From Terriglobales bacterium (lineage in GTDB: Bacteria > Acidobacteriota > Terriglobia > Terriglobales > Acidobacteriaceae): a stretch of 64,000 bases of DNA. Where the stretch lies: contig JAATGG010000090.1 in assembly GCA_015654835.1 (NCBI GenBank), positions 62,001 to 126,000 on the forward strand. The letters run 5' to 3'. The notes beneath the pieces are model-generated. The model was not told the origin of the DNA, did no database searches, and worked only from the letters and a program-made list of their open reading frames with translations. Shown here in pieces: positions 1-64,000 of the stretch. Both the position numbers and the translations under genes were made by a program. Each line of letters begins with the position of its first letter. Position 1 is the first letter of the stretch.

Positions 1-1
1 G

Positions 2-241
2 CCGGGCTCGCTGTCGCGGCCTCCGCAACCGGCGTATGTGGCCGAGACGGTGCCGCTGGCGGTGGGGGGAACGACGGTGAACGTGCACTTTGTGCAGGTG
101 CTGACGCAGCCGCTCGGCTCGGCGGCACTGGACGATGTGTACGGCGTGCTGGGGACCGACGCGCTGGACCAGTTGCGGGCGTATACGTTCGACTATCGGA
201 CGATGCGGTTTAGCGTGAGGACGGAAAGCAGAGAACAGTAG
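2..241 (+). CDS. C-terminal end of aspartyl protease-like protein (partial)
   Basis: The reading frame is already open at the left edge (frame 2) and closes with TAG at 239-241, so only the last 79 codons are visible. The stretch GVLGTDALDQLRAYTFDY resembles the C-terminal lobe of retropepsin-like or clan AA aspartyl proteases, in which a Gly-x-Leu-Gly-x-Asp-x-Leu segment is followed by a Phe-Asp-Tyr/Phe strand. The catalytic Asp-Thr/Ser-Gly lies outside the window, so activity cannot be judged. The last residues (TESREQ) and the stop codon are encoded by the beginning of a heptanucleotide tract. The family assignment rests on a short segment and is tentative. Confidence 0.6.
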   Translation, partial: PGSLSRPPQPAYVAETVPLAVGGTTVNVHFVQVLTQPLGSAALDDVYGVLGTDALDQLRAYTFDYRTMRFSVRTESREQ

Positions 242-291
242 GCAGAGAACAGTCAACAGGGAGCAGAGGACAGTAGACGGGGGACAGTTGG
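229..291 (+). repeat. CAG-phased heptanucleotide tract
   Basis: Nine consecutive 7-bp units each begin with CAG, except one CGG unit: starts at 229, 236, 243, 250, 257, 264, 271, 278 and 285. The last four bases of each unit vary (for example AGAA, TAGG, TCAA, GGAG). The tract covers the final codons of the upstream gene and runs into the spacer. A second tract of the same phase lies at 368-423 in inverse orientation. Confidence 0.75.
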
Positions 292-297
292 CCTGAG

Positions 298-630
298 CTA
301 CTTTTTGGCGCTGGTGGATTTGGGCAGGCGGGGCTTGGTCTTTCCGTTGGCGCTTCCCTCGCCTTTGCTAGCTGTTCCCTGATCTCTGTCGGCCGATCTC
401 TGGCCCCTGTCGGCTGCGCTCTGGGCGGGGCGTAGCTTGTCGCGGCGGCTCAGCAGAAACAGGGTCATGCCGAAGGCCAGCAGGACGAGGCCCCACCAGA
501 GATTTACGTTGAGGCCCTGGGTCTTGGCGTAGGCGGCTACGTTGCTGCTGGTGGAGTAGCCGAAGACACTGAGAATGAGTCCGGTGAAAGTGAACATCAT
601 GCCGATGGGTGTGCGCAGATCCAGATTCAT
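298..630 (-). CDS. small two-segment membrane protein with 7-residue repeats
   Basis: This is a 110-residue protein of unknown function. Two hydrophobic segments are visible at about residues 8-25 (MMFTFTGLILSVFGY) and 43-60 (LWWGLVLLAFGMTLFLL). A polar basic tail follows, with a loose 7-residue repeat (SAADRGQ, RSADRDQ, GTASKGE). That repeat results from a heptanucleotide tract read through all three codon phases. A Shine-Dalgarno-like GGAAAGGAAA precedes the ATG at 630. The gene starts 16 bp after the stop of the SSS transporter gene, so the two are probably co-transcribed and this may be an accessory membrane protein. That role is inference only. Confidence 0.6.
   Translation of the reverse strand: MNLDLRTPIGMMFTFTGLILSVFGYSTSSNVAAYAKTQGLNVNLWWGLVLLAFGMTLFLLSRRDKLRPAQSAADRGQRSADRDQGTASKGEGSANGKTKPRLPKSTSAKK
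368..423 (-). repeat. CAG-phased heptanucleotide tract inside a coding region
   Basis: Read on the minus strand, eight successive 7-bp units begin with CAG (one with CGG). On the plus strand they end at 374, 381, 388, 395, 402, 409, 416 and 423. They lie in the C-terminal codons of the small membrane protein and are inverted relative to the tract at 229-291, so the two tracts face each other across about 75 bp. Confidence 0.7.
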
Positions 631-646
631 GGTGAATTTCCTTTCC

Positions 647-2470
647 TCAGGCTAAAACGATATTGAGTATGACGGCTACGGCCAGGATGACGACGGCGAG
701 ACCTTCGGGGCGCTTCCACCAGGGGAGGGGCGCTGACTTGGATTTTGGCGTGAGGGAGCGGACCAGCCCTGCCAGTTCGGAGTCTGGCCGGGGCTTGGTC
801 GCAAGGCTCACCAGGGCGGCGACTAGCAAGCCGGCGATGAAGGCGAAGGTGGCTCCGCAAAGATTTTGCGCCAGGCTGTTGGGATAGCGATGGAGCGGGC
901 CGAGCCAGCCGCCCTGGATGCCGCGGGTTGCGTCGAGCGGCAGGGTGAGGCCGTGGTGCAGAGTAGCTGCTACGGTTCCGGCGAGAAGCCCGGCAAAGGC
1001 GCCGTGGCCGGTGGTACGCTTCCAGAACATGCCCAGCAACAGAGCGGCCAGCAGCGGCGCATTGACCAGCGAGAACAAGAGTAGCAGCGCGTCCAGAATG
1101 TTATCGACGCGCAGGACGGCGCAGGCAGCGGCGATGGACAGCAGGACGGCTGCGACGGTGGCGTAGCGGCCCACGGCGAGGTAGTGGCCGTCGCCTGCGT
1201 CTTTGCGGATGTAGGGCCGATAAAGATCGCAGGTGAAGACGGTGTTGAAGGCTGCAACATTGGCGGCCACTCCGGCCATCAAGCTGGCCAGCAGCGCGGC
1301 CAGACCCAGGCCCAACATGCCGGTGGGCAAAAAGTGGATGAGGACCGTAGGCGTGGCCATGCCGTAGTTCAATTGCGTCTGGCCGGCAGCGGTGAGGACG
1401 GGCTTGCCGGTGGCCGCAATCATTTTGGCGGGGATGAGGCCTTTGCCCAGTTCCGCCTCAAGAGGAACGACGGTGGTGTTGCGGTAGATGACTCCCGCAT
1501 CTTCCCGGGTGACGGTGGAGGTGTGCGGGGTGGGAAGCGCGACGGCGAGCAGGCCGGGCAAGACGATGAGGAACGGCAGCAGCATTTTGGGAAGGGCGGC
1601 GATGACGGGAGCGCGGCGGGCGGAGTCCACGTCTTTGGCCGCCATGGCGGCCTGAAGTACGCGCTGATCGGTGCACCAGTAGCCGGCGCCAAGCACCAGG
1701 CCGAGTCCGATGCCGAGGGCCGCCACGTTAAGGCCCATGGGATTGGCGCCGGCGTGAAAGACGCCTGTCCACTCATGCAACAAGGCAGCGGGCAATGAGG
1801 CTTTGAGGCCGGCCCATCCACCTACGTTTTTGAGGCCCAGCAGGACGAGGGGCAGAAACGCGGCTACGATGATGAGGAACTGGAGCACCTGGTTATAGAG
1901 GGCCGCGGCGAGGCCGCCAAGAACGATGTAGGCCATGACCAGAAAGGCCGAGATCAGGAGGGCACAGGCAAAGATAGCTTGCGGGGGCTGGCCGATGGTG
2001 CGGAAGAGCGTGTCAAACACGTGCAGCGCCTGAAGGACGCGGGCCATGGCATAGAGGGAGATGCCAGCACTGCACAGGGTCATCGGGGCGAACAGGCAGG
2101 CGTTGAGGGTGCGGGTCTTGTTGTCGAAGCGCAGGCGGAGAAACTCGGGGACGGAGTGGGCCTTGGAGCCGTAGTAGAGCGGCATCATAAAGAGGCCGGC
2201 GAAGAGCATGGCGGGGATGGCGCCGATGCCGAAGAACTGCGCGGCCTGCAGTCCATATTGGGCTCCGGCGGCACCCATGCCGATGATTTCGGGCGCGCCG
2301 ACGCTGGCGCCGATGAAGGCGAGGGCGCAGATCCAGGTGGGAAGCGAGCGGCCGGCCTGGAAGAAGTCCCTGCTGGTCTTGATGGAACTTTTGAGGGCGA
2401 AGCCGATGCCCAACGCAACAGCGAAGTACAGCAAGAGAATCAGCCAATCGATCGGGGTAAGGTTGGGCAC
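647..2470 (-). CDS. sodium:solute symporter (SSS family) permease
   Basis: This 607-residue inner-membrane protein has about 13-14 hydrophobic segments, the usual layout of the SSS (SLC5) family. The N-terminus (IDWLILLLYFAVALGIGF) and the following KTSRDFFQAGRSLPTW are typical of these Na+-coupled symporters; SSS proteins usually have a residue pattern like F-x-A-G-R-S at the end of helix 1. The substrate is probably a sugar or another small organic solute and cannot be fixed from sequence. A GTG start at 2470 is supported by AAGGAG 9 bases upstream. It is followed at once by a small membrane-protein gene. It neighbours a FucP-type transporter, so both may feed carbohydrate uptake. Confidence 0.85.
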   Translation of the reverse strand: MPNLTPIDWLILLLYFAVALGIGFALKSSIKTSRDFFQAGRSLPTWICALAFIGASVGAPEIIGMGAAGAQYGLQAAQFFGIGAIPAMLFAGLFMMPLYYGSKAHSVPEFLRLRFDNKTRTLNACLFAPMTLCSAGISLYAMARVLQALHVFDTLFRTIGQPPQAIFACALLISAFLVMAYIVLGGLAAALYNQVLQFLIIVAAFLPLVLLGLKNVGGWAGLKASLPAALLHEWTGVFHAGANPMGLNVAALGIGLGLVLGAGYWCTDQRVLQAAMAAKDVDSARRAPVIAALPKMLLPFLIVLPGLLAVALPTPHTSTVTREDAGVIYRNTTVVPLEAELGKGLIPAKMIAATGKPVLTAAGQTQLNYGMATPTVLIHFLPTGMLGLGLAALLASLMAGVAANVAAFNTVFTCDLYRPYIRKDAGDGHYLAVGRYATVAAVLLSIAAACAVLRVDNILDALLLLFSLVNAPLLAALLLGMFWKRTTGHGAFAGLLAGTVAATLHHGLTLPLDATRGIQGGWLGPLHRYPNSLAQNLCGATFAFIAGLLVAALVSLATKPRPDSELAGLVRSLTPKSKSAPLPWWKRPEGLAVVILAVAVILNIVLA

Positions 2471-2605
2471 GAACTGCTCCTTAAAGGCACTGAAGAGTCA
2501 CTCAATCCTTCTGTCATGTTCGCAGGGTGGAGAGGGCAAGTCCAGAAATGGGGAGCGAGAGAGGGATAGGGAGAGATTGGCTGGGGGAGATTGACAGAAA
2601 GAGAG

Positions 2606-2637
2606 AGGCCCTCCGGCGCGGAACGCGGGGAGGGCCT
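2606..2637 (-). terminator. probable terminator of the MFS gene
   Basis: A 9-bp perfect stem, AGGCCCTCC (2606-2614) pairing with GGAGGGCCT (2629-2637), lies 22 bp beyond the MFS stop codon. On the minus strand it is followed by a pyrimidine/T-rich run (CTCTCTTTCTGTC). The T-tract is imperfect. Confidence 0.6.
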
Positions 2638-2659
2638 GAGACGGACGCAGGGGTGTGGG

Positions 2660-3913
2660 CTATGCCTTGACGGTGCGCCGGGGTTTCGATCCCGAGAGGC
2701 CGTAGTAGGCCACGTAGAGATAGCCGATGATGGGCAGGACGAAGGCGTATTGAATGCCTACCTTGTCGGCGAGCAAGCCGAAGAGCAGGGGGATGACCGC
2801 TCCGCCGACGTTGCCCATGGTGATGACGCCGGAGCCTTTGCTGGTGAGCGGGCCGAGTTCGGCGATGCCCAGCGCGAAGATGTTGGGGTACATGACGGAG
2901 TTGGCGAGGCCGCACAACACCAGTGACCAGACGGCAACGGTGCCGTGGCTAAACATGGAGACCAGCAGCAGGGCCACACCCAGGAAGCCAAGGATGGCGA
3001 GCAGCTTTTCTGCACGGACCCAGGTCATGAGGACGCTGCCGAGGAAACGGCCAATCATGATGAAGATGAAGTAGAGCGAGGCGAGCGAGGTTGCGGTCTC
3101 GATGCTGGTGATGCCCTGGGTGCGGAAGTAGCTGATGGCGATGGCGGCGAGGGCGATCTCGATGCCGACGTAGAAGAAGATGCCGCCCATGCCGAGCACG
3201 GTGTGGGAGTAGGTCCAAATGCTGCGGCCGAGGAGCGCGTCGCCGTCAGAAGCGGGGCGAAAGGCGCGGGTGGAGGTGACGGCGGGCAGGTGCATGAGCA
3301 TGACGGCAAAGCCGAGCACGAACAGGGCGGCGGCAATGGCGATATAGGGACCCTGCACGGTGTGGGCGATGCTGGCCTTGCTGGCAATTTTGCTGGGGTC
3401 GGTGAGGATGAAGCGGCCCACGACCAGGGGAGCGGCGGCGGCTCCGAGAGAGTTGAAGGCCTGGGAGAGGGTGAGGCGGGCGGGGGCGCTGTGCTCCGGG
3501 CCGAGGATGGAGACGTAGGGATTGGCGGAGGTTTGCAGGGCGCAGACGCCGATGGCCAGAACAAAAATGGCGGTCAGGAAGAACGGGAAGCTGATGAGGT
3601 TGGCGGCGGGCAGAAACAGGAGCGCCCCGACGACCATGATGAACAGCGAAATGACCATGGTGCGCTTGTAGCCCACGGCCTCAATCAGCTTGGCGCTGGG
3701 GACCGAGAAGATGAGATAGGCGAGGAACCAGGCGGCGGTGGCCAGCATGGCGGGGCCATAGGAGAGGTCGAAGATCGACTTGAGGTGAGGCATCAGGTTG
3801 CTGTTCAGGTTGGTGAGAAACCCGAAGATGCCAAACAGGATGGTCACGGTAATGAACGGGACGATATAGCTGGGCGCGCTTGCAGCCGCCGGGGGTGTGG
3901 ATCGAGTAGCCAT
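2660..3913 (-). CDS. FucP-type MFS sugar permease
   Basis: This 417-residue inner-membrane transporter has 12 predicted segments. It fits the fucose:H+ symporter (FucP/GluP) branch of the major facilitator superfamily, as shown by the NSNLMPHLK motif in helix 1-loop and the ALQTSANPYVSILGP and LTLSQAFNSLGA segments in the middle of the N-half. Members carry L-fucose, glucose, galactose or N-acetylglucosamine with protons; the exact sugar is not readable here. It is preceded by GAGGGA upstream of ATG 3913 and is separated from the SSS gene by 190 bp containing a terminator, so it is likely its own unit. No sugar kinase or isomerase gene sits beside it. Confidence 0.85.
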   Translation of the reverse strand: MATRSTPPAAASAPSYIVPFITVTILFGIFGFLTNLNSNLMPHLKSIFDLSYGPAMLATAAWFLAYLIFSVPSAKLIEAVGYKRTMVISLFIMVVGALLFLPAANLISFPFFLTAIFVLAIGVCALQTSANPYVSILGPEHSAPARLTLSQAFNSLGAAAAPLVVGRFILTDPSKIASKASIAHTVQGPYIAIAAALFVLGFAVMLMHLPAVTSTRAFRPASDGDALLGRSIWTYSHTVLGMGGIFFYVGIEIALAAIAISYFRTQGITSIETATSLASLYFIFIMIGRFLGSVLMTWVRAEKLLAILGFLGVALLLVSMFSHGTVAVWSLVLCGLANSVMYPNIFALGIAELGPLTSKGSGVITMGNVGGAVIPLLFGLLADKVGIQYAFVLPIIGYLYVAYYGLSGSKPRRTVKA

Positions 3914-4204
3914 GAGAGGATTTCCCTCGTTTCTTTCAATGCTGAATGTGATGCCGACAACGGTGGAGCGAGGCCGAGGTGCGGTTAGAGGACGGCGGGC
4001 CGCACTCGGGAAAACGCCGAGACCACTGTACGCAGCGGAGGGGTGGGGAGTCCAGGGAAAAATGAAAAGGTTTTCAAGAGAGCCTGACTCTCTTCCCGAA
4101 GCTGGCCCCGGGCTGGCTTCAACCGGGCTCCGATCAGGTCCCGCCCTGCTCCAACCTGGTCCCGCCCTGCCGCGCCACCTGCCCGCAGTTTACACTGGAG
4201 TTGC
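3914..4204 (+). promoter_or_regulatory. divergent spacer between MFS and mtnA with leader hairpins
   Basis: No gene is seen. The spacer carries a TGAAAA-GG-TTTTCA palindrome (4063-4076) running directly into a stem of AAGAGAG (4076-4082) and CTCTCTT (4088-4094). A GGTCCCGCCCTGC direct duplication follows just before mtnA. The hairpins could belong to the mtnA leader. No known SAM riboswitch fold was recognised. Confidence 0.3.
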
Positions 4205-5251
4205 ATGATTCCTACCCTTGCTTGGACTCCCGAGGGAGTCCGCTTTATCGACCAGACTAAGCTGCCGCTCGAAGAGAGCTATGTGCTCGCCACCACATAT
4301 GAACAGGTGGCCGACGTTATTGTGACGATGGTGGTGCGTGGAGCACCGGCCATTGGAGTCTCGGCCGCCTATGGCATTGCCCTGGGCGCGCAGAAAACGA
4401 CTGCCGCCACGGTGGAAGCGTTTGCGCCGGAGTTCGAGACCATCTGCGCCCGGCTGGCGGGAACGCGGCCGACGGCGGTGAATCTTTTCTGGGCCATCGA
4501 CCGCATGAAGCGGCTGTTCGGCAAGCTTCGCGCGGCGGGTGCAACGATGGCCGAGGTGAAGGAAAAGATTTTGGCCGAAGCGCACGCGATGTATGACGAA
4601 GACATTGCGGCCTGCAAGACCATGGGCGCATTTGGCGGGGCCTTGCTGCCGGACAAGGGCGGCGTGCTGACGCACTGCAACGCCGGTGCGCTGGCCACCT
4701 GCGGCTACGGAACGGCGCTGGGCGTGATCCGCGCGGCTGTGGAGCAGGGCAAGCAGATTGAGGTTTTTGCGGACGAGACACGGCCCTTTTTGCAGGGGGC
4801 GCGGCTGACGGCATGGGAACTGATGGAAGACGGGATTCCGACGACCGTGATCTGCGACAACATGGCGGCGAGCCTGATGCATGCGGGGCGCATTCACGCA
4901 GTGGTGGTGGGCGCGGACCGCATTGCGGCGAATGGCGACACGGCCAACAAGATCGGCACATATAACGTTGCGATTCTGGCGAAGGAGCACGGCATTCCGT
5001 TTTATGTGGCGGCGCCCTGGTCCACCATCGACACAGCGACGCGGACGGGCGATGAGATTCCGATTGAGGAGCGCTCGCCGGTGGAGGTGACGCACCACGG
5101 CGGCAAGCAACTGACACCGAACGGCGTGGGCATCTGCAACCCGGCGTTCGACGTGACCCCGGCCAAGTACATTACCGGGATCATCACGGAGCGGGGGGTG
5201 TTGCGGGCACCTTATGCGGAGTCGTTGAAAGAGATGGAGTTGGTGAGCTAA
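4205..5251 (+). CDS. mtnA: S-methyl-5-thioribose-1-phosphate isomerase
   Basis: MtnA converts 5-methylthioribose-1-phosphate to 5-methylthioribulose-1-phosphate in the cytosolic methionine salvage pathway. The 348-residue length matches the family. Diagnostic blocks are [16 protein letters not shown] near residue 40, [18 protein letters not shown] with the catalytic Cys at residue 166, and [20 protein letters not shown] containing the conserved Asp of the GADR motif. The protein shares this fold with eIF2B-like proteins, but the Cys and GADR motifs point to MtnA. CTGGAG lies upstream of ATG 4205. No other methionine-salvage gene is adjacent, so the gene stands alone, and it is followed by a nested-palindrome repeat. 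Confidence 0.95.
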
Positions 5252-5306
5252 GCGCATCTCGAAATAGCTGCTGACAGGAAAGATAGCCGCCCATATGCTT
5301 GCAGGC

Positions 5307-5425
5307 CTAGAGCGTTTTCGATTCACTTATTAACATCTCTGGCATCGTGCAAGGTGGCAATTCCTTGAGGAAATTGCCACTTGGCATCGTGCCTTCTGTT
5401 AAGAGCAGAATCGAAAACGCTTTAG
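5307..5425. repeat. nested-palindrome element, copy A (119 bp)
   Basis: Outer arms AGCGTTTTCGATT (5311-5323) and AATCGAAAACGCT (5409-5421) pair perfectly, extended to CTAGAGCG/CGCTTTAG at the ends. An inner stem TGGCAATT (5355-5362)/AATTGCCA (5372-5379) closes a small loop. It is flanked by a direct repeat TGGCATCGTGC (5340-5350 and 5382-5392). The copy at 10749-10867 is the same length with two base differences. The element lies between two convergent genes and its last bases form the stop codon of the GNAT gene. No coding capacity is seen, so it is most like a MITE or REP-type element. Confidence 0.9.
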
Positions 5426-5937
5426 CCTGCGAGTGTGTGGGCGGCTTCGCTTATGGTGACCATGAGAGTCATGGGATCGACGGGCGAGGCGACAAAGCCG
5501 CATTTTTCATAGAAGCGCTTCGCGGTCTCGGAAAGGGCATGGACGAGGATGGCGCGGATTCCGGCAATTTCCGCGGCCTGAAGGGTGCGCAAGACCGCAT
5601 CCCGCAAAAGCGCCGAGCCGAGGCCGCGGGCCTGAAAATTGAGATCGACGGCGAGGCGGCCAATCACCATGACGGGCACGGGATCGGGCATGTTGCGCCG
5701 CACGCGGCCCGATGCATGATGATGCGCCACGGCTCCAGCGGCAAGGGCGTAGTAGCCGACCACCCGCTTCTCCACACAAACAACGTAGGTGCGGGAGGCG
5801 CGGTTTTCCTCATTTTGGAGGGCTCTGCTCTGAAGCCATGCATCGAGAGCCGGTTCGCCACATTGGAATTGCGACAGATCATGATCCGCGTTCAGCTTTT
5901 GCGGAGCGGAGAGGGGACGAGCGGCTACTTCTCCCAC
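5422..5937 (-). CDS. GNAT acetyltransferase toxin (TacT-like)
   Basis: This 171-residue GNAT-fold protein resembles TacT/AtaT-type toxins, which stop translation by acetylating the amino group of aminoacyl-tRNA. The sequence shows the N-terminal pattern FQCGEPALDAWLQSRA common to this toxin group, a central VVGYYALAAGAV strand, the acetyl-CoA loop region ARGLGSALL (about residue 110), and a late ETAKRFYEKCGFV with the conserved Tyr. The partner is the DUF1778-type antitoxin gene just upstream, overlapping by 13 bp. The stop codon TAA (5424-5422 on the minus strand) lies within the end of repeat copy A. Toxicity is inferred from the family and the pairing. Confidence 0.88.
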   Translation of the reverse strand: MGEVAARPLSAPQKLNADHDLSQFQCGEPALDAWLQSRALQNEENRASRTYVVCVEKRVVGYYALAAGAVAHHHASGRVRRNMPDPVPVMVIGRLAVDLNFQARGLGSALLRDAVLRTLQAAEIAGIRAILVHALSETAKRFYEKCGFVASPVDPMTLMVTISEAAHTLAG

Positions 5938-6218
5938 GGCGCTTTGATCGCGAGCAGGCGGGCAAGCCGGGGATTGCTTTTGGGCGGCTTATCGAGCAGG
6001 GCGGTGAACCGGCGAAAATCTTCGTCGGGCAAATTGAAATAGAGCCGGTCGAGCAGGACGGATTCGGCCTCGCGGCAGGCTGCTTCCAACATGAAATCGG
6101 AACGATTGCGGCCGAGGGCGTCGGCAGCGCGGCTGATGAGCGCCTTCTGGTTGCGGCTAACGCGGAGGTTGATGTTCTCCGCACGGAGACCGTTCGACTC
6201 TGGGGATGAGGCGGGCAT
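5925..6218 (-). CDS. DUF1778 antitoxin (TacA-like)
   Basis: This 97-residue protein has a ribbon-helix-helix-like start (ENINLRVSRNQKALISRAADALG) followed by RSDFMLEAACREAE and a C-terminal toxin-neutralising tail, the layout of DUF1778/TacA antitoxins. The longer frame would start at 6269, but that codon lies inside the operator palindrome. The ATG at 6218, preceded by GGAAGGAAAATCGTA, is preferred. It overlaps the GNAT toxin gene by 13 bp, which suggests translational coupling. It probably represses its own promoter through the palindrome at 6237-6269 together with the toxin, as known for this family. Confidence 0.88.
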   Translation of the reverse strand: MPASSPESNGLRAENINLRVSRNQKALISRAADALGRNRSDFMLEAACREAESVLLDRLYFNLPDEDFRRFTALLDKPPKSNPRLARLLAIKAPWEK

Positions 6219-6236
6219 TACGATTTTCCTTCCGCT

Positions 6237-6269
6237 GTGCGCACAATCAATGTACATCAATGTGCGCAC
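6237..6269. promoter_or_regulatory. probable autoregulatory operator of the TacAT-like pair
   Basis: Two identical self-complementary boxes GTGCGCAC (6237-6244 and 6262-6269) flank a central ATGTACAT palindrome (6250-6257). The array begins 18 bp upstream of the antitoxin ATG. This three-box symmetric arrangement fits cooperative binding of ribbon-helix-helix dimers. Confidence 0.7.
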
Positions 6270-6296
6270 GTTGTAAACACGCCTCAGAGCATTTCT

Positions 6297-6761
6297 CTAT
6301 CCGCGAGCGGGGAGGGCTTGGGCAGTGCCGGGGTTGGCGATAGCCTCGGGGATGCCGAGGGCGGAGGCTGTGGCCTTGTCGGTGAGCACTTCCGCGGAGG
6401 GCTGGAGCAGCGAGTATTTGTTGCCGTAGAGGTCGGAGAAGACGGCTTCAATGCCGTAGGGGCGGAGTTCAGGCTTCTGGCTGAATTCGACGCCTTTGGC
6501 GCGGAGTTCTTCATAGCCGTTCCGGCAGTCACGGGTGGAGAGGACCCAGGTGGGGTTCTTGCCGACGAGGTTGGGGTACCAGGAAGCGAGCAGAAATTCG
6601 ACGTCCACCTGCAGGCTGGGGGCTACGGTGAGCCAGCGGAACTGGGGAGAACGAATGTCCATCCGCTTTTCGAAGCCGAGTTTCCCGGTGAACCAGAGGA
6701 GCGCTTCGTCCTGATCTGCGACGGCAATGGTGACGGTGGAAACCTTGTCGATAGCCTGCAT
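6297..6761 (-). CDS. VOC-superfamily (glyoxalase/bleomycin-resistance-like) protein
   Basis: This 154-residue protein has one beta-alpha-beta-beta-beta module pair of the vicinal oxygen chelate fold: TVTIAVADQDEALLWFTGKLGF at the N-terminus, WVLSTRDCRNGYEELRAKGVEF in the middle and FSDLYGNKYSLLQP at the end. Members are metal-dependent dioxygenases, isomerases or antibiotic-binding proteins. The usual glyoxalase metal ligands are not all obvious, so no reaction is proposed. GGGAGGG lies 8 bases before ATG 6761. It is divergent from the small membrane-protein gene and downstream of the toxin-antitoxin unit, but has its own promoter space. Confidence 0.8.
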   Translation of the reverse strand: MQAIDKVSTVTIAVADQDEALLWFTGKLGFEKRMDIRSPQFRWLTVAPSLQVDVEFLLASWYPNLVGKNPTWVLSTRDCRNGYEELRAKGVEFSQKPELRPYGIEAVFSDLYGNKYSLLQPSAEVLTDKATASALGIPEAIANPGTAQALPARG

Positions 6762-6925
6762 GTGCCTTCCCTCCCGTGCCCGGTTTCGGATGTTGCTGCC
6801 TGCTTGGATGGTCCGGTGCGGTCTGGCGTTCCTGGCCGGATTGAATCTTTTGCTGGCGGGCAGTTGGGGGAGCCGGGCGATTGCCGCATTCCGCAGGACC
6901 GCTGTTCAACTGCCGCGGTTGCGAC

Positions 6926-7036
6926 CGAGCGTTTCATTTATGAATGTCCCGGCATCGTACAAGGCGACAATTCCTTGAGGGAATTGCCTCTTGGCATCGT
7001 GCATTCTGTTCAGAAGCAGGATTGAAAACGCTGTAG
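6926..7036. repeat. nested-palindrome element, copy B (degenerate)
   Basis: This shares the core of copies A and C (GGCATCGTAC, GACAATTCCTTGAGG, TTGGCATCGTGC and ATTGAAAACGCTGTAG) but its left arm is shortened and mutated (GAGCGTTTCATT). At about 111 bp it looks like an older copy. It lies in the divergent spacer between the VOC gene and a small membrane-protein gene. Confidence 0.8.
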
Positions 7037-7044
7037 AGTGGGAC

Positions 7045-7341
7045 GTGGTGCTTCCCGGCTCCTCCATTTTTCGCCTGCGGCGCAGGTCCCTGGTCCGCGC
7101 GGTCGTGCTTCCCCTGGTTGCGCTGGGGGCGAGTATGCGGCTGGCGGGGTTTCCCGATGTGAGCGCGCTGCACTCGTCGCGGTGGCAGATGGCGGCGGCG
7201 CTGGGGGCCGTGTGGGGCATGGCGGAGACGGCGCGCTGCCTCGACCGCAAGTGGACGCTTTACCACGCGGGAGTGCTGATCCTGCTGTATGCGGACCTGA
7301 TGATTTTGGGGATGGTGTTGTTTCTGTGGCTTTTTCTATGA
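7045..7341 (+). CDS. small three-segment membrane protein of unknown function
   Basis: An open frame encodes about 98 residues with three hydrophobic stretches (VRAVVLPLVALGASMRLAG, QMAAALGAVWGMAE, YHAGVLILLYADLMILGMV). The frame is open further left to 6991, but that part lies in repeat copy B. A GTG at 7045 or 7048 is therefore the likeliest start, although no clear ribosome site is seen. The C-terminus is almost entirely membrane (LMILGMVLFLWLFL). The family is not recognised. It precedes mscL on the same strand by 77 bp and may be co-transcribed. The codon pattern matches its GC-rich neighbours, which favours a real gene. Confidence 0.5.
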   Translation: MVLPGSSIFRLRRRSLVRAVVLPLVALGASMRLAGFPDVSALHSSRWQMAAALGAVWGMAETARCLDRKWTLYHAGVLILLYADLMILGMVLFLWLFL

Positions 7342-7418
7342 AGCGATGGGGATCGGCATCCGGCAGAATCCGGCGAGGCTGCATCCAAAATTTCTGAGTT
7401 TCCGAATGGGAGGAGAGA

Positions 7419-7850
7419 GTGTTGAAAGGATTTCGCGATTTCATTCTGCGTGGGAATGTTGTGGATTTGGCCGTGGCTGTGATTCTGGGCGCGGCGTTCA
7501 ACGCGATTGTCGCCTCGCTGGCCACCGATGTGCTGGGCCAGTTGATTGCCGCCACCATCGGCAAACCGGACTTTAAGGAAGTGGTGCTGACGCTGCATCA
7601 TGTGCCCATCCGGGTGGGCAGTTTTCTGAATGCAATCGTGTCATTTCTGATTGCGGCGAGCGTGGTGTATTTCGGCGTGGTGTTGCCGATGAATGCGCTG
7701 CTGAAGCGGCTGAAGAAGCATGATCCGGTGGAGCCGCAGCCGCCTGCGACGAAGACCTGCACGGAATGCCTGAGCGAGATTCCGCTGGCGGCGAAGCGGT
7801 GCGCGCATTGCGCACAGCCGCAGGCGGTGGAAGCTGCGCCGGCGGTGTAG
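7419..7850 (+). CDS. mscL: large-conductance mechanosensitive channel with C-terminal zinc ribbon
   Basis: MscL opens under membrane tension to release solutes during hypo-osmotic shock. The N-terminal helix (GFRDFILRGNVVDLAVAVILGAAF) and TM2 (FLNAIVSFLIAASVVYFGVV) are clearly MscL, and the core is of normal length. After the second segment comes KRLKKHDP and then an added domain with CTEC and CAHC pairs spaced 12 residues apart, which looks like a treble-clef/zinc ribbon in place of the usual C-terminal helix bundle. The GTG start at 7419 follows GGGAGGAGAGA, a strong ribosome site. The protein is 143 residues. Confidence 0.93.
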   Translation: MLKGFRDFILRGNVVDLAVAVILGAAFNAIVASLATDVLGQLIAATIGKPDFKEVVLTLHHVPIRVGSFLNAIVSFLIAASVVYFGVVLPMNALLKRLKKHDPVEPQPPATKTCTECLSEIPLAAKRCAHCAQPQAVEAAPAV

Positions 7851-7888
7851 GGGCCGTGAGTGCTGGAAATTTTGGAAAGACCGGGCCT

Positions 7889-7970
7889 CCGGGGCTGAAG
7901 CCCCGGCGATAGAGTCACTTCGATGTACGGGCTGAAGCCCGTACCCTCCCCTCGCTGGGCTGAAGCCCGC
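7889..7970. repeat. three GGGCTGAAGCCC-type palindromes
   Basis: Three short stem-loops share a GGGCTGAAGCCC core with changing flanks: CCGGGGCTGAAGCCCCGG (7889-7906), TACGGGCTGAAGCCCGTA (7926-7943) and GCTGGGCTGAAGCCCGC (7954-7970). The flanking bases change together so that pairing is kept. They lie 38 bp after mscL and could end its transcript or be REP-like elements. Confidence 0.75.
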
Positions 7971-8299
7971 ACCCGTGAAAGCCTCAGCGATGCCGTAATC
8001 TCTTCAGGTCCGGCATTCCTCCGGACATCCTGCGCGAACTGCCCCTTCCGCTCTCAGCGCCGGTTCGCGCTGTCTGTTGGTGTAAGCTGTGGCTTATCTA
8101 TTACGCGCGGTTATTACATGCGGGTCTGGGACACGCGGCCGGGGCAATGGAATGGGGACTGTCTGCTGCAGGTTCAAGCTACAAGCCGCTGCATTTGATC
8201 TACCGGACCTGATCCACCGGATTTGATCCACGACACCCGAACCGTTGCACCTGATCCGCTCAAACCGCGTGCATCCTCGATCAAAAGGGGTCTTCGTTC
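7971..8299. other. non-coding spacer upstream of the M28 peptidase gene
   Basis: No gene is seen. Near 8194-8234 a loose direct repeat of about 14 bp occurs three times (TTTGATCTACCGGA, CTGATCCACCGGA, TTTGATCCACGAC). Related CTGATCCG bases occur at about 8250. It may be part of the promoter region; nothing more can be said. Confidence 0.3.
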
Positions 8300-10441
8300 A
8301 TGACTGTGCGCAAGCCGCTTGCCTCCGTGCTTGTATCTGCCTTGATTCCTGCCGCGGCTGCTTTGATTGCCGCCACTCCCCTGCCGCTGGGGGGCCAATC
8401 CGCCGTGGCGGCTCCGCAAACCGTTTTCGGCTATACCGACTTCAGCAAGCAGGCGCAGATCGAACAACGGTTTCTGGCGGTGCCGGATGCGAAGCTGGCG
8501 GGCGAGCATTTGAAGACGCTGACGGCGGAGCCGCATTTGGCCTCGACACCCGAAGATCGCAAGACGGCCGAGTATGTCGCGGAGAAGTTCAGGGCGGCGG
8601 GGCTGGAGACGGAGATTGTGCCCTATCGGGTGCTGCTGAACCAGCCGAAGGTGGTGCGGGTGGAGGCGTTCGACGCAGCCGGGAAGCCGCTGATGAGCGG
8701 GCCGACGCGCGAGCATGTGCCGGGCGACCCGTACCAGGACGATCCGCGGGTGGTGATGCCGTTCAATGGCTCGTCAGGCTCGGGCGACGTGACAGGCGAG
8801 GTGGTTTACGCCAACTATGGCCGGCTGGAGGATTTCGACCAGCTTGCGGCGCAGCATGTGGATCTGCACGGCAAGATCGTGCTGGTTCGCTATGGCGCCA
8901 ACTTCAGGGGCGTGAAGGTTTATATTGCCCAGCAGCGCGGCGCGGCGGCGGTGCTGATCTACTCTGACCCGCAGGACGATGGCTACTACAAGGGCGATGC
9001 ATATCCCAACGGGCCGTGGCGGCCGGATAGCGGCGTGCAGCGCGGCTCGGTGCAGTTCCTGTTCAAGTATCCGGGGGACCCGGAGACGCCGGGGGTGGCT
9101 TCGACGCCTGATTTGCCGGACGCGGCCCGTGTCTCGGCCGGGGGCAACCAGCCGCACATTCCCTCGATCCCGATCAGCTATAAAGACGCGGCCCCGATTT
9201 TGCAGGCGCTGAAGGGCGGGGGCGTGCCGCAGGGCTGGCAGGGAGCACTGCCTTTCCGGTATCACGAGGGGCCGGGCGGGGTGAAGGTGCATGTGGTTTC
9301 AGAGCAGGACTATCAACGGCGCACGATTTGGGACGTGATCGGCACGGTCAAGGGGACGGAGTATCCAGACGCATGGGTGGTGGCGGGCAATCACCGCGAT
9401 GCCTGGGTGTATGGCGCGGTAGACCCGAACAGCGGCACGGCGTCGATGCTGGAGGCGGTGCATGGCGTAGGCACACTGCTAAAGCAGGGCTGGCGGCCCA
9501 AGCGCACCATCATTTTCGCCAGTTGGGATGCCGAAGAAGAGGGACTGATCGGCTCGACGGAGTGGGTGGAACAGCACGCCGACGCCCTCAAGAACGCGGC
9601 AATCTATATCAACGTGGATGTGGCGGTGTCGGGACCGGAGTTTTCGGCGGCGACGGTGCCTTCGCTGAAGCAATTTATCCGCGAGGTCACGCAGTCGGTT
9701 CCGAGTCCGCTGGGCGGCACGGTGTACGAGGTATGGCGCAACGCGCATCTGGAGGGCGAACACCGGCCCGGCGGCGCGGAGACACAGGCGCGGGTGGGGG
9801 ACCTGGGCTCGGGGTCGGACTACACTCCATTTTTGCAGCATGTGGGCGTGCCTTCGACGGACATCGGCTCGGAGGGCTCGTATGGCGTGTATCACTCGGT
9901 ATTCGACAACTACGCGTGGTTCACGGAAAATGCCGATCCGCACTTTGTCTATTTGCAGCAGATGGCGCGGGTGTTTGGGCTGGAAGCGTTGCGGATGGCC
10001 GACACCGACGTGCTGCCTTACGATTATGTGACGTATGCGCGGCAGATTGCAGAGTACCTGGAGGCGGCCAAGCGCAAGGCCGGGGACGCGAAGCTGCGAT
10101 CGGTGGATTTTGCGGCGGCCCAGGCGGCAGCGGCCCGGTTCGCGGCGGCAGCGGAAAAGGCACATCGGATCGAAGCTGCGGGAGCGGGCGACCTGGCGAA
10201 GCTGAACCAAACTTTGCGGCAAACAGAGACGGCGCTGATTACGGAGGCCGGCTTGCCCAATCGTCCCTGGTACCGGCACACGATCTACGCGCCCGGAGAG
10301 TTTACCGGCTACGCGGCGGTGGTGATTCCCGGAGTGAACGAGGCATTGGACGCGAAGGACGGCAGCCGGGCGGCGCAGCAGTTGACGGTGCTGACCGAGG
10401 CGCTGAATCGCGCGGCAGACGTGCTGAGCAGGGCGGAATGA
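8300..10441 (+). CDS. secreted M28 metallopeptidase (glutamate carboxypeptidase II-like)
   Basis: This 713-residue exported zinc peptidase of the PSMA/NAALADase branch of family M28 probably trims acidic dipeptides or other peptides in the periplasm. An N-terminal signal (PLASVLVSALIPAAAALIAA) is followed by a protease-associated (PA) insert around residues 150-300. The catalytic core has GNHRDAWVYGAVDPNSGTA (zinc ligands His365 and the Asp of DPNSG), SWDAEEEGLIGSTEW with the Glu pair near 412, and YHSVFDNYAWF with a late His. A helical TfR-like dimerisation domain lies at about 590-700. AAGGGGT precedes ATG 8300. No obvious operon partner is present. Confidence 0.92.
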   Translation: MTVRKPLASVLVSALIPAAAALIAATPLPLGGQSAVAAPQTVFGYTDFSKQAQIEQRFLAVPDAKLAGEHLKTLTAEPHLASTPEDRKTAEYVAEKFRAAGLETEIVPYRVLLNQPKVVRVEAFDAAGKPLMSGPTREHVPGDPYQDDPRVVMPFNGSSGSGDVTGEVVYANYGRLEDFDQLAAQHVDLHGKIVLVRYGANFRGVKVYIAQQRGAAAVLIYSDPQDDGYYKGDAYPNGPWRPDSGVQRGSVQFLFKYPGDPETPGVASTPDLPDAARVSAGGNQPHIPSIPISYKDAAPILQALKGGGVPQGWQGALPFRYHEGPGGVKVHVVSEQDYQRRTIWDVIGTVKGTEYPDAWVVAGNHRDAWVYGAVDPNSGTASMLEAVHGVGTLLKQGWRPKRTIIFASWDAEEEGLIGSTEWVEQHADALKNAAIYINVDVAVSGPEFSAATVPSLKQFIREVTQSVPSPLGGTVYEVWRNAHLEGEHRPGGAETQARVGDLGSGSDYTPFLQHVGVPSTDIGSEGSYGVYHSVFDNYAWFTENADPHFVYLQQMARVFGLEALRMADTDVLPYDYVTYARQIAEYLEAAKRKAGDAKLRSVDFAAAQAAAARFAAAAEKAHRIEAAGAGDLAKLNQTLRQTETALITEAGLPNRPWYRHTIYAPGEFTGYAAVVIPGVNEALDAKDGSRAAQQLTVLTEALNRAADVLSRAE

Positions 10442-10540
10442 GGCAGGCGGCAAGCGGGATTTGCTACGGCGAGTCTCCGCTTGCTGGACGGGCATTGCGG
10501 ACGCCGGGCGGACACTCTTACAACTATTGGGGGAGGAAGA

Positions 10541-10606
10541 ATGACCTGCACGCGTATGGGATGTACCTGTTTGGTTCATGGACTCGGGGAAGGATTCGTT
10601 GCATAG
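10541..10606 (+). CDS. possible 21-residue Cys-rich peptide
   Basis: GGGGGAGGAAGA, an excellent ribosome site, stands directly before an ATG that opens a 21-codon frame reading MTCTRMGCTCLVHGLGEGFV plus Ala, with three Cys in nine residues. The frame closes with TAG at 10604-10606. It lies in the 580-bp spacer after the M28 gene. Nothing else supports expression, and chance is a real alternative. Confidence 0.25.
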   Translation: MTCTRMGCTCLVHGLGEGFVA

Positions 10607-10748
10607 TAAAGCTACAAAATCTATTACGGGTTTCTATTACGGGTCCAGGGGGGAGAAGGAATTGCCGATTGCGCGAGCGACCGATGGGCGGTTTCTCGTC
10701 TCTGCTGCATAGATCTTCTGGCGGCGAAGGCTGCTCCAACTACCGGCG

Positions 10749-10867
10749 CTAGAGCGTTTTCGATTCACTTATTCACATCTCTGGCATCGTGCAAGGTGGC
10801 AATTCCTTGAGGAAATTGCCACTTGGCATTGTGCCTTCTGTTAAGAGCAGAATCGAAAACGCTTTAG
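10749..10867. repeat. nested-palindrome element, copy C (119 bp)
   Basis: This has the same length and structure as copy A. Outer arms AGCGTTTTCGATT (10753-10765) and AATCGAAAACGCT (10851-10863) enclose the inner TGGCAATT/AATTGCCA hairpin and the flanking TGGCATCGTGC / TGGCATTGTGC repeat. It differs from copy A at two positions. The sequence from 10868 to 11023 holds no recognisable gene, but starts a similar AGAGCGGTTCC string at about 10894. Confidence 0.9.
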
Positions 10868-11023
10868 TCGTCTTGGCGTTCGTGTGGGTATTCTAGAGCG
10901 GTTCCGCTGAATCCGGCGCGTCCGTCCACGAATCAATCCCGAGAGAAGACTTTGAACAGACTGGCAGTTAAGCCGGCTGTTTTTGCCATTGCGGGCAGTT
11001 GTCCGCCAGGAGTTTTTGTACCG

Positions 11024-11125
11024 ATGAAGGATGTATTGCTTGGCCTTGCCTTTGTTGCACTTGTCTTTACCCCGGCCATTGTGGCCTCCTGCAGCCGCGG
11101 CAAATCGGAGGGTAAGGACGTCTAA
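11024..11125 (+). CDS. 33-residue single-helix micropeptide (copy 1)
   Basis: This short frame encodes a hydrophobic N-terminal helix beginning MKDVLLGLAFVALVFTPAIV, followed by a small polar basic/acidic tail (SCSRGKSEGKDV). It is homologous to the micropeptide at 15552-15653: the same 33-codon length and the pattern M-x-D-h-L-h-x-L-A-F-V-x-h-V-h-x-P-A-h-x-A. A CCAGGAG box lies 11 bases before ATG 11024. It sits 166 bp before ccmE on the same strand, while its twin lies just beyond ccmD, so the pair brackets the haem-handling genes. Function is unknown; a membrane-anchored accessory peptide is a guess. Confidence 0.6.
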   Translation: MKDVLLGLAFVALVFTPAIVASCSRGKSEGKDV

Positions 11126-11291
11126 TAAGTATTTGGGGCTCAATGCAATGCGGGAATGCCCCCAGGGACCCAGAGGTAAACCTATATGGGGCCTTGAGAT
11201 GCGCGACTTTCAGTATGAAACCGGGCCGCGGACCGCAGATTTCGATGGTTGACCGGGCGCAGCATCGCTCGTATCGTTGAGTGAGGACTAT

Positions 11292-11810
11292 ATGAAGATT
11301 CCAGCGAATACCTTGCGGATCGGGATTGCGGCGGTCGTCGTTGTTGGCACCATTGCATGGCTGGCCCTTACCGGCTACGGGGCGAACAAGAGCTATTACG
11401 TGACCATTGCCGAACTCGGCAAGCTGGGCGACAAGGCTTATAAGAGCCAGTTGCGGGTGGAAGGTTTCGTGCAGCCGGGCTCTATCGAGCAGAACGGCAC
11501 GCACGTAAATTTCGTACTGAACGAGTACGAGAGCCACTCGCCGAAGGCCCCGAACGGCCGGCTGCTGAAGGTGATCTACAAGGGTTCGGAGCCGCCGCCG
11601 GATACGTTCAAGGACAATTCCCAGGCGCTGGCGATGGGTTCTTATGGCAAGGACGGGGTCTTCCACGCCTCGGTGCTGCAGGCCAAGTGCGCCAGCAAGT
11701 ATGCGCCGTCGCAACCCGGCCAGGGCCCTGCGAAGGTGGCGACGGCGAACCCGCGCGTAGCCGTGGCGATGCCCGCAGCCCAACCTGCCCATTCCGCGAC
11801 AGCCAACTGA
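11292..11810 (+). CDS. ccmE: cytochrome c haem chaperone CcmE, Cys-x3-Tyr variant
   Basis: CcmE is the periplasmic haem chaperone of System I cytochrome c maturation: it binds haem covalently and passes it to apocytochrome. The 172-residue protein has one N-terminal anchor (LRIGIAAVVVVGTIAWLAL) and an OB-fold region (LRVEGFVQPGSI, HVNFVLNE). In place of the usual His-x3-Tyr it has VLQAKCASKY, with Cys133 and Tyr137. This CxxxY form is known from archaea and some sulfate reducers, where CcmH is missing. ATG 11292 after GTGAGGACTAT is preferred over a TTG at 11277. It is followed 4 bp later by ccmA. Confidence 0.9.
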   Translation: MKIPANTLRIGIAAVVVVGTIAWLALTGYGANKSYYVTIAELGKLGDKAYKSQLRVEGFVQPGSIEQNGTHVNFVLNEYESHSPKAPNGRLLKVIYKGSEPPPDTFKDNSQALAMGSYGKDGVFHASVLQAKCASKYAPSQPGQGPAKVATANPRVAVAMPAAQPAHSATAN

Positions 11811-11814
11811 TCGA

Positions 11815-12498
11815 ATGACCGTTCCTGCCTCCGAGGCCGGCAGCTCGCACGTCTGCGCCCGCCTCGATGCTGTTTCAAAGCTATTCGGCTCTTTTGCTGC
11901 GCTTCGCCAGGTTTCGGCGGAGCTTGAGCAGGGGCGCTGCTATGTGCTGATTGGCGAAAACGGGGCCGGCAAGTCCACGCTGCTGCGCATTTTGGCGGGG
12001 TTGCTGCGGCCCAGCTTCGGCACGGTGAAGGTGTTCGGCGGACAAGATCCACATGACGCACGGGAACGCATCGGCTATATGAGCCACGCGCCGATGCTTT
12101 ACGACGAGTTGACCGCGCAGGAAAATCTACGCTATTTCAGCGACCTCTATCCGGGGCGGCCCTGCCTGGAGCCTGCCGAGGCCTTGCGGCAGGTGGGGCT
12201 GGACCCCGAATTGCCACGAACGCTGGGGCAATATTCGCAGGGAATGCGGCAGCGGACCTCGCTGGCCCGCGTGCTGTTGCCGGTGCCCGAACTGCTGCTG
12301 CTGGACGAACCTTTCTCCAACATGGACGTGGAATCGGCACGGCAGATGGTGGAGTTGCTGGCGGGGTTCCGGCAGGGCAACCGCACGATCGTGATTACCA
12401 CCCACCAGCGGGAACTGGCTGCACCGATTGCCGACTGGGTACTGGCGTTGAAGGCGGGGCAAGTGGCATCCTTTGAGCCAGGATCCCCAACACTATGA
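11815..12498 (+). CDS. ccmA: haem exporter ATP-binding subunit CcmA
   Basis: This cytosolic ABC ATPase works with CcmB and CcmC to release holo-CcmE from the membrane complex during cytochrome c maturation. All ABC motifs are present in 227 residues: Walker A (GENGAGKS), signature (YSQGMRQRTSLAR) and Walker B (LLLLDEPFSNMD), followed by TTHQRE with the switch His. The gene starts 4 bp after ccmE, and its stop overlaps the ybaK start (ATGA), pointing to one transcript. A CcmA identity, rather than a general ABC-2 ATPase, is chosen because of the ccmE and ccmB neighbours. Confidence 0.92.
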   Translation: MTVPASEAGSSHVCARLDAVSKLFGSFAALRQVSAELEQGRCYVLIGENGAGKSTLLRILAGLLRPSFGTVKVFGGQDPHDARERIGYMSHAPMLYDELTAQENLRYFSDLYPGRPCLEPAEALRQVGLDPELPRTLGQYSQGMRQRTSLARVLLPVPELLLLDEPFSNMDVESARQMVELLAGFRQGNRTIVITTHQRELAAPIADWVLALKAGQVASFEPGSPTL

Positions 12499-12989
12499 AG
12501 ACCAACGGCGCGCGTTTTCTTGAAAATCTCGGCATTGCGTTCGAACTGAACGAGTATGAGGTCGATCCCGAGGATCTTTCTGCGGTGTCGGTGGCCAAAA
12601 AGGTAGGAATGCCGCCGGAGCAGGTGTTCAAGACGCTGCTGACGACCGGCGGACCGGGCGTGTATGTGTTCGCGGTGATTCCGGGGGATGCCGAACTGGA
12701 CTTCAAGAAGCTGGCACGGGCGGCGGGGCTGCGCAAGGCCGAAATGGTGCACCTGAAAGAGGTGCAGCCGCTGACGGGGTATATCCGCGGCGGGGTGACG
12801 GTGTTCGGAGCGAAGAAGGCCTACCCGGTTTTTGTGGATGAGACAGTGATTCTGTTCGACAAGATCAGCGTTTCGGCCGGGGTGCGGGGAACGCAACTGA
12901 TTCTCAGCCCGGACGACTATCTGCGGGCAGCCGAGGCCCAAACGGCCGATCTGACAAAGGCAGCCGCACCGGAGGGACACGGCCAATGA
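12495..12989 (+). CDS. ybaK: YbaK/EbsC-family Cys-tRNA(Pro) deacylase
   Basis: This 164-residue protein has the YbaK fold. Family members hydrolyse misacylated Cys-tRNA(Pro) in trans to prolyl-tRNA synthetase. The segments SVAKKVGMPPEQVFKTLLT, VFAVIPGDAELDFKKLARA with the conserved Lys region, and the late VSAGVRGTQLILSPDDYL match the family well. Its start overlaps ccmA and its end overlaps ccmB by ATGA, so it is translationally coupled inside the ccm operon. No known link exists between tRNA editing and haem delivery. A shared interest in cysteine (apocytochrome CxxCH sites) is speculation. Confidence 0.92.
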   Translation: MKTNGARFLENLGIAFELNEYEVDPEDLSAVSVAKKVGMPPEQVFKTLLTTGGPGVYVFAVIPGDAELDFKKLARAAGLRKAEMVHLKEVQPLTGYIRGGVTVFGAKKAYPVFVDETVILFDKISVSAGVRGTQLILSPDDYLRAAEAQTADLTKAAAPEGHGQ

Positions 12990-13654
12990 CCTCAGCCCTC
13001 TGGACCCATCTCGCCAAAGATCTGCGCATCGAATGGCGGTCGCGCGAGGCAATCAACTCGATGCTGTTTTTTGCGCTGTTGGTGGTGGTGCTGTTTTCAC
13101 TGGCCTTCGATCCGCGCGGAGCGTTTTCACGCGAGATTGCCGGCGGGGTGCTCTGCGTGGCCACGATGTTCGCCTCGGTGAGCGCGCTGAACCAGGCCTG
13201 GGCACGGGAGATCCGGCACCAGGTGCTGGATGCGCAGCGCATGGCTCCCACATCGGGCGCGGACCTGTTTCTGGCCAAGGTGCTGGCCAATTTTCTGTTT
13301 GTCTCGATCGTGCAGTTGCTGCTGGCCCCGGTATTTCTGGTTTTCTATAACCTGCAGGTGGAAGGGTCGGCCTGGCAGTTGGCGCTGGTTCTGCCGCTGG
13401 GCACATGGGCGCTGGTGGCCAACGGCACATTTTTCGCGGCGCTGTCGATCCGCACGCGCAACCGCGAACTGCTGCTGCCGCTGATTCTGTTTCCGATTTT
13501 CATGCCGGCGCTGCTGGCGATGGTGCTGGCGACCACATCGATTCTCACGGGCGACAGCGACCCAGCGCTGTGGATCAAGCTGCTGGCGGGATACGACATT
13601 ATTTTCACGACGGTGAGCTTGCTGCTGTTCGATGTGGTGCTGCAGGCGGAGTAG
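12986..13654 (+). CDS. ccmB: haem exporter permease CcmB
   Basis: This 222-residue inner-membrane subunit of the CcmAB ABC complex has six hydrophobic segments. Typical CcmB text is WTHLAKDLRIEWRSREA at the N-terminus, then LFFALLVVVLFSLAFDP, the loop LNQAWAREIRHQVLDAQRM, and FPIFMPALLAMVLATT in the C-half. It overlaps ybaK by 4 bp. Directly after its stop the operon is interrupted by a HigBA toxin-antitoxin module before ccmC resumes. Confidence 0.93.
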   Translation: MTSALWTHLAKDLRIEWRSREAINSMLFFALLVVVLFSLAFDPRGAFSREIAGGVLCVATMFASVSALNQAWAREIRHQVLDAQRMAPTSGADLFLAKVLANFLFVSIVQLLLAPVFLVFYNLQVEGSAWQLALVLPLGTWALVANGTFFAALSIRTRNRELLLPLILFPIFMPALLAMVLATTSILTGDSDPALWIKLLAGYDIIFTTVSLLLFDVVLQAE

Positions 13655-13675
13655 GCAGAGCGGGTCATAACGGTT

Positions 13676-13706
13676 GACGATCATAACGAGGATCGTTATG
13701 ATCGTC
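13676..13706. promoter_or_regulatory. perfect palindromic operator of the HigBA module
   Basis: Arms GACGATCATAACGA (13676-13689) and TCGTTATGATCGTC (13693-13706) pair over 14 bp around a 3-bp centre. An extra half-site TCATAACG lies at 13665-13672, 16 bp left of the matching half in the left arm. The palindrome ends one base before the GTG of higB. It is very likely the binding site for HigA or the HigBA complex. Confidence 0.85.
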
Positions 13707-13707
13707 G

Positions 13708-13989
13708 GTGATTAAGAGCTTCGAGAATGCGGACACCCAATTGCTTTGGGAAACCGGCAAGAGCCGCCGCATTCCTGCGAATATCCGAGTAGCGGCTCTC
13801 AAGAAGCTTGCAATCCTGCATTGGGCGGTTCGCCTTTCCGACTTGGCAGTTCCTGGCGGCAACCATCTTGAAGCTTTAACCGGAGATCGCAAGGGTCAGC
13901 ACAGCATCCGTATCAACGATCAATACCGTTTAGGGTTCACTTGGCAAGACGGTCATGCCTACGATGTCGAGGTTGTGGATTACCACTAG
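13708..13989 (+). CDS. higB: HigB-type toxin (RelE/ParE superfamily)
   Basis: This 93-residue toxin of the plasmid-maintenance killer (HigB) branch typically cuts mRNA on the ribosome. IKSFENADTQLLWETGKSRRIP at the start, VAALKKLAILHWAVRLSDL in the helices and GQHSIRINDQYRLGFTW in the strands are standard for the family, and catalytic basic residues of the strand region are present. The GTG start begins one base after the operator, so the mRNA leader must be short or start within the palindrome. Toxin-first order (higB then higA) is the normal HigBA layout. It lies between ccmB and ccmC on the same strand. Confidence 0.93.
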   Translation: MIKSFENADTQLLWETGKSRRIPANIRVAALKKLAILHWAVRLSDLAVPGGNHLEALTGDRKGQHSIRINDQYRLGFTWQDGHAYDVEVVDYH

Positions 13990-13997
13990 GAGCGGCA

Positions 13998-14297
13998 ATG
14001 GACAGCATTCCTTTTGCTTTTTCGATCCATCCGGGCGAGATTCTGCGGACCGAGTTTATGGAGCCGCTGGGGCTAACATCTTATCGGCTGGCCAAGGATC
14101 TGCATATCTCTGCTCCGCGGGTCAACGACCTGGTGCGGGGTAAGCGCGGCATCACGGCGGACACCGCGCTCCGGTTGAGCCGGTACTTCGGTAACTCCGC
14201 AGAGTTTTGGATCGGTCTGCAGAGCGGGCACGATCTGTGGACCGCATCCAAAAGCAAATCATTGAACCGGGTGAAGCCTCGACAACAGGCGGCCTAG
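13998..14297 (+). CDS. higA: HigA-type antitoxin (XRE helix-turn-helix)
   Basis: This 99-residue antitoxin carries an XRE helix-turn-helix. IHPGEILRTEFMEPLGLTSY is the HigA hallmark, followed by the recognition helix region SAPRVNDLVRGKRG and ADTALRLSRYFGNSAEFWIG. ATG 13998 with TAGGAGCGGCA just upstream is chosen over an in-frame start at 13941 lying inside higB. It should neutralise HigB and repress from the palindrome at 13676-13706. The stop is 132 bp before the ccmC start. Confidence 0.93.
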   Translation: MDSIPFAFSIHPGEILRTEFMEPLGLTSYRLAKDLHISAPRVNDLVRGKRGITADTALRLSRYFGNSAEFWIGLQSGHDLWTASKSKSLNRVKPRQQAA

Positions 14298-14429
14298 CCG
14301 ATTTCGCATCTTTACTTGCAGGATTGCTATTTGCAGGATCGCTCGCGGGCAACCCATCTCCATCTGGGGGTGGAGACTGGCGATCATTGGTCGTCGTACA
14401 CTGGTAGGGTGCCACCAGGATTCTCCTCA

Positions 14430-15137
14430 ATGAAGAAAACTTTGCTCGGTATCTACGCCGCGGTGACTGCCGCACTGATGGTTTGGGGCTACTACCAGGC
14501 CATTTACGTCGCTCCGGACGAACAGACCATGCACGAAGTGCAGCGGATCTTCTACTACCATGTGCCGTCGGCGATGGTGGCGTTTTTGTTTTTCGCCATC
14601 AGCCTGCTGGGTTCGATCGGCTTTCTGGCGTTCCGGCGCAATCGTCCGGACTGGGCGCAGAGGGCGGACGCCTGGGCGCTGGCCGGCGCGGAGGTAGGCG
14701 TCGTGTTCTGCACGGTGGTGCTGATTACCGGGCCGCTGTGGGGACGCCGCGCGTGGGGCATCTGGTGGACCTGGGACGCACGGCTGACCACGACCCTGGT
14801 GCTATGGCTTATCTACGTAAGCTACCTGCTGCTGCGCCGCTTTGCCGCGGGCCCGCAGGTGCAGACGCTGGCCGCGGTGCTGGGCATTTTTGGCGCGCTG
14901 GACGTGCCGATCGTCTATATGTCGAACCGCTGGTGGCGGACCCAGCATCCGGCGCCGGTGTTCGGGGGCGGCGACGACTCGGGCATCAAGGACCCGACAA
15001 TGCTGGCGGCTTTTGGGTGGAACGTGCTGGCGTGGCTGGCCTGGGGCATTCTGATTCTGGCGCTGCGCTACTACGTGGAACGCCAGCACCAGAAGAACGC
15101 ATCGCTGGAAGCACAGGCGGCCCTGGAAGGCGCTTAA
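14430..15137 (+). CDS. ccmC: haem-handling membrane protein CcmC
   Basis: CcmC is needed to load haem onto CcmE. It belongs to the haem-handling protein family with six membrane segments and a periplasmic tryptophan-rich WWD domain, seen here as GRRAWGIWWTWDARLTT. Conserved external His are present in IFYYHVPSAM and in NRWWRTQHPAP. The 235-residue length is normal. The frame opens further left, but ATG 14430, preceded by a CCAGGA box, matches the family start (MKKTLLGIYAAVTAALMVWG). It resumes the ccm operon after the HigBA insertion; ccmF, ccmG and ccmH are not in the window. Confidence 0.93.
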   Translation: MKKTLLGIYAAVTAALMVWGYYQAIYVAPDEQTMHEVQRIFYYHVPSAMVAFLFFAISLLGSIGFLAFRRNRPDWAQRADAWALAGAEVGVVFCTVVLITGPLWGRRAWGIWWTWDARLTTTLVLWLIYVSYLLLRRFAAGPQVQTLAAVLGIFGALDVPIVYMSNRWWRTQHPAPVFGGGDDSGIKDPTMLAAFGWNVLAWLAWGILILALRYYVERQHQKNASLEAQAALEGA

Positions 15138-15186
15138 CCGCAAGTCAGGGACAGGGCAGCTCGAATACAAGAGGAAGAAGGAAAAC

Positions 15187-15339
15187 ATGGATCAACGCGC
15201 CATTCTCGACCACCAGTTTCTTGTTGCCGCTTATGTCGTCACCTGGGTCATCCAACTGGGCTATGTGGCCTGGCTGACGGTGAAATGGCGGGCGCAGAAG
15301 CGGGACACCGCACGCATGGAACGCAGCCCGCGGGGCTAA
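15187..15339 (+). CDS. ccmD: CcmD-like single-helix protein
   Basis: This 50-residue frame has one membrane helix (FLVAAYVVTWVIQLGYVAWL) followed by a basic tail (KWRAQKRDTARMERS). Topology, size and position 49 bp after ccmC fit CcmD, the small subunit that stabilises the CcmABC-CcmE complex. Sequence conservation in CcmD is low, so the call rests on context. A purine-rich GAGGAAGAAGGAAAAC lies just before ATG 15187. Confidence 0.75.
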   Translation: MDQRAILDHQFLVAAYVVTWVIQLGYVAWLTVKWRAQKRDTARMERSPRG

Positions 15340-15394
15340 GCCACTCCGATATTTTGCGCCACTATTGCAGGATAGATATCGCAAGCGGGGAGCC

Positions 15395-15413
15395 CGCACC
15401 GGACTCCGGTGCG
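15395..15413 (+). terminator. hairpin after the ccm operon
   Basis: CGCACCGG (15395-15402) pairs perfectly with CCGGTGCG (15406-15413) around a 3-base loop, 55 bp after the ccmD stop. No T-tract follows, so intrinsic termination is uncertain. Confidence 0.35.
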
Positions 15414-15551
15414 GCTCCGGTCTAACACCTTGGTGGGAGGGCCTAACACGCACTTCCCACGGCCCGGCCTCTTTGTGGGATATAAAAATCTTCTCATCCA
15501 TTCGATGATTCAGGTGTGGACAGGTTTCGATCGATCCACAAGGAGACTCGA

Positions 15552-15653
15552 ATGCACGATCTGTTAATTGCCCTCGCCTTCGTCGGTATTGTTATTGCCC
15601 CGGCTCTCGCTGCTGCTCGGTCTGGCACCGAGGCTTCGGACGATTCGGAATAA
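15552..15653 (+). CDS. 33-residue single-helix micropeptide (copy 2)
   Basis: A 33-codon frame encodes MHDLLIALAFVGIVIAPALA plus an acidic tail (RSGTEASDDSE). It matches the micropeptide at 11024-11125 in length, in the Asp3-Leu5 and LAFV positions, in the conserved Pro-Ala near position 17, and in having a polar tail. AAGGAG lies 6 bases before ATG 15552, a near-ideal ribosome site. The helix plus Ala-rich end could be a signal or anchor. The first copy ends in a basic/mixed tail and this one in an acidic tail. It stands 212 bp after ccmD and before aroF. Function is unknown. Confidence 0.65.
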   Translation: MHDLLIALAFVGIVIAPALAAARSGTEASDDSE

Positions 15654-15665
15654 GTGACGGCTGGT

Positions 15666-15729
15666 CAGCTAGCCAGCGAGTCAGCTAGTCGGCAGGCTAG
15701 CTAGTCGGCGAGACAGCTTGTCTGGTGGC
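15666..15729. repeat. octanucleotide tract with CAG/CGG phase
   Basis: Eight 8-bp units follow each other: CAGCTAGC, CAGCGAGT, CAGCTAGT, CGGCAGGC, TAGCTAGT, CGGCGAGA, CAGCTTGT and CTGGTGGC. The sequence then drifts into GGCTGG-rich bases. It resembles the heptamer tracts near the left edge in starting most units with CAG or CGG. It lies between micropeptide copy 2 and aroF. Confidence 0.65.
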
Positions 15730-15820
15730 TGGCTGGTTGGGGATGGGCTGGGGGTGGGGCTTTGTAAATCAATTGCCCTTGTCCGCCCCAACCGATAGAC
15801 TGGTGGTTTGAGGGCCAGTC

Positions 15821-16897
15821 ATGTTAGTTGTCATGAAGGCGCAGGCCACGGCTGAGGAAGTTCAGGCCGTCTGCGAGCACATTGAGCAGTTGGGCTTTCG
15901 TGCTCATGCCCTGCCAGGGGCGCAGCGCACCGCAATCGGCATCACCGGCAACCAGGGCGAAGTGGACCGCGGCAACCTGGAAGAACTGCCCGGGGTGGCC
16001 GAGGTGATTCGCGTGTCAAAGCCCTACAAACTGGCCAGCCGCGAGGTAAAGCAAGAGGACACAATCGTCCGCTTCGCCGGCACCGACGCGACTATTGGCG
16101 GGCGCAATCTGGCGGTCGTGGCGGGTCCGTGTTCCATCGAAAGCCGTGAACAGGCCTTTGCGATTGCCGAGCAGGTTGCGGCATCCGGAGCGCAGTTTTT
16201 TCGCGGCGGCGCGTATAAGCCGCGTACTTCGCCTTACGCCTTTCAAGGGCTGGGGCTGGAAGCGCTGCACATTATGGCCGAGATCCGCGACCGCTTTGGG
16301 CTGCGCATCATTACCGAGGCCATGGACAACGAAACCCTGGACCTGGTGGCCGAATGGGCGGACGTGATCCAGATCGGCGCACGCAACATGCAGAACTTTT
16401 CGCTGCTGAAACATGCAGGGCGGCTGCGCAAGCCGGTGCTGCTGAAGCGCGGCATGAGCGCGACGCTGGACGAGTTTCTGATGGCCGCGGAATACATTTT
16501 GAGCGAAGGCAATTACGAGGTGATTCTGTGCGAGCGGGGCGTGCGCACGTTTGCCGACCACTGCCGCAATACGCTCGACCTGAGCATCGTTCCGGCGGTG
16601 CAAAAGCTGAGCCATTTGCCGATTCTGGTGGACCCGAGCCATGGCACGGGCAAGCGCGACAAGGTGCTGCCGATGGCCCGGGCCGCGATTGCGGCGGGCG
16701 CCGACGGCATTCTGGTCGAGGTGCACAACCAGCCGGAGAAGGCTCTTTCCGATGGGCCGCAGTCCCTCTATCCCGATCAGTTTGCCCGCATGATGGACGA
16801 GATCGAGCAGATTGCGCCGGTGGTTGGGCGCACACTGCCCCGCGGCATTCGTATCGAAACTGCCGCAGCAGGAGCTCATGACGGTTTTGGCAAGTAA
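15821..16897 (+). CDS. aroF: 3-deoxy-7-phosphoheptulonate (DAHP) synthase, AroF type I-beta
   Basis: DAHP synthase condenses phosphoenolpyruvate and erythrose-4-phosphate, the first step of the shikimate pathway. The 358 residues comprise an N-terminal ferredoxin-like regulatory domain (about 1-70) and a TIM-barrel catalytic domain. The barrel shows [38 protein letters not shown] and [11 protein letters not shown], with the metal-binding Cys, His, Glu and Asp. This is the I-beta form also found in Thermotoga and Bacillus. The gene lies outside any aro cluster. A strong hairpin 20 bp after its stop probably ends the transcript. Confidence 0.95.
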
Positions 16898-18074
16898 GCA
16901 CAGGTTTGCAAGGGTAGAAGGCGGCCACCGAGGCCGCCTTTGCGCGTTCGGTCTACTGGCGGTGGCGGCGCTCACGGGCTGCCGTCCCCACGATTTTCCA
17001 CAGTATGCGCCGAATTATCGCGAATATGCCTATGTGACCAACGGCGGCAGCAACACGGTGACGGTGCTGGACGTGGTGAACGTACGGCTGGACCGCGAAG
17101 TGCCGGTGGGGCAGAATCCGGTAGCGGTAGCGGCGAGCGGGACTCGCAACGAAGTCTATGTGGTCAACGCGGGCACAGCGACGGGGCAGGGTTCTCTCTC
17201 GGTGCTCAATGCGGAGAACAATAGCGTCGCGGCCACGATTCCCCTGCACCGCCAGCCGGTTTCCATCGATCTGGACCGCAATGGCGACATGGCCTATGTG
17301 GCCAATTCGGGCTCGAACACGATCTCTGTGATCGACCTGAAGGTGCGGCGCGAAATTGCCGCGATCGGAGCCGGAGAAGAACCGGTGGAAGCACGGCTCA
17401 GCCCCGACGGCAAGACACTGGTAGTGGCCAACCGGCGCGGCAACAGCGTGAGCCTGATCGATCCGGCAACACGCAATGTGCGCGCGGTTTTCGAGAACTG
17501 CCCGGGCGCTGAAAGTGCGGTGATCCTGCCCGACTCCTCCAAGGCGTTTATCGCGTGCGGAGGCGGTCACCAGGTGATGGCGCTTGCACTGGCTCACTCG
17601 GAGGCTCACCCGAACCAGCCGGACCGGCTGGAAACCTTGATGGACGTGGGCCATGCGCCGGTGCAGTTGGCGCTCAAGCCGGATGGCGGCGAGTTGTTCG
17701 TATCGAACTCGCAGAGCAACTCCATCTCAGAGGTCGTGACCGGCACCAACGACGTGGGCGGCGCGTATGCGATGGGCGACAACCCGGTTCGTGGGTTAGT
17801 GACGAAAGACAATTCCCTGCTGTATGTGAGCAATCTGCATTCGCAGGAAGTCACGGTGTATAGCATCGACGACGGCAAGCGCATCGCGTCCATCCATGTG
17901 GGCGACGGGCCATCGGCACTGGCGTTTTCAAGCGCGGGGCATCTGCTGTTTGTGGTGGATGCGCGCTCCGCCGATGTGGCGGTGGTGCGGACGGCTTCGC
18001 GGTCGCTGTTTACGCTGCTGCCTGCCGGGCGTGCGCCGAATGCAATTGCGGTGAAGGCTTTCAAGCTGCCGTAG
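16878..18074 (+). CDS. beta-propeller (YVTN-repeat) lipoprotein
   Basis: This predicted 398-residue exported lipoprotein has a basic N-region, the hydrophobic stretch [15 protein letters not shown], and a lipobox ending in Cys at about residue 35. The rest is made of repeated 40-45-residue blades with the pattern [38 protein letters not shown] and [15 protein letters not shown], that is a YVTN/NHL-type propeller of about seven blades. Such proteins usually bind partners or cell-surface polymers; no enzyme motif is visible. ATG 16878 follows AGGAGCTC and overlaps aroF by 20 bp. The aroF terminator hairpin falls in its signal-peptide codons. Confidence 0.85.
16918..16940 (+). terminator. aroF terminator-like hairpin inside the next gene
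   Basis: AAGGCGGCC (16918-16926) pairs perfectly with GGCCGCCTT (16932-16940) around ACCGA, followed by TTGCGC. It lies 20 bp past the aroF stop and within the signal-peptide codons of the propeller lipoprotein. It may limit read-through into that gene. Confidence 0.5.
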
Positions 18075-18111
18075 GGCGTCTCTCACATCTCCACTCTCGA
18101 TTTGAAGATAT

Positions 18112-18166
18112 ACAACGCCTCGCATTTTCTTATCTCCAGATGGAGAGAAGGGATGCGAGGCGTTGT
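18112..18166. terminator. bidirectional hairpin between convergent genes
   Basis: ACAACGCCTCGCAT (18112-18125) and ATGCGAGGCGTTGT (18153-18166) form a perfect 14-bp stem. It encloses a second small hairpin, TCTCC-AGA-TGGAGA. The structure sits exactly between the propeller lipoprotein gene and yihY, which converge. Confidence 0.7.
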
Positions 18167-18192
18167 AAGTGGATAAGTAACACTGGACGAAT

Positions 18193-19113
18193 CTAACTGC
18201 CCTTCTTTTCTCCCAGGCGCATGACGCTGAACTGCGCGCCGGCAAACAAGATGAGCCCCGAGACATAGGACCAGAACAGGAGTCCGACGGATACGTAAAA
18301 CGGTCCGTAGAGAGCCTTGAGGTCGAGCCTGGGAAGAAACAGCACGAAGATATACTTAGCCACCAGCCAGATGAGTCCAGTTACAACGGAGGCGCGCAGG
18401 ACCGGCATGGGCGGCACTTTGCAGTTAGGCAGCAACCAATAGATGGCGAAGAAAAACAGGATGCAGGCGATGCCGCTTGAAACGATCATCCATAAGGTGC
18501 TGATCCATGCGAACACGAAATTGTCGGTATGGTGAAAGAACACATAGGTCAGCAACTCGCGCTGCCAGGCGCTGAGCAGCACGCTGATCATGGCCAGGGC
18601 CACCATCAGAATCGCCAAGCCGAATGCGACAACCTGATTGAGAAGATAGTTGCGGCTCTTGGTAACGCCCCAGGCCTGATTGAGCGCAACTTCGAGGGGA
18701 AGAAAGATGCCCGTGCAGGAGATGAGAATGACGATCAAGGAAAAGATCTGCACCTTGTGGCGCGGAGCGGCAAGGGCCAGATGGCTCGCGATCCAATCCT
18801 GATTGGAGGGCAGAAAGTAACGCACCATGTCACTGACAACAGCGGCCATGGTGGCCGAGTGAAAGAACGAAAGCGCGATGGTGTAAAGCAGCACGATGAA
18901 GGGGATGAACGAAAGAATGGCATTGGCCGCAACGCTGAAGGCATACGTATGCACTTCACTGTCGAGCAGATAGGTGATGAGCGCTTTGCCATCTTTGCGC
19001 CAGCGATACCATTTGGATTTGGACGCGGGTTCGACCGATTCAAGAGCATCGATTGTGCCGGCCACTTCGACGGGTGTTTCTTCGTAAGTACCGGAATTTG
19101 AGACGTTAGCCAC
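18193..19113 (-). CDS. YihY/BrkB-family inner-membrane protein
   Basis: This 306-residue protein of the YihY (formerly RNase BN) family has six membrane segments. AFSVAANAILSFIPFIVLLY near residue 65, LEVALNQAWGVTKSRNYL in the middle and GPFYVSVGLLFWSYVSGLILFAGAQF at the end are the family hallmarks. The older RNase assignment has been withdrawn, and the function is unknown, perhaps a transporter or envelope protein. An N-terminal cytosolic extension of about 50 residues carries a Lys/Arg-rich stretch (SKSKWYRWRKDGK). It is transcribed alone. Confidence 0.9.
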   Translation of the reverse strand: MANVSNSGTYEETPVEVAGTIDALESVEPASKSKWYRWRKDGKALITYLLDSEVHTYAFSVAANAILSFIPFIVLLYTIALSFFHSATMAAVVSDMVRYFLPSNQDWIASHLALAAPRHKVQIFSLIVILISCTGIFLPLEVALNQAWGVTKSRNYLLNQVVAFGLAILMVALAMISVLLSAWQRELLTYVFFHHTDNFVFAWISTLWMIVSSGIACILFFFAIYWLLPNCKVPPMPVLRASVVTGLIWLVAKYIFVLFLPRLDLKALYGPFYVSVGLLFWSYVSGLILFAGAQFSVMRLGEKKGS

Positions 19114-19536
19114 GGATGACTCCCTGTCTGGCGGTGAAGATTCCTCACGGTTTCGATACGCGTAGGGAGCGCAACCGTCGGGGGTGTTTCTTTAAGGATA
19201 TCCTGTTCCGCGAATCTGCGCTGTGATCGGGAAAGAGGGAGAACCCTCGTTCCACGCGGGTTTTGTGCAACCGGCCTCGATTCGGCAGCTTCGATTGCGC
19301 ACACAAGGCAGCGGAAGTAACGGGTCGAAGTTACTGGAACAGGTAGGCATGTTTCCCGATTTGGTCTATCTATAGGTCTGGGGCACCTATGCATCCGCGA
19401 TTTATTTTCTTCTTGCATCCTTAGTCGATTCCTGCCATAACTGGAGCACGGCGCGCCCAAGGGGTGAGCTGTCAACGAAAAATGGAAGGCCGTTTGCATT
19501 GAATGTCTTTTGTTTTTTTCTGCACGACTCCGACTT
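19114..19536. other. non-coding spacer left of the cold-shock leader
   Basis: No gene is supported. Read on the minus strand, short open frames run through it, but without ribosome sites or recognisable protein. AT-richer bases near 19500-19520 (TTTTGTTTTTTTCTG) may belong to a promoter region. Confidence 0.3.
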
Positions 19537-19652
19537 AGAGCAGTTCTCCTATTTGTGTGGTGTTTCCAGAGGCGTGCGGGGCGGCGTTTTATCAAGGAAA
19601 ACGCCACTTAGCGGTCGCGGTTTCTCTCTGCGGCCATAGGAGAACTGCTATT
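19537..19652. repeat. nested-palindrome element, divergent copy D, in the cold-shock leader
   Basis: Outer arms AGCAGTTCTCCTAT (19539-19552) and ATAGGAGAACTGCT (19636-19649) pair perfectly. An inner stem GGCGTTTT (19583-19590)/AAAACGCC (19598-19605) closes the loop ATCAAGG. Size (about 115 bp), the AGAGC start, the inner hairpin followed by CACTTRGCR and the GARAACKGCT end repeat the design of copies A-C, although the bases differ. It lies 70 bp before the csp start and may form part of its mRNA leader. Confidence 0.7.
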
Positions 19653-19722
19653 GGCATGACATCCAGCTACCGCGCGCAGGGAGCGGCGAAGTTATGCCAC
19701 TTACAAGAAAAGGAGAGGTCGA

Positions 19723-19929
19723 GTGAAGGAACAAGGTGTCGTCAAGTGGTTCAATGGCGCCAAGGGATATGGCTTTATTCAACGGGCAACGGGAGAGGAT
19801 GTCTTTGTTCATTTTTCCGCGATTCAGGAGAACGGATATAAGACGTTGAACGAGGGCGAGGCTGTCGAATTCGAATGTCAGCAAGGACCTAAAGGCCTGA
19901 ACGCAGCGAACGTCTTGCGGGCTTCATAA
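19723..19929 (+). CDS. cold-shock domain protein (CspA family)
   Basis: This 68-residue single-stranded nucleic-acid chaperone has both RNA-binding motifs of the CSD fold intact: KGYGFIQR (RNP1) and VFVHFSAI (RNP2). The start [10 protein letters not shown] is typical. It probably melts RNA structure at low temperature or in stress. The GTG start at 19723 follows AAAAGGAGAGGTCGA, a strong ribosome site. A large palindromic element lies just upstream. Csp genes often have structured thermo-responsive leaders, so the element may take part in control, but this is inference. Confidence 0.95.
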
Positions 19930-19981
19930 CTTCATTTTTTTACACGCGAGCTTTGAGGCGGAGGGCCGTGTATCTCGGCAC

Positions 19982-21235
<1,254 letters not shown>

Positions 21236-21677
21236 TTTATCGGAATGAGGGAACCGGCGGCATTCCTTTCTGCGTAGGTAACACTATGGCATTTTTCAGA
21301 ACCCTTGTTGAGGTTCTGGCTGAGGTTTTGAAGGTGGAGTTTTGAGCAACATGCCGGGCGGTTGCTCCCTTCGGGCTGCACGGACATCTAATGAAGAGCT
21401 TCGGTTTCCACCTTTTCTGAAAAGTGACCAAGCGTGTTCGATTGCGAACGAGTTGCACGAAATCGAACACCCGGGGCCGTAGCGGGGAATGGTGTCACGC
21501 ACGCATCCCTTTTAGTTTCAGTCTAGTTTCCCCTCTGCGGCTTTGGCCGCTCGAATGCAATTGAAGCAAGCAGGAACCTGGCTCCGACGGCCTTCCCTAG
21601 TTTATGCTGCCTGGTCTTGAGCGACCGGCACGCGGGCCGAAGGGGGAGAGTGGGTCCTGCGAAGAAGGAGGTTTTTT
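21236..21677. promoter_or_regulatory. divergent spacer queG / STAS gene with inverted repeat
   Basis: No gene is seen. A perfect 10-bp inverted repeat GTGTTCGATT (21434-21443)/AATCGAACAC (21461-21470) with a 17-bp spacer stands in the middle. This could be an operator for either divergent gene. Confidence 0.35.
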
Positions 21678-22076
21678 ATGAACAGCATCGTATGCGAGAC
21701 GAGCCGATATGACTCCCCGGGATGTGAGGCGGGCGGTTATGAAGAGGCTGGGCCGATGATTGTGGCGGCGGATGGAATTCGTGAACTGGTACGCGGCAAC
21801 GAGCGGTGTTTTTTGGAGCAAATGAAACCGCTGGTGCGCCAGCAAAGCATTTTGCTGGATCTGCGCACTGTGGAACGGATCGACGCGGCGGGCATTGCCA
21901 CGCTGATCACGCTGTATGGCGAGGCCCGCGACCGAGGGCACAACTTTGCGGTGTGCAATGCGTCGGGGCGGGTGAGGGAGATCCTGGAGCTGGTTGGTTT
22001 AGACCGCGTCCTCCTGTCCCACATTTTGGTTCAAAGTTCACATACTGGCGTTCATTTCGAGAGACCGGCGGCTTAA
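21678..22076 (+). CDS. STAS-domain protein (anti-sigma-factor antagonist-like)
   Basis: This 132-residue protein has a STAS fold: ILLDLRTVERIDAAGIATLITLYGEA, with the conserved D-S/A-x-G loop, and then RGHNFAVCNASGRVREILELVGLDRV. SpoIIAA-type STAS proteins switch anti-sigma factors by phosphorylation of a Ser or Thr in that loop. Here the position is Asp-Ala-Ala-Gly, so the phosphorylatable Ser is replaced by Ala, which would argue against classical Ser phosphorylation. AAGGAGG precedes ATG 21678 closely. No kinase or phosphatase is adjacent. Confidence 0.85.
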   Translation: MNSIVCETSRYDSPGCEAGGYEEAGPMIVAADGIRELVRGNERCFLEQMKPLVRQQSILLDLRTVERIDAAGIATLITLYGEARDRGHNFAVCNASGRVREILELVGLDRVLLSHILVQSSHTGVHFERPAA

Positions 22077-22388
22077 AACAGGACAGTGCGCCTCAAAAAT
22101 TCATCCTGCGTCTATGAAACGTCTCAAATAACGAAAATTCCCACCTGAGAGTACAACGTGACTCTTTCTGCAAGCGAATCGTATGTGATGGTGGACACAG
22201 GCAACCATACGCGGCGGGAGATATTCGTACTGGCGACTTATGAATGCCGCGAGGCGTAGTCAGATGTCTGGATGACTCGCACGCGCTTAGCCAGTAGCTC
22301 GCCGTTGCTTGTTGAAGCACTGAGCCTCCGTACGCACCCACTCATGCGGATTGTCCCCGCGGAATCCTACATATGGAGGATTCATCCC
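22077..22388 (+). other. spacer before ppdK
   Basis: No gene is seen. An in-frame ATG-less extension of ppdK is open from 22272, but the best start, with GGAGG, is at 22389. The spacer probably holds the ppdK promoter; no motif could be named. Confidence 0.3.
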
Positions 22389-25133
22389 ATGACGCATGGC
22401 GTGGTGGATCAGTTACTTGCGGCTAACGCAAGCTCGACGAAAACCTCAACCAAGTACGTCTATTTCTTCGGCGGCGGGTCGGCGGATGGGAATGGACGCA
22501 TGAAGGATGTGCTGGGCGGCAAAGGCGCCGGCCTGGCGGAAATGACCAATGCGGGTTTGCCCGTGCCCCCGGGATTCACAATTCAGACGGAGGCTTGTCG
22601 CGAGTATATGCGCGGCTCCGTGAGCCCGGAGGTCGATAGCGAGATGCACAGCGCGCTGCAGCGTCTGGAACGGCTGCAAGGGCAGAAACTGGGGGCGGGC
22701 GAAAATCCGCTGCTGGTCTCGGTCCGCTCGGGCGCCAAGTTCTCGATGCCAGGGATGATGGACACTATTCTCAACCTGGGCTTGAACGATCACGCGGTAG
22801 AAGCGGTGGCCCGGCGCAGCAACAATCCGCGTTTCGCCTACGACTCTTACCGGCGCCTGATCCAGATGTTCGGGGACGTGGTTCTGGATGTGGACAAGAA
22901 GAAGTTTGAAGCGATCTTCGACGGCATCAAGCATCGGGAGGGCGTGAAGTTCGATTACGAACTGAGCCCCGAGGCGCTGAAAGAAGTCATCGTGGAGTAC
23001 AAGAAGCTGGTGAAGCGGGAGACGCACAAGGACTTTCCGCAGGACCCGCTGGATCAACTGGTGCAGGCGCGCAATGCCGTATTCCGCAGTTGGAAGAACG
23101 ACCGGGCGAAGACCTATCGGCGCATCAATCACATCGACGACTGGCTGGGCACGGCGGTGAACGTGCAGGCCATGGTATTCGGGAACCTGGGCGAAAACTC
23201 CGGCACGGGCGTGGGCTTTACGCGCAACCCGGCGACCGGCGAGCGCATGTTCTTTGGGGAATACCTGATGAACGCGCAGGGCGAAGACGTGGTGTCGGGC
23301 GTGCGGACGCCGCTGCCGATCAGCGAGCTTGAGCGCACCATGCCCAAGGTCTACGACCATCTGCGGGCGATCACCTGGAAGATGGAAAAGCATTATCGCG
23401 ACATGCAGGATTTCGAGTTCACCATCCAGGATGGCAAGCTCTATATGCTGCAGACGCGCAACGGCAAGCGGACCGGACTGGCCGCGGTGCGCATCGCCAT
23501 CGACATGGTGCGCGAAGGGCTGATCACGCAGGAAGAGGCGATCTTCCGTGTCGAGCCGAACCAGTTATATGACTTTCTGGTTCCGCGGCTCGATGAAAAG
23601 GGCGCGGAGATCGAGTTGCTGGCGACCGGACTGCCGGCCTCGCCGGGAGCGGCTGTAGGGCAGATTGTTTTCACGGCGGAAGACGCGGTGAGACATCACG
23701 ACAGCGGCAGCTTTAAATCGATCATTCTGGTTCGCGGCGAAACCACGCCTGAAGATATCGCGGGCATGGAAGTGGCTTCGGGCATATTGACTTCGCGCGG
23801 CGGCATGACCTCGCACGCGGCGGTGGTGACGCGCGGCATGGGCAAGTGCTGCGTGGCGGGCGCAGGCGACTGCCAGGTAGACGAGGCGCGCAAGGAACTG
23901 CGGGTGAAGGGCCGCATCTTCAGGCAGGGCGATTGGATTTCTCTGGATGGGACGACGGGGCGGGTGATCGACGGCAAGCTGAAGACGCTTCCGGCGCAGC
24001 CGGACGATCCCGATCTGGTGAAGTTCATGAGCTGGGTGGACCCGATTCGCAAACTGCGGGTAATGGCCAACGCCGACATTCCGCGGGATGCGAAACAGGC
24101 GATTCAGTTCGGCGCGGAAGGCATCGGACTTTGCCGCACGGAGCATATGTTCTTTGCCGAGGACCGGATTCCGCACATGCGGACGATGATCATGGCGGAG
24201 ACGGAGAAGGACCGCCGCGAAGCCTTGAAGAAGCTGCTACCGATGCAGCGCGCCGACTTTGTGGGACTCTTCAAGGCCATGGGATCGTTGCCGGTGGTGA
24301 TCCGGCTGCTCGATCCGCCACTGCACGAGTTCCTGCCGAAACGCGAGGACCTGCTGGTGGAGATTGCGCATCTGGAAGACAACAAGCCGCGCTCGCCGAA
24401 GCTGAAGGAGTTGCGCACGATTCTGGCGCGGGTCGAGGATCTGCACGAGATGAATCCCATGCTCGGGTTGCGCGGATGCCGCTTGGGCATTGCGTATCCG
24501 GAGATCACGGAGATGCAGGCCCGGGCGATTTTCGAGGCTGCGGCCAACGTGAAGAATCATGGCGGAGAACCGCATCTTGAGATCATGGTTCCGCTGATTG
24601 GGTCCATCGACGAGATGCGCAACCAGACGCACATTATTCGCCGGGTTGCCGAGCAGGTGTTCAAGGAGAAGGAAGTCACGGTCGACTATCTGGTGGGCAC
24701 CATGATCGAACTGCCTCGCGCCGCTTTGACGGCCGACCAGATAGCCGAAGAGGCGGAATTCTTCAGCTTCGGCACGAACGACCTGACGCAGACCACGTTC
24801 GGTATTTCGCGCGACGACATCAACAAGTTCCTGCCGGCTTATATGAAGCACGGCATCTTCAAACAGGACCCGTTCGCGACGCTGGATCAGTCGGGAGTGG
24901 GCGTGCTGGTGAAGATGGCGACGGCGAAGGGACGCAACACCCGGCCCACGCTGAAGGTGGGTATCTGCGGCGAACATGGCGGCGATCCTGAAACCGTGAA
25001 GTTCTGCCACAAGATCGGGCTGAACTATGTATCGTGCTCGCCCTTCCGGTTGTTGACGGCGCGGCTGGCGGCTGGGCAGGCGGCACTCCAGGAACAACAG
25101 ACGGGGCCAGACCTGCATAACGGCACCTGCTGA
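22389..25133 (+). CDS. ppdK: pyruvate, phosphate dikinase
   Basis: PpdK interconverts pyruvate, ATP and Pi with phosphoenolpyruvate, AMP and PPi, serving gluconeogenesis or PPi-linked glycolysis. The 914-residue protein has the N-terminal ATP-grasp domain (KYVYFFGGGSADGNGRMKD, GAGLAEMTNAGLPVPPGFT), the swivelling phospho-His domain with GGMTSHAAVVTRGMG (His476), and the C-terminal PEP barrel with GLCRTEHMFF and GICGEHGGDP containing the catalytic Cys860. ATG 22389 follows GGAGG and gives the usual family length. A strong terminator follows at 25151. Confidence 0.97.
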   Translation: MTHGVVDQLLAANASSTKTSTKYVYFFGGGSADGNGRMKDVLGGKGAGLAEMTNAGLPVPPGFTIQTEACREYMRGSVSPEVDSEMHSALQRLERLQGQKLGAGENPLLVSVRSGAKFSMPGMMDTILNLGLNDHAVEAVARRSNNPRFAYDSYRRLIQMFGDVVLDVDKKKFEAIFDGIKHREGVKFDYELSPEALKEVIVEYKKLVKRETHKDFPQDPLDQLVQARNAVFRSWKNDRAKTYRRINHIDDWLGTAVNVQAMVFGNLGENSGTGVGFTRNPATGERMFFGEYLMNAQGEDVVSGVRTPLPISELERTMPKVYDHLRAITWKMEKHYRDMQDFEFTIQDGKLYMLQTRNGKRTGLAAVRIAIDMVREGLITQEEAIFRVEPNQLYDFLVPRLDEKGAEIELLATGLPASPGAAVGQIVFTAEDAVRHHDSGSFKSIILVRGETTPEDIAGMEVASGILTSRGGMTSHAAVVTRGMGKCCVAGAGDCQVDEARKELRVKGRIFRQGDWISLDGTTGRVIDGKLKTLPAQPDDPDLVKFMSWVDPIRKLRVMANADIPRDAKQAIQFGAEGIGLCRTEHMFFAEDRIPHMRTMIMAETEKDRREALKKLLPMQRADFVGLFKAMGSLPVVIRLLDPPLHEFLPKREDLLVEIAHLEDNKPRSPKLKELRTILARVEDLHEMNPMLGLRGCRLGIAYPEITEMQARAIFEAAANVKNHGGEPHLEIMVPLIGSIDEMRNQTHIIRRVAEQVFKEKEVTVDYLVGTMIELPRAALTADQIAEEAEFFSFGTNDLTQTTFGISRDDINKFLPAYMKHGIFKQDPFATLDQSGVGVLVKMATAKGRNTRPTLKVGICGEHGGDPETVKFCHKIGLNYVSCSPFRLLTARLAAGQAALQEQQTGPDLHNGTC

Positions 25134-25150
25134 ACCCACGACTGGTGAAA

Positions 25151-25186
25151 CGCGGGGGGCACGGCTGAAAAGCCGCGCCCCCCGCG
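25151..25186 (+). terminator. rho-independent terminator of ppdK
   Basis: CGCGGGGGGC (25151-25160) pairs with GCCCCCCGCG (25177-25186). An inner CGGCT-GAAA-AGCCG lies inside, and TATTTTAG follows. It lies 18 bp beyond the ppdK stop. Confidence 0.8.
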
Positions 25187-25404
25187 TATTTTAGAGGCAT
25201 TCCGGCACTACCGGAGGTAGGACGGAGTTGCGGCCTTTCGATGGAATCGCCGCGATTCACGCGCATTTTCTAAAGGACGAGCAACAGCGGGTAGAGGAAT
25301 CACATCCCATCAAGCTAATGAGGGGCCTGCCGGCGTCAGCCGAAAACTGCGGTTGGCGATGGCACGTTTCGCTCGCACGCATTGTGTTCAGGAGGTGGGC
25401 CGGG

Positions 25405-25992
25405 ATGGATCTTGAGTATTCTCTCTACACAAATCCCGCGGTGGTGATCGGCTTGTTTGTGGTCGTATTGGCCATTGTGATTGCCATCGCCGTTGCAGTG
25501 AACAAGGGGAAGAGGAGAACCACCGAGCTACGGCAGCGGTTCGGGCCGGAGTATGACCTGGCGGTGCGAGAAAATCACAATAAGCGGAAGGCCGAACAAA
25601 GACTGCTGGCGCGCGTGGAGCGGGTGGAGCATTTGAAGATTCGCAATGTGACGGCAGCCGAGCGCAATCGCTATCTGGCCGAGTGGGAAGCCGTGCAGAC
25701 ACGGTTTATCGATCATCCCCGCGGCGCTGTGACGGAGGCCGATGAGATGGTCAACGCGCTGATGCTGACGTGCGGCTATCCGGTGGGAGGATTCGAGCAG
25801 CGGGCTGCGGATATCTCGGTGCATCATGCGCGGCTGGTGGATTCTTATCGCCGGGCCAACGCAATCACGGTGCGGGCGGGCAAGAACGAAGCGACCACGG
25901 AAGAACTGCGCACCGCCATGATTCACTACCGTGCGCTGTTCGACGAACTTACCGGAGTGAAGACTCCCATTGAACATGGGGCGCTGGTTTAG
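25405..25992 (+). CDS. conserved membrane-anchored protein of unknown function
   Basis: This 195-residue protein has one N-terminal membrane helix (AVVIGLFVVVLAIVIAIAVAV) followed by a mostly helical cytosolic or periplasmic region. The core contains ELRQRFGPEYDLAVRE, RVERVEHLKIRNVTAAERNRYLAEW and GGFEQRAADISVHHARLVDSYRRA. The same arrangement of RFGPEYD and a late E-Q-R-A-A-D-I/L-S-V-x-H is known from hypothetical proteins of actinobacteria and acidobacteria without assigned function. ATG 25405 after AGGAGGTGGG is much better than an open-frame start at 25228. Confidence 0.75.
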   Translation: MDLEYSLYTNPAVVIGLFVVVLAIVIAIAVAVNKGKRRTTELRQRFGPEYDLAVRENHNKRKAEQRLLARVERVEHLKIRNVTAAERNRYLAEWEAVQTRFIDHPRGAVTEADEMVNALMLTCGYPVGGFEQRAADISVHHARLVDSYRRANAITVRAGKNEATTEELRTAMIHYRALFDELTGVKTPIEHGALV

Positions 25993-26012
25993 GGCTGGAA
26001 ACAGCACAAGAG

Positions 26013-26034
26013 CCGGCGGTGAGATGCCCGCCGG
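26013..26034 (+). terminator. weak hairpin after the membrane-anchored gene
   Basis: CCGGCGG (26013-26019) pairs with CCGCCGG (26028-26034), 21 bp past the stop codon. No T-run follows. Confidence 0.35.
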
Positions 26035-26146
26035 GAGAATCCTGAGCCGTTGTTGCTGCCGGCCTGGCGCATGACTGTGCGCAATGTAATTTGCGAATGG
26101 CTTGGATTTTCAGGGCTGCGCGAAGAAAGGCCTTATCCTACAATCC

Positions 26147-26992
26147 ATGTTGATTCGTCTTGGCTACGATATTCAGTTCGACCTTCCAGCCGAAGTGCCG
26201 ATGGTGGCGTTGCTGCATGTTCATCCGTCGCGGATGCAGGATCTGCTGGAGCCGGATGAATTACGGATCGAACCGGATATCGCCGTTACCCACTATCTCG
26301 ACAGCTTCGGAAACCGGTGCTCGCGTTTTGTGGCGCCCCAGGGAAAGCTGCGGCTCAGCAGCTCGACACTGATTCGCGACTCGGGCGAGCCGGATGTTGC
26401 AAACCTGGGGGCGCGGGAGCGGCCGGTGGGCGAGTTGCCGAACGAGGTGTTGAGTTACTTGCTGAATAGCCGCTACTGCGAGGTGGATCGGTTCTCGAAC
26501 CTTGCGTTCGAGCTATTCGGTTTTCTTACGCCGGGGTGGAACCGGGTGCAGGCGATCTGCAACTGGGTGCATCAGAAAGTGCTGTTCAATTATCAGCAGG
26601 CGCGGCCGACCAAAACGGCTCTGGATGTGTTTACCGAACGGGTTGGGGTGTGCCGCGACTTTCAACACCTGGCGATTACGTTTTGCAGGGCGCTGAATAT
26701 TCCGGCTCGTTATGCGACGGGATACCTGGGAGATATCGGCGTGCCGCTGCGGCTGCCCATGGATTTCAGCGCGTGGTTCGAGGTATATCTCGACGACCGG
26801 TGGTGGGCCTTCGATGCGCGCAACAACCAGCCGCGCGTGGGCCGCATCCTGATGGCGACGGGGCGGGACGCTTCCGATGTGGCGATGACGACATCGTTCG
26901 GACAGGCGAACCTGACTTACTTCTTTGTCCAGACGGAAGAAGAGAAGCTCACCGAGACTGGGCCGGGGAGCGAGGCCCCGCGCAGTGTGTAA
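26147..26992 (+). CDS. transglutaminase-like protein with Ser at the His site
   Basis: This 281-residue protein of the bacterial transglutaminase-like family (papain fold, often peptidases) opens with MLIRLGYDIQFDLPAEVPMVALLHV and an N-terminal beta domain. The core has GVCRDFQHLAITFCRALNIPARY with the catalytic Cys, and MDFSAWFEVYLDDRWWAFDARN where the third residue of the triad (Asp of FDARN) is present. In this family the residue before AWFE is commonly His; here it is Ser, so classical Cys-His-Asp chemistry is doubtful. Ser may be normal for this subfamily. ATG 26147 is the likely start, though an earlier ATG at 26102 is open. Confidence 0.85.
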   Translation: MLIRLGYDIQFDLPAEVPMVALLHVHPSRMQDLLEPDELRIEPDIAVTHYLDSFGNRCSRFVAPQGKLRLSSSTLIRDSGEPDVANLGARERPVGELPNEVLSYLLNSRYCEVDRFSNLAFELFGFLTPGWNRVQAICNWVHQKVLFNYQQARPTKTALDVFTERVGVCRDFQHLAITFCRALNIPARYATGYLGDIGVPLRLPMDFSAWFEVYLDDRWWAFDARNNQPRVGRILMATGRDASDVAMTTSFGQANLTYFFVQTEEEKLTETGPGSEAPRSV

Positions 26993-27121
26993 TCGGGGAG
27001 CCTCGCATCCTGATACTTGGACATCTGAAGCAACTGGCATTCGTCCTAAATATCTCGACGGCTGAACGCCGTTTGGGGGTCTGAGACGGATCATCCGGCA
27101 CGGATCACCGCAGACTGGGCA

Positions 27122-27817
27122 TTACGCGGGTTTTTGGAAGGTGCCGGGGCTGGCTGGAGTGGCAAACCACTCGGGTTGGCGCTCTTTTTTGGCCTCAGAC
27201 AAGGCGCGCACCACGCCTGCGGCGTCGTGGTCTTTGGTGTAGACGGGCGTGCCGGGTTGCTGCTTCCAAGAGTCGTCGAGACCACCGGCGTCGATGGGGT
27301 CGAATCCCAGCTCATCGACAAGCCGCAGGACGACGGCCTTCGCGGCGGGATTGTCGCCGGCGATGGGCAGGGCGATGCGTCCGGGTGCGCCGGTGGGCTT
27401 GCCCAGCTTGAGCAGATGCTCGGCGAAAATATTGTTGAAGGCCTTGATGACGGGGCGGCCCAACTGCTGCTCGACCCAGCGGCTCTCAGGCAGGCCAGCC
27501 TCGATGGCTTCGATGCGGCCGTCGCGCTTACGCGGATAGTAATTGCAGGTGTCAACGACGACTACACTGTCGGGCACTCCGGCGAATAGGTCGCGAGAAA
27601 GCTTGGGAACATCCTTCAAAGGGATCGTGACGACAACCAACTCCCCACTGCGAGCGGCCTCTGCAGCCGAAACCGCGGTGGCACCTGTTTCAGCAGCCAA
27701 GCCAGACAGCGTCTCGGGGCCGCGCGAGTTAGCGACAAAGACTTTGTGGCCCAGTGCAGTGAGGCGGCGGGTGAGAACGCCTCCAATTTGGCCTGCGCCA
27801 ATGATTCCGATCTTCAT
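27122..27817 (-). CDS. NADPH:F420-reductase-like Rossmann protein
   Basis: This 231-residue protein of the F420-dependent NADP oxidoreductase family (COG2085) starts with the dinucleotide fold MKIGIIGAGQIGGVLTRRL and has NSRGPETL, suiting an NADP phosphate pocket. Then follow VVVTIPLKDVPKL, VVVDTCNYYPRKRDG, VIKAFNNIFAEHLLKLG and LVDELGFDPIDAGGL. Many acidobacterial members probably reduce or oxidise other substrates, so F420 use is not claimed. AAGGAGCTTCTTT precedes ATG 27817. It stands alone, converging with the transglutaminase-like gene. Confidence 0.85.
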   Translation of the reverse strand: MKIGIIGAGQIGGVLTRRLTALGHKVFVANSRGPETLSGLAAETGATAVSAAEAARSGELVVVTIPLKDVPKLSRDLFAGVPDSVVVVDTCNYYPRKRDGRIEAIEAGLPESRWVEQQLGRPVIKAFNNIFAEHLLKLGKPTGAPGRIALPIAGDNPAAKAVVLRLVDELGFDPIDAGGLDDSWKQQPGTPVYTKDHDAAGVVRALSEAKKERQPEWFATPASPGTFQKPA

Positions 27818-27947
27818 AAAGAAGCTCCTTTGTTCGTCACTGACACAGACTCCGCAGAACGCGCATGGATTCTAAATTGCGGGCCGGCTTGCGATGGCGA
27901 GCCGGACCCCAGAGGGAATTCCTGCAAATTCGTGCAAAGAAACCCAC

Positions 27948-29111
27948 CTATTTCGAGTCGCTGCCGGGGGCGAAATAGCCTTCGCGGGTGACGACTGTCA
28001 GGTCATCCTTTCTGGCCTTGAGGGCTACCTTATGGAAGCCGCCTTCGTTGTCCACGACGTCGGGCGTATAGGTAAGCAGGTATTGGCCGCGCAGTTCCTC
28101 GGCAATCTGGGCGTAGATGCCTTCAAGGTTGTCGGTCTTCTTGGCTTCAAAGAAGCGGCCTCCGGTGCGGGTGGCAATCTGGTCCATGATTTTTTTGCCG
28201 TCGACGGAGGGCTCGCCGCCGCCACGATGGCCACCGCCGCTGCCGGGGTAGCCGCCTCCACCGCCGGGATAACCGCCGCCACTGCCCGGAAAGCCGCCGC
28301 CATGATGGCCGCCGGGAAAACCTCCACCGCCGTTGTGTTCCTGTTCCCCTTTGAAATAGATGGTGTAGACGGCGAGATTGCCGCGATCGGCGGCATCAAT
28401 CGCCTCATTGAGAGTCTCTTTGCTGCCGCGGTCAACGCCATCGGAGAAGACGATGAGCGCTTTGCGGCCATCTTTCGGCTTCATCAACTCATCGGAGGCG
28501 AGGAAGATTGCGTCGTAGAGTTGGGTGCCACTGCCGCGGCGGCCCCGCTGATGATCGTCGCTCTCGATGCCGGCGTTTTGCGCGGCGCGGGACGGGCCCA
28601 TCTCATCGAGCTCATGATGCAGCTTGTCGCGGGAGGCGGTGAAGTCCTCAAGCAGCTCTACCTCGTGATCGAAGTGGATCAGAAAAGCCTGATCGGTTTC
28701 GGCAGCCTGACCGGACTTGGGCTGCGCGGGCAGCATCTGGTCCACAAACTTGCCGGCAGCCTTGCGCTCACTTTCCATCGCGCCGCTCAGGCTGCGGCTG
28801 GTATCGACGAGCAGACCGAGGCGAAAGGGCAGATTGCTTTCGCGGGTGAAGCTCTTGATGGTCTGCGGACGGCTGTCTTCAGTGAGGGTGAAGTCGATTT
28901 TCTGCAACGTTGTGACCAGGGCTCCGTGCTTGTCGCGGACGGTCACCGGCAGCACCACTTCCCTCACCTGCATTTTTAACGTGCTGGACGGCTGTTGGGC
29001 GGTCAGGCGAGGCGGAATCAGGGCTGACAGGATCAGGAAAGACAGAAAGGCCGCAGGGCAGGATACGGCGCGGATGCGCGTCAAAAAGAGTCTGGATATG
29101 AGCGTTGGCAT
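27948..29111 (-). CDS. secreted VWFA-domain protein of the acidobacterial type
   Basis: This exported protein carries an N-terminal signal region (FLSFLILSALIPPRLTAQQ), a beta-rich segment (VREVVLPVTVRDKHGALVTTL) and a von Willebrand A domain with LGLLVDTSRSLSG (MIDAS D-x-S-x-S) and ALIVFSDGVDRGS. This matches the VWFA-related acidobacterial family (TIGR03436), which has many paralogues in this phylum and unknown ligands. Between the VWA core and the C-terminal part lies a Gly/His/Tyr-rich insert, with repeats of the GGGYPG and GGGFPG kind, at about residues 240-290. ATG 29111 is chosen; a GTG at 29123 is an alternative. Confidence 0.85.
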   Translation of the reverse strand: MPTLISRLFLTRIRAVSCPAAFLSFLILSALIPPRLTAQQPSSTLKMQVREVVLPVTVRDKHGALVTTLQKIDFTLTEDSRPQTIKSFTRESNLPFRLGLLVDTSRSLSGAMESERKAAGKFVDQMLPAQPKSGQAAETDQAFLIHFDHEVELLEDFTASRDKLHHELDEMGPSRAAQNAGIESDDHQRGRRGSGTQLYDAIFLASDELMKPKDGRKALIVFSDGVDRGSKETLNEAIDAADRGNLAVYTIYFKGEQEHNGGGGFPGGHHGGGFPGSGGGYPGGGGGYPGSGGGHRGGGEPSVDGKKIMDQIATRTGGRFFEAKKTDNLEGIYAQIAEELRGQYLLTYTPDVVDNEGGFHKVALKARKDDLTVVTREGYFAPGSDSK

Positions 29112-29234
29112 AGGGGAACACACACTTTCATACAGTTAGACGAGGCAGGCCCCGGAGCGTTGACTGGATTTTTCTCTTGGCCGGGCCGGGGCCACCTGTT
29201 CCCCTTACGTGTAACACCCTGAAGTTGCTGCGCT

Positions 29235-30092
29235 TTAAAAATTCAACTGCGACAGGTATTTCCAATTGGCGCGCAGGCTCTGCTCGATGGGAAGGTCGGA
29301 CCCGTCCTGATCGACATAATACTGCGTGACACCGAGATGGCGGGCCTCGGCGAGATCGGCCATCCAGTCGATGGTGCCGGCACCGGCCTCGGTGAAGTGG
29401 GCTCCGTGGGCGTCGGGCGCGTAGGTGAATCCCTGCACGTGTTTGCGGTCTTTGATGTGGATAAGGGCGAGGCGATCGCGGTTTTTCCGCATCAACTCCA
29501 GTTCGTTCTGCCCGCCTTCGACGGCCCAGTAGATGTCGAGTTCGAGGCGGATGGAGGGATCGAACTCCTGCATCAGGACATCGAAACCGCGGCTCTCGCC
29601 GAGTTTTTTGTACTCGTAATTATGAGGATGATAGCCGAACTTGAGACCGGCGGCACGGGCCTGGGCGGCAACCTTGTTGAGGTGCTGCGCACCCTGACGA
29701 AATCCGTCGAGCGAATCCCAATAGGTATGGGGAATCATGGGGCAGATCATGTATTCGAGGCCGAGTTCGGCGGCATAATCGACCTTCTGCTCCAGCGAAT
29801 CGTAGTCGAAATGGCCGCTGGGCGCTTTGAGGCCGATGCCCTCGATGAGCGACTTCAACTCCTTAGCGGGTCGGTTGTAGACGGCCGGAAACGTTTCGAT
29901 ATTGGCATAGCCGATGGAGTGAATGAGGCGCAGGGTGGCGGCCAGATCCGCAATGTCGTTGCGAACCGTGAAGAGCTGCACTCCAAAGTCGAATCCGGAG
30001 CGGGTGGCAGCAGCGTGAGCCTTGGTGGGAGCGGCGAGTGCGGCTCCCGCGGCAGCGGCAGAAAGAGCGACAAAATGGCGGCGAGTCAACAA
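29235..30092 (-). CDS. exported sugar-isomerase-like TIM-barrel protein
   Basis: This 285-residue protein belongs to the xylose-isomerase-like TIM-barrel family (sugar phosphate isomerase/epimerase, IolE-like). It begins with LTRRHFVALSAAAAGAALAA, a Tat-type twin-arginine signal, so folded export with a cofactor or metal is likely. The barrel has FDFGVQLFTVRNDI, IGYANIETFPA, GYHPHNYEY (metal His region), LELDIYWAVEGG and ALIHIKDRKH. The exact sugar or sugar-like substrate cannot be given. The start appears to be a TTG (30092) with CGAGGTGT shortly upstream. Confidence 0.82.
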   Translation of the reverse strand: MLTRRHFVALSAAAAGAALAAPTKAHAAATRSGFDFGVQLFTVRNDIADLAATLRLIHSIGYANIETFPAVYNRPAKELKSLIEGIGLKAPSGHFDYDSLEQKVDYAAELGLEYMICPMIPHTYWDSLDGFRQGAQHLNKVAAQARAAGLKFGYHPHNYEYKKLGESRGFDVLMQEFDPSIRLELDIYWAVEGGQNELELMRKNRDRLALIHIKDRKHVQGFTYAPDAHGAHFTEAGAGTIDWMADLAEARHLGVTQYYVDQDGSDLPIEQSLRANWKYLSQLNF

Positions 30093-30250
30093 AATGACAC
30101 CTCGATGGACGCATCCAGCATAGTCAACGAGAGTGCGAAAGGAAAGGGCTGAAACGTTTTAGGAAAGGATCGGCCGGTTTTGAAAGTAGTGTGCCGGGAG
30201 CACGCGAATCAAATATGTGAATCATTCATGACTCAGAACACTATGGAGAA

Positions 30251-30287
30251 GTTCTTCCGGCACTCACCACTGAGATACCGGAAGAAC
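30251..30287 (-). terminator. hairpin downstream of the DUF4965 gene
   Basis: GTTCTTCCGG (30251-30260) and CCGGAAGAAC (30278-30287) form a perfect 10-bp stem 13 bp beyond the stop of the DUF4965 gene. The T-run after it is weak. Confidence 0.5.
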
Positions 30288-30300
30288 AGATTCACGACAG

Positions 30301-32421
30301 CTACTTGGCAGTGAGACCGCGTGCCGCCCACTTATTCCACATCTTTTGATCGGCAAGCATTTTGATGTAGACGCCCCCCACCACAGACCGCGCCTGAAAG
30401 CCCATTTGACGCGCATTGACGGTGTCGTACCAGTCCGTCATCGGAACGCGATCGGGCGTCTGGTCGAGGAACTGCACGAGGGGATGAACCAGCGTCTGGA
30501 AGTCGCCCTGGTTGGCGGCAAGAGTCGCCGACCAGAGCGTCCAATCGAGCTTGGTGTACGTAGCACGATTGTCGAGCGGCAGTCCGAAGGCATTTATGTG
30601 GTTTTTGTAGAATGCGACTTCCTTCTCTGCCACGCTGGAGGGAAACTCGTTCAGGCCCAGGATCGTGTCCCACACCAGGTTGTACTTCTGGCTCCAGGTG
30701 CCGGACTTGTCGAAGGCCAGACGGTAGTGATCGCCATCGGCGGCCATGGATGTCCACTGTGTGGCCATGGACTTGGCGGCCTGCTCATACTTCTGGGCGG
30801 CGGCATGGTTGCCCATCTTCTCTGCTAACTGCGCATAGGCAGCCAGCGCCTCGATGGCCTTGATGGAGAGATTGGTGTTGTGCGCCAGATGCCCGGCAAA
30901 GTCATCCGTGCAGAGTTGATTCTCTGGATTGAAGCCCTTCTCCAGCAGATAGTCGGCCCACTTGGTGAGAAGCGGCCAGTAAGCAGCCGCGTAGGCCGCG
31001 CTGTTCTCGGCATGAGCAAGCGCCGCAACCAGAAGGATCATATCGCCGGACTCTTCGACGGGCATCTGGTTTTCTTCACTGACTTCGCCGCCGCCATAGA
31101 GCTGTCCGTTGGCCAGCGGATAGACACCGAGATCATGGGGGGCGAAGGGAAACTTCCAGCGCGGCGTCTCAGCATAGCGCATCACCGGTTCCACGAGTGC
31201 CTCCACTAATTTGGGATTAAGGAAGAGGAACATGGGGGCTTCTGGATAGATGACATCGACTGTCGAAATGGAACCGTTGCTGAAGTTCTCCTTGGGCATG
31301 AAGAAAGGCACACCTGCTGGATCTTCCACCAATTTGTGAGCGGCAATGGCCTGGCGGAATGCAAGGATGGAGATGGCAGCATAGTCCTTGCCGCCGGTCT
31401 GCGTCAGATCCTGCTCCAATTCAGCATCGTATTGCCCGGCGCGCTTCTGGAGGGACGCGTAGTCACGTTCTGCGGCCTGAAGCATCTCACTCAAGCCGGC
31501 AAATTGCTTGCGCCAATACGGCAATAAGTTCTGGTGCATGTATTGGACGGAATAGATGTCGTCATACGCCAGCAAGACGTGGCGGGTTACCGGCGCAGCA
31601 CCAACCTTGCCCATGGGCAAAGCCACATTGAGCAGAGGGGCAGAGGGATACCGGCTCTGCGGAACACGAGGCTGGTCGAGATCGTCTTCCTCCGGAAGTA
31701 CACCGGTGTGCGCAAAGCGATCACGCACCATGTGATTTCCTGCGGCCAGCGCAACTGCGCCCTGCGCATCGGGAACACCGACGTAAAAGTAGCCCCAGTC
31801 GATGCGAAGGTTATCTCCCCACTTTTCTAACATGGGCTGTTTCTGCGTGCCGACCTTTAGCAGATGAAGTCCAGGAATCTGCGCACGCGACCAGACAACC
31901 TGCTGATTTCCTTCATTGGTTGCCACCGAGCTTTCGGTATCCAGATAAACGGTTACGTCATGCTCGGCGCCGTCGCGCGACTTCACGTCCCAGGTCAAGT
32001 AAGTTACCGGCCGCGACATCACAGCGAGATCATCGGGAAATGCCGGGGTCAGAAAGCAAAGACGGAGTTCGACTGCGGTACTCTGCAGGGTAACGATGGT
32101 ACGCGTGGCGGTCACCTTGCGATCGATCTCCTTCATTTCCGGAGCCAGGTGATCGCCGTCGCCGAGATAGCGGTAGGTATGGCCGTCAACCCGCATGAGT
32201 CCGGTCATGGCTTGCGGAGTGCCGGTCCAATGGCGTGTGGGACCTTCTGTCAAATGGTCCGAATCAGACCAAATGCTGAAGTAGGGATCATGAACGACAA
32301 GCGGGGTAGCTGGATTGCGCAGTTTCACTGCTTTGTCCTGCTGCGCCTGCAGACCGGCAACGGCAGCGCATATGGATACGACTGCCAGGGCCACACATCC
32401 AGATAGCTTAGGCAATTTCAT
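30301..32421 (-). CDS. secreted glutaminase-like protein (DUF4964/DUF5127/DUF4965/DUF1793)
   Basis: This 706-residue exported protein has a signal peptide (CVALAVVSICAAVAGLQAQ), then VVHDPYFSIWSDSDHLTEGPT (DUF4964), a beta-sandwich DUF5127 part, and a C-terminal all-helical barrel (DUF4965/DUF1793) with FAPHDLGVYPLANGQLYGG and FAGHLAHNTNLSIKAI. Fungal relatives include the GtaA glutaminase, but in bacteria these proteins lie with glycoside hydrolases, and a carbohydrate role is possible. Here the gene follows GH51, GH115 and GH43-like genes on the same strand, at the end of the xylan block. No family-specific catalytic residues are established, so activity is left open. Confidence 0.85.
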   Translation of the reverse strand: MKLPKLSGCVALAVVSICAAVAGLQAQQDKAVKLRNPATPLVVHDPYFSIWSDSDHLTEGPTRHWTGTPQAMTGLMRVDGHTYRYLGDGDHLAPEMKEIDRKVTATRTIVTLQSTAVELRLCFLTPAFPDDLAVMSRPVTYLTWDVKSRDGAEHDVTVYLDTESSVATNEGNQQVVWSRAQIPGLHLLKVGTQKQPMLEKWGDNLRIDWGYFYVGVPDAQGAVALAAGNHMVRDRFAHTGVLPEEDDLDQPRVPQSRYPSAPLLNVALPMGKVGAAPVTRHVLLAYDDIYSVQYMHQNLLPYWRKQFAGLSEMLQAAERDYASLQKRAGQYDAELEQDLTQTGGKDYAAISILAFRQAIAAHKLVEDPAGVPFFMPKENFSNGSISTVDVIYPEAPMFLFLNPKLVEALVEPVMRYAETPRWKFPFAPHDLGVYPLANGQLYGGGEVSEENQMPVEESGDMILLVAALAHAENSAAYAAAYWPLLTKWADYLLEKGFNPENQLCTDDFAGHLAHNTNLSIKAIEALAAYAQLAEKMGNHAAAQKYEQAAKSMATQWTSMAADGDHYRLAFDKSGTWSQKYNLVWDTILGLNEFPSSVAEKEVAFYKNHINAFGLPLDNRATYTKLDWTLWSATLAANQGDFQTLVHPLVQFLDQTPDRVPMTDWYDTVNARQMGFQARSVVGGVYIKMLADQKMWNKWAARGLTAK

Positions 32422-32612
32422 TTTTGGTACTCTTTCTTAGGTTGAAATGATTAATTTTGCAAGATCGCTCTACAGAACAATAGCCCATTTGGGCTATTAC
32501 ATCCCCGTTGCTGCGCTGCGAAAGGGCCGAACTGCAGCACTCGTATGAATTGGACCCCACTTTGTATCTCCTTTCTCGGAGCTAAGTCCTCAAAGCCCCC
32601 CGGGTTCGCAAC

Positions 32613-34640
32613 TTATTGACGATCGACAGAAATCACGGTCACGCTCGCGTGTGGAAACGTGTGCGACCATCCGTCAGGCGTGGTCGATTCAAAGTTTTCT
32701 ACCACCTGAACATGAGCAGGATCGATTTCATCATTGATATCGTTCATGGAAGCGGAGGTCAGCAACTGCACCTTCGCTTTGCCGCTGGCTGCAAACTGGT
32801 GCAGCCGGATGGCGGCAGGGATGTCCGTATCGAGGCTGCGATTCACGCAAAAAAGCGATAGCCGCTTTCCATCTTGACTCAAGGCGGCTATTACATCCAG
32901 ATATGGTACCGCAGCGATATCCGGCAGGCGCTCGACTCCGTGAGAAACGGAGTAAGTTCCCGATTTCGCAGTGAACGAAACCAGTTTGTCGGCATCGGCA
33001 CTCGCATACATCTTAAAAACATAATATGCGGGAGTCGCATAAACCTGGCTGCGCTTCTTCCAAATGCCGGCGAACTCCATGATACCGGTCATGTCAGATA
33101 TCGGAACGGTATCCGCGTTGCGCATGAGCATATTGAGGATTCCACCGGTAAAGACCGCACCGCCGGTATTGGTGAAGTTGGGCGCACCGGCACGATGACC
33201 GGCAAACAACCATTCTGTCAACGCGAAATGTGCCTTGCCGTTGTAGCCCGGCGTGTTGTTGATCTGGCCCTGCACATCGTGCAACCGCCGCTCAATTTCA
33301 ATAGGCAGCGCCCATGCTGCGGCACTAACGAAATCGGTGGGCGCATTGTTTAACTGGACATTGCCCGCGCCCACGACAAAATGCGTTGATAGATAATCGA
33401 ATGTTTCCGGTGCATTCGTGAGTTGGATTGCGTTCCAATCTTTGAAGCGGTCGGGATCTCCGCCCGTGGCAATCAAACGAGCATGGGGATCGACCGCACG
33501 CACCGCCTTGCTGAAGTCGAGCGTCCGCTTGGCGAGTTCTTCGCGAGTGGGATAGCCAAGGTTCCAGTTTCCCCATAACTCATTGCCTAACTCAAATAGG
33601 AGCCCGGAGTGGGTGGTCCAATGCTCCTCAATGTAGCGCACCCAATCAGCAGCTTCCTGAGGAGTACCACTGCCCATATTGAGAGCAAACTGCGGATCGG
33701 CTCCAATCAGGCGGCAATACTCAAGGAACTCGTCAGTCCCGAACGTGTTGTACTCCGGAATTCCCCAGGAGTTATTGCGCATGCTGATGCGCTTGTCATG
33801 TGGCCCGATGCCGTCGCTCCAATGGTACGACGAAGTGAAGTTTCCGCCGAAACGCACCAGAGGAGAATGCATCTCTTTCGACAGCTTGACCGCATCGGGA
33901 TCAAAGCCGTCTTGGGCATCGGCCGGCCTCAGCGAGAATTCGTCCAATTCGATGCGCTCATCCCCTGTGAGTTGCAGAACGAAATCGGCAGGGTCAAGGT
34001 GGTGCAGCTTGCCTTCAGGAACGTGGAGCGTGAAGGTGTATTTCTTCCAAGCACTGTCTGCGACATCGATCTGCTGCGATGCGAGAATCGTATCTTGTTC
34101 CCTGAGGCAAAGCGCGACGAGGATAGTGGTATTTCCGCTGAGGTGCCTTGCGTAGAAACTGCCCACGTAATCGGGGGTGCGGTGAATAGGAAGATATATC
34201 TTCTGCTTAATTCCCGTTGTCTGTCCAGGAACAGCAAATACCCTCAACGATAGCCACGAGTTGGCGGCATCGCCGGAATGAACTTCATAGCGATTCCCTT
34301 GCCTCTCATCCAACGGCTCCCAAGGCAGCGGTAAAGATAGCTCGCTGGCACGGCGTAACTCAGGCCGCTCGTGCACCATCTCAGTCACGTTCTGCGCCGA
34401 CCATAAACCTTCTTCCAGACTGGGATTTTGAAGGACCTCAGCCCAGAGGCCATTATAGGTCGAATTGCCGATGGGCTCGAGAAACGTTCCAAAGATGGTG
34501 CGAGGAATGGACCGCTGCTGTACTGCAGACGAATCGATATCGATGGTTGCCACTTTCGGAATCGGTTCGGTTACGGTCAGTTGACCATAGAGAGAGGCTG
34601 TGCCCAAAAATACCAATATTAGCGGAATCTCTTTCTTCAC
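32613..34640 (-). CDS. alpha-L-arabinofuranosidase (GH51-like)
   Basis: This 675-residue secreted enzyme should remove alpha-L-arabinofuranosyl side groups from arabinoxylan or arabinan. A short signal (IPLILVFLGTASLYG) is followed by IFGTFLEPIGNSTYNG, the usual first barrel strand of GH51. A carbohydrate-binding-like sandwich is inserted at about residues 110-240. The catalytic pair is Glu354 in FELGNELWG (acid/base) and Glu476 in ALTEWLFAG (nucleophile). The start is GTG (34640) with GAAGGAAGG upstream. It lies between GH115 and the DUF4965 gene, as expected for an arabinoxylan operon. Confidence 0.92.
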   Translation of the reverse strand: MKKEIPLILVFLGTASLYGQLTVTEPIPKVATIDIDSSAVQQRSIPRTIFGTFLEPIGNSTYNGLWAEVLQNPSLEEGLWSAQNVTEMVHERPELRRASELSLPLPWEPLDERQGNRYEVHSGDAANSWLSLRVFAVPGQTTGIKQKIYLPIHRTPDYVGSFYARHLSGNTTILVALCLREQDTILASQQIDVADSAWKKYTFTLHVPEGKLHHLDPADFVLQLTGDERIELDEFSLRPADAQDGFDPDAVKLSKEMHSPLVRFGGNFTSSYHWSDGIGPHDKRISMRNNSWGIPEYNTFGTDEFLEYCRLIGADPQFALNMGSGTPQEAADWVRYIEEHWTTHSGLLFELGNELWGNWNLGYPTREELAKRTLDFSKAVRAVDPHARLIATGGDPDRFKDWNAIQLTNAPETFDYLSTHFVVGAGNVQLNNAPTDFVSAAAWALPIEIERRLHDVQGQINNTPGYNGKAHFALTEWLFAGHRAGAPNFTNTGGAVFTGGILNMLMRNADTVPISDMTGIMEFAGIWKKRSQVYATPAYYVFKMYASADADKLVSFTAKSGTYSVSHGVERLPDIAAVPYLDVIAALSQDGKRLSLFCVNRSLDTDIPAAIRLHQFAASGKAKVQLLTSASMNDINDEIDPAHVQVVENFESTTPDGWSHTFPHASVTVISVDRQ

Positions 34641-34728
34641 TTACAACCTTCCTTCGCCAGTCACATTGGAAGCTGCCAACTTATGCATTGCATGGATAAG
34701 CCAGTGCGGTTACCTTCTTCTGGAACGT

Positions 34729-36879
34729 CTATTGAACGTTCACGGTGCGATTTCCTTCGTACTGCAGGATGTGGTAGTACGCCTCCCAATCGTTCCAGTC
34801 AATCGGCGGTGGAACAGGGATCTGCGGATCTTCGAGGAATTGCTCAAAATGAGCAAGTGCTGCCTGTGTACGCGCGACGCCGGTCAGCCAATCGCCACGA
34901 TACCAATTGCGCCATTGTCCGTACTCTGCAGCTTTCTCCGCATCTCTAAGACGATTAAGCGCACTCTCCGCCTTTTCAATCTCCTCACGCGCCGTGGCAG
35001 CGTGGCCCGATTCATACTCCAGGACGGCGCGTGCCACGTGCAGCAACATATCGTTGCCTTCCATATTGATTGAAATCATTGTCAGCACCTGCGCCTGGTA
35101 GAAGTCCCGGCGAGACGGGTCTACCTTCTGCACTGTCTGTTGCGCCTTTGCATACAACGATTGCCAGCGGGGTTGTGCCTCGCCGCATACGGATTGCTGG
35201 CGCGTTGCCTGCTCCATGAGCCAGCGCTGCCGATTGTCAGGACCCAGGATGTGGGGAGTCTGCCATTTCGGCGCCTGATCCGGCAGCACGTAGGTGGGCA
35301 TATCGACTTCTGCATAGAGCAGCATTTCCCGCGCCACTGTGTGATACATCTGATCGCCGTATTCCTGTCCGCCAGGCGTATGAGCGGGGGCGGCAAAGTA
35401 TTGGTTGTAAATCTCTGCAACGTCATCTGCAGCAGGGGCACCGAACTGATCCTTGGCCCAGCGGTGATAATACTCACCGGCCTGTCCTGCAGAGAGAGAC
35501 CCCCAGGCCGCTTCCATCACGGCGCGAGCAGACATCGTGACGGGCCGAAGATCGCTTGTGTTAACCAGGTAGAATTGCGTGGCGCCAGCCTGTGCAAAGC
35601 GGGTTGTCTCCGATAGCAGACGATCCAGTGGCACCATCTCAGACAATTGATTCGCTTCATTATTCATCATGGCGATATGCAGGTAGGCACCCTGCCCTTT
35701 GTTCACCTGGCCGTTATCTTGCAGTTTGCCATATCCTGTATCCGACCACACCGTGATGACTTCCGGCGGAATCGTGAGCGCGCCTTTTTTCATCAACTGA
35801 TTGCCCTCTGCCCACAGATCCGTGACAAACAATGCATTCGGATAGCGTTCGCGAACAATCTTCATCTGATCGGCGATGGCCTGACTGATTCTTCCGCCCA
35901 ACGCTTTGTCGTTATCCTTCACCGAAGGGTCCGAGGAGGAGTAAGCTGTATCGGAAAGGCCACGCAGTCCGACCTCCCAGAGCACCTCCTGGCCTGGAGC
36001 GTAAGTATTCACTGCATTTCTCCATGCACGCTGAAGGATATCGGCATGATGCGTGTAGTCGTACGGAACCCCTTTCGGCCATCGTGCGATGTTAACTCCC
36101 AAGGGCGTGGCATGATGTTGCGACAACAGCAACCCTCTGTCAGCTACCAGCTTCACTTGACCATCATCCGGGAAGATCCAGGTTCCCGGAACTACCATGT
36201 TTCCTTTGAGCCGCAGAATCGTCTCGAAGATACGGTTCCACGCATCGAGCGAGATGCCACTGTGCTCGTTTGCTTTGGCAGGCGCCCACCCAGTAAGAAG
36301 GTCCTCGTCGTTAATGAAGAAACCGCGGAAGCGATAGAGGGGGCCGGGGTCGCTGCGGGAATAGTCGCCGGGCAACTCAATCACGGTCTGCCGCTTCGGT
36401 TCGTGATCCGTCCACAAGTACATCGGGTCCACTCCCAGCACTTCCTGCGAGAACGTGTAAATGGCATAGATCGTACCGCGCATGTCCGCTCCACGAAGCA
36501 GAACTTCATCGTATTTCTCTGCAGAATTGTGTTCGTGCGCAACCTGCAAGGTAAACGATTCTGGTGGAGCAGGTTCTTTTGCCGACGCAGGAGCGATCGT
36601 TCCGATAACAAGCAGCGTGCCGCCTCCCTGGCGCTCGTGAACGATTCGAGGTGTCGCGCCAAATACTTTCGACATATCATTGGCCAGATCGCGAGTAGCC
36701 AATTGAACGGGTTCCGGGGCCGATGCACTCACTAAAATGGCAGTATTACGGTCAATGCGAATGGGCTGTACTTTCTGAGCCAACACAGCAGCACTCCCAA
36801 ACATCAGACCCACTAGAGATACCGTGATTGCGCGGCGGACTAAGCAAGGGAAACAGGATCTCACTTTAGATTTCTCCAT
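34729..36879 (-). CDS. xylan alpha-1,2-glucuronidase (GH115)
   Basis: GH115 enzymes take off 4-O-methyl-glucuronic acid from xylan, also on internal residues. The protein (716 residues from ATG 36879) begins with EKSKVRSCFPCLVRRAITVS and a signal peptide cut near AVLAQ. Family features are YDEVLLRGADMRGTIYAIYTFSQ, YRFRGFFINDEDLLTGWAP, PGTWIFPDDGQVKLVADRG, QHHATPLGVNIARWP and SDTGYGKLQDNGQ. The catalytic acids are not settled by me. A longer frame to 37026 would overlap the promoter region of the gene and lacks a signal at its N-terminus. It forms a unit with GH43-like and GH51 genes. Confidence 0.92.
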   Translation of the reverse strand: MEKSKVRSCFPCLVRRAITVSLVGLMFGSAAVLAQKVQPIRIDRNTAILVSASAPEPVQLATRDLANDMSKVFGATPRIVHERQGGGTLLVIGTIAPASAKEPAPPESFTLQVAHEHNSAEKYDEVLLRGADMRGTIYAIYTFSQEVLGVDPMYLWTDHEPKRQTVIELPGDYSRSDPGPLYRFRGFFINDEDLLTGWAPAKANEHSGISLDAWNRIFETILRLKGNMVVPGTWIFPDDGQVKLVADRGLLLSQHHATPLGVNIARWPKGVPYDYTHHADILQRAWRNAVNTYAPGQEVLWEVGLRGLSDTAYSSSDPSVKDNDKALGGRISQAIADQMKIVRERYPNALFVTDLWAEGNQLMKKGALTIPPEVITVWSDTGYGKLQDNGQVNKGQGAYLHIAMMNNEANQLSEMVPLDRLLSETTRFAQAGATQFYLVNTSDLRPVTMSARAVMEAAWGSLSAGQAGEYYHRWAKDQFGAPAADDVAEIYNQYFAAPAHTPGGQEYGDQMYHTVAREMLLYAEVDMPTYVLPDQAPKWQTPHILGPDNRQRWLMEQATRQQSVCGEAQPRWQSLYAKAQQTVQKVDPSRRDFYQAQVLTMISINMEGNDMLLHVARAVLEYESGHAATAREEIEKAESALNRLRDAEKAAEYGQWRNWYRGDWLTGVARTQAALAHFEQFLEDPQIPVPPPIDWNDWEAYYHILQYEGNRTVNVQ

Positions 36880-36973
36880 TTGCTCTGGATGCTCAAACTG
36901 AACGGGCAAGCCCGCAGCGGGGAGCGGAGGACCGCTCCGCAGATGCTCCTCGCGAAACGCGAGGAGTGCCGGG

Positions 36974-38023
36974 TCAGCGTGAGCCTTGGCTGTCCCAGTG
37001 AAGATCGGGCATTGGTTTATCTCCATGCCAGAGAATTGGGATCATCGAAATATAGTAGGTTTTCCCCTGGTCATTGTTTCCCTGATAGAAGAGATATGTT
37101 TTCTTGCCATCCTGCAAGATACCCGGGTGTCCAGACTCAGAGAGATTCCAGCTTCCGGGAACTCCATTTGGCAGAAAAGGTGAATCCGACAGCCGCTTCC
37201 ATCTGCGGCCATCCCGGCTCATTGCGACGCCGATCTGCTGTGGCCGGTTATTATAAGCGCCGGCATAAAACATGTAGTAATGCCGCCCGTGCCGCACAAC
37301 ACTGGGAGCCTCAATACAAAGCTCCTCCCATGGCAATGTTGGAGCAAGCAAGGGGCCATCTTTTGTGAGATCGTGCCATGCACCGGCACCGAAGTCAGAA
37401 TCAAGATCCGCTTCCGCCATACCGATCATCTGACGCTTCATCTCCGGATCTCTTGTGGCGAAATAGAGGTATGCCTTGTTCTTCTCCGGAACCGTGATGA
37501 CCTCGGCATCGATCGCCCGGCCTACACTCCATTTAGAAGCCGCTGGTTTGTAGACCGGATTCGAGGCATCGTGGATAAAGTGGACCCCATCATTCGAAAC
37601 GGCATGACAAATTGCATCGGCACTGCCTCGCCCATAAGTCTGATAGAAGAGGTGGACCTTTCCCCGAATGACGCGAGCACCAGGCGCCGCGATACCTCGG
37701 CTCTCCGCGACCTGACTGGGCAACAACTCTCCTACCTTGCCCCAGTGAGCGAGATCCCGGCTCTCTGCAATTCCTATACTCCATCCGCTTTCTTCATTGT
37801 CGGCAACCAGCCCATGATGCTGCTCCGAAGGGGGAATGCTGTAGTAAAGAAGATAGCGACCTTCGAACTCCACGACAGAGGGATCTTTGGCGAAGGGCAG
37901 TCCCTTTCGCGAGGTGTCAGAGAAATAGACTCTCGGCCGGACAGCAGAGCTACCTTGGGCAATCAATTGGTTATGCGGAATGAAGGCTGCGAGCAGAAGA
38001 GCGGCTAGTGCGGACTTGATCAT
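36974..38023 (-). CDS. GH43-like five-bladed beta-propeller glycosidase
   Basis: This 349-residue secreted protein has a signal peptide (SALAALLLAAFIPHNQLIAQG) and a five-bladed propeller of the GH43/GH62/GH117 group. Candidate catalytic acids are the Asp in FAKDPSVVEFEGRYLLYYS (general base), the Asp in SVGRAIDAEVITV, and the Glu in CIEAPSVVRHGRHYYMFYAG (general acid). The usual substrates are xylo-oligosaccharides or arabinosyl side chains, fitting the neighbouring GH115 and GH51 genes. Exact family placement (GH43 versus a relative) would need a profile search. ATG 38023, preceded by CAGGGAATAAAA, is preferred over 38041. Confidence 0.8.
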   Translation of the reverse strand: MIKSALAALLLAAFIPHNQLIAQGSSAVRPRVYFSDTSRKGLPFAKDPSVVEFEGRYLLYYSIPPSEQHHGLVADNEESGWSIGIAESRDLAHWGKVGELLPSQVAESRGIAAPGARVIRGKVHLFYQTYGRGSADAICHAVSNDGVHFIHDASNPVYKPAASKWSVGRAIDAEVITVPEKNKAYLYFATRDPEMKRQMIGMAEADLDSDFGAGAWHDLTKDGPLLAPTLPWEELCIEAPSVVRHGRHYYMFYAGAYNNRPQQIGVAMSRDGRRWKRLSDSPFLPNGVPGSWNLSESGHPGILQDGKKTYLFYQGNNDQGKTYYISMIPILWHGDKPMPDLHWDSQGSR

Positions 38024-38105
38024 TTTTATTCCCTGACGCATCTTACCGATGGCGTCGACAGGAAGAATGGATCAAATGAACTAGGCCTGCTCTCTTTTTG
38101 AGAAG

Positions 38106-38777
38106 CTAGATATTGTCGAGCTGAATGATGCCCCGCTTCAGCGCCAGCACCGAAGCTTCAGTGCGGTCCTGCACCTGCATTTTGCTGATAATACTGTTGA
38201 CGTGATTGCGAACCGTGTATTCGCTGATTGCAAATTTCTCGCCAATCCCCTTGTTGGTGAGGCCTTTGGCAACCCAATGAAGGATTTCTATCTCCCGTGA
38301 AGTAAGAGCATCGCGTTCACATCGCTGCGCCAGCTTCTTTGCAAGCACAGGATTCAGGTATCGTTTGCCCGAGTACACGCGACGTATCGCATGTACTATC
38401 TCATCCTGAGGAGCATTCTTCGTGATGTACCCGGAGGCGCCGGAGGCAAGGGCGCGGAAAATCTCTTCGTCGGTTTCATAGCTGGAAATCATAAGGATGC
38501 GCGCGGTCAAAAAGCGCCTTCTGATGATAGCTATGGACTCCAGGCCACCGATATCCGGCATGCGGAGATCAAGCAGGAACACATCTACAGCCTCCTCCGG
38601 TGCAATCGTATCGATCTGCTTTACCGACGCTAGGGTGGCAATCACCTGTATATCCGAGTGGGTCGACAACATGCTACTGAGCCCCACAAGGATCGCAGGA
38701 TGGTCGTCAATGATGATGATCCTGGCCGGATTCGTATTGGGCGGCAATGAAAAGACAGGCGATTCCGTGTTATTCAC
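38106..38777 (-). CDS. NarL/LuxR-family response regulator
   Basis: This 223-residue regulator has a receiver domain with the acid pair in IIIDDHPAIL, the phosphoacceptor Asp in VFLLDLRMPD, the conserved Ser in LMISSYETDEE and Lys in GYITKNAP. Its C-terminal LuxR helix-turn-helix is LTSREIEILHWVAKGLTNKG...ISEYTVRNHVNSI. It overlaps the sensor-kinase gene by ATGA, so the two form a pair. It is the last gene of the sensory operon and probably activates the xylan genes next to it and/or the TonB receptor gene; that target is inference. Confidence 0.95.
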   Translation of the reverse strand: MNNTESPVFSLPPNTNPARIIIIDDHPAILVGLSSMLSTHSDIQVIATLASVKQIDTIAPEEAVDVFLLDLRMPDIGGLESIAIIRRRFLTARILMISSYETDEEIFRALASGASGYITKNAPQDEIVHAIRRVYSGKRYLNPVLAKKLAQRCERDALTSREIEILHWVAKGLTNKGIGEKFAISEYTVRNHVNSIISKMQVQDRTEASVLALKRGIIQLDNI

Positions 38778-40210
38778 AGGCGATTGTTCTCCTTCCTCAA
38801 GTTTGATAAAGCCCTCATCAGGCGGGCGGGTCTCTGACCGGAAGGTACGGATACTCTGACAAGAGTTCCAGCACCTAGCGAGCTGGATACTTCAAGCGTG
38901 CCTCCATGAGAATGTGCCCTCGTATTCATCGCACGGAGTCCGAAGCCACCGCGGCGCTTTGCTGCCGGCACGAAGCCGCAGCCATCATCGCGAATTTCAA
39001 GAACCGCTACTTCATCGAGGACTTGCAGCGAGATTGCGATGCAGGAGGGAGCGGCATGACGTATCGCGTTCGTTATTGCCTCGTGGCCGATCCTAAGGAG
39101 GACATCCTCGACTGCGTGCGGTATTCGAGAAAGATCCCCCTGCACATTTACCGAGAACCGGACATTGCCCCCACGGGTAAGTACCTCGCCCTGTTGCCGG
39201 AGATTCTCCAGCACACTTCCGGCATCGAGGTCCGCAGGCTTCAGCATCGCGATGGAGCGTCTCGCATCTTCCTGACAGTGCGAAACCATGCCAATCGCGA
39301 GGTCAACCTGTTTTTCGAGATTGAGGGCACCCAAGCGCATCGCGTTCCGGACCGCTTGCAATTGAAAGGCGATGCCGGTGAAGCTCTGCGCAAGCGTATC
39401 GTGAAGGTCATGCGCCATTCGGGTGCGCTCATCGAGAACCAGCTTGAATCGCCATCGTTCCATGCGGACATAGAGCATCATGATCCCCAACCCCAGAGCC
39501 ATCGCGCAGCCTGTCACTTCAAGCACGTGGGTGCGATTCCAGAACGGAGGAGGCGAGACGACTTTGACGTCATCCGCAGAGCGAGGAATGACGGTAAACG
39601 GCACAGCCTCACCACTGCGACGATCATCCATGATGCAGATGCCCCGCACTCGGATGACCGATCTGAGGTCGAGCTTTCTTGACCGTGTTTTTGTTGGATC
39701 TATCGGCAGTTCGGCGACGAATGATTCGCGCCCACCATCCAGCAGCAGCCAGCGCACTCCATTGGCATTTCGGACTTCCCTGAGGACTCCTTCTGTCTCA
39801 ACAAACATGCGGTCGTAATTACCCGACGCGGCCATATTTACTGTTACAGATACTGCGGGATCAGGAACCCCGGGATTCAGAACTCTGACATCGGATGCAC
39901 TGAGGCGCGATGAGTAGCGCCCCTGACTGAGTCTCCCCTTCACAAGGACTTCATCACCGATGTGCAAGCCTGGGACTGGAGCACTCAGGCTCACCTCCAT
40001 TCCACCTGTTCGGTCCTGAATAAAGAGAGGCATGCCTGTCTTATTGACCACTCCTCGAACTACATGGTCCGTCTCCCGAGCGCCTACGTCCAAACGAAGA
40101 AGCCCAATGGGCTCTACTCTGCTTGCTGCCGGCACCTGGCAGCGGATTTCGGCAGAAGGGCCGACGCTCAGACAGAGAGTCAGCAGGACATAGACTCTGG
40201 AACGGATCAT
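38774..40210 (-). CDS. sensor histidine kinase with exported OB-like sensing domain
   Basis: This 478-residue kinase of the NarX/DesK (HisKA_3) type has a signal-like N-terminus (VYVLLTLCLSVGP). The exported region at about residues 40-190 resembles an OB-fold (VVRGVVNKTGMPLFIQDRTGG, GDEVLVKGRLSQG), as found in other acidobacterial sensors. One membrane helix follows (TGCAMALGLGIMMLYVRM), then RMAHDLHDTLAQSFTGIAFQL with the phosphoacceptor His and a HATPase_c domain (GHEAITNAIRHA, DDGCGF). ATG 40210 overlaps the preceding gene by 4 bp. It probably works with the lipoprotein and LamG-like protein upstream to sense sugar outside the cell. Confidence 0.92.
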   Translation of the reverse strand: MIRSRVYVLLTLCLSVGPSAEIRCQVPAASRVEPIGLLRLDVGARETDHVVRGVVNKTGMPLFIQDRTGGMEVSLSAPVPGLHIGDEVLVKGRLSQGRYSSRLSASDVRVLNPGVPDPAVSVTVNMAASGNYDRMFVETEGVLREVRNANGVRWLLLDGGRESFVAELPIDPTKTRSRKLDLRSVIRVRGICIMDDRRSGEAVPFTVIPRSADDVKVVSPPPFWNRTHVLEVTGCAMALGLGIMMLYVRMERWRFKLVLDERTRMAHDLHDTLAQSFTGIAFQLQAVRNAMRLGALNLEKQVDLAIGMVSHCQEDARRSIAMLKPADLDAGSVLENLRQQGEVLTRGGNVRFSVNVQGDLSRIPHAVEDVLLRIGHEAITNAIRHAAPSCIAISLQVLDEVAVLEIRDDGCGFVPAAKRRGGFGLRAMNTRAHSHGGTLEVSSSLGAGTLVRVSVPSGQRPARLMRALSNLRKENNRL

Positions 40211-40893
40211 CGAAGGGCCTCGACCGAGATTCGGCGCCAAGTGCCTCCCGCAGCAAACGAGCGGAGTCCGAATGCGCCCTGCCTGTCGCATCCATTTGCA
40301 TCATCGAAGGCTGCCGATGCTATCTCTTTTCCATTTGCATCAAAGGCGGCCGCGCTGATGGCGCATCCTTTAGCGAAAACGGCGAGGTGGTACCAAACAT
40401 TCGGGTAGACTCCCTGTGCAATCCGGATTCTCCTCAAGGGAGTGAAGCCGTAATCCATCTTGCCGAGCAGGAGTTCGTCAGGAAGTCGAATCCCCACATA
40501 GTACCCATAAAATGCGTTAGTCCCTTCCTCGGGCCGTGTAACTCGAACGATGACCCCAGCATCGCCAAACGTGCTCGTAAGCCGCACATCCGCATCCATG
40601 CGGTAGTCGGCAGTATTCTCCTGGCCTGTAACCATTTTTGTTCCAGTATCGTCAGAATTATTCGATACGGCACCATTCATAATCTGCCAGTTGCCGCCAT
40701 AGCTTACCCATTCGTCCATCCTTCCATCGCTGAAATGATCCTGATACGGAAGCCGGCCACCGGTGCGCCATGGAAAGATGAGCGCGGCCGCGAGCAGGCC
40801 GCCAGCGACAATCACAGTAAACAGCGACCACCTCAGCACTCTTCGAATAGGAAGATTGGCCAATGACCCCCATATCTTTGAATAGATCGTCAT
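40207..40893 (-). CDS. membrane-anchored LamG/jelly-roll-type protein
   Basis: This 228-residue protein has one membrane helix (LFTVIVAGGLLAAALIFPW, about 23-42) and an exported domain that looks like a concanavalin-type jelly roll (LamG or 3-keto-disaccharide-hydrolase-like). Segments supporting this are YQDHFSDGRMDEWVSYGGNWQIMNG, YRMDADVRLTSTFGDAGVIVRV, YYVGIRLPDELLLGKM and CDRQGAFGLRSFAAGGTW. Such folds commonly bind sugars. It overlaps the gene before and after it by ATGA, so it is firmly part of a four-gene sensory unit. It may be the sugar-reading partner of the sensor kinase; no enzymatic residues are apparent. Confidence 0.75.
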   Translation of the reverse strand: MTIYSKIWGSLANLPIRRVLRWSLFTVIVAGGLLAAALIFPWRTGGRLPYQDHFSDGRMDEWVSYGGNWQIMNGAVSNNSDDTGTKMVTGQENTADYRMDADVRLTSTFGDAGVIVRVTRPEEGTNAFYGYYVGIRLPDELLLGKMDYGFTPLRRIRIAQGVYPNVWYHLAVFAKGCAISAAAFDANGKEIASAAFDDANGCDRQGAFGLRSFAAGGTWRRISVEALR

Positions 40894-41888
40894 CGATCGA
40901 ACCCCTTGTAGGGCTTGAGAAATTCCTGCGCCGGGGCAGAATCGACATTCGTTCTGGTAAGCAACATGGGCTTCACCGTATAAGAACGCGGAGTAGCGCC
41001 ATGCAGGACGGCGCCCATAATTTCGTGAACAGCAAGGTAGCCAATCTCATAGGTATTTTGCGCAATCAGGCCGTTCAAGTGCCCGGACCGGAGTTCATCG
41101 AGAAGATCGGACTCCTGATCACAGGCGATGATCGCGGGGCGGCTCGCACTGTTGAGACTCTGCAGAGAGGATAGGACATTTTGGGTTCCGCTGACGCTGA
41201 CTGTGAAGATCGCGTTTGGTTTCGCGTGGACGGTACCGAGATCGTCCACCTCCGCGTCATAGGTCCGCGTCATGTTGTTCCGGGTGAATGTTCTGGCGGC
41301 GATGCGAATGGAGGGGTAGCGCCTGTGAATTTCAGCCTCGAAGCTTGCCGCACGCGCCAGGGTGGCAGAACTGGACGGATCAATACCGACGATTGCAACT
41401 GCTCCTCTTCCGTGAATCAGTCCAGCAACCGCCTCCGCCCCAAGGCGGCCGGTTTCCGTATCGTCGCTTGTGATCGTCGCAACAGGCGGTGTCAAGGGCA
41501 TCGCCAGGTCATTCGAGGTAATAACGATCGGAATGCCATCGCGCTGTGCCCTGGCTGTAATTGGAACGAGAGCCGAGGCTTGCGCCGGCGCAAGAATGAT
41601 GCCGTCGACTCGCCGCTTCAGCTCCTGCTGAACGAGATCAATTTGCCTCTCGAAATCATCCTCGTGCGTCGGCGCATTCCAGTACCGCTGACAATGCACC
41701 TCCAAACATGCCTTGTATACTCCCGCATGCATCCCCTTCCAGAGATCCATCGTCGTCAAGGGGGTGATGAGAGCAATAACAGGCACCTTCACAGGCCTGC
41801 TGCATGAGGGCAGCGACACCAAGAGGAAGAGAATAATGACCGCACGTACGAAACCGGCGGCGCATTGTTTCGCAGTGCTTCGTCGCAT
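40890..41888 (-). CDS. sugar-binding lipoprotein (LacI/RbsB-type periplasmic fold)
   Basis: This 332-residue exported lipoprotein has a hydrophobic leader (AVIILFLLVSLPSC) with a lipobox Cys, followed by a type I periplasmic binding fold of the ribose/galactose-binding group: VPVIALITPLTTMDLWKGMH, VDGIILAPAQASALVPI, RDGIPIVITSNDLAMPL, ITSDDTETGRLGAEAVAGLI, and PAIIACDQES near the end. No ABC transporter genes accompany it. Instead it is joined by ATGA to a LamG-like gene and then a kinase, so it probably feeds sugar binding into signalling. ATG 41888 is preferred to the long frame from 42053. Confidence 0.85.
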   Translation of the reverse strand: MRRSTAKQCAAGFVRAVIILFLLVSLPSCSRPVKVPVIALITPLTTMDLWKGMHAGVYKACLEVHCQRYWNAPTHEDDFERQIDLVQQELKRRVDGIILAPAQASALVPITARAQRDGIPIVITSNDLAMPLTPPVATITSDDTETGRLGAEAVAGLIHGRGAVAIVGIDPSSSATLARAASFEAEIHRRYPSIRIAARTFTRNNMTRTYDAEVDDLGTVHAKPNAIFTVSVSGTQNVLSSLQSLNSASRPAIIACDQESDLLDELRSGHLNGLIAQNTYEIGYLAVHEIMGAVLHGATPRSYTVKPMLLTRTNVDSAPAQEFLKPYKGFDR

Positions 41889-42083
41889 CCTGTCACCCGG
41901 CGGCAGATGGTTAGAATATTCGCCACGCAGCGGGTCCATTATAGCCACATGGCTGGAAAGATGTCGGTGTCGTTTCGGCGTCTGCAAAAAGCTGCCCACG
42001 ATACTCCAGGAAAAGCGCGCTTCAGCAGGTGGATTCCGATTGAAGAAATCCATTGCTGAAGCTCGCTTTCTCTGTTGGCAGTA

Positions 42084-45000
42084 CTAAAATACCAGCTTCG
42101 CACCAAATGCCATTGTTCGAGGCTGTCCAGTGGTACCGGTGATTTGACCAAAGTTAGTTGGATTGCTGAGTGTGGCATTAGGAGTAGAGAAGTTCGGGTG
42201 ATTGAAGATGTTGAATGCGTCGGCCCGAAGCTGAAGGTTCATGTGCTCAACGACTATGCGCTTTGAAAGGGTCATGTCCCATTGCTGGTATCTGGGACCA
42301 TACAGCAGGTTATAGGCTGAGTTCCCGAAGGTATACGGCGCAGGTGCTGCAAATGCGGCATTATTGAACCAATGGCCAAGATTTTTCTTTTTGGGATACA
42401 ACGCCACACCATTCACGCGATTGGCCCTGCTGTTATACGAGCCTTGAACGCTGGTGTTGTAATTCACAGAGAAGGGTTGCCCTCCCTGATATTGCGTGAT
42501 GCCGGAAACCTCCCAGCCAGCAACCAACGTATTCGCGACAGATCCTAAATTTGCGAGCAGTCGCCGCTGATGACCGAAAGGAAGAGCATAGCTGTAGCTC
42601 ACGTTCAAGGTCTGCGGCGTGATTCCGCCAATGTTGCCGAACGAATCATCGGTATGCATGGGATCGACAAAGTTCTCTGTGCCAAGAACGCGAATCCACT
42701 CATACTCAGCATTGATCTGAAATCCCGACTCGAACCGCTTATGAACACCAATCTGCAGTGCGTTGCTGGTGGAGTGAAAGATCGGATCTGTCGTCAGATA
42801 GATCGAGGCAAAAGGCTGTATCGGCCGGCGCGGTTGGACGGCACCAGGTGCAGGTGTGGGCTGGTTAAGATCCGGGGTTGTATTACCTGGACCGTTGGAG
42901 TTGTTCTGTTTGAGATTGCGCTGGCCCACGTAGCCAACGCGGAGAGATGTGGTCCGACCGATCTGCTGCTCGATGGCCAGATTGTATTGCTCAGCATACG
43001 GTACTTCTGTCTTGTGCGCTGCGTTGACGCTGGGATTCGATGCGAAAGCGCCCGTTCCACCGAACGGTGCGTACATTGTTATAGCAGGCGCGCCTGTTGG
43101 TTGAGAGAACGTCTGCACACCAAAATAGGGAATGTTCTCGAAGGCGTAATTCTGGATGTAGTACTCAGGGAAAAGATTGTAGTACAGTCCGAAACCGCCG
43201 CGAACGACAGTCCGCGGGCGAGCCTGATAGGCAAAGCCGAATCGAGGCGCGATATTCTTGTTCGGCTGCCCTAGATAGGCAAACACATCCTGAGGCAGAT
43301 GGACATCGGACGCGAACACCATCGGGAGTCCGGAGAATGCAGGGATAGCCGGCTGCGGTGCAGAGGCTGACGGATAGTCCGAGCTGAACAGAACGATCTT
43401 CTGTAACTCCGGCACATAGAGCGAATTATTTCCGTAGGAGCTGTCATTGAGATGCTGGAGGTCATAACGAACTCCAAGACTCAGAGTCAGTTCTGGAATC
43501 GGACGCCAGTCGTCCTGAATAAACACACCTGCCTGATGAGAGACGTTCAGCAATTTCTGCGAATTTGGATTTGGCTTTTGCACAGAGGAAGGATAGCCAA
43601 GCAGAAAATCCGCATAGGCATTGCCGGAATACTGGCCGTTAAAGTTGTAAGATCCACGTTGCGGCGAAGCAGCGATAAGGTTTGCCGTGCTGTCATGCAA
43701 ATAGGAGAATCCTGCTTTGAAATTATGCTTCCCCATGGTTTTAGTAAATGTGCCGCTGAGCTGAATCGTCTGCCCAAGCACCTTGCTTCCTGCTTCGCCC
43801 ACTGAAGTGATATTGCTGATGGATATCTGTGGGGCACCTTGAATCACCTGAGGGCCGAGTCCCGGAATCATTGCCGAGAAATCGGTATTGTTGTTCTGCG
43901 GCGTTCTGTAGACAGGCAGATGAAGGTAGGCAGCCGTGAGATCGCCAACTGCGGTGGACGAAAAGATATGCGTCCAGCCCAACACCGTATTCATGTTTCT
44001 TTCCCCGACTCCCGACATGCCGCCGAACTTGCTGGTCGCACCGGTCGTTGGGTTAGGACCATACAGACCCGCAATGTAGCTGGCACGAACCATGTCCGCG
44101 TCCCCGATCTTGTGGTCGAGGCGGAAGGAATATCGATTTACAGTTTGGGTGTAGGGAACCAATTCATACGTATTCGTGCCGGTACCGCTCGTTGTTGGCA
44201 ATGGATAAAGAGTATCCTGCAACTGGCGGTCGACTGTATTGATTCGTTCAGTGGGTATCTGGTTTCCATAAAAAGCCTGACCTGTCAGTGGATCCTGAAG
44301 TACAAGCCCTGAAAACTGACTAAAGTCGCCTTTTCGCTGCGCAACGGTTGGCATCTGCGAGTTCAAATTTGAAGCCTGCAGAAGCCGGAACCCTTCGTAG
44401 TTAAAGAAGAAGAACGAACGGTTTGTTCCGTTGTAGATATGTGGGACTGAGATGGGTCCGGAGAAATTGCCCCCGTACTCGTTGCGAATGTACTTCGGCT
44501 TGGGCTGCGATCCCGCGAAATAAAACTTGGCGGCGGTTGCAGCAACGCGATTGAATTCCACAAGCATGCCATGATATTGATTTGTGCCGCCCTTGCTGAT
44601 CACAATGATCTGCGCTGCCTGGTTGTATTCAGCGGGAGCATTGGTGGTGAGTACCTTGAATTCTTCAATGCCATCAAGCGGAGGAACCTCACCGAGCGGG
44701 CGTTGCAGGCCCATGTTCATGTTCACACCGCCGTCAAGAGTGAAGCCTACAGCGCCCAATGCATTGCGGGCACCGGAGTTAATGGCCGGCGTAATGCCAT
44801 AAACCGGAATCTGATCCTGGCTGCCGGCTGCCTGCACACCAGGCGCCAACGCAAGCAATCCGGTGATGCCAAGTCTGCCATTCAGCGGCGTATTGGTGAT
44901 CGTCACCGAATCTATCAGCAATCCAACCGAAGGATCCGAGGTTTGAATTGGCGGAGCGTCGGCGGTTACGGTAACTTCTTCTTGCTGGGCACCGATCTGC

Positions 45001-45374
45001 AAGCGTGGATTAATCCCCGCTATTTGGCCGATGGTGAGCGTGATATTTTGTTGCTGATAGGTCTTGAACCCGCTCTCAGTTACGGTCAGGAGGTAATGAC
45101 CGGGAGGTAATTGCGAAAGCGTGTAGCTTCCGCTTTCAGATGATTGAGTCGTACGATCGATGCCGGTATCGACATTGTGCGCGATCACGGTAGCTGCAGG
45201 AATGAGCCCGCCGCTATCATCGCTAACCACGCCAAAGATGGTAGCCGTTGTGCCGGTCTGTGCCGGCAGCTTTACGACAAACGCCAAAATCAGCAGCAAT
45301 CCTGCGAAAAGTATCGAGAAGGCGCATCGCGGCAATTTGATCGTCGTCTGTGGGTGAAGCAATTGATAATTCAC
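42084..45374 (-). CDS. Oar-type TonB-dependent outer-membrane receptor
   Basis: This receptor of about 1096 residues belongs to the acidobacterial Oar-like group. It has an N-terminal signal (CAFSILFAGLLLILAFVVKL) and a carboxypeptidase-regulatory-like beta-sandwich (IFGVVSDDSGGLIPAATVIA ... GSYTLSQLPPGHYLLTV). A plug domain with DGGVNMNMGLQRPLGEVPP follows, then a large beta-barrel ending in NIFNHPNFSTPNATLSNPTN and a final aromatic residue (FGAKLVF). It likely imports oligosaccharides across the outer membrane. GTG 45374 with GGAGGAACA upstream is the better start. It lies upstream of the sensory operon on the same strand and should be the uptake door of that locus. Confidence 0.9.
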   Translation of the reverse strand: MNYQLLHPQTTIKLPRCAFSILFAGLLLILAFVVKLPAQTGTTATIFGVVSDDSGGLIPAATVIAHNVDTGIDRTTQSSESGSYTLSQLPPGHYLLTVTESGFKTYQQQNITLTIGQIAGINPRLQIGAQQEEVTVTADAPPIQTSDPSVGLLIDSVTITNTPLNGRLGITGLLALAPGVQAAGSQDQIPVYGITPAINSGARNALGAVGFTLDGGVNMNMGLQRPLGEVPPLDGIEEFKVLTTNAPAEYNQAAQIIVISKGGTNQYHGMLVEFNRVAATAAKFYFAGSQPKPKYIRNEYGGNFSGPISVPHIYNGTNRSFFFFNYEGFRLLQASNLNSQMPTVAQRKGDFSQFSGLVLQDPLTGQAFYGNQIPTERINTVDRQLQDTLYPLPTTSGTGTNTYELVPYTQTVNRYSFRLDHKIGDADMVRASYIAGLYGPNPTTGATSKFGGMSGVGERNMNTVLGWTHIFSSTAVGDLTAAYLHLPVYRTPQNNNTDFSAMIPGLGPQVIQGAPQISISNITSVGEAGSKVLGQTIQLSGTFTKTMGKHNFKAGFSYLHDSTANLIAASPQRGSYNFNGQYSGNAYADFLLGYPSSVQKPNPNSQKLLNVSHQAGVFIQDDWRPIPELTLSLGVRYDLQHLNDSSYGNNSLYVPELQKIVLFSSDYPSASAPQPAIPAFSGLPMVFASDVHLPQDVFAYLGQPNKNIAPRFGFAYQARPRTVVRGGFGLYYNLFPEYYIQNYAFENIPYFGVQTFSQPTGAPAITMYAPFGGTGAFASNPSVNAAHKTEVPYAEQYNLAIEQQIGRTTSLRVGYVGQRNLKQNNSNGPGNTTPDLNQPTPAPGAVQPRRPIQPFASIYLTTDPIFHSTSNALQIGVHKRFESGFQINAEYEWIRVLGTENFVDPMHTDDSFGNIGGITPQTLNVSYSYALPFGHQRRLLANLGSVANTLVAGWEVSGITQYQGGQPFSVNYNTSVQGSYNSRANRVNGVALYPKKKNLGHWFNNAAFAAPAPYTFGNSAYNLLYGPRYQQWDMTLSKRIVVEHMNLQLRADAFNIFNHPNFSTPNATLSNPTNFGQITGTTGQPRTMAFGAKLVF

Positions 45375-45834
45375 TGTTCCTCCATAAGCGTTCAACGGCT
45401 GAAAAACGGAACAGTATGCACCATAATCTCAACAGTACTCTTCCTCATCCGTGATCTGAACGCGCGAGCAATAGTAAGCAAATCGCAATACACCAGTCAT
45501 GGTAGGAATGAACTACGCTTCAGATAGCCGGAATGCCGGAGGAAAAGGGGCCTGTCGATCACAGACTGTGAAGTCGAGAGTTCGCTCAGCCTTGCGTCAG
45601 CAACCAACTGAGGCCGCTGAAAATTTTGCCTTACTTAGGAGAGGGGTAGAGTCTCATTGCGATCGAACCATTGCCGCAAGGGCGAAATGTCATTCCGGCG
45701 CTCTGCCCACCAGCCACCGGTGGGCAAACTCGCAAATCATAAATTGGTCGATGCGATTCAGCAGTTCCATATCCGCGGTCGGCTGCAGTCTCTCCTCGCC
45801 CAATTCAATGCTCACTACGTCCTGTGCTCCGGGA
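45375..45834. promoter_or_regulatory. TonB-receptor promoter region and GH31 3' end
   Basis: No gene is supported. Two AACAGTA boxes (45410-45416 and 45431-45437) are 21 bp apart, two helical turns, upstream of the receptor start. They could be regulator half-sites. A stem TGCCCACC (45704-45711)/GGTGGGCA (45719-45726) lies about 110 bp past the GH31 stop and may end that transcript. Confidence 0.35.
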
Positions 45835-48231
45835 TCAGCGGATCTCTATGCTCGATTCCTGCTGGGCAGGAATTCTGATTGTGGTTACGGGACCAAATTT
45901 GTCTTCACGGTTAACCCAGAGAGTGCCGCTTGCTGAAGTCTCAAGTTCGTTTGCCGGAGCCTGCAAAAGCGGATGCCCATTGAGGAGAACTGTTGTCGCT
46001 GGCTTGGTTCCGTGCATATGGATGAGATAAGAACGAAGTGAGAAATGGAACGAGCCGGAAGGTTTCTCCAAGGAGATGCGGGTGGTTTCTCCGCTGACCG
46101 ATGCCTGAACGGACTGACGGTAATACTCTCCTTGCTCGTACGCGTAGGTGGCGCCGTCATCGTCGTAATACACAAATCGAGCTTCCTGTGCGGTTGGGAA
46201 AATGTCCAGAATGATTTCGGGGATGGGTTGCTGGCCGGTGTAATCTTGCGGCGGTTGCGAGGCTAGGATCGAGCCGGCGCGGACAAAGAGCGGAATGTCT
46301 TCCCACGTATTTGGATTGATTGGATAATTGATGGTTTTGCCTCCCTCAATCTTCGTGCCGTGGAAGTAGTCGTACCAAGTGCCCGCGGGTAAGTAGACGC
46401 TGTGTTCGGTCTCCCCTGGAGTGACGACCGGAGAAACCAGCAGGGCATCACCGAACATCCAGGATGAACCTTCATTTACCAGTTTCGGATCGTCGGGGAA
46501 GAGCCAGAAGAGCGGACGCACCACACCGATGCCCGTTTCTGTGGCTATCCGTTCACAAGAGTAGATATACGGCAAAAGTGAGTAGCGGAGGCGAATGGCT
46601 TTGGTGGCGGCCAGTTCGGCGACAGGACCATAGACCCATGGCTGCCGCTTTTCATCAATGTCGCCGTGTACGCGATCGATGGGAACGAACGCGGCGAACT
46701 CCATCCAACGTGCATAGTTCTCGGGCGTAGGGTGCCCAGAGAAACCTCCAGTATCCATGCTCCAATGCGGCTCGCCGGTGTCGATCGTCGCCAGCATACG
46801 CATGCGCTGATGCGCCATGCTGCCGAAGCCGGTTTGAATATCACCCGACCACTCGGCGTAACCGTAACGCTGAGCGCCGAGATAATAATTGCGATTGATG
46901 GACCAGACGCGGAGGTTGGAGTGTCCGCGCTGACCGTCGTAGAGGGTCCGGCCCATGTTCAGGAACTGAAAATTATTGCTATTGTCTGCCTCGTCGTTCC
47001 ACCATCCCGTCATGCCGGCATCGAATGTGGACTCAAGATGCTGCCAATACCAGGAGCGAGTTTCTGGCTTGGAGAAGTCGAGATCGCGCGCAAGGCGGCC
47101 GGTAGCATAATCCGTGTATTCCTTTCCACTGGGAACCCACAGATCGTGCGCCTGAGCATACGCTGCGGCTTCAAGCATTTCAGTGGTGCTGCCTAGTTTG
47201 TACAGAAGGATGCGCGGTTTGAGAATGCCCGCTAAATGAATGCCTTCGCCCTGCATCTCTTTGCTGAAGAGACCACTGGCGCCATCGGGGAATTGATCCG
47301 GTTTGAGGCTTCCCTGAGACGACGTACTGTTCCATCGCCACTCCCCATAATGGTCCTCGCCCCAAGCCTTCCAGTCGAAATCCATAATGAAGGCATCGAG
47401 GGGGATGTGCTTCGCACGATAGGTCGAGGCAATCTGTTTGAGTTCAGCTTCGGTTGATCCCCATTGGCTATTCAGGAAACCGAGCGTCCATTTGGGCGGC
47501 AGCGGGGGATGGCCGGTCAGGGCGGATAAGGTGGAAATCACCTGCATCGGCGCACCGGTCATCACGAAATACTCCATGTCGTTGCGCGAGTCACCCGAGA
47601 ACCGAACCTCGTCGCTCTTTGCATCAAATGCGCCACCATCGGAATCTATCAGCACGCCGTAGTGCGCCGTGAAGAACCAGGGCGCACCAGCTTCGCCTTG
47701 AACTCCGGCCAAAACCTTCGCGCCCTTATTTCGAGTTAGACCACCACCGTCCTCTTTCATGCTCAGGCCGCTCATGCCGTAGAGATTCTCGTTGGGAGCG
47801 TGGAGAAGGTTCACGTTATGCCCCGCCGCCTGAGCGAAGGGATCTACCTGCTCCACCAGTTTGTGCAGTGCCGCATCCGACACGGAAACCGTGATCGGCG
47901 ACCGACACGTCACAGAAGCTTGGATTTCAGAGGATGCAATTTGGCCTAAGTCGCCGTCGCTGTGAATGGAAACCGGGGCGAGATCTGGAACCTTCAGATT
48001 AGGATCCATCACCAGTGTGCGCGGGCTGGTCTTTCCATAAGGCTGGATGTCGACGCGAACAAGATTTGACCCGAGGATCTCCAGATCCATAACGCCAATT
48101 CCACTGGTCACATGCACGCCTCGCGTGGTCTGGCTGACCTGACATTTCTGGGAGACAGGTTCCCCAAGAATGGAAATGGAATTGATGATAAGAAAGACAA
48201 AGAAAGTGACACCGGTCGCGCCGAATTTCAT
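45835..48231 (-). CDS. GH31 alpha-glycosidase (alpha-xylosidase or alpha-glucosidase)
   Basis: This 798-residue secreted enzyme has a signal-like N-terminus, a beta-sandwich (to about 240), a barrel with WTLGFLNSQWGSTEAELKQI, FIMDFDWKAWGEDHYGEWRW, nucleophile Asp413 in GWWNDEADN and acid/base Asp464 in WSGDIQTG, and late beta domains (LPYIYSCERIATETG). Its GEWRWNSTSS and FNYYLGAQRYGYAEW-like parts suit the GH31 subgroup active on xylosyl or glucosyl groups, but subgroup choice needs a tree. It lies just downstream of the mannoside genes, and the previous gene on that strand is GH92. Confidence 0.9.
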   Translation of the reverse strand: MKFGATGVTFFVFLIINSISILGEPVSQKCQVSQTTRGVHVTSGIGVMDLEILGSNLVRVDIQPYGKTSPRTLVMDPNLKVPDLAPVSIHSDGDLGQIASSEIQASVTCRSPITVSVSDAALHKLVEQVDPFAQAAGHNVNLLHAPNENLYGMSGLSMKEDGGGLTRNKGAKVLAGVQGEAGAPWFFTAHYGVLIDSDGGAFDAKSDEVRFSGDSRNDMEYFVMTGAPMQVISTLSALTGHPPLPPKWTLGFLNSQWGSTEAELKQIASTYRAKHIPLDAFIMDFDWKAWGEDHYGEWRWNSTSSQGSLKPDQFPDGASGLFSKEMQGEGIHLAGILKPRILLYKLGSTTEMLEAAAYAQAHDLWVPSGKEYTDYATGRLARDLDFSKPETRSWYWQHLESTFDAGMTGWWNDEADNSNNFQFLNMGRTLYDGQRGHSNLRVWSINRNYYLGAQRYGYAEWSGDIQTGFGSMAHQRMRMLATIDTGEPHWSMDTGGFSGHPTPENYARWMEFAAFVPIDRVHGDIDEKRQPWVYGPVAELAATKAIRLRYSLLPYIYSCERIATETGIGVVRPLFWLFPDDPKLVNEGSSWMFGDALLVSPVVTPGETEHSVYLPAGTWYDYFHGTKIEGGKTINYPINPNTWEDIPLFVRAGSILASQPPQDYTGQQPIPEIILDIFPTAQEARFVYYDDDGATYAYEQGEYYRQSVQASVSGETTRISLEKPSGSFHFSLRSYLIHMHGTKPATTVLLNGHPLLQAPANELETSASGTLWVNREDKFGPVTTIRIPAQQESSIEIR

Positions 48232-48398
48232 TGTTCTGGAGACTCCGCCCTGTAAGTAGCATTTTCAAATGTTGTTGCCGAATCCAGCGCCTGAGCATCT
48301 TGCATTGGTTTCCCGGTCCTCCCGGGAGAATCGAAATGCCGAATGAAGGCCACACTGAATCCAGACACCCTGGAGCCAGCATGACCTCCCTGCCACTC

Positions 48399-50798
48399 TC
48401 AGAGCGAATCGCTCGGCGTCATTGTATCGGGAGGCAGATCCGCAGGATTTGCGCCCCATCGAGTATTTGGTGAGGAGCCCATGGTCAACTCCAGCGTCGA
48501 TCCGGAGACGATTTCATCGTGCGTGATCCAGGCCCGCGTCAGTTCCCTGCCGTTGAGTCTCGCCGATTGCACATAGACATTCTCAGGCGAATTGTCCTTT
48601 GCAATTAATGTGAATTTGGATCCGGTATGCCAGTTTGGATCGAGATGTATGGTTGCCCGCTTAAAAATGGGAGATCCCAGGATATAGACATTGCTTCCGG
48701 GGCACACGGGGTAGAATCCGATTGCGCTCAAGATATACCAAGCAGACATCTGCCCCACGTCGTCGTTGCCGCAAATTCCGTTTACCTGGGCATGGTAAGC
48801 CTGATTGATAATCCGACGCACCCATTTCTGCGTAAGCCAGGGTTTACCGGCATAGGCAAACAGATAAGGTATATGGTGGACCGGCTCGTTCGAATGATTG
48901 TAATAGGGATTCCATCCAAAAGACCGGGGCGTGTTTTCAAACAGGCGTTCCAGGCTTGATGTGAAGCGGTCCTTGCCCATTAAGGAGATGAGACCGTAAA
49001 CGTCATGCGGAACAAACCAGGACTGCTGCAGTGGATTGCTCTCAGTGCATCCCTGACCGAATTCCAATTCGCCCTTCCAATCCAACCATGCACCATCTCT
49101 ATGGCGTGCGCGCATGGACATTACCGTTGGATCATAGATTTTCTTGTAATTCAGTGCCCGGGCAAGAAAAAGGTCCGCATCCTGCTTCTTACCCAGCATT
49201 TGGGCAAAACGACCTGTGCACCAATCGAAGTAGGCATTGTCTAAGGTCCAGGAAATCTGGTCCGGGACATAGCCGTTGGCCATATAAAACTCATTGTCGG
49301 GCCTGGCGGTTGCATTGCCGACTCCTGCTGCCGATTGCCGGCAGGCTAAATACGCCCGCTCGATGTCGAATTTCCGAATCCCCTTCTTGTAGGCGTCCAG
49401 AATGACGGAGAGAGCCGGATCACCATCCATACATGCGCTGTATGCATTCATGATCTCCCACCGCTCGAGATAGCCCTTGCCGCTTTCTGTTGCAAGATCC
49501 AATAGTGAATTGATCTGGTCATTCACAACGGTCGGATTCAAGATGGTCAGCAGGGGAAGCTCTGCGCGAAATACATCCCATCCGCTAAAGATGGTGCGGC
49601 GTGTGGATTTTTCATCCCTCTGAATCTTTTGGTTGCCGGCACGATAGCGGCCGTCGATATCGGAGATCTTTCTCGGATCGATCATTGCGTGATACATCGC
49701 CGTAGCAAAGATGGTCTTTTCCGCCTCCGTTGCTCCCTCGATTTCAATCTTGTTGAGCGCATCGCTCCATGCCTGCCCTGCGTTTCCTCTGATTGAAGAG
49801 AAATTCCAGTGTGGAATATCATGTGCAAGATTCTTGCGAGCGCCTTCTAAATCGACAAAGGAGATTCCCGACTTGACCAAGACCTGCTCGCCAGCCTCGA
49901 CTGCAAACTCCACGTAGAAGCCAAGGTGAGCGCCTTCCTTCTCCTTGATTCCCGGAAATACTTCTGCCTTCGCCGCTAACTCGTAAAATGCGTCGGTGTT
50001 GAATCTATCAACGATCAGCCCCTCACCCCGCTCGATGAATTCTGCGGGAACGTCGATGCTCCACACACCCGAGTTCGTAATGGCCCGCGAAAACTCGGTT
50101 CGGAAATATAAGGTGTAATCCACATGCCCCGCTCCATTGCCCCATCCCCCACCTTGATGCGGGCACTCCATCCACCCTTCAATCGAGTGGTCATCCACGA
50201 CCCTCACATATTGGCGGGTCGATGTGCCACCGATGCGGCGCGCAAGGTCGATCTGAATGCGAGCCTGCTCGGATTGGGGATAGGTGAAACGCAGAATGCC
50301 CGCGTAAGGAGCGGCTGCGGCCTCGGCACGGATTCCATAATCCTCCAGAGTGACTGCGTAATAGCCGCACTTCGCCACCTCGGTAGAATGACTGAATCTT
50401 GAGCGCCAGCCTTCGCCAGGATGATCGGGCCGGCCAGATGCAGCCTTGAATCCGCCCGTCATAGGCATCACAAGCAGGTTGCCGAAATCGCCAAACCAAC
50501 CAACTCCGTTCATGTGCGTAAAGCTGAAACCCTCGATCGTTGTGTGCTCATACGAGTACCCCGGCGCGTTGTCTCCACCCGTGATCGTGTCCGGACTTAA
50601 TTGCACGAGTCCAAAGGGTGTGGTCGCACCCGGGAAAGTCTTTCCTTCACCGAGTGCGACGCTCGTGCTAGCTCCAATGAAGGGATCAATCCTATCCACA
50701 CTGTCGCTTGTATCGGCAAACACAGGCTTGATTCGAGTGGCCATGAGACTCGCGAGCGATAAACGCGCAAACCCCCGACGACTGAGCTTAGGAAACAT
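48399..50798 (-). CDS. GH92 alpha-mannosidase, Tat signal
   Basis: This 799-residue enzyme of family GH92 (calcium-dependent exo-alpha-mannosidases, many alpha-1,2) starts with MFPKLSRRGFARLSLASLMA, which has the SRRxF motif of a Tat signal. The family signatures are IDPFIGASTSVALGEGKTFP, PFGLVQLSPDT, GFSFTHMNGVG, DVFRAELPLLTILNP and GNDDVGQMSAWYILSAIGFY, the last being the best-known GH92 motif. The gene overlaps the GH38 gene before it by 11 bp. With GH38 and GH2 it would take down alpha-mannan or N-glycan-type chains step by step. Confidence 0.95.
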   Translation of the reverse strand: MFPKLSRRGFARLSLASLMATRIKPVFADTSDSVDRIDPFIGASTSVALGEGKTFPGATTPFGLVQLSPDTITGGDNAPGYSYEHTTIEGFSFTHMNGVGWFGDFGNLLVMPMTGGFKAASGRPDHPGEGWRSRFSHSTEVAKCGYYAVTLEDYGIRAEAAAAPYAGILRFTYPQSEQARIQIDLARRIGGTSTRQYVRVVDDHSIEGWMECPHQGGGWGNGAGHVDYTLYFRTEFSRAITNSGVWSIDVPAEFIERGEGLIVDRFNTDAFYELAAKAEVFPGIKEKEGAHLGFYVEFAVEAGEQVLVKSGISFVDLEGARKNLAHDIPHWNFSSIRGNAGQAWSDALNKIEIEGATEAEKTIFATAMYHAMIDPRKISDIDGRYRAGNQKIQRDEKSTRRTIFSGWDVFRAELPLLTILNPTVVNDQINSLLDLATESGKGYLERWEIMNAYSACMDGDPALSVILDAYKKGIRKFDIERAYLACRQSAAGVGNATARPDNEFYMANGYVPDQISWTLDNAYFDWCTGRFAQMLGKKQDADLFLARALNYKKIYDPTVMSMRARHRDGAWLDWKGELEFGQGCTESNPLQQSWFVPHDVYGLISLMGKDRFTSSLERLFENTPRSFGWNPYYNHSNEPVHHIPYLFAYAGKPWLTQKWVRRIINQAYHAQVNGICGNDDVGQMSAWYILSAIGFYPVCPGSNVYILGSPIFKRATIHLDPNWHTGSKFTLIAKDNSPENVYVQSARLNGRELTRAWITHDEIVSGSTLELTMGSSPNTRWGANPADLPPDTMTPSDSL

Positions 50799-53574
50799 GT
50801 TTCCAGTCCTCTTTCCATTTTGTTGTTAGTCCAAATCGCAAGGTACGAATCCCAAAGCGTGGCATGGTTATCAGCGTCTCACAGATTTCGTGATTCACCT
50901 GCGTGACTTCCAATATCCTGACCAATCGCCCATCGAGTTCTACCAGTTCCGCACGCGAGGGCAAAAAGCCCAGGGAAACGACACACTCCGTTTGCTCGTC
51001 ACTCGCGTTGAAGAGGCGTATCTCTAAATGTTCACTCTTGACACATGCGGCTGACAAATGAACGCGGTCGGGCTTGATGCGCAGCAATGAACGCTCGTCC
51101 CTTTCTGACGGACGTTGGCCATTCATCAACTGTGCAAATAGAGGTTCATCCGCACGAGCATTTTCTTGCCAAAGCAATGCCTCGCTCCACTTGTCGCGAT
51201 GCGGCATCACGGCATAGCTGGATCGTTGCTCGCCGCGAAGCGGGCATTTTCCCCACCAGAATCCACCCTCCCAACCCCATCCCAGCACCAGCGCCAAAGG
51301 ATGATCAGGCCCAAATGTGTAGGCAGTCGTGCAATCGGAGAAGACGGCAAATCCCACTCCACGGTTCTCATCGAGGAGGTCCGTCCAGTTTTGAACGATG
51401 TTGTGCTTTATCTCATCCCATCGCTGAAAGTAAGTGTCGGCATTGCGGCTGCGGCATACGTCATATGCACTATTTTTATAGAGAACGGGATGATCAAGAG
51501 CTACCGGAAAAAGCGCCTGCAGCTTCCATCGCCCGTCGTTTTGCGACCGTCTTCTTTCTGTGCTGCGATCCTCGGGCTTCATGTCCCATGGGTCGCCAAT
51601 CCATGTGTCGTTCTCAAAATGAAACGCGACATCGAAACGAACACGCCGCTCGCCTTCAACGAGTGTGATGATTGTTTGAAAAGGACAGCCGCCAATCTCT
51701 CCTGTGACTCGCACCCGTGCACGCATGGGTCCATCTTCAAGGATCTCTAAACGTGCCGCATGGTCGGTGCTGCTGCACCATTGCTTCTTGGCGATGAAGT
51801 ACCCACGATACTCATTGAAGAGTCGATCGGAACCTTCCAAGCAGAGTTCTTTTTCAAGCTCTTTGTCATAAAAGCTTGTGATTGCTCCACCGCGCTTTGA
51901 GTCAACGCGCAACAGGTACAGGTCGCTCTCCAGAAGTACCGCTCCATCGGAGGCAGAGAAGGTTGCGGTGACTCCCTTGAATAACTTTGGCAGAGCATAA
52001 TCATGTGGTTCAATCCTGTAGGTACTGAAGCCGAAAGCGGGCACCTTGCCACGGAAAAGAATTTTCACGGTATTCCAACCATCGCTCTCATCCTCTTTCC
52101 CCTGTTGGCCCACCTCCGCGGCTCGGCTGAGAGCTTCTATCTGTGTTTGAGGCAGATATAGCCGCTCCGTCACAATCTGGTTTGGAACTTCCCTGCCCGA
52201 TGCATCCGTAAGATGAATGGACCGGGTTTTTCTGTCCGTAGCAACTTCGATCTCGATCAGGTCTTCTCGATCGAATCCGAGCGAATTTACAACTCTGATA
52301 CGTTGAGGGTCAAGCGACCCTCGCGCTTCGGAAGTTGCATAGGGGCTAAGAGCTGCAACTGCATCCTGAATTGCCGCATTGGCGATCTGCTCAGCAACAA
52401 GCGTCTCCGATGCAACCTGAAAAGACCATGCCTGTCTGTCACTGCGGGTGGTTGCCGTGATCCACGCATCATGGGCCTGGCTCCAAAGCACGCCATCCCA
52501 TGCTTCGCGCAGTTCTTCTTCCGGCCATGGATATCCGCAATTGACCCACGCTAGCGCGGCGCATTTTTCTGCCGCAATCAATTGACGCTCGGCCGAACGA
52601 ACCTGCTGCGCCACTCTCTGCAGGGTTTTCTCACCCCAGGGCAGTGTCGTCAATATATCTTCCATCGTGAACTGCCAGTCTTTGGGCGGTAGCTTGGCAA
52701 TATCATGAATATATTCGTGCCAGGTAACATATTGAATATAGCTTGCACTTACGCGCGGCTTCGCGGGCCAGCCGAGATCCTGAAAACACATCCCATCCGG
52801 TCGGGAAATTCCATGTGCTACGCATTTTTCGACATAGCTCGGCGAACCGGCCACCGCCTCTGTTTCATAAACTTTAAGCAGAGTCTCGCAGGCATACCGA
52901 GGCACTGCGAGGATCGAAGTTCCATCCGGACCGATCCAGTTCACCCGTTCAGCATCGACGCCTTGGGTATATCCGCCCCATGCAGTGCTTGCGTTCTTCA
53001 AGGAAGCGCCAGTAAATCCGAATGACTTGAGGATTTGTGGCATACAAGACGACCAACACGGTTCCTGAACTGAATATGTCTCAATCGGAGTGGTGGGAAA
53101 ATGCTTTCGAATCACTTCGATTCCGCGCTGCAACTGACGTATATTGCTTTCGCCGGAAATCGCCCAACCATACGGCTGCGCGAAGGTGCCTCCAACCATC
53201 TCTACGCGCGGCCGAGGGCCGCCATTTTCGAGATGTTCCTTCATCTCCAGATATGCCTCTGGGTCCTGATGTTCCAGCGCTTCCCACGATGCAGCCTCCA
53301 CATCGAGCGAAATCTTCCATTCGGGAAAGATGTGCATCGCATTCAGGATGTCGCGCCAACATCCCTGTGGCATGTGCCCTCTTACGCCGCCATGATAGCC
53401 ATCCGTGTAATAGAGCACCGGCGTTGCCAAGGCTTGCCCTACTGCCTGCGCAGAAGCATGAACATTTGAACACAATACCAGAGCTCCGGCTCCACCAAGA
53501 AACTCGCGACGATTCATCAGTTCCATCTCTCTCAGCAGCCGTTGAGGATTGCCAGATTTTTTGGATTCTCTCAC
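50788..53574 (-). CDS. GH38-like alpha-mannosidase-type enzyme, Tat signal
   Basis: This 928-residue enzyme has an N-terminal region with NRREFLGGAGALVLCSNVHAS, a Tat-type signal, then a GH38 N-domain-like core. The usual zinc motif His-x-Asp near the start is replaced by YYTDGYHGGVRGHM, and the late ligand region is LWSQAHDAWITATTR, so it is an atypical GH38 subgroup. Middle and C-terminal sandwich domains are as in GH38. The GTG start at 53574 overlaps the GH2 stop as GTGA; inner starts at 53526 or 53517 would place the Tat motif at the very N-terminus. It probably cuts alpha-mannosides or related alpha-glycosides; this is family inference. Confidence 0.8.
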   Translation of the reverse strand: MRESKKSGNPQRLLREMELMNRREFLGGAGALVLCSNVHASAQAVGQALATPVLYYTDGYHGGVRGHMPQGCWRDILNAMHIFPEWKISLDVEAASWEALEHQDPEAYLEMKEHLENGGPRPRVEMVGGTFAQPYGWAISGESNIRQLQRGIEVIRKHFPTTPIETYSVQEPCWSSCMPQILKSFGFTGASLKNASTAWGGYTQGVDAERVNWIGPDGTSILAVPRYACETLLKVYETEAVAGSPSYVEKCVAHGISRPDGMCFQDLGWPAKPRVSASYIQYVTWHEYIHDIAKLPPKDWQFTMEDILTTLPWGEKTLQRVAQQVRSAERQLIAAEKCAALAWVNCGYPWPEEELREAWDGVLWSQAHDAWITATTRSDRQAWSFQVASETLVAEQIANAAIQDAVAALSPYATSEARGSLDPQRIRVVNSLGFDREDLIEIEVATDRKTRSIHLTDASGREVPNQIVTERLYLPQTQIEALSRAAEVGQQGKEDESDGWNTVKILFRGKVPAFGFSTYRIEPHDYALPKLFKGVTATFSASDGAVLLESDLYLLRVDSKRGGAITSFYDKELEKELCLEGSDRLFNEYRGYFIAKKQWCSSTDHAARLEILEDGPMRARVRVTGEIGGCPFQTIITLVEGERRVRFDVAFHFENDTWIGDPWDMKPEDRSTERRRSQNDGRWKLQALFPVALDHPVLYKNSAYDVCRSRNADTYFQRWDEIKHNIVQNWTDLLDENRGVGFAVFSDCTTAYTFGPDHPLALVLGWGWEGGFWWGKCPLRGEQRSSYAVMPHRDKWSEALLWQENARADEPLFAQLMNGQRPSERDERSLLRIKPDRVHLSAACVKSEHLEIRLFNASDEQTECVVSLGFLPSRAELVELDGRLVRILEVTQVNHEICETLITMPRFGIRTLRFGLTTKWKEDWKHVS

Positions 53575-56180
53575 TTTGCTTCGGCCTTTGCTGTAGTGCC
53601 GTCAGGCCCAAACGCATCTACCAGAGAGATGACCTTCAATTGCTCTTGGAGTTGGCTCAGAGTAGAGTCACTCGTAATCACGATCTCCTGCGATTCTCCG
53701 GGGAGCAGATCGAAATAGTTATCTGATACCTTCACGTCCAGTTCGCCGAACGTAATGTAGACATCCCGCGCGAGAACCGGGGCAAGAAGCCGGAGCACAT
53801 AGTGATCCCCTTGATGTGTCAAGGTAGTTTGAAGCTTTGCCGGCAACAGGTGAATCTGCTTCGTCGGTTCAAGATAGAGGAGGTTCTTTGAAACCAGCTT
53901 CCCACTGACTGTCATGTCCGCAACCACGAACACCTTTGTCAGGTCTTTCTGACTCTGCAGAACCTCCTCCATGGAAATCTGAAGACACTGCGTACTGGAG
54001 AGCGGAGGCAAGGTCACTTCTCTCTTTTCTTCTTTTACGATAGCTCCGTACATATCCATGATTCGCAGGCGAATTGTTCCAGTTATGGGTTGCGTCCGAT
54101 CCGAAACTGCGTACGCATTGATGTTGCCGTCTTGAACAACGGGAGAAACCAAGATCGGGCTGTAGAAACGCCTTGCATAATATTGAAGCGCCTTCCAGCG
54201 ACCGTAGGAGTCGATGCTCGACCACGACGCCACGGGCCAAGAATCATTGAGCTGCCAGAAGAGCGATCCCATGATGCGCGGCCTATTGCGTCTCATGTGT
54301 TCTGCACCAACTTTTACGCCTTCGGCCTGCAATACCTGGCTTGCATATAGAAATGACGGGAAGTCTTTTGGCTCTGCGTAATCGCGCAGAAGGTAATCAT
54401 GAATGATCGAGTTACCTTCGTTGTTTTTCTGATGCGCCAACATGACAGGGGTAAAGATGCTCGCACGGTCTTCTGCATTCGTGAAGGACTCGACAGTGCG
54501 CAACTCGGGAAACGATTGAAATCCATACTCGGAGGTGAAGCGATAGAAATGTTTTTGATAGTTATCGAAAGGCTCCCTGCCGTGCCAGATGCTCCAATCA
54601 TGCGCATCACCGGCCTGAAATGCATCCGACGTCTCCTCGTAATCCGAGCTTGGCGAACTCGGCCAGTAAGGAATTTCCGGGTCGTCACGTGCGATCACCT
54701 TCGGAAGAATGCCACTGAATGTCGTAAGGTAGTTCTTCCATATCTGGAGCTTTCCGTCTGCGGAGGTCCCGCCCAGGAAAGCGTAGAGGACCGATTCAAC
54801 CTCATTGTTCCCCGACCAAAGGACGATACTGGGATGATTGCGCAATCTGCGCACCTGATAGTCTGCCTCCTGCTCGACATTTTGCTTCCAATCCTTGGAG
54901 CCGGGATACCAACTGCTGGCAAACATGAAATCTTGCCAAACCATCAAACCAAGCTCGTCGCAAATCTGGTAGAACTTGTCGGACTCGTAATATCCTCCTC
55001 CCCACAAGCGGACCATGTTCATGTTTGCATCCTTGGCGGATTGCAGAATTTGGCGGTACCGCTGTTCAGTGACTCGATCCGGAAAGCTATCGAAGGGAAT
55101 AACATCGGCACCCTTGGCGAATACCGGAATGCCATTAACCACAAACTCAAACGAGCGTCCCCATTGATCGAGTTGCTGACGCAGTTGAATCGAACGCAGG
55201 CCGGTGAAAATAGCTTTGTCATCCAGAGATCGATTTCCAGTTTTTATCGCCACATTGAATTGATAAAGCGGCTGTGAACCATACCCCGACGGGAACCATA
55301 GCGCCGGTTTTACAATCTCTACCGGAATCTCGACCGTATTTTCACCTACGTGGAGATGTGTCGTCAGGGCGCGATTTACTGCCTTGCTATCTTGCGTAGT
55401 ATTCAGAAGGACATCGATATCTTCGTCCTCTGCGGCGACAATTCCGACTTTTGCAATGAGATGAGCAACCTCGGCGTTGACGTCCGGCTGTTCAATCTGC
55501 ACATCTGAAATGCGCGCCTTGTTCCACACCTCAAAATAGACAGACTGCCAGATTCCACTGGTGACAAATCGCGGACCCCAATCCCATCCATATTCGTAAG
55601 CCGCCTTGCGGAGGTACGACTTCTCAGGTATGCGCGTGTCGGCATGTGTCTTGTCTTCCGCCGCGAGTTTGTCAGCCAGCTTGATGGGGGAAGGAAACTC
55701 CACGCGGATCTCATTGGAGCCTGGATGCAGGAAGAGCTTCGCGTCAACGCGCCAAAGGCGAAACATGTTATCCGCAGTCAAGGCCAATCGATTGTTGATA
55801 AATACCTTCGCATTGGTATCGAGGCCGAGGAATACCAGATCGATGCTGTGGTTCGCAAGAAGATCCGGGTTCGCTTCGAAGGTCTTGCGGTATGCCCAGT
55901 CTGCGTTTTCAATCCACTGCATGCGCGATTCATTATCGCGATAGTAAGGATCGGATATCAGCTTGTTCTTGAGCAGGTCGAGGTGAACGTCTCCTGGGAC
56001 CTGCGCTGGAAGCCACGGCACATCGGGAGATTTATTTCCGTTGCTCTGATGGAATTCCCAGCTCCCATCCAAGCCGATCGTCTGCTTTTCGCCTGCGCCG
56101 CGCTGCGCGAGAGAGCCCTCCGCGAAGAACAGAAGACACATGGACGTAATCAGAAATAAGTAGACATGCGAGCGCTTCAT
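53571..56180 (-). CDS. beta-mannosidase (GH2)
   Basis: This 869-residue exported exo-beta-mannosidase has a signal peptide (VYLFLITSMCLLFFAEGSLAQ), a jelly-roll with IGLDGSWEFHQ and QVPGDVHLDLLKN, an Ig-like part, and a TIM barrel with NMNMVRLWGGGYYESDKFY and LGLMVWQDFMFASSWYP. The acid/base Glu is in VLWSGNNEVE and the nucleophile Glu in YRFTSEYGFQSFPE. The segment EYGWDWGPRFVTSGIW is typical of mannosidase members of GH2. ATG 56180 after CTGGAG is chosen over the longer frame. It is the first gene of the GH2-GH38-GH92 run. Confidence 0.93.
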   Translation of the reverse strand: MKRSHVYLFLITSMCLLFFAEGSLAQRGAGEKQTIGLDGSWEFHQSNGNKSPDVPWLPAQVPGDVHLDLLKNKLISDPYYRDNESRMQWIENADWAYRKTFEANPDLLANHSIDLVFLGLDTNAKVFINNRLALTADNMFRLWRVDAKLFLHPGSNEIRVEFPSPIKLADKLAAEDKTHADTRIPEKSYLRKAAYEYGWDWGPRFVTSGIWQSVYFEVWNKARISDVQIEQPDVNAEVAHLIAKVGIVAAEDEDIDVLLNTTQDSKAVNRALTTHLHVGENTVEIPVEIVKPALWFPSGYGSQPLYQFNVAIKTGNRSLDDKAIFTGLRSIQLRQQLDQWGRSFEFVVNGIPVFAKGADVIPFDSFPDRVTEQRYRQILQSAKDANMNMVRLWGGGYYESDKFYQICDELGLMVWQDFMFASSWYPGSKDWKQNVEQEADYQVRRLRNHPSIVLWSGNNEVESVLYAFLGGTSADGKLQIWKNYLTTFSGILPKVIARDDPEIPYWPSSPSSDYEETSDAFQAGDAHDWSIWHGREPFDNYQKHFYRFTSEYGFQSFPELRTVESFTNAEDRASIFTPVMLAHQKNNEGNSIIHDYLLRDYAEPKDFPSFLYASQVLQAEGVKVGAEHMRRNRPRIMGSLFWQLNDSWPVASWSSIDSYGRWKALQYYARRFYSPILVSPVVQDGNINAYAVSDRTQPITGTIRLRIMDMYGAIVKEEKREVTLPPLSSTQCLQISMEEVLQSQKDLTKVFVVADMTVSGKLVSKNLLYLEPTKQIHLLPAKLQTTLTHQGDHYVLRLLAPVLARDVYITFGELDVKVSDNYFDLLPGESQEIVITSDSTLSQLQEQLKVISLVDAFGPDGTTAKAEAK

Positions 56181-56227
56181 TGAGCGAACTCCAGTAACTG
56201 CGATGGTTAATGTTGCTGTTACATAAC

Positions 56228-56503
56228 TCAGGCTTGCCGGGCACATCCTCGGCCTTCCGCTGTACCAAGGAAGGTATGGCTATTGCTCCGTTCCCAGTTG
56301 CGCAATCCCTGTCGTATGGATACGCCTTCGAGATTATCCAAGTTGCCGGAGACTTGTAGACCGAGAGTGATGATGGTGGGCGATGCCCCACCGACAACAG
56401 GACCGAAGGATAATGTGTCGAGAACGCAGAGCGCCGCAACAACATGGCTACCTCCGACATCGAAGGCAAGAACGCGGCCTGCCCGCGCAAAGAGTTTCTG
56501 CAT
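56228..56503 (-). pseudogene. decayed ROK-family sugar kinase remnant
   Basis: The frame opens with RAGRVLAFDVGGSHVVAALC, a clear ROK N-terminal phosphate-binding loop, then LDTLSFGPVVGGASP. The next expected 200+ residues are missing. LGLQVSGNLDNLEGVSI may be a later ROK piece, and the frame ends in a short TFLGTAEGRGCARQ-type tail. The product would be 91 residues, against about 300 in the family, and lacks the C-terminal zinc and catalytic parts. It is best read as a degraded gene with several deletions, lying between the GH2 gene and the divergent LacI gene. Confidence 0.6.
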
Positions 56504-56906
56504 CAGGTTGCCCTCTGTGGAACCGATACCAGTTGTACCACATTGTCCCCTAGAAATGCAGTAACGATCGAGAATCATTTTGTGGAATTCGATCTTATCT
56601 GAAAATAGAACTACAAACCTCCGCGGCAGTTGGTAGAAAAACGCGCTTTATGCTGTCGTGCAGGCTGGCTGCGCCAACTGTACGGGACTTCACCTAGCGC
56701 GGACCTCCGACGATTGATATCTGGAACCGTTGCCATCCCGGCCAGCACAGTGTAAAGTGATCAGTGATCGTCGAGGCTTGCATTGTCTCTAGGACGCGCC
56801 TGATTTTTGCAGACGCGTAGCACCCGAAATCGGCTTTTGCTCTGGACACAGGTGCTGTCCGCTGCTCACAGGGCACGGCTCGAAATTGCGAAGGACGTCT
56901 AATTAC
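56504..56906. promoter_or_regulatory. divergent spacer upstream of the LacI gene
   Basis: No complete gene is seen. The ribosome-like AAGGACG lies just before the LacI ATG. On the other side, between the GH2 and ROK-remnant starts, the minus strand reads TATGTAACAGCAACATTAAC, which shares TAACAG with the palindrome at 62690 and could be a regulator half-site. Confidence 0.3.
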
Positions 56907-57929
56907 ATGATCAGTACCCGGAAGAGTCGCCCTACTCTCCACGATGTTGCCAAAGCAGCCGGCGTCGGTACCACTACGGTGTCTCGCGTCATCAATGGGG
57001 GGCATTATGTTGCGCCCAAAATGCTCGCTCGCATCCAGCGGGTGATGGCAGACCTTGGGTATCAGCCGAATGAGGCAGCCCGGTCTCTGAAGAGCGAACG
57101 CTCGAGGACCATAGGGCTCATCATCCCCTCCATCACCGACCCTTTTTTTGCGCAGTTTGCTGGAGTGGCCGAAAGTTATGCGCGCCGCGAAGATTATGTG
57201 CTTATTCTGCTCGCATCGCAGGATAAGCCCCAATTGGAGTTAACCGACTTACAGATATTCGAGCGTCATCGTGTAGATGGACTTCTTCTCGTGCCGCCTC
57301 GTTCCGGCTCAAAGGCGTTGATTCAGAATCTTCGCCGCCTCTCTGTTCCTGTGGTGGCTTTTGACCGCCCCATCGCTGGCCGGGACTACTCCAGCGTTGT
57401 TTCAGCTAACAGTACCGCCGCGGAAAATGCAGTGCGCCATTTGATTAACCACGGCCGCAAGCGAATTCTGTGTCTCGGCGGCGATCCCAACCTCTATACC
57501 ATTCGTGAGCGCGTAAAAGGCTACACTGCCGCTCTCACGGCGGCGGGGCTGGAAACGATGATAGAAATGGAGGCATCGGACTACGAGTCTGCCGAAGCAG
57601 CCATTATGAAGCACATGTCGGCTCGGGGAAAGATTGATTCGATTTTCGGACTGTATAACCAATCGACAATCCGCGCATATGAAGTGATGCAGAACCACAA
57701 TATTAGTGTTCCGGAATGCGTAAGCCTGGTCGGGTTCGACGATTTCGCGCTGGCAGCCACGCTTCGTCCCTCGATAACCGTGGTCCGGCAGTCAATTGAA
57801 GAACTAGCCCGGACAGCGACCCAGCTTCTGCTGAATCACATGGCCGGTGAGGCCAACTCTCCTCAACAGATTGAAATTGCAGCGAACCTTGTGATCCGGC
57901 AGTCATGCGGATGTTCGGCGAAGCGTTAA
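56907..57929 (+). CDS. LacI-family transcription regulator
   Basis: This 340-residue regulator has an N-terminal LacI helix-turn-helix (PTLHDVAKAAGVGTTTVSRVINGGHYVAPKM) with the hinge-helix AARSLKSERSRTIGLIIPS, then a periplasmic-binding-fold sensor (VDGLLLVPPRSGS, VPVVAFDRPIAG, VSLVGFDDFALAATLRPSITVV). It probably binds a sugar from mannoside breakdown and represses the surrounding minus-strand genes. Within its coding limits only ATG 56907 has a helpful upstream box (AAGGACG). It ends 18 bp from the convergent esterase gene, with no terminator seen. Confidence 0.93.
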   Translation: MISTRKSRPTLHDVAKAAGVGTTTVSRVINGGHYVAPKMLARIQRVMADLGYQPNEAARSLKSERSRTIGLIIPSITDPFFAQFAGVAESYARREDYVLILLASQDKPQLELTDLQIFERHRVDGLLLVPPRSGSKALIQNLRRLSVPVVAFDRPIAGRDYSSVVSANSTAAENAVRHLINHGRKRILCLGGDPNLYTIRERVKGYTAALTAAGLETMIEMEASDYESAEAAIMKHMSARGKIDSIFGLYNQSTIRAYEVMQNHNISVPECVSLVGFDDFALAATLRPSITVVRQSIEELARTATQLLLNHMAGEANSPQQIEIAANLVIRQSCGCSAKR

Positions 57930-57947
57930 CTCCACGCACCAAAGAAC

Positions 57948-58970
57948 TCAGGACTCGATTCCATATCCCCTTTTCAGGTAGCTCGCAACCGCATCAATGC
58001 ATGTTTGAGCGGAAGCGGAGGCGGCCAAAGATTCGGTTACGAGGAACCCGTGCAGCGCTCCCAGCCAGCGGACCGCAGTCACCTCGACACCAGCGCGAAT
58101 CAGCCGGGCAGCGAACTGTTCCCCTTCATCGCGCAGGATGTCATATTCACACGTAACGATGAGAGTTTGAGGAAACCTCGAGAAAACATCCTCATGGGCA
58201 CGAAGGGGTGAGACAAGCGGATCTGAATTCGAGGACGCCTCTGACAAGTAATTATCCCAAAACCACCTCATTGTGAACTGGCTCAGGTTCGGATTTTTTC
58301 GAAATTCACTGTATGAGGGAGTGGCCCAGTTGTAGTCGGTTGCAGGGTATAAGAGCACCTGTCGCGTCGGCAACGGCAGATTCCGCTCGATCGCCAAAAG
58401 CGTCAGCGCTGCGGCGAGATTGCCCCCTGAGCTGTCGCCCACTACGGCAAACCTGTTTCTATCCAGGCCGAGGGACTCCGCAGATTGCAAAAGCTCGGTC
58501 AGCGCCGTAATGGATGCCTCTAGCGGGACCGGAAACCGGTGCTCCGGCGCGCGCGGATAGTCTATGAAGGCGACAACACTCCGTGACCGCACTGCAAGTT
58601 CACACACCAGTTTTGTGTGGGTCTGAAGGTCTCCCAACACCCAGCCACCTCCATGCAGGTAAAACGTAATCGGCATCGGAGATTGCGCCTTTAGAGGCTT
58701 GATCAGGTGCACCGTGCAAGCAGATGTATGGTACTCCTCAGCTTCCACTGGAAACTCGGCGAGAGTGGCAGTCTGGCCTTCTCGCATGCGAGCACGCTCT
58801 GCCTCAACGGGCAAACTCCCAAGAGGCGGAAGGTCCAAAAGTTGACCAAGAAGACGCTGGTCCGATAGCGAGAGGCGCGGGTACTGAGCGGCTATTTCTG
58901 ATTCGCAATCTGCCGCCTCGCGTTTATCCCCGGAGGCCGTCGAAGGAGGAGACTCCAAATGCTTGTCCAT
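57948..58970 (-). CDS. alpha/beta hydrolase, HSL-type esterase
   Basis: This 340-residue carboxylic-ester hydrolase of the hormone-sensitive-lipase group shows the oxyanion motif FYLHGGGWVLGD, the nucleophile elbow VVGDSSGGNLAAALTL (Ser), then Asp in IVTCEYDILRDEG and His in WLGALHGFLV, which completes the triad. No signal peptide is clear, so it may be cytosolic. Its start overlaps the stop of the previous esterase by one base (TGATG), so it is coupled to it. In this setting it may remove acetyl or other acyl groups from sugars taken up; family members act on many esters. Confidence 0.88.
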   Translation of the reverse strand: MDKHLESPPSTASGDKREAADCESEIAAQYPRLSLSDQRLLGQLLDLPPLGSLPVEAERARMREGQTATLAEFPVEAEEYHTSACTVHLIKPLKAQSPMPITFYLHGGGWVLGDLQTHTKLVCELAVRSRSVVAFIDYPRAPEHRFPVPLEASITALTELLQSAESLGLDRNRFAVVGDSSGGNLAAALTLLAIERNLPLPTRQVLLYPATDYNWATPSYSEFRKNPNLSQFTMRWFWDNYLSEASSNSDPLVSPLRAHEDVFSRFPQTLIVTCEYDILRDEGEQFAARLIRAGVEVTAVRWLGALHGFLVTESLAASASAQTCIDAVASYLKRGYGIES

Positions 58971-59926
58971 CAGTGCGCCTCCGGCGAAGGAATGCTGGTA
59001 GCATCTCTCAAATTATGAGCAGCAAGGAAGGCCCATATTTTGCTGAATGCCGCACTGGTCTGATCGCCGGAAAAGCTGCCGTGACCACCATTGGGAATTG
59101 TCACGAGTTCGTTCGGCACGCCCGCCTGAGTGAGCGCTTCTCGCAAACGTACCGCTTGCGAATAAGGAACGGTAAGATCGTGGTCTCCATGAACCGTGAT
59201 AATCGGGGGCAAACCCGGCCGCACATAAGTCAGCGGAGATACATGCTTTGCCAATTCGGTTTTGCCGGATTGAGCACCGAGCCAAGCCACGGCGTATGTT
59301 TGGCGGTCAGGCCCGTCGAGGATATCGTTTACATCCGAGATGCCAAACCAATTCACAATGGCAGCCAGCTTTAGCGGCGGTTCGTCGGCCCCCGCCGGGC
59401 ATTGGCTATCGAGATCGGTACCAGTTGGAAGCATGCCAGCCATGAGCGCGAGGTGGCCGCCTGCCGAATGGCCTGTAGCAACAATACGATTCGTGTCGAA
59501 GTGATACTCGGCCGTGTTTCTGTAAACCCATCGCAGTGCGCAGCGAACATCTTCAACGGCAGCGGGAGCGGGGGAAACTCCTGCCATCCTGTATTCCACA
59601 TTGACAACATTCCATCCATGCTCAATATAAGGCAGGAAGAGATTTACAGCGCCATTCTTGTCGCCAAACACCCATCCCCCACCATGAACATAGAGCAGCG
59701 TGGGAACCGGGCCGGTTGCCTTGAGATTTCGCCAGACGTCAAGATGCACGGGGACATTGTTGAACACGCCATAGGTGATATCGGCGCTGATGCCGTAATC
59801 GAAGGACGCTGTTTCTGTCCAATGGCCAGACCGAGGTTGTTGCCCAAACACGAATGAGCAACAGCAAATAAAGAAACAAAGTGAAACAAGCTTGCCGGTT
59901 TGAATAACAATCCTGCGTCGGTTCAA
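58970..59926 (-). CDS. secreted alpha/beta hydrolase (esterase)
   Basis: This 318-residue esterase has an N-terminal signal (SLCFFICCCSFVFGQQ), the motif LYVHGGGWVFGDKNGA, a nucleophile elbow in VATGHSAGGHLALMAG and a late Asp-His pair (VHGDHDLTVPY, PNGGHGSF). The layout (substrate like VPVHLDVWRN and ADITYGVFNNVPVHLDV) is that of BD-FAE/acetyl-xylan-esterase-like proteins. A TTG start at 59926 overlaps the GH38 stop (TTGA) and its own stop meets the following esterase. The three coupled genes suggest action on an acylated mannose-containing polymer. Confidence 0.88.
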   Translation of the reverse strand: MNRRRIVIQTGKLVSLCFFICCCSFVFGQQPRSGHWTETASFDYGISADITYGVFNNVPVHLDVWRNLKATGPVPTLLYVHGGGWVFGDKNGAVNLFLPYIEHGWNVVNVEYRMAGVSPAPAAVEDVRCALRWVYRNTAEYHFDTNRIVATGHSAGGHLALMAGMLPTGTDLDSQCPAGADEPPLKLAAIVNWFGISDVNDILDGPDRQTYAVAWLGAQSGKTELAKHVSPLTYVRPGLPPIITVHGDHDLTVPYSQAVRLREALTQAGVPNELVTIPNGGHGSFSGDQTSAAFSKIWAFLAAHNLRDATSIPSPEAH

Positions 59927-62676
59927 TTCTCTTCTCCTGATGCGGCGGCCGCCGGGTGCACAACGGAGAGTCGCAAAGTAAGTGTCTGGTGTGGTGAGAT
60001 GTGCACGGCGTTCGCCGCAATTCCCGAACGGAGGATTTTATCTTCCGTTAGCGTTGTTTCTGCGATCGAACGGATCGAGACGGGGAATTTGAGATTCAGG
60101 TCTGCCGGCTTCCCGGAGATTTCTTGCAGGCGAAGCAGGAAATCATCGGGATCTCCGTCGGCACTCGGCTTCAAAGCCTGCAGGATTACATTCGATGCGC
60201 CTGTTGAAATGAAGGACGTGGTCCAACGGGTTGGCCGGTGATTGGGCGGCAACTCAACGAATGCGGATTCGTCTTGAACCCCAAAGCGGTGTGCGGAAAC
60301 GGCGTCGGCAGTTCCGGGCCCGCCAGTCAGTGCGAACGAAAACGTATAGGTGCTTGGATAGTCTGGCTCGTACGTCTTGAAGCTGACTAATCCATGGTCT
60401 TTGGTGTCGCCTTGATCCGACTTGATCATCACATCGGATAAGACGCCATCGTTCGACTGGCTCCCTGCAATGGTTGGACCCGTTTGAGATTGAAAGCGGT
60501 CGAAGAACGCTTCCCTCTGAGCAAGCATGATGCGATAGGAAGATTTTCCCGCGTTCTCGCTCCAAACAAGAGTATGTTGCGGAACCACGGCGTCCTTGCC
60601 GGCACCCGGCAGCAGGTCCTGCGGAATGCGATAGAGTCCCTCTCCGTCGTCGACCCAGCGTTGGGTCGGTCCCTGAAAGGAGAAAGAGAAGGCAAATGAA
60701 TACATATCGCGGGGCTTGCTGCTATCCACGAAGCGCATCTTGCTCCGGTCGAGAACTTGCGTCAAATTTACCGAAGGGCGATTGTGAGGCAAGGCAATCA
60801 CAGTTTGCGGCCACACGGAGCCGGGCCTCTCGATGACAACCTGATCGACAAGAGGGCCGCGCTCGTGCTGAATTGATGCACGATTCTGGCTTCCGGGCTC
60901 CTCGTAAGGAGAAGAGTTTCGCATCAGAGTGCCTGCGTGACCGCCATTTTGTCCATCGACAATCGTGCGGTGAGTGCGCAGGTCGGTGATGGTGACGATA
61001 GCTCCTGTCGCGGGGTTCAATTGAACCCTAAAGAAAGGGCTCTCCAAGACGAAGGAATCGACAAGCGAAGTATGCGCGGTCCGGGCCGAAACCTGTTCGA
61101 GAAAATAGGTGCGATATCCAAGCGCCGGCACTTCACTTGCCTCGAAGTACAGATCTCCCGACATGAGGCGCTGGGAGGTGACGGCTGTGCCTGTTTCTGC
61201 ATCGCGCACGATCCAGGTGTCCAAGAGATTGGGTACGCGCACCAGATGGGAAGATGCCCAACTGAGAGGGTTGTAGACAAGTAGCGTGCGCCTGCCGTGC
61301 GAGTCGCCCGGGACGGTCGCAAGTTTCGCAAGACCTGCGTTGAGCAATTTTGCAGCCGATGCGCTACCCGACCGCAGCCGATCCGAGTACTCCCGGTTTT
61401 GCTCAAGCACTTGCTGCTCTGTGAGTACCTTCGGCCAACCGCCCTGCCCCGCGCCGTTATGTTCGTCATACTGAAACAAGTCCGCGTAATCAGCCGCCAA
61501 CTCCTGCTTTGGATAATTCAACGCAGGGTTACGGATCGTCAGGAGCGACCAAAGCGTCTCTACCTGCGGCAATAAATGCTGGAGCGTGCGCGCATCGGCG
61601 CTCATTGCAGGAGAATTGAGTTTCACCTCGGACCAGAGACCGCTCCAGTCGCCTTTGTAAACCGGGAATTCGTTCGCGCCGCGAGCCGTTATGTGAGCAA
61701 AATACTCTGAAGGCGTCGCGACTACGATGCGCGGCGATTTTCCCGCGGCATTCCAGGCTCGCACGTTCGGAAGCAGCCCATTCAACTCGTACTCCGGTCC
61801 AATTCCATCGTGCATGTAGAGGACGGCGATGGCGGAGTGCCGATAGCCCGCCTCCGTATATTGCCTGAGCAGCTTATCGATGCCGCACTGCATGATCTCA
61901 AGATTCGATAGCTGCGCCCACTCCTTGGGATAGAACTTCGTGTGAAGGTATGGATCTTCCGCAGTCGGATCGAGATAGTAATCGGTCATGCCTTCCGTAT
62001 AGCCGCCGTTCTTTCCCTGTGTCTGCCACATCAGAATTTTGCTGCCATCCGGCGACTCCCAATAGACAGGCACCTGGCCGGGCCAAAGCTGCGCGCCGCC
62101 GCCCAAGGCAGTGTTCGATCCGGTCATTAAATACTTGATGCCGGAGCGGGCAAGAACTTGGGGGACGCGAATCGAAAATCCCGGCACGTCGTTCATCATG
62201 GCCACGTTGGGATGTATTCCGAATCGCCGTTCAATTTCTGTGCCGGCAGAAACGAGACGATTCAGTTCCTCGGACCCCATGAACTCGGTATGCATACTGC
62301 CGTAAGCGGCCGAAAGCTCAATGCGCCCGCTGCGCAGCAAAACGCCAAGGCGCTCGATTTGTGCTGGATCTTTCGTCCGCTCAAGCCAAGCCTGTAGCTG
62401 CCATAAGCTCTCGATCGTCCAGCGAAATTGCGCATCTGCCTCACATGCCTGAATTACCGCGTCCAGATGAGGCTTGATCGCATCTCTTTCCGATTCCGGT
62501 GGGCGCAGGAATCCAAGGTCCCAATGAGAACTGGGAATCACATAAATTGTGGTGATCGGGCTCGGAGTATTGGAGGCCGCGAAGAGCCGGGCAACAAGAG
62601 ATAGGAACAGGCACAACACGAAACAGGAACGCCAGTTGGTATCTGCCTTTCGAGCCGCATATGGTACCGATTCCAT
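59923..62676 (-). CDS. GH38-type alpha-mannosidase
   Basis: This enzyme of about 917 residues has an N-terminal signal-anchor (WRSCFVLCLFLSLVARLFAA). GH38 features are IPSSHWDLGFL (zinc ligands His and Asp), AAYGSMHTEFMGSEELNRL, a putative nucleophile in NDVPGFSIRVPQVL and the late YDEHNGAGQGGWPK with a further His. The C-terminal half carries large sandwich domains. It should release mannose from alpha-linked chains. ATG 62676 follows a possible operator; a start at 62724 with AAGGTGCCGC is an alternative. It is coupled to two esterase genes. Confidence 0.85.
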   Translation of the reverse strand: MESVPYAARKADTNWRSCFVLCLFLSLVARLFAASNTPSPITTIYVIPSSHWDLGFLRPPESERDAIKPHLDAVIQACEADAQFRWTIESLWQLQAWLERTKDPAQIERLGVLLRSGRIELSAAYGSMHTEFMGSEELNRLVSAGTEIERRFGIHPNVAMMNDVPGFSIRVPQVLARSGIKYLMTGSNTALGGGAQLWPGQVPVYWESPDGSKILMWQTQGKNGGYTEGMTDYYLDPTAEDPYLHTKFYPKEWAQLSNLEIMQCGIDKLLRQYTEAGYRHSAIAVLYMHDGIGPEYELNGLLPNVRAWNAAGKSPRIVVATPSEYFAHITARGANEFPVYKGDWSGLWSEVKLNSPAMSADARTLQHLLPQVETLWSLLTIRNPALNYPKQELAADYADLFQYDEHNGAGQGGWPKVLTEQQVLEQNREYSDRLRSGSASAAKLLNAGLAKLATVPGDSHGRRTLLVYNPLSWASSHLVRVPNLLDTWIVRDAETGTAVTSQRLMSGDLYFEASEVPALGYRTYFLEQVSARTAHTSLVDSFVLESPFFRVQLNPATGAIVTITDLRTHRTIVDGQNGGHAGTLMRNSSPYEEPGSQNRASIQHERGPLVDQVVIERPGSVWPQTVIALPHNRPSVNLTQVLDRSKMRFVDSSKPRDMYSFAFSFSFQGPTQRWVDDGEGLYRIPQDLLPGAGKDAVVPQHTLVWSENAGKSSYRIMLAQREAFFDRFQSQTGPTIAGSQSNDGVLSDVMIKSDQGDTKDHGLVSFKTYEPDYPSTYTFSFALTGGPGTADAVSAHRFGVQDESAFVELPPNHRPTRWTTSFISTGASNVILQALKPSADGDPDDFLLRLQEISGKPADLNLKFPVSIRSIAETTLTEDKILRSGIAANAVHISPHQTLTLRLSVVHPAAAASGEEN

Positions 62677-62689
62677 GATAATGAAAACG

Positions 62690-62702
62690 TAACACCCTGT
62701 TA
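62690..62702. promoter_or_regulatory. candidate operator upstream of GH38
   Basis: TAACA-CCC-TGTTA is a perfect 5+3+5 palindrome located 14 bp before the GH38 start. Its position and the nearby LacI gene suggest a regulator site. If translation starts at 62724 instead, it would lie in the coding region. Confidence 0.35.
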
Positions 62703-63008
62703 TGGAAGTGTCAATCGGCGCCATGCGGCACCTTGCCTGCCAATCTTGATTGTTAGCGAGGTCGATTGCGGCCCACAGCGATGAGCTTCTTCTGGAAGCG
62801 TTCGAAGTTAGCTCACGATGGAACATAGCCCGATCCTAAAAATGCAGTGAGAGAAGGGCTCAGCACGCAGAGACGCCAGAGATGCGACATGAACAGGTGG
62901 ACAGGCGAGAAGATTTACGGTTGAGCAGATCCATGATCATCGTGCATCTCAAAGGAAGTCGCGCTACTTCACGCACCCGCATGACTGACGGTGAGCACCA
63001 AGAAAGCG

Positions 63009-63043
63009 CCGCGCCCCTGCTGGACATCAGCAGGAGCGCGGCA
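63009..63043 (-). terminator. strong terminator of the right-edge TonB receptor
   Basis: A 15-bp stem with one mismatch, GCCGCGCCCCTGCTG (63009-63023) pairing with CAGCAGGAGCGCGGC (63029-63043), has loop GACAT. On the minus strand it is followed by GCTTTCTTGG. It stands 30 bp past the receptor stop codon. Confidence 0.7.
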
Positions 63044-63072
63044 GGTTGTGAATCGAGCCAAAGGCTATATCG

Positions 63073-64000
63073 TCAGAAGATTAACTTACTCGATATTTGG
63101 ACCTGACGCGAAGTACCCTGGCCAACGAGACTGCCGATTGTCGAGGTACTGACTCCAAAGTTGTAACCGTTGACTGTCGCTGACGGATTTGAAAAGTTCG
63201 GATGGTTGAACATATCGAAGGCTTCAGCACGAAACTCCCAGGTGAGCCTGTCTGTCAATTTCGTGTTCTTCACAAGTCCAAAATCCGGTTGGATGTAATT
63301 GGTGCCGCGCCCATAGTTGCGTGGGCAGGTTCCATAGGCAAGCTTCGGTGCAGAGAACGCATCGGGGTTGAACTGGTTGGTGTAGGTCCAGTGGCTCGCG
63401 CGCGGAGAAACACCAAAAACACAGTCCGGTCGCAGGCTCGTTGAGGTGGGGTCATAAAGACTGTAGCTGAAGTTGACAGGTGTGGCCGTTCTTCCCTGGA
63501 CGATACTTGTAACCTGCCAACCTTCACCGAATTTTCTGGGAAGCCTGGGAATTCTAGGCGCGTTGTACACGCCTCCGACGGTGAACGAGTTGCGAACGTC
63601 GATGTCACCCGACGACCAGTCAGCCTTGGGGTTTTGAGGATCCTGATAAGCCTCAAAAAGGCCCATGAAGTCGTCGAACTCGTGCGACCAACTGTAGTTC
63701 GCCTGCAGGTTGAGTCCATGTGTTTCCGTGCGGACACTTACATTCAAGGCGTTGTAGTTTGACGAAGCAAACTGCCCTGAATAGTTGATGCTTCCCCACG
63801 CATTGCTGAGCCGATATTGAAGCGGGTCAGTTGAGCTAAGCGGTGTACCGCCCGGCCCAGGCAATGGGGTGTTTGCGTTGAAACCGCCGCCCAGGCGCAG
63901 ACCATGATTGCCACGATAGGTGATCGTCACTACGGCGTTCTTGGCGATCTGCTGGTCAAGCGCCAGGCTCCATTGTTCTGCATATTGATCGCGTTGTTTC
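63073..64000 (-). CDS. Oar-type TonB-dependent receptor, C-terminal part (truncated by window edge)
   Basis: The gene begins outside the right edge; the frame is open to 64000 and the visible 308 codons are the end of the barrel. Reading inward from the edge, YAEQWSLALDQQIAKNAVVT and YNALNVSVRTETHGLNLQAN are typical receptor strands. The end VRNSFTVGGVYNAP ... FDMFNHPNFSNPSATVNGYN and a final ILIF-like aromatic end match the receptor at 42084-45374. It should import sugars for the mannoside block, being on the same strand and upstream of GH38. The real start cannot be seen. Confidence 0.9.
   Translation of the reverse strand, partial: KQRDQYAEQWSLALDQQIAKNAVVTITYRGNHGLRLGGGFNANTPLPGPGGTPLSSTDPLQYRLSNAWGSINYSGQFASSNYNALNVSVRTETHGLNLQANYSWSHEFDDFMGLFEAYQDPQNPKADWSSGDIDVRNSFTVGGVYNAPRIPRLPRKFGEGWQVTSIVQGRTATPVNFSYSLYDPTSTSLRPDCVFGVSPRASHWTYTNQFNPDAFSAPKLAYGTCPRNYGRGTNYIQPDFGLVKNTKLTDRLTWEFRAEAFDMFNHPNFSNPSATVNGYNFGVSTSTIGSLVGQGTSRQVQISSKLIF

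Follow-up and report, generated by a model that had tools for sequence, protein, structure and literature searches.

What role does a sugar-binding lipoprotein have when its gene is linked to those of a histidine kinase and a response regulator? The question is raised by a four-gene unit located at 38106-41888 on the minus strand of the window, i.e., the whole stretch of 64,000 nucleotides from a Terriglobales bacterium that was analysed; the coordinates given in the original prediction were verified. The unit encodes a binding protein (PBP) and three further products:

40890..41888, minus strand: PBP (Peripla_BP_4, Pfam 2e-36), predicted lipoprotein and putative sugar receptor; signal peptide ending in LPSC (lipobox read by eye)
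40207..40893, minus strand: CBM66-like jelly-roll protein, membrane-tethered (Pfam 3keto-disac_hyd, PF06439, 8e-9)
38774..40210, minus strand: histidine kinase with signal peptide, tandem OB folds, one membrane helix, HisKA_3 and HATPase_c (Pfam HisKA_3 9e-14)
38106..38777, minus strand: NarL/LuxR-type response regulator with a GTG start (Response_reg 2e-23, GerE 2e-18)

According to their domains, a HisKA_3 kinase with a NarL-type regulator, the last two proteins form a two-component system of the NarL/DesK type, and the regulator additionally gave NCBIfam matches to MctR and NarL, both below the cut-off. The PBP and jelly-roll genes overlap by ATGA, as do the jelly-roll and kinase genes; this had been claimed for all junctions, but the third, between the kinase and regulator genes, reads GTGA, GTG being the start codon of the regulator gene. 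Among 61 same-strand relatives, 52 have a start codon of the second gene that shares bases with the PBP stop codon, so the overlapping arrangement is not due to chance.

The unit had been placed between a TonB receptor and GH43/GH115/GH51 genes, and the Pfam matches on both flanks agree with this location:

42084..45395, minus strand: Oar-like TonB-type outer-membrane receptor, probable target (OMP_b-brl_4 2e-194, CarboxypepD_reg)
36974..38041, minus strand: GH43/GH32/GH130-like glycosidase, probable target (Glyco_hydro_43 8e-18, GH32N 3e-11, GH130 3e-6)
34729..37026, minus strand: GH115 (alpha-glucuronidase family), probable target (Pfam 6e-58; true start may be further in)
32613..34640, minus strand: GH51-type alpha-L-arabinofuranosidase, probable target (Alpha-L-AF_C 1e-14; NCBIfam ArfA 1e-46, below cut-off)
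30301..32421, minus strand: DUF4964/DUF5127/GtaA protein, probable target (Pfam 4e-138)

Matches to the OMP_b-brl_4 receptor family number 77 in the genome of the window, some being pieces of one gene.

Conservation and folds of the putative sensor components

The gene set is not scattered in relatives. A scan of further genomes yielded 80 loci, 71 of which have the jelly-roll with the kinase, the PBP, or both, almost all of them labelled as Acidobacteriaceae or other Acidobacteriota. Among these 71 loci, the PBP was present in 68, the kinase in 70, a full-length jelly-roll-kinase fusion in 59, and the regulator in most; a receptor-family gene was found in 64 and adjoined the unit in 45. Other neighbours in relatives include genes encoding TPR proteins, GH127, sulfatases, ArfA-like proteins, and the DUF4964/GtaA family also seen beside the unit in the window. 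The jelly-roll domain occurred in 36 of 80 congeneric genomes, while in a sample of the phylum, with seven candidates scored per genome, its profile matched at least 13 of 396 genomes, all within the same family.

Because the jelly-roll and the kinase are one protein in most relatives, the window represents a rare split form; the gene order sought in other acidobacteria is thus conserved as a cassette, usually of three genes and not of four. A second set in the genome of the window, on contig C162, likewise encodes the jelly-roll and the kinase as one protein of 724 residues. The co-directional split form recurred once among the loci read (L046), and eight loci (L153, L155-L159, L162, and L170) make up a class in which the jelly-roll is encoded on the opposite strand. 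One contig with this opposite-strand cassette class, L162, is labelled Rhodanobacteraceae, reflecting either gene transfer or mis-binning. In the best final tree, the fused forms did not all fall in one group, and forcing them together was not rejected (p-AU 0.27); the window copy formed a long, deep branch. Pairwise distances of the PBP, the jelly-roll, and the kinase correlated with each other at r 0.90-0.93, those of the regulator with these three at r 0.77-0.80, and those of the receptor gene showed the lowest values (r 0.50-0.55). As linked genes share their history, these correlations support joint inheritance and not, by themselves, contact.

Profile matches of the PBP included 4wut, 6sw4, and 5xsj/5xss. 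The second-best of these, 6sw4, is an arabinose-binding protein which we take to be AraP, and 5xsj/5xss presumably belong to the XylFII structure series; judged from these profiles, XylFII and an arabinose-binding protein are similar to the PBP of the unit. A third PBP-like gene of the genome, on C206, was set aside, its protein start being that of a LacI-type regulator.

The structure model of the jelly-roll protein (mean pLDDT 92.6) superposed on CBM66 (4azz) with Z 23.1 and an rmsd of 1.8 Å over 156 residues (VIA-align), which placed CBM66 at the top of the fold list, followed by mouse galactocerebrosidase with Z 21.9. The Foldseek comparison with CBM66 gave E 1.2e-9, and the sequence profile matched the CBM66 of levanase with E 7e-7; the jelly-roll is therefore nearest to CBM66 in both fold and sequence. 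The tether of the originally described LamG-like protein is borne out, and "LamG-like" proved too loose a term, to be replaced by CBM66-like. Residues C177 and C202 are invariant. In Chloroflexi and actinobacteria, proteins 794-836 residues long (L152, L164-L167) each have two copies of this jelly-roll in tandem at the C terminus.

The kinase model (mean pLDDT 86.9) consists of two five-strand sets, a long helix whose first part is the membrane segment, and a kinase core; H270, N381, and D408 are invariant. The two strand sets precede the membrane helix, and the OB family PF01336 was matched by 13 of 57 relatives, in line with the exported OB-like domain that had been proposed. DesK was the nearest solved kinase; the best 50 Foldseek matches of the model were all kinase structures, so that the OB pair was assigned no solved counterpart. 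Among 117 locus entries with the jelly-roll and the kinase, drawn from two partly overlapping sets, the OB pair and the PBP were both present in 110 and both absent in 7 (L054, L055, L089, L118, L149, L151, and the shortened copy L056). As most of these seven entries are closely related among themselves, the joint absence may go back to a single event. Because the two parts are present or absent together, the OB pair is likely the docking site of the PBP. The kinases of L054, L055, L089, L118, L149, and L151 are short, with the jelly-roll fused straight to the kinase.

Predicted operator palindrome

When inverted repeats were counted upstream of the PBP and receptor genes, an 18-bp palindrome, RTRGTNCA-NN-TGNACYAY, stood far above shuffles; in relatives, it lies upstream of the unit and of receptor genes. 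With a symmetric matrix trained with the tested cluster left out, 50% of the upstream regions reached the threshold of 15 bits, versus 2.9% of random windows scored with the full matrix. Because the consensus was derived from the same group of loci, near-independence is limited to the leave-cluster-out test and the window test, and even for these two the seed consensus had been picked from all loci. The variable positions 6 and 13 were complementary in 36 of 69 sites, versus 19.6 expected.

For the window, which was left out of the matrix training, four sites scored above 12.5 bits, one in a gene and three in intergenic positions before genes of the cluster (binomial p = 0.024, using the intergenic fraction of the whole window):

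38067..38084, no strand: predicted operator with the sequence ATGGATCAAATGAACTAG, located 26-43 bp upstream of the GH43-like gene (start 38041); 19.6 bits with the matrix without the window
45499..45516, no strand: predicted operator located 104-121 bp upstream of the receptor gene (start 45395); 14.6 bits, 13.8 with the other matrix
32480..32497, no strand: predicted operator ATAGCCCATTTGGGCTAT with fully complementary half-sites, 59-76 bp before the DUF4964/GtaA start at 32421; 12.8 bits, 14.3 with the other matrix

The best score ahead of the window's own PBP gene was only 6.8 bits.

In the 80 congeneric genomes, 29 strict sites were found, 17 of them no more than about 4 kb away from a unit, and the reversed-pattern control matched in ten of these genomes. 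The strict site in G054 (L234) is situated beside the PBP and receptor genes of a unit cut by the contig end. The remaining sites were mostly inside genes, apart from the PadR-like cases discussed below; those in L238 and L239, within receptor genes, were taken as chance. In the genome of the window, one-mismatch sites showed no excess over the reversed-pattern control (5 versus 6), and two of them (C102:12940 and C251:5345), located inside called open reading frames, were likewise attributed to chance. The same genome carries a receptor-kinase-regulator set with a strict operator match and neither PBP nor jelly-roll (L043; C181, 705-6744), which by its gene content is related to the unit but would receive its signal from another kind of sensor.

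Alternative explanations

The PBP could feed an ABC transporter encoded elsewhere, the two-component system being an independent neighbour. Peripla_BP_4 proteins usually feed CUT2 importers, and a CUT2 permease was found in 11 of the 36 congeneric genomes with the jelly-roll domain. However, the other 25 have none, and the permease family PF02653, for which the search control was positive in 12 of 14 genomes, had zero matches in the genome of the window (91.65% complete), as expected of the originally described binding lipoprotein without its usual transporter. Together with the correlation of PBP and kinase distances at 0.93 and the co-occurrence of the PBP with the OB pair, this makes a role in transport very improbable. 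A second possibility is that the jelly-roll belongs to the 3-keto-disaccharide hydrolase family and converts the signal, which would make the unit partly catabolic. PF06439 is matched by 65 of 65 aligned members, the window copy scores 36.2 bits against a gathering cut-off of 26.8, and 8v31, an Alistipes 3-keto-2-hydroxy-glucal hydratase, appears at Foldseek rank 31. Against this, CBM66 heads the fold list, and the domain is membrane-tethered, kinase-fused in most relatives, and retained where the PBP and the OB pair are missing, so that an enzymatic function appears quite unlikely.

The palindrome might also be the target of a different regulator, for instance one of the LacI or PadR type, with the kinase-regulator pair acting elsewhere. 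A LacI gene is located within the window (56886-57929), and ATAGTTCA-NN-TGAACTAT occurs directly before PadR-like genes in L231 (5621) and L232 (5538) and inside the start of another in L235 (5713), these genes being called PadR-like on visual inspection of the protein starts. In L233, a similar strict site (3866) is some 230 bp away from a different kind of gene. We nevertheless regard a foreign regulator as unlikely: about two thirds of the strict sites in the 80 genomes adjoin a unit or a receptor-kinase-regulator set, and the palindrome has the geometry of a NarL-type site, in which a 2-bp centre separates two heptamers. Regarding the ligand, it had been proposed that the unit probably rules xylan use, and the predicted operators before the receptor, the GH43-GH115-GH51 genes, and the DUF4964 gene are consistent with an arabinoxylan-type set. 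The cluster also contains mannosidase-type genes, i.e., two GH38, a GH92, and beta-mannosidase-type GH2 genes upstream, and the ligand is not readable from sequence. Sensing of mannan or N-glycan sugars instead of xylan or arabinan is possible, if doubtful, as no intergenic operator-like site precedes the mannosidase-type genes, the strong match at 51456-51473 being inside a GH38 gene, and the predicted sites stand before the other set.

Proposed mechanism and comparison with known systems

The comparisons establish the cassette, the folds, and the operator association, with no CUT2 permease detected in the genome, and the SBP gene is linked to kinase and regulator genes both here and in relatives, as in three-component systems. 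From these sequence-based data, we put at about 0.78 the probability that the unit is a transporter-free, SBP-dependent three-component sugar sensor whose regulator acts via the palindrome on the receptor and glycosidase genes. A sugar set free in the periplasm or outside the cell would bind the tethered PBP, and the PBP in turn would dock on the kinase at its tandem OB ectodomain. The CBM66-like protein, a separate anchored subunit here and the N-terminal domain of the kinase in relatives, may bind an oligosaccharide or set the resting state. The DesK/NarL-type kinase, whose motifs are intact, would then phosphorylate the regulator, and this would recognise the 18-bp palindrome upstream of the receptor gene and of the nearby glycosidase genes and alter the expression of these genes, most likely by activation. 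The multicomponent sensor originally envisaged is supported by the conserved cassette, the jelly-roll-kinase fusion in most relatives, and the joint absence of the OB pair and the PBP.

With somewhat less confidence, we favour the view that the unit represents a family-wide class of sugar-responsive regulators, in which a transporter-free PBP would act on a tandem OB ectodomain, with CBM66-type polysaccharide sensing and an operator of its own switching on a TonB-type receptor and glycosidases. If so, it would be the Acidobacteriaceae counterpart of the Bacteroidetes glycan regulators, with a PBP apparently kept for sensing without the usual importer. Acidobacteria are abundant in soil, and their genomes are rich in genes for TonB-type receptors and glycosidases; the control of such loci is not described in the papers found, and the cassette with its predicted operator provides a testable regulator for this widespread group. 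The literature searched contained no acidobacterial paper on such a system, nor the combination of a CBM66-like module, an OB ectodomain, no detected CUT2 importer, a receptor neighbour, and an own operator. The earlier statement that no standard name exists therefore stands for the combination and not for the type, since the principle of SBP-dependent three-component systems is already known from XylFII-LytS and CuaDSR.

In XylFII-LytS-YesN of Clostridium beijerinckii, an SBP is likewise combined with a histidine kinase and a regulator, and contact of the SBP with the kinase ectodomain is known (PMC6321045, PMC10384115). XylFII is among the nearest solved PBPs, but our unit differs in its HisKA_3 kinase with OB folds, its NarL-type regulator, the extra CBM66-like part, and the outer-membrane receptor as neighbour. 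LytS and YesN are a kinase and a regulator of a different class, and their target is the ABC transporter xylFGH. In CuaDSR of Ruminiclostridium cellulolyticum, termed a three-component system, a lipoprotein SBP binds its kinase and sharpens sensing (PMC10384115). Unlike the unit described here, that system is Gram-positive, and its targets are an ABC transporter and a cellobiose phosphorylase. AraPST of Geobacillus comprises a sugar-binding protein and a two-component system at a hemicellulose locus and is linked to an ABC importer; to our knowledge, it has no CBM66 or OB parts. It is a Firmicute system, in contrast to our unit, and the arabinose-binding protein 6sw4, presumably its AraP, is the second-best match of our PBP; the name araPST is used in PMC4194401.

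The CBM66 of levanase SacC and the Cohnella CsCBM66 are nearest to our jelly-roll in fold and sequence, and known CBM66 members bind fructan ends or xanthan (PMC11002231). Whereas the known modules are on enzymes, the CBM66-like module here is on or beside a kinase. Another histidine kinase, LadS, carries the periplasmic domain DISMED2, of predicted fold with a CBM-like binding site (PMC4866733). Its 7TM architecture is different from that of our kinase. We know of no SBP or sugar locus associated with LadS. Finally, the HTCS of Bacteroidetes regulate outer-membrane glycan uptake and GH genes; there, a single hybrid protein with a beta-propeller sensor is used, whereas the PBP, the jelly-roll, the kinase, and the regulator are separate proteins in the unit described here.
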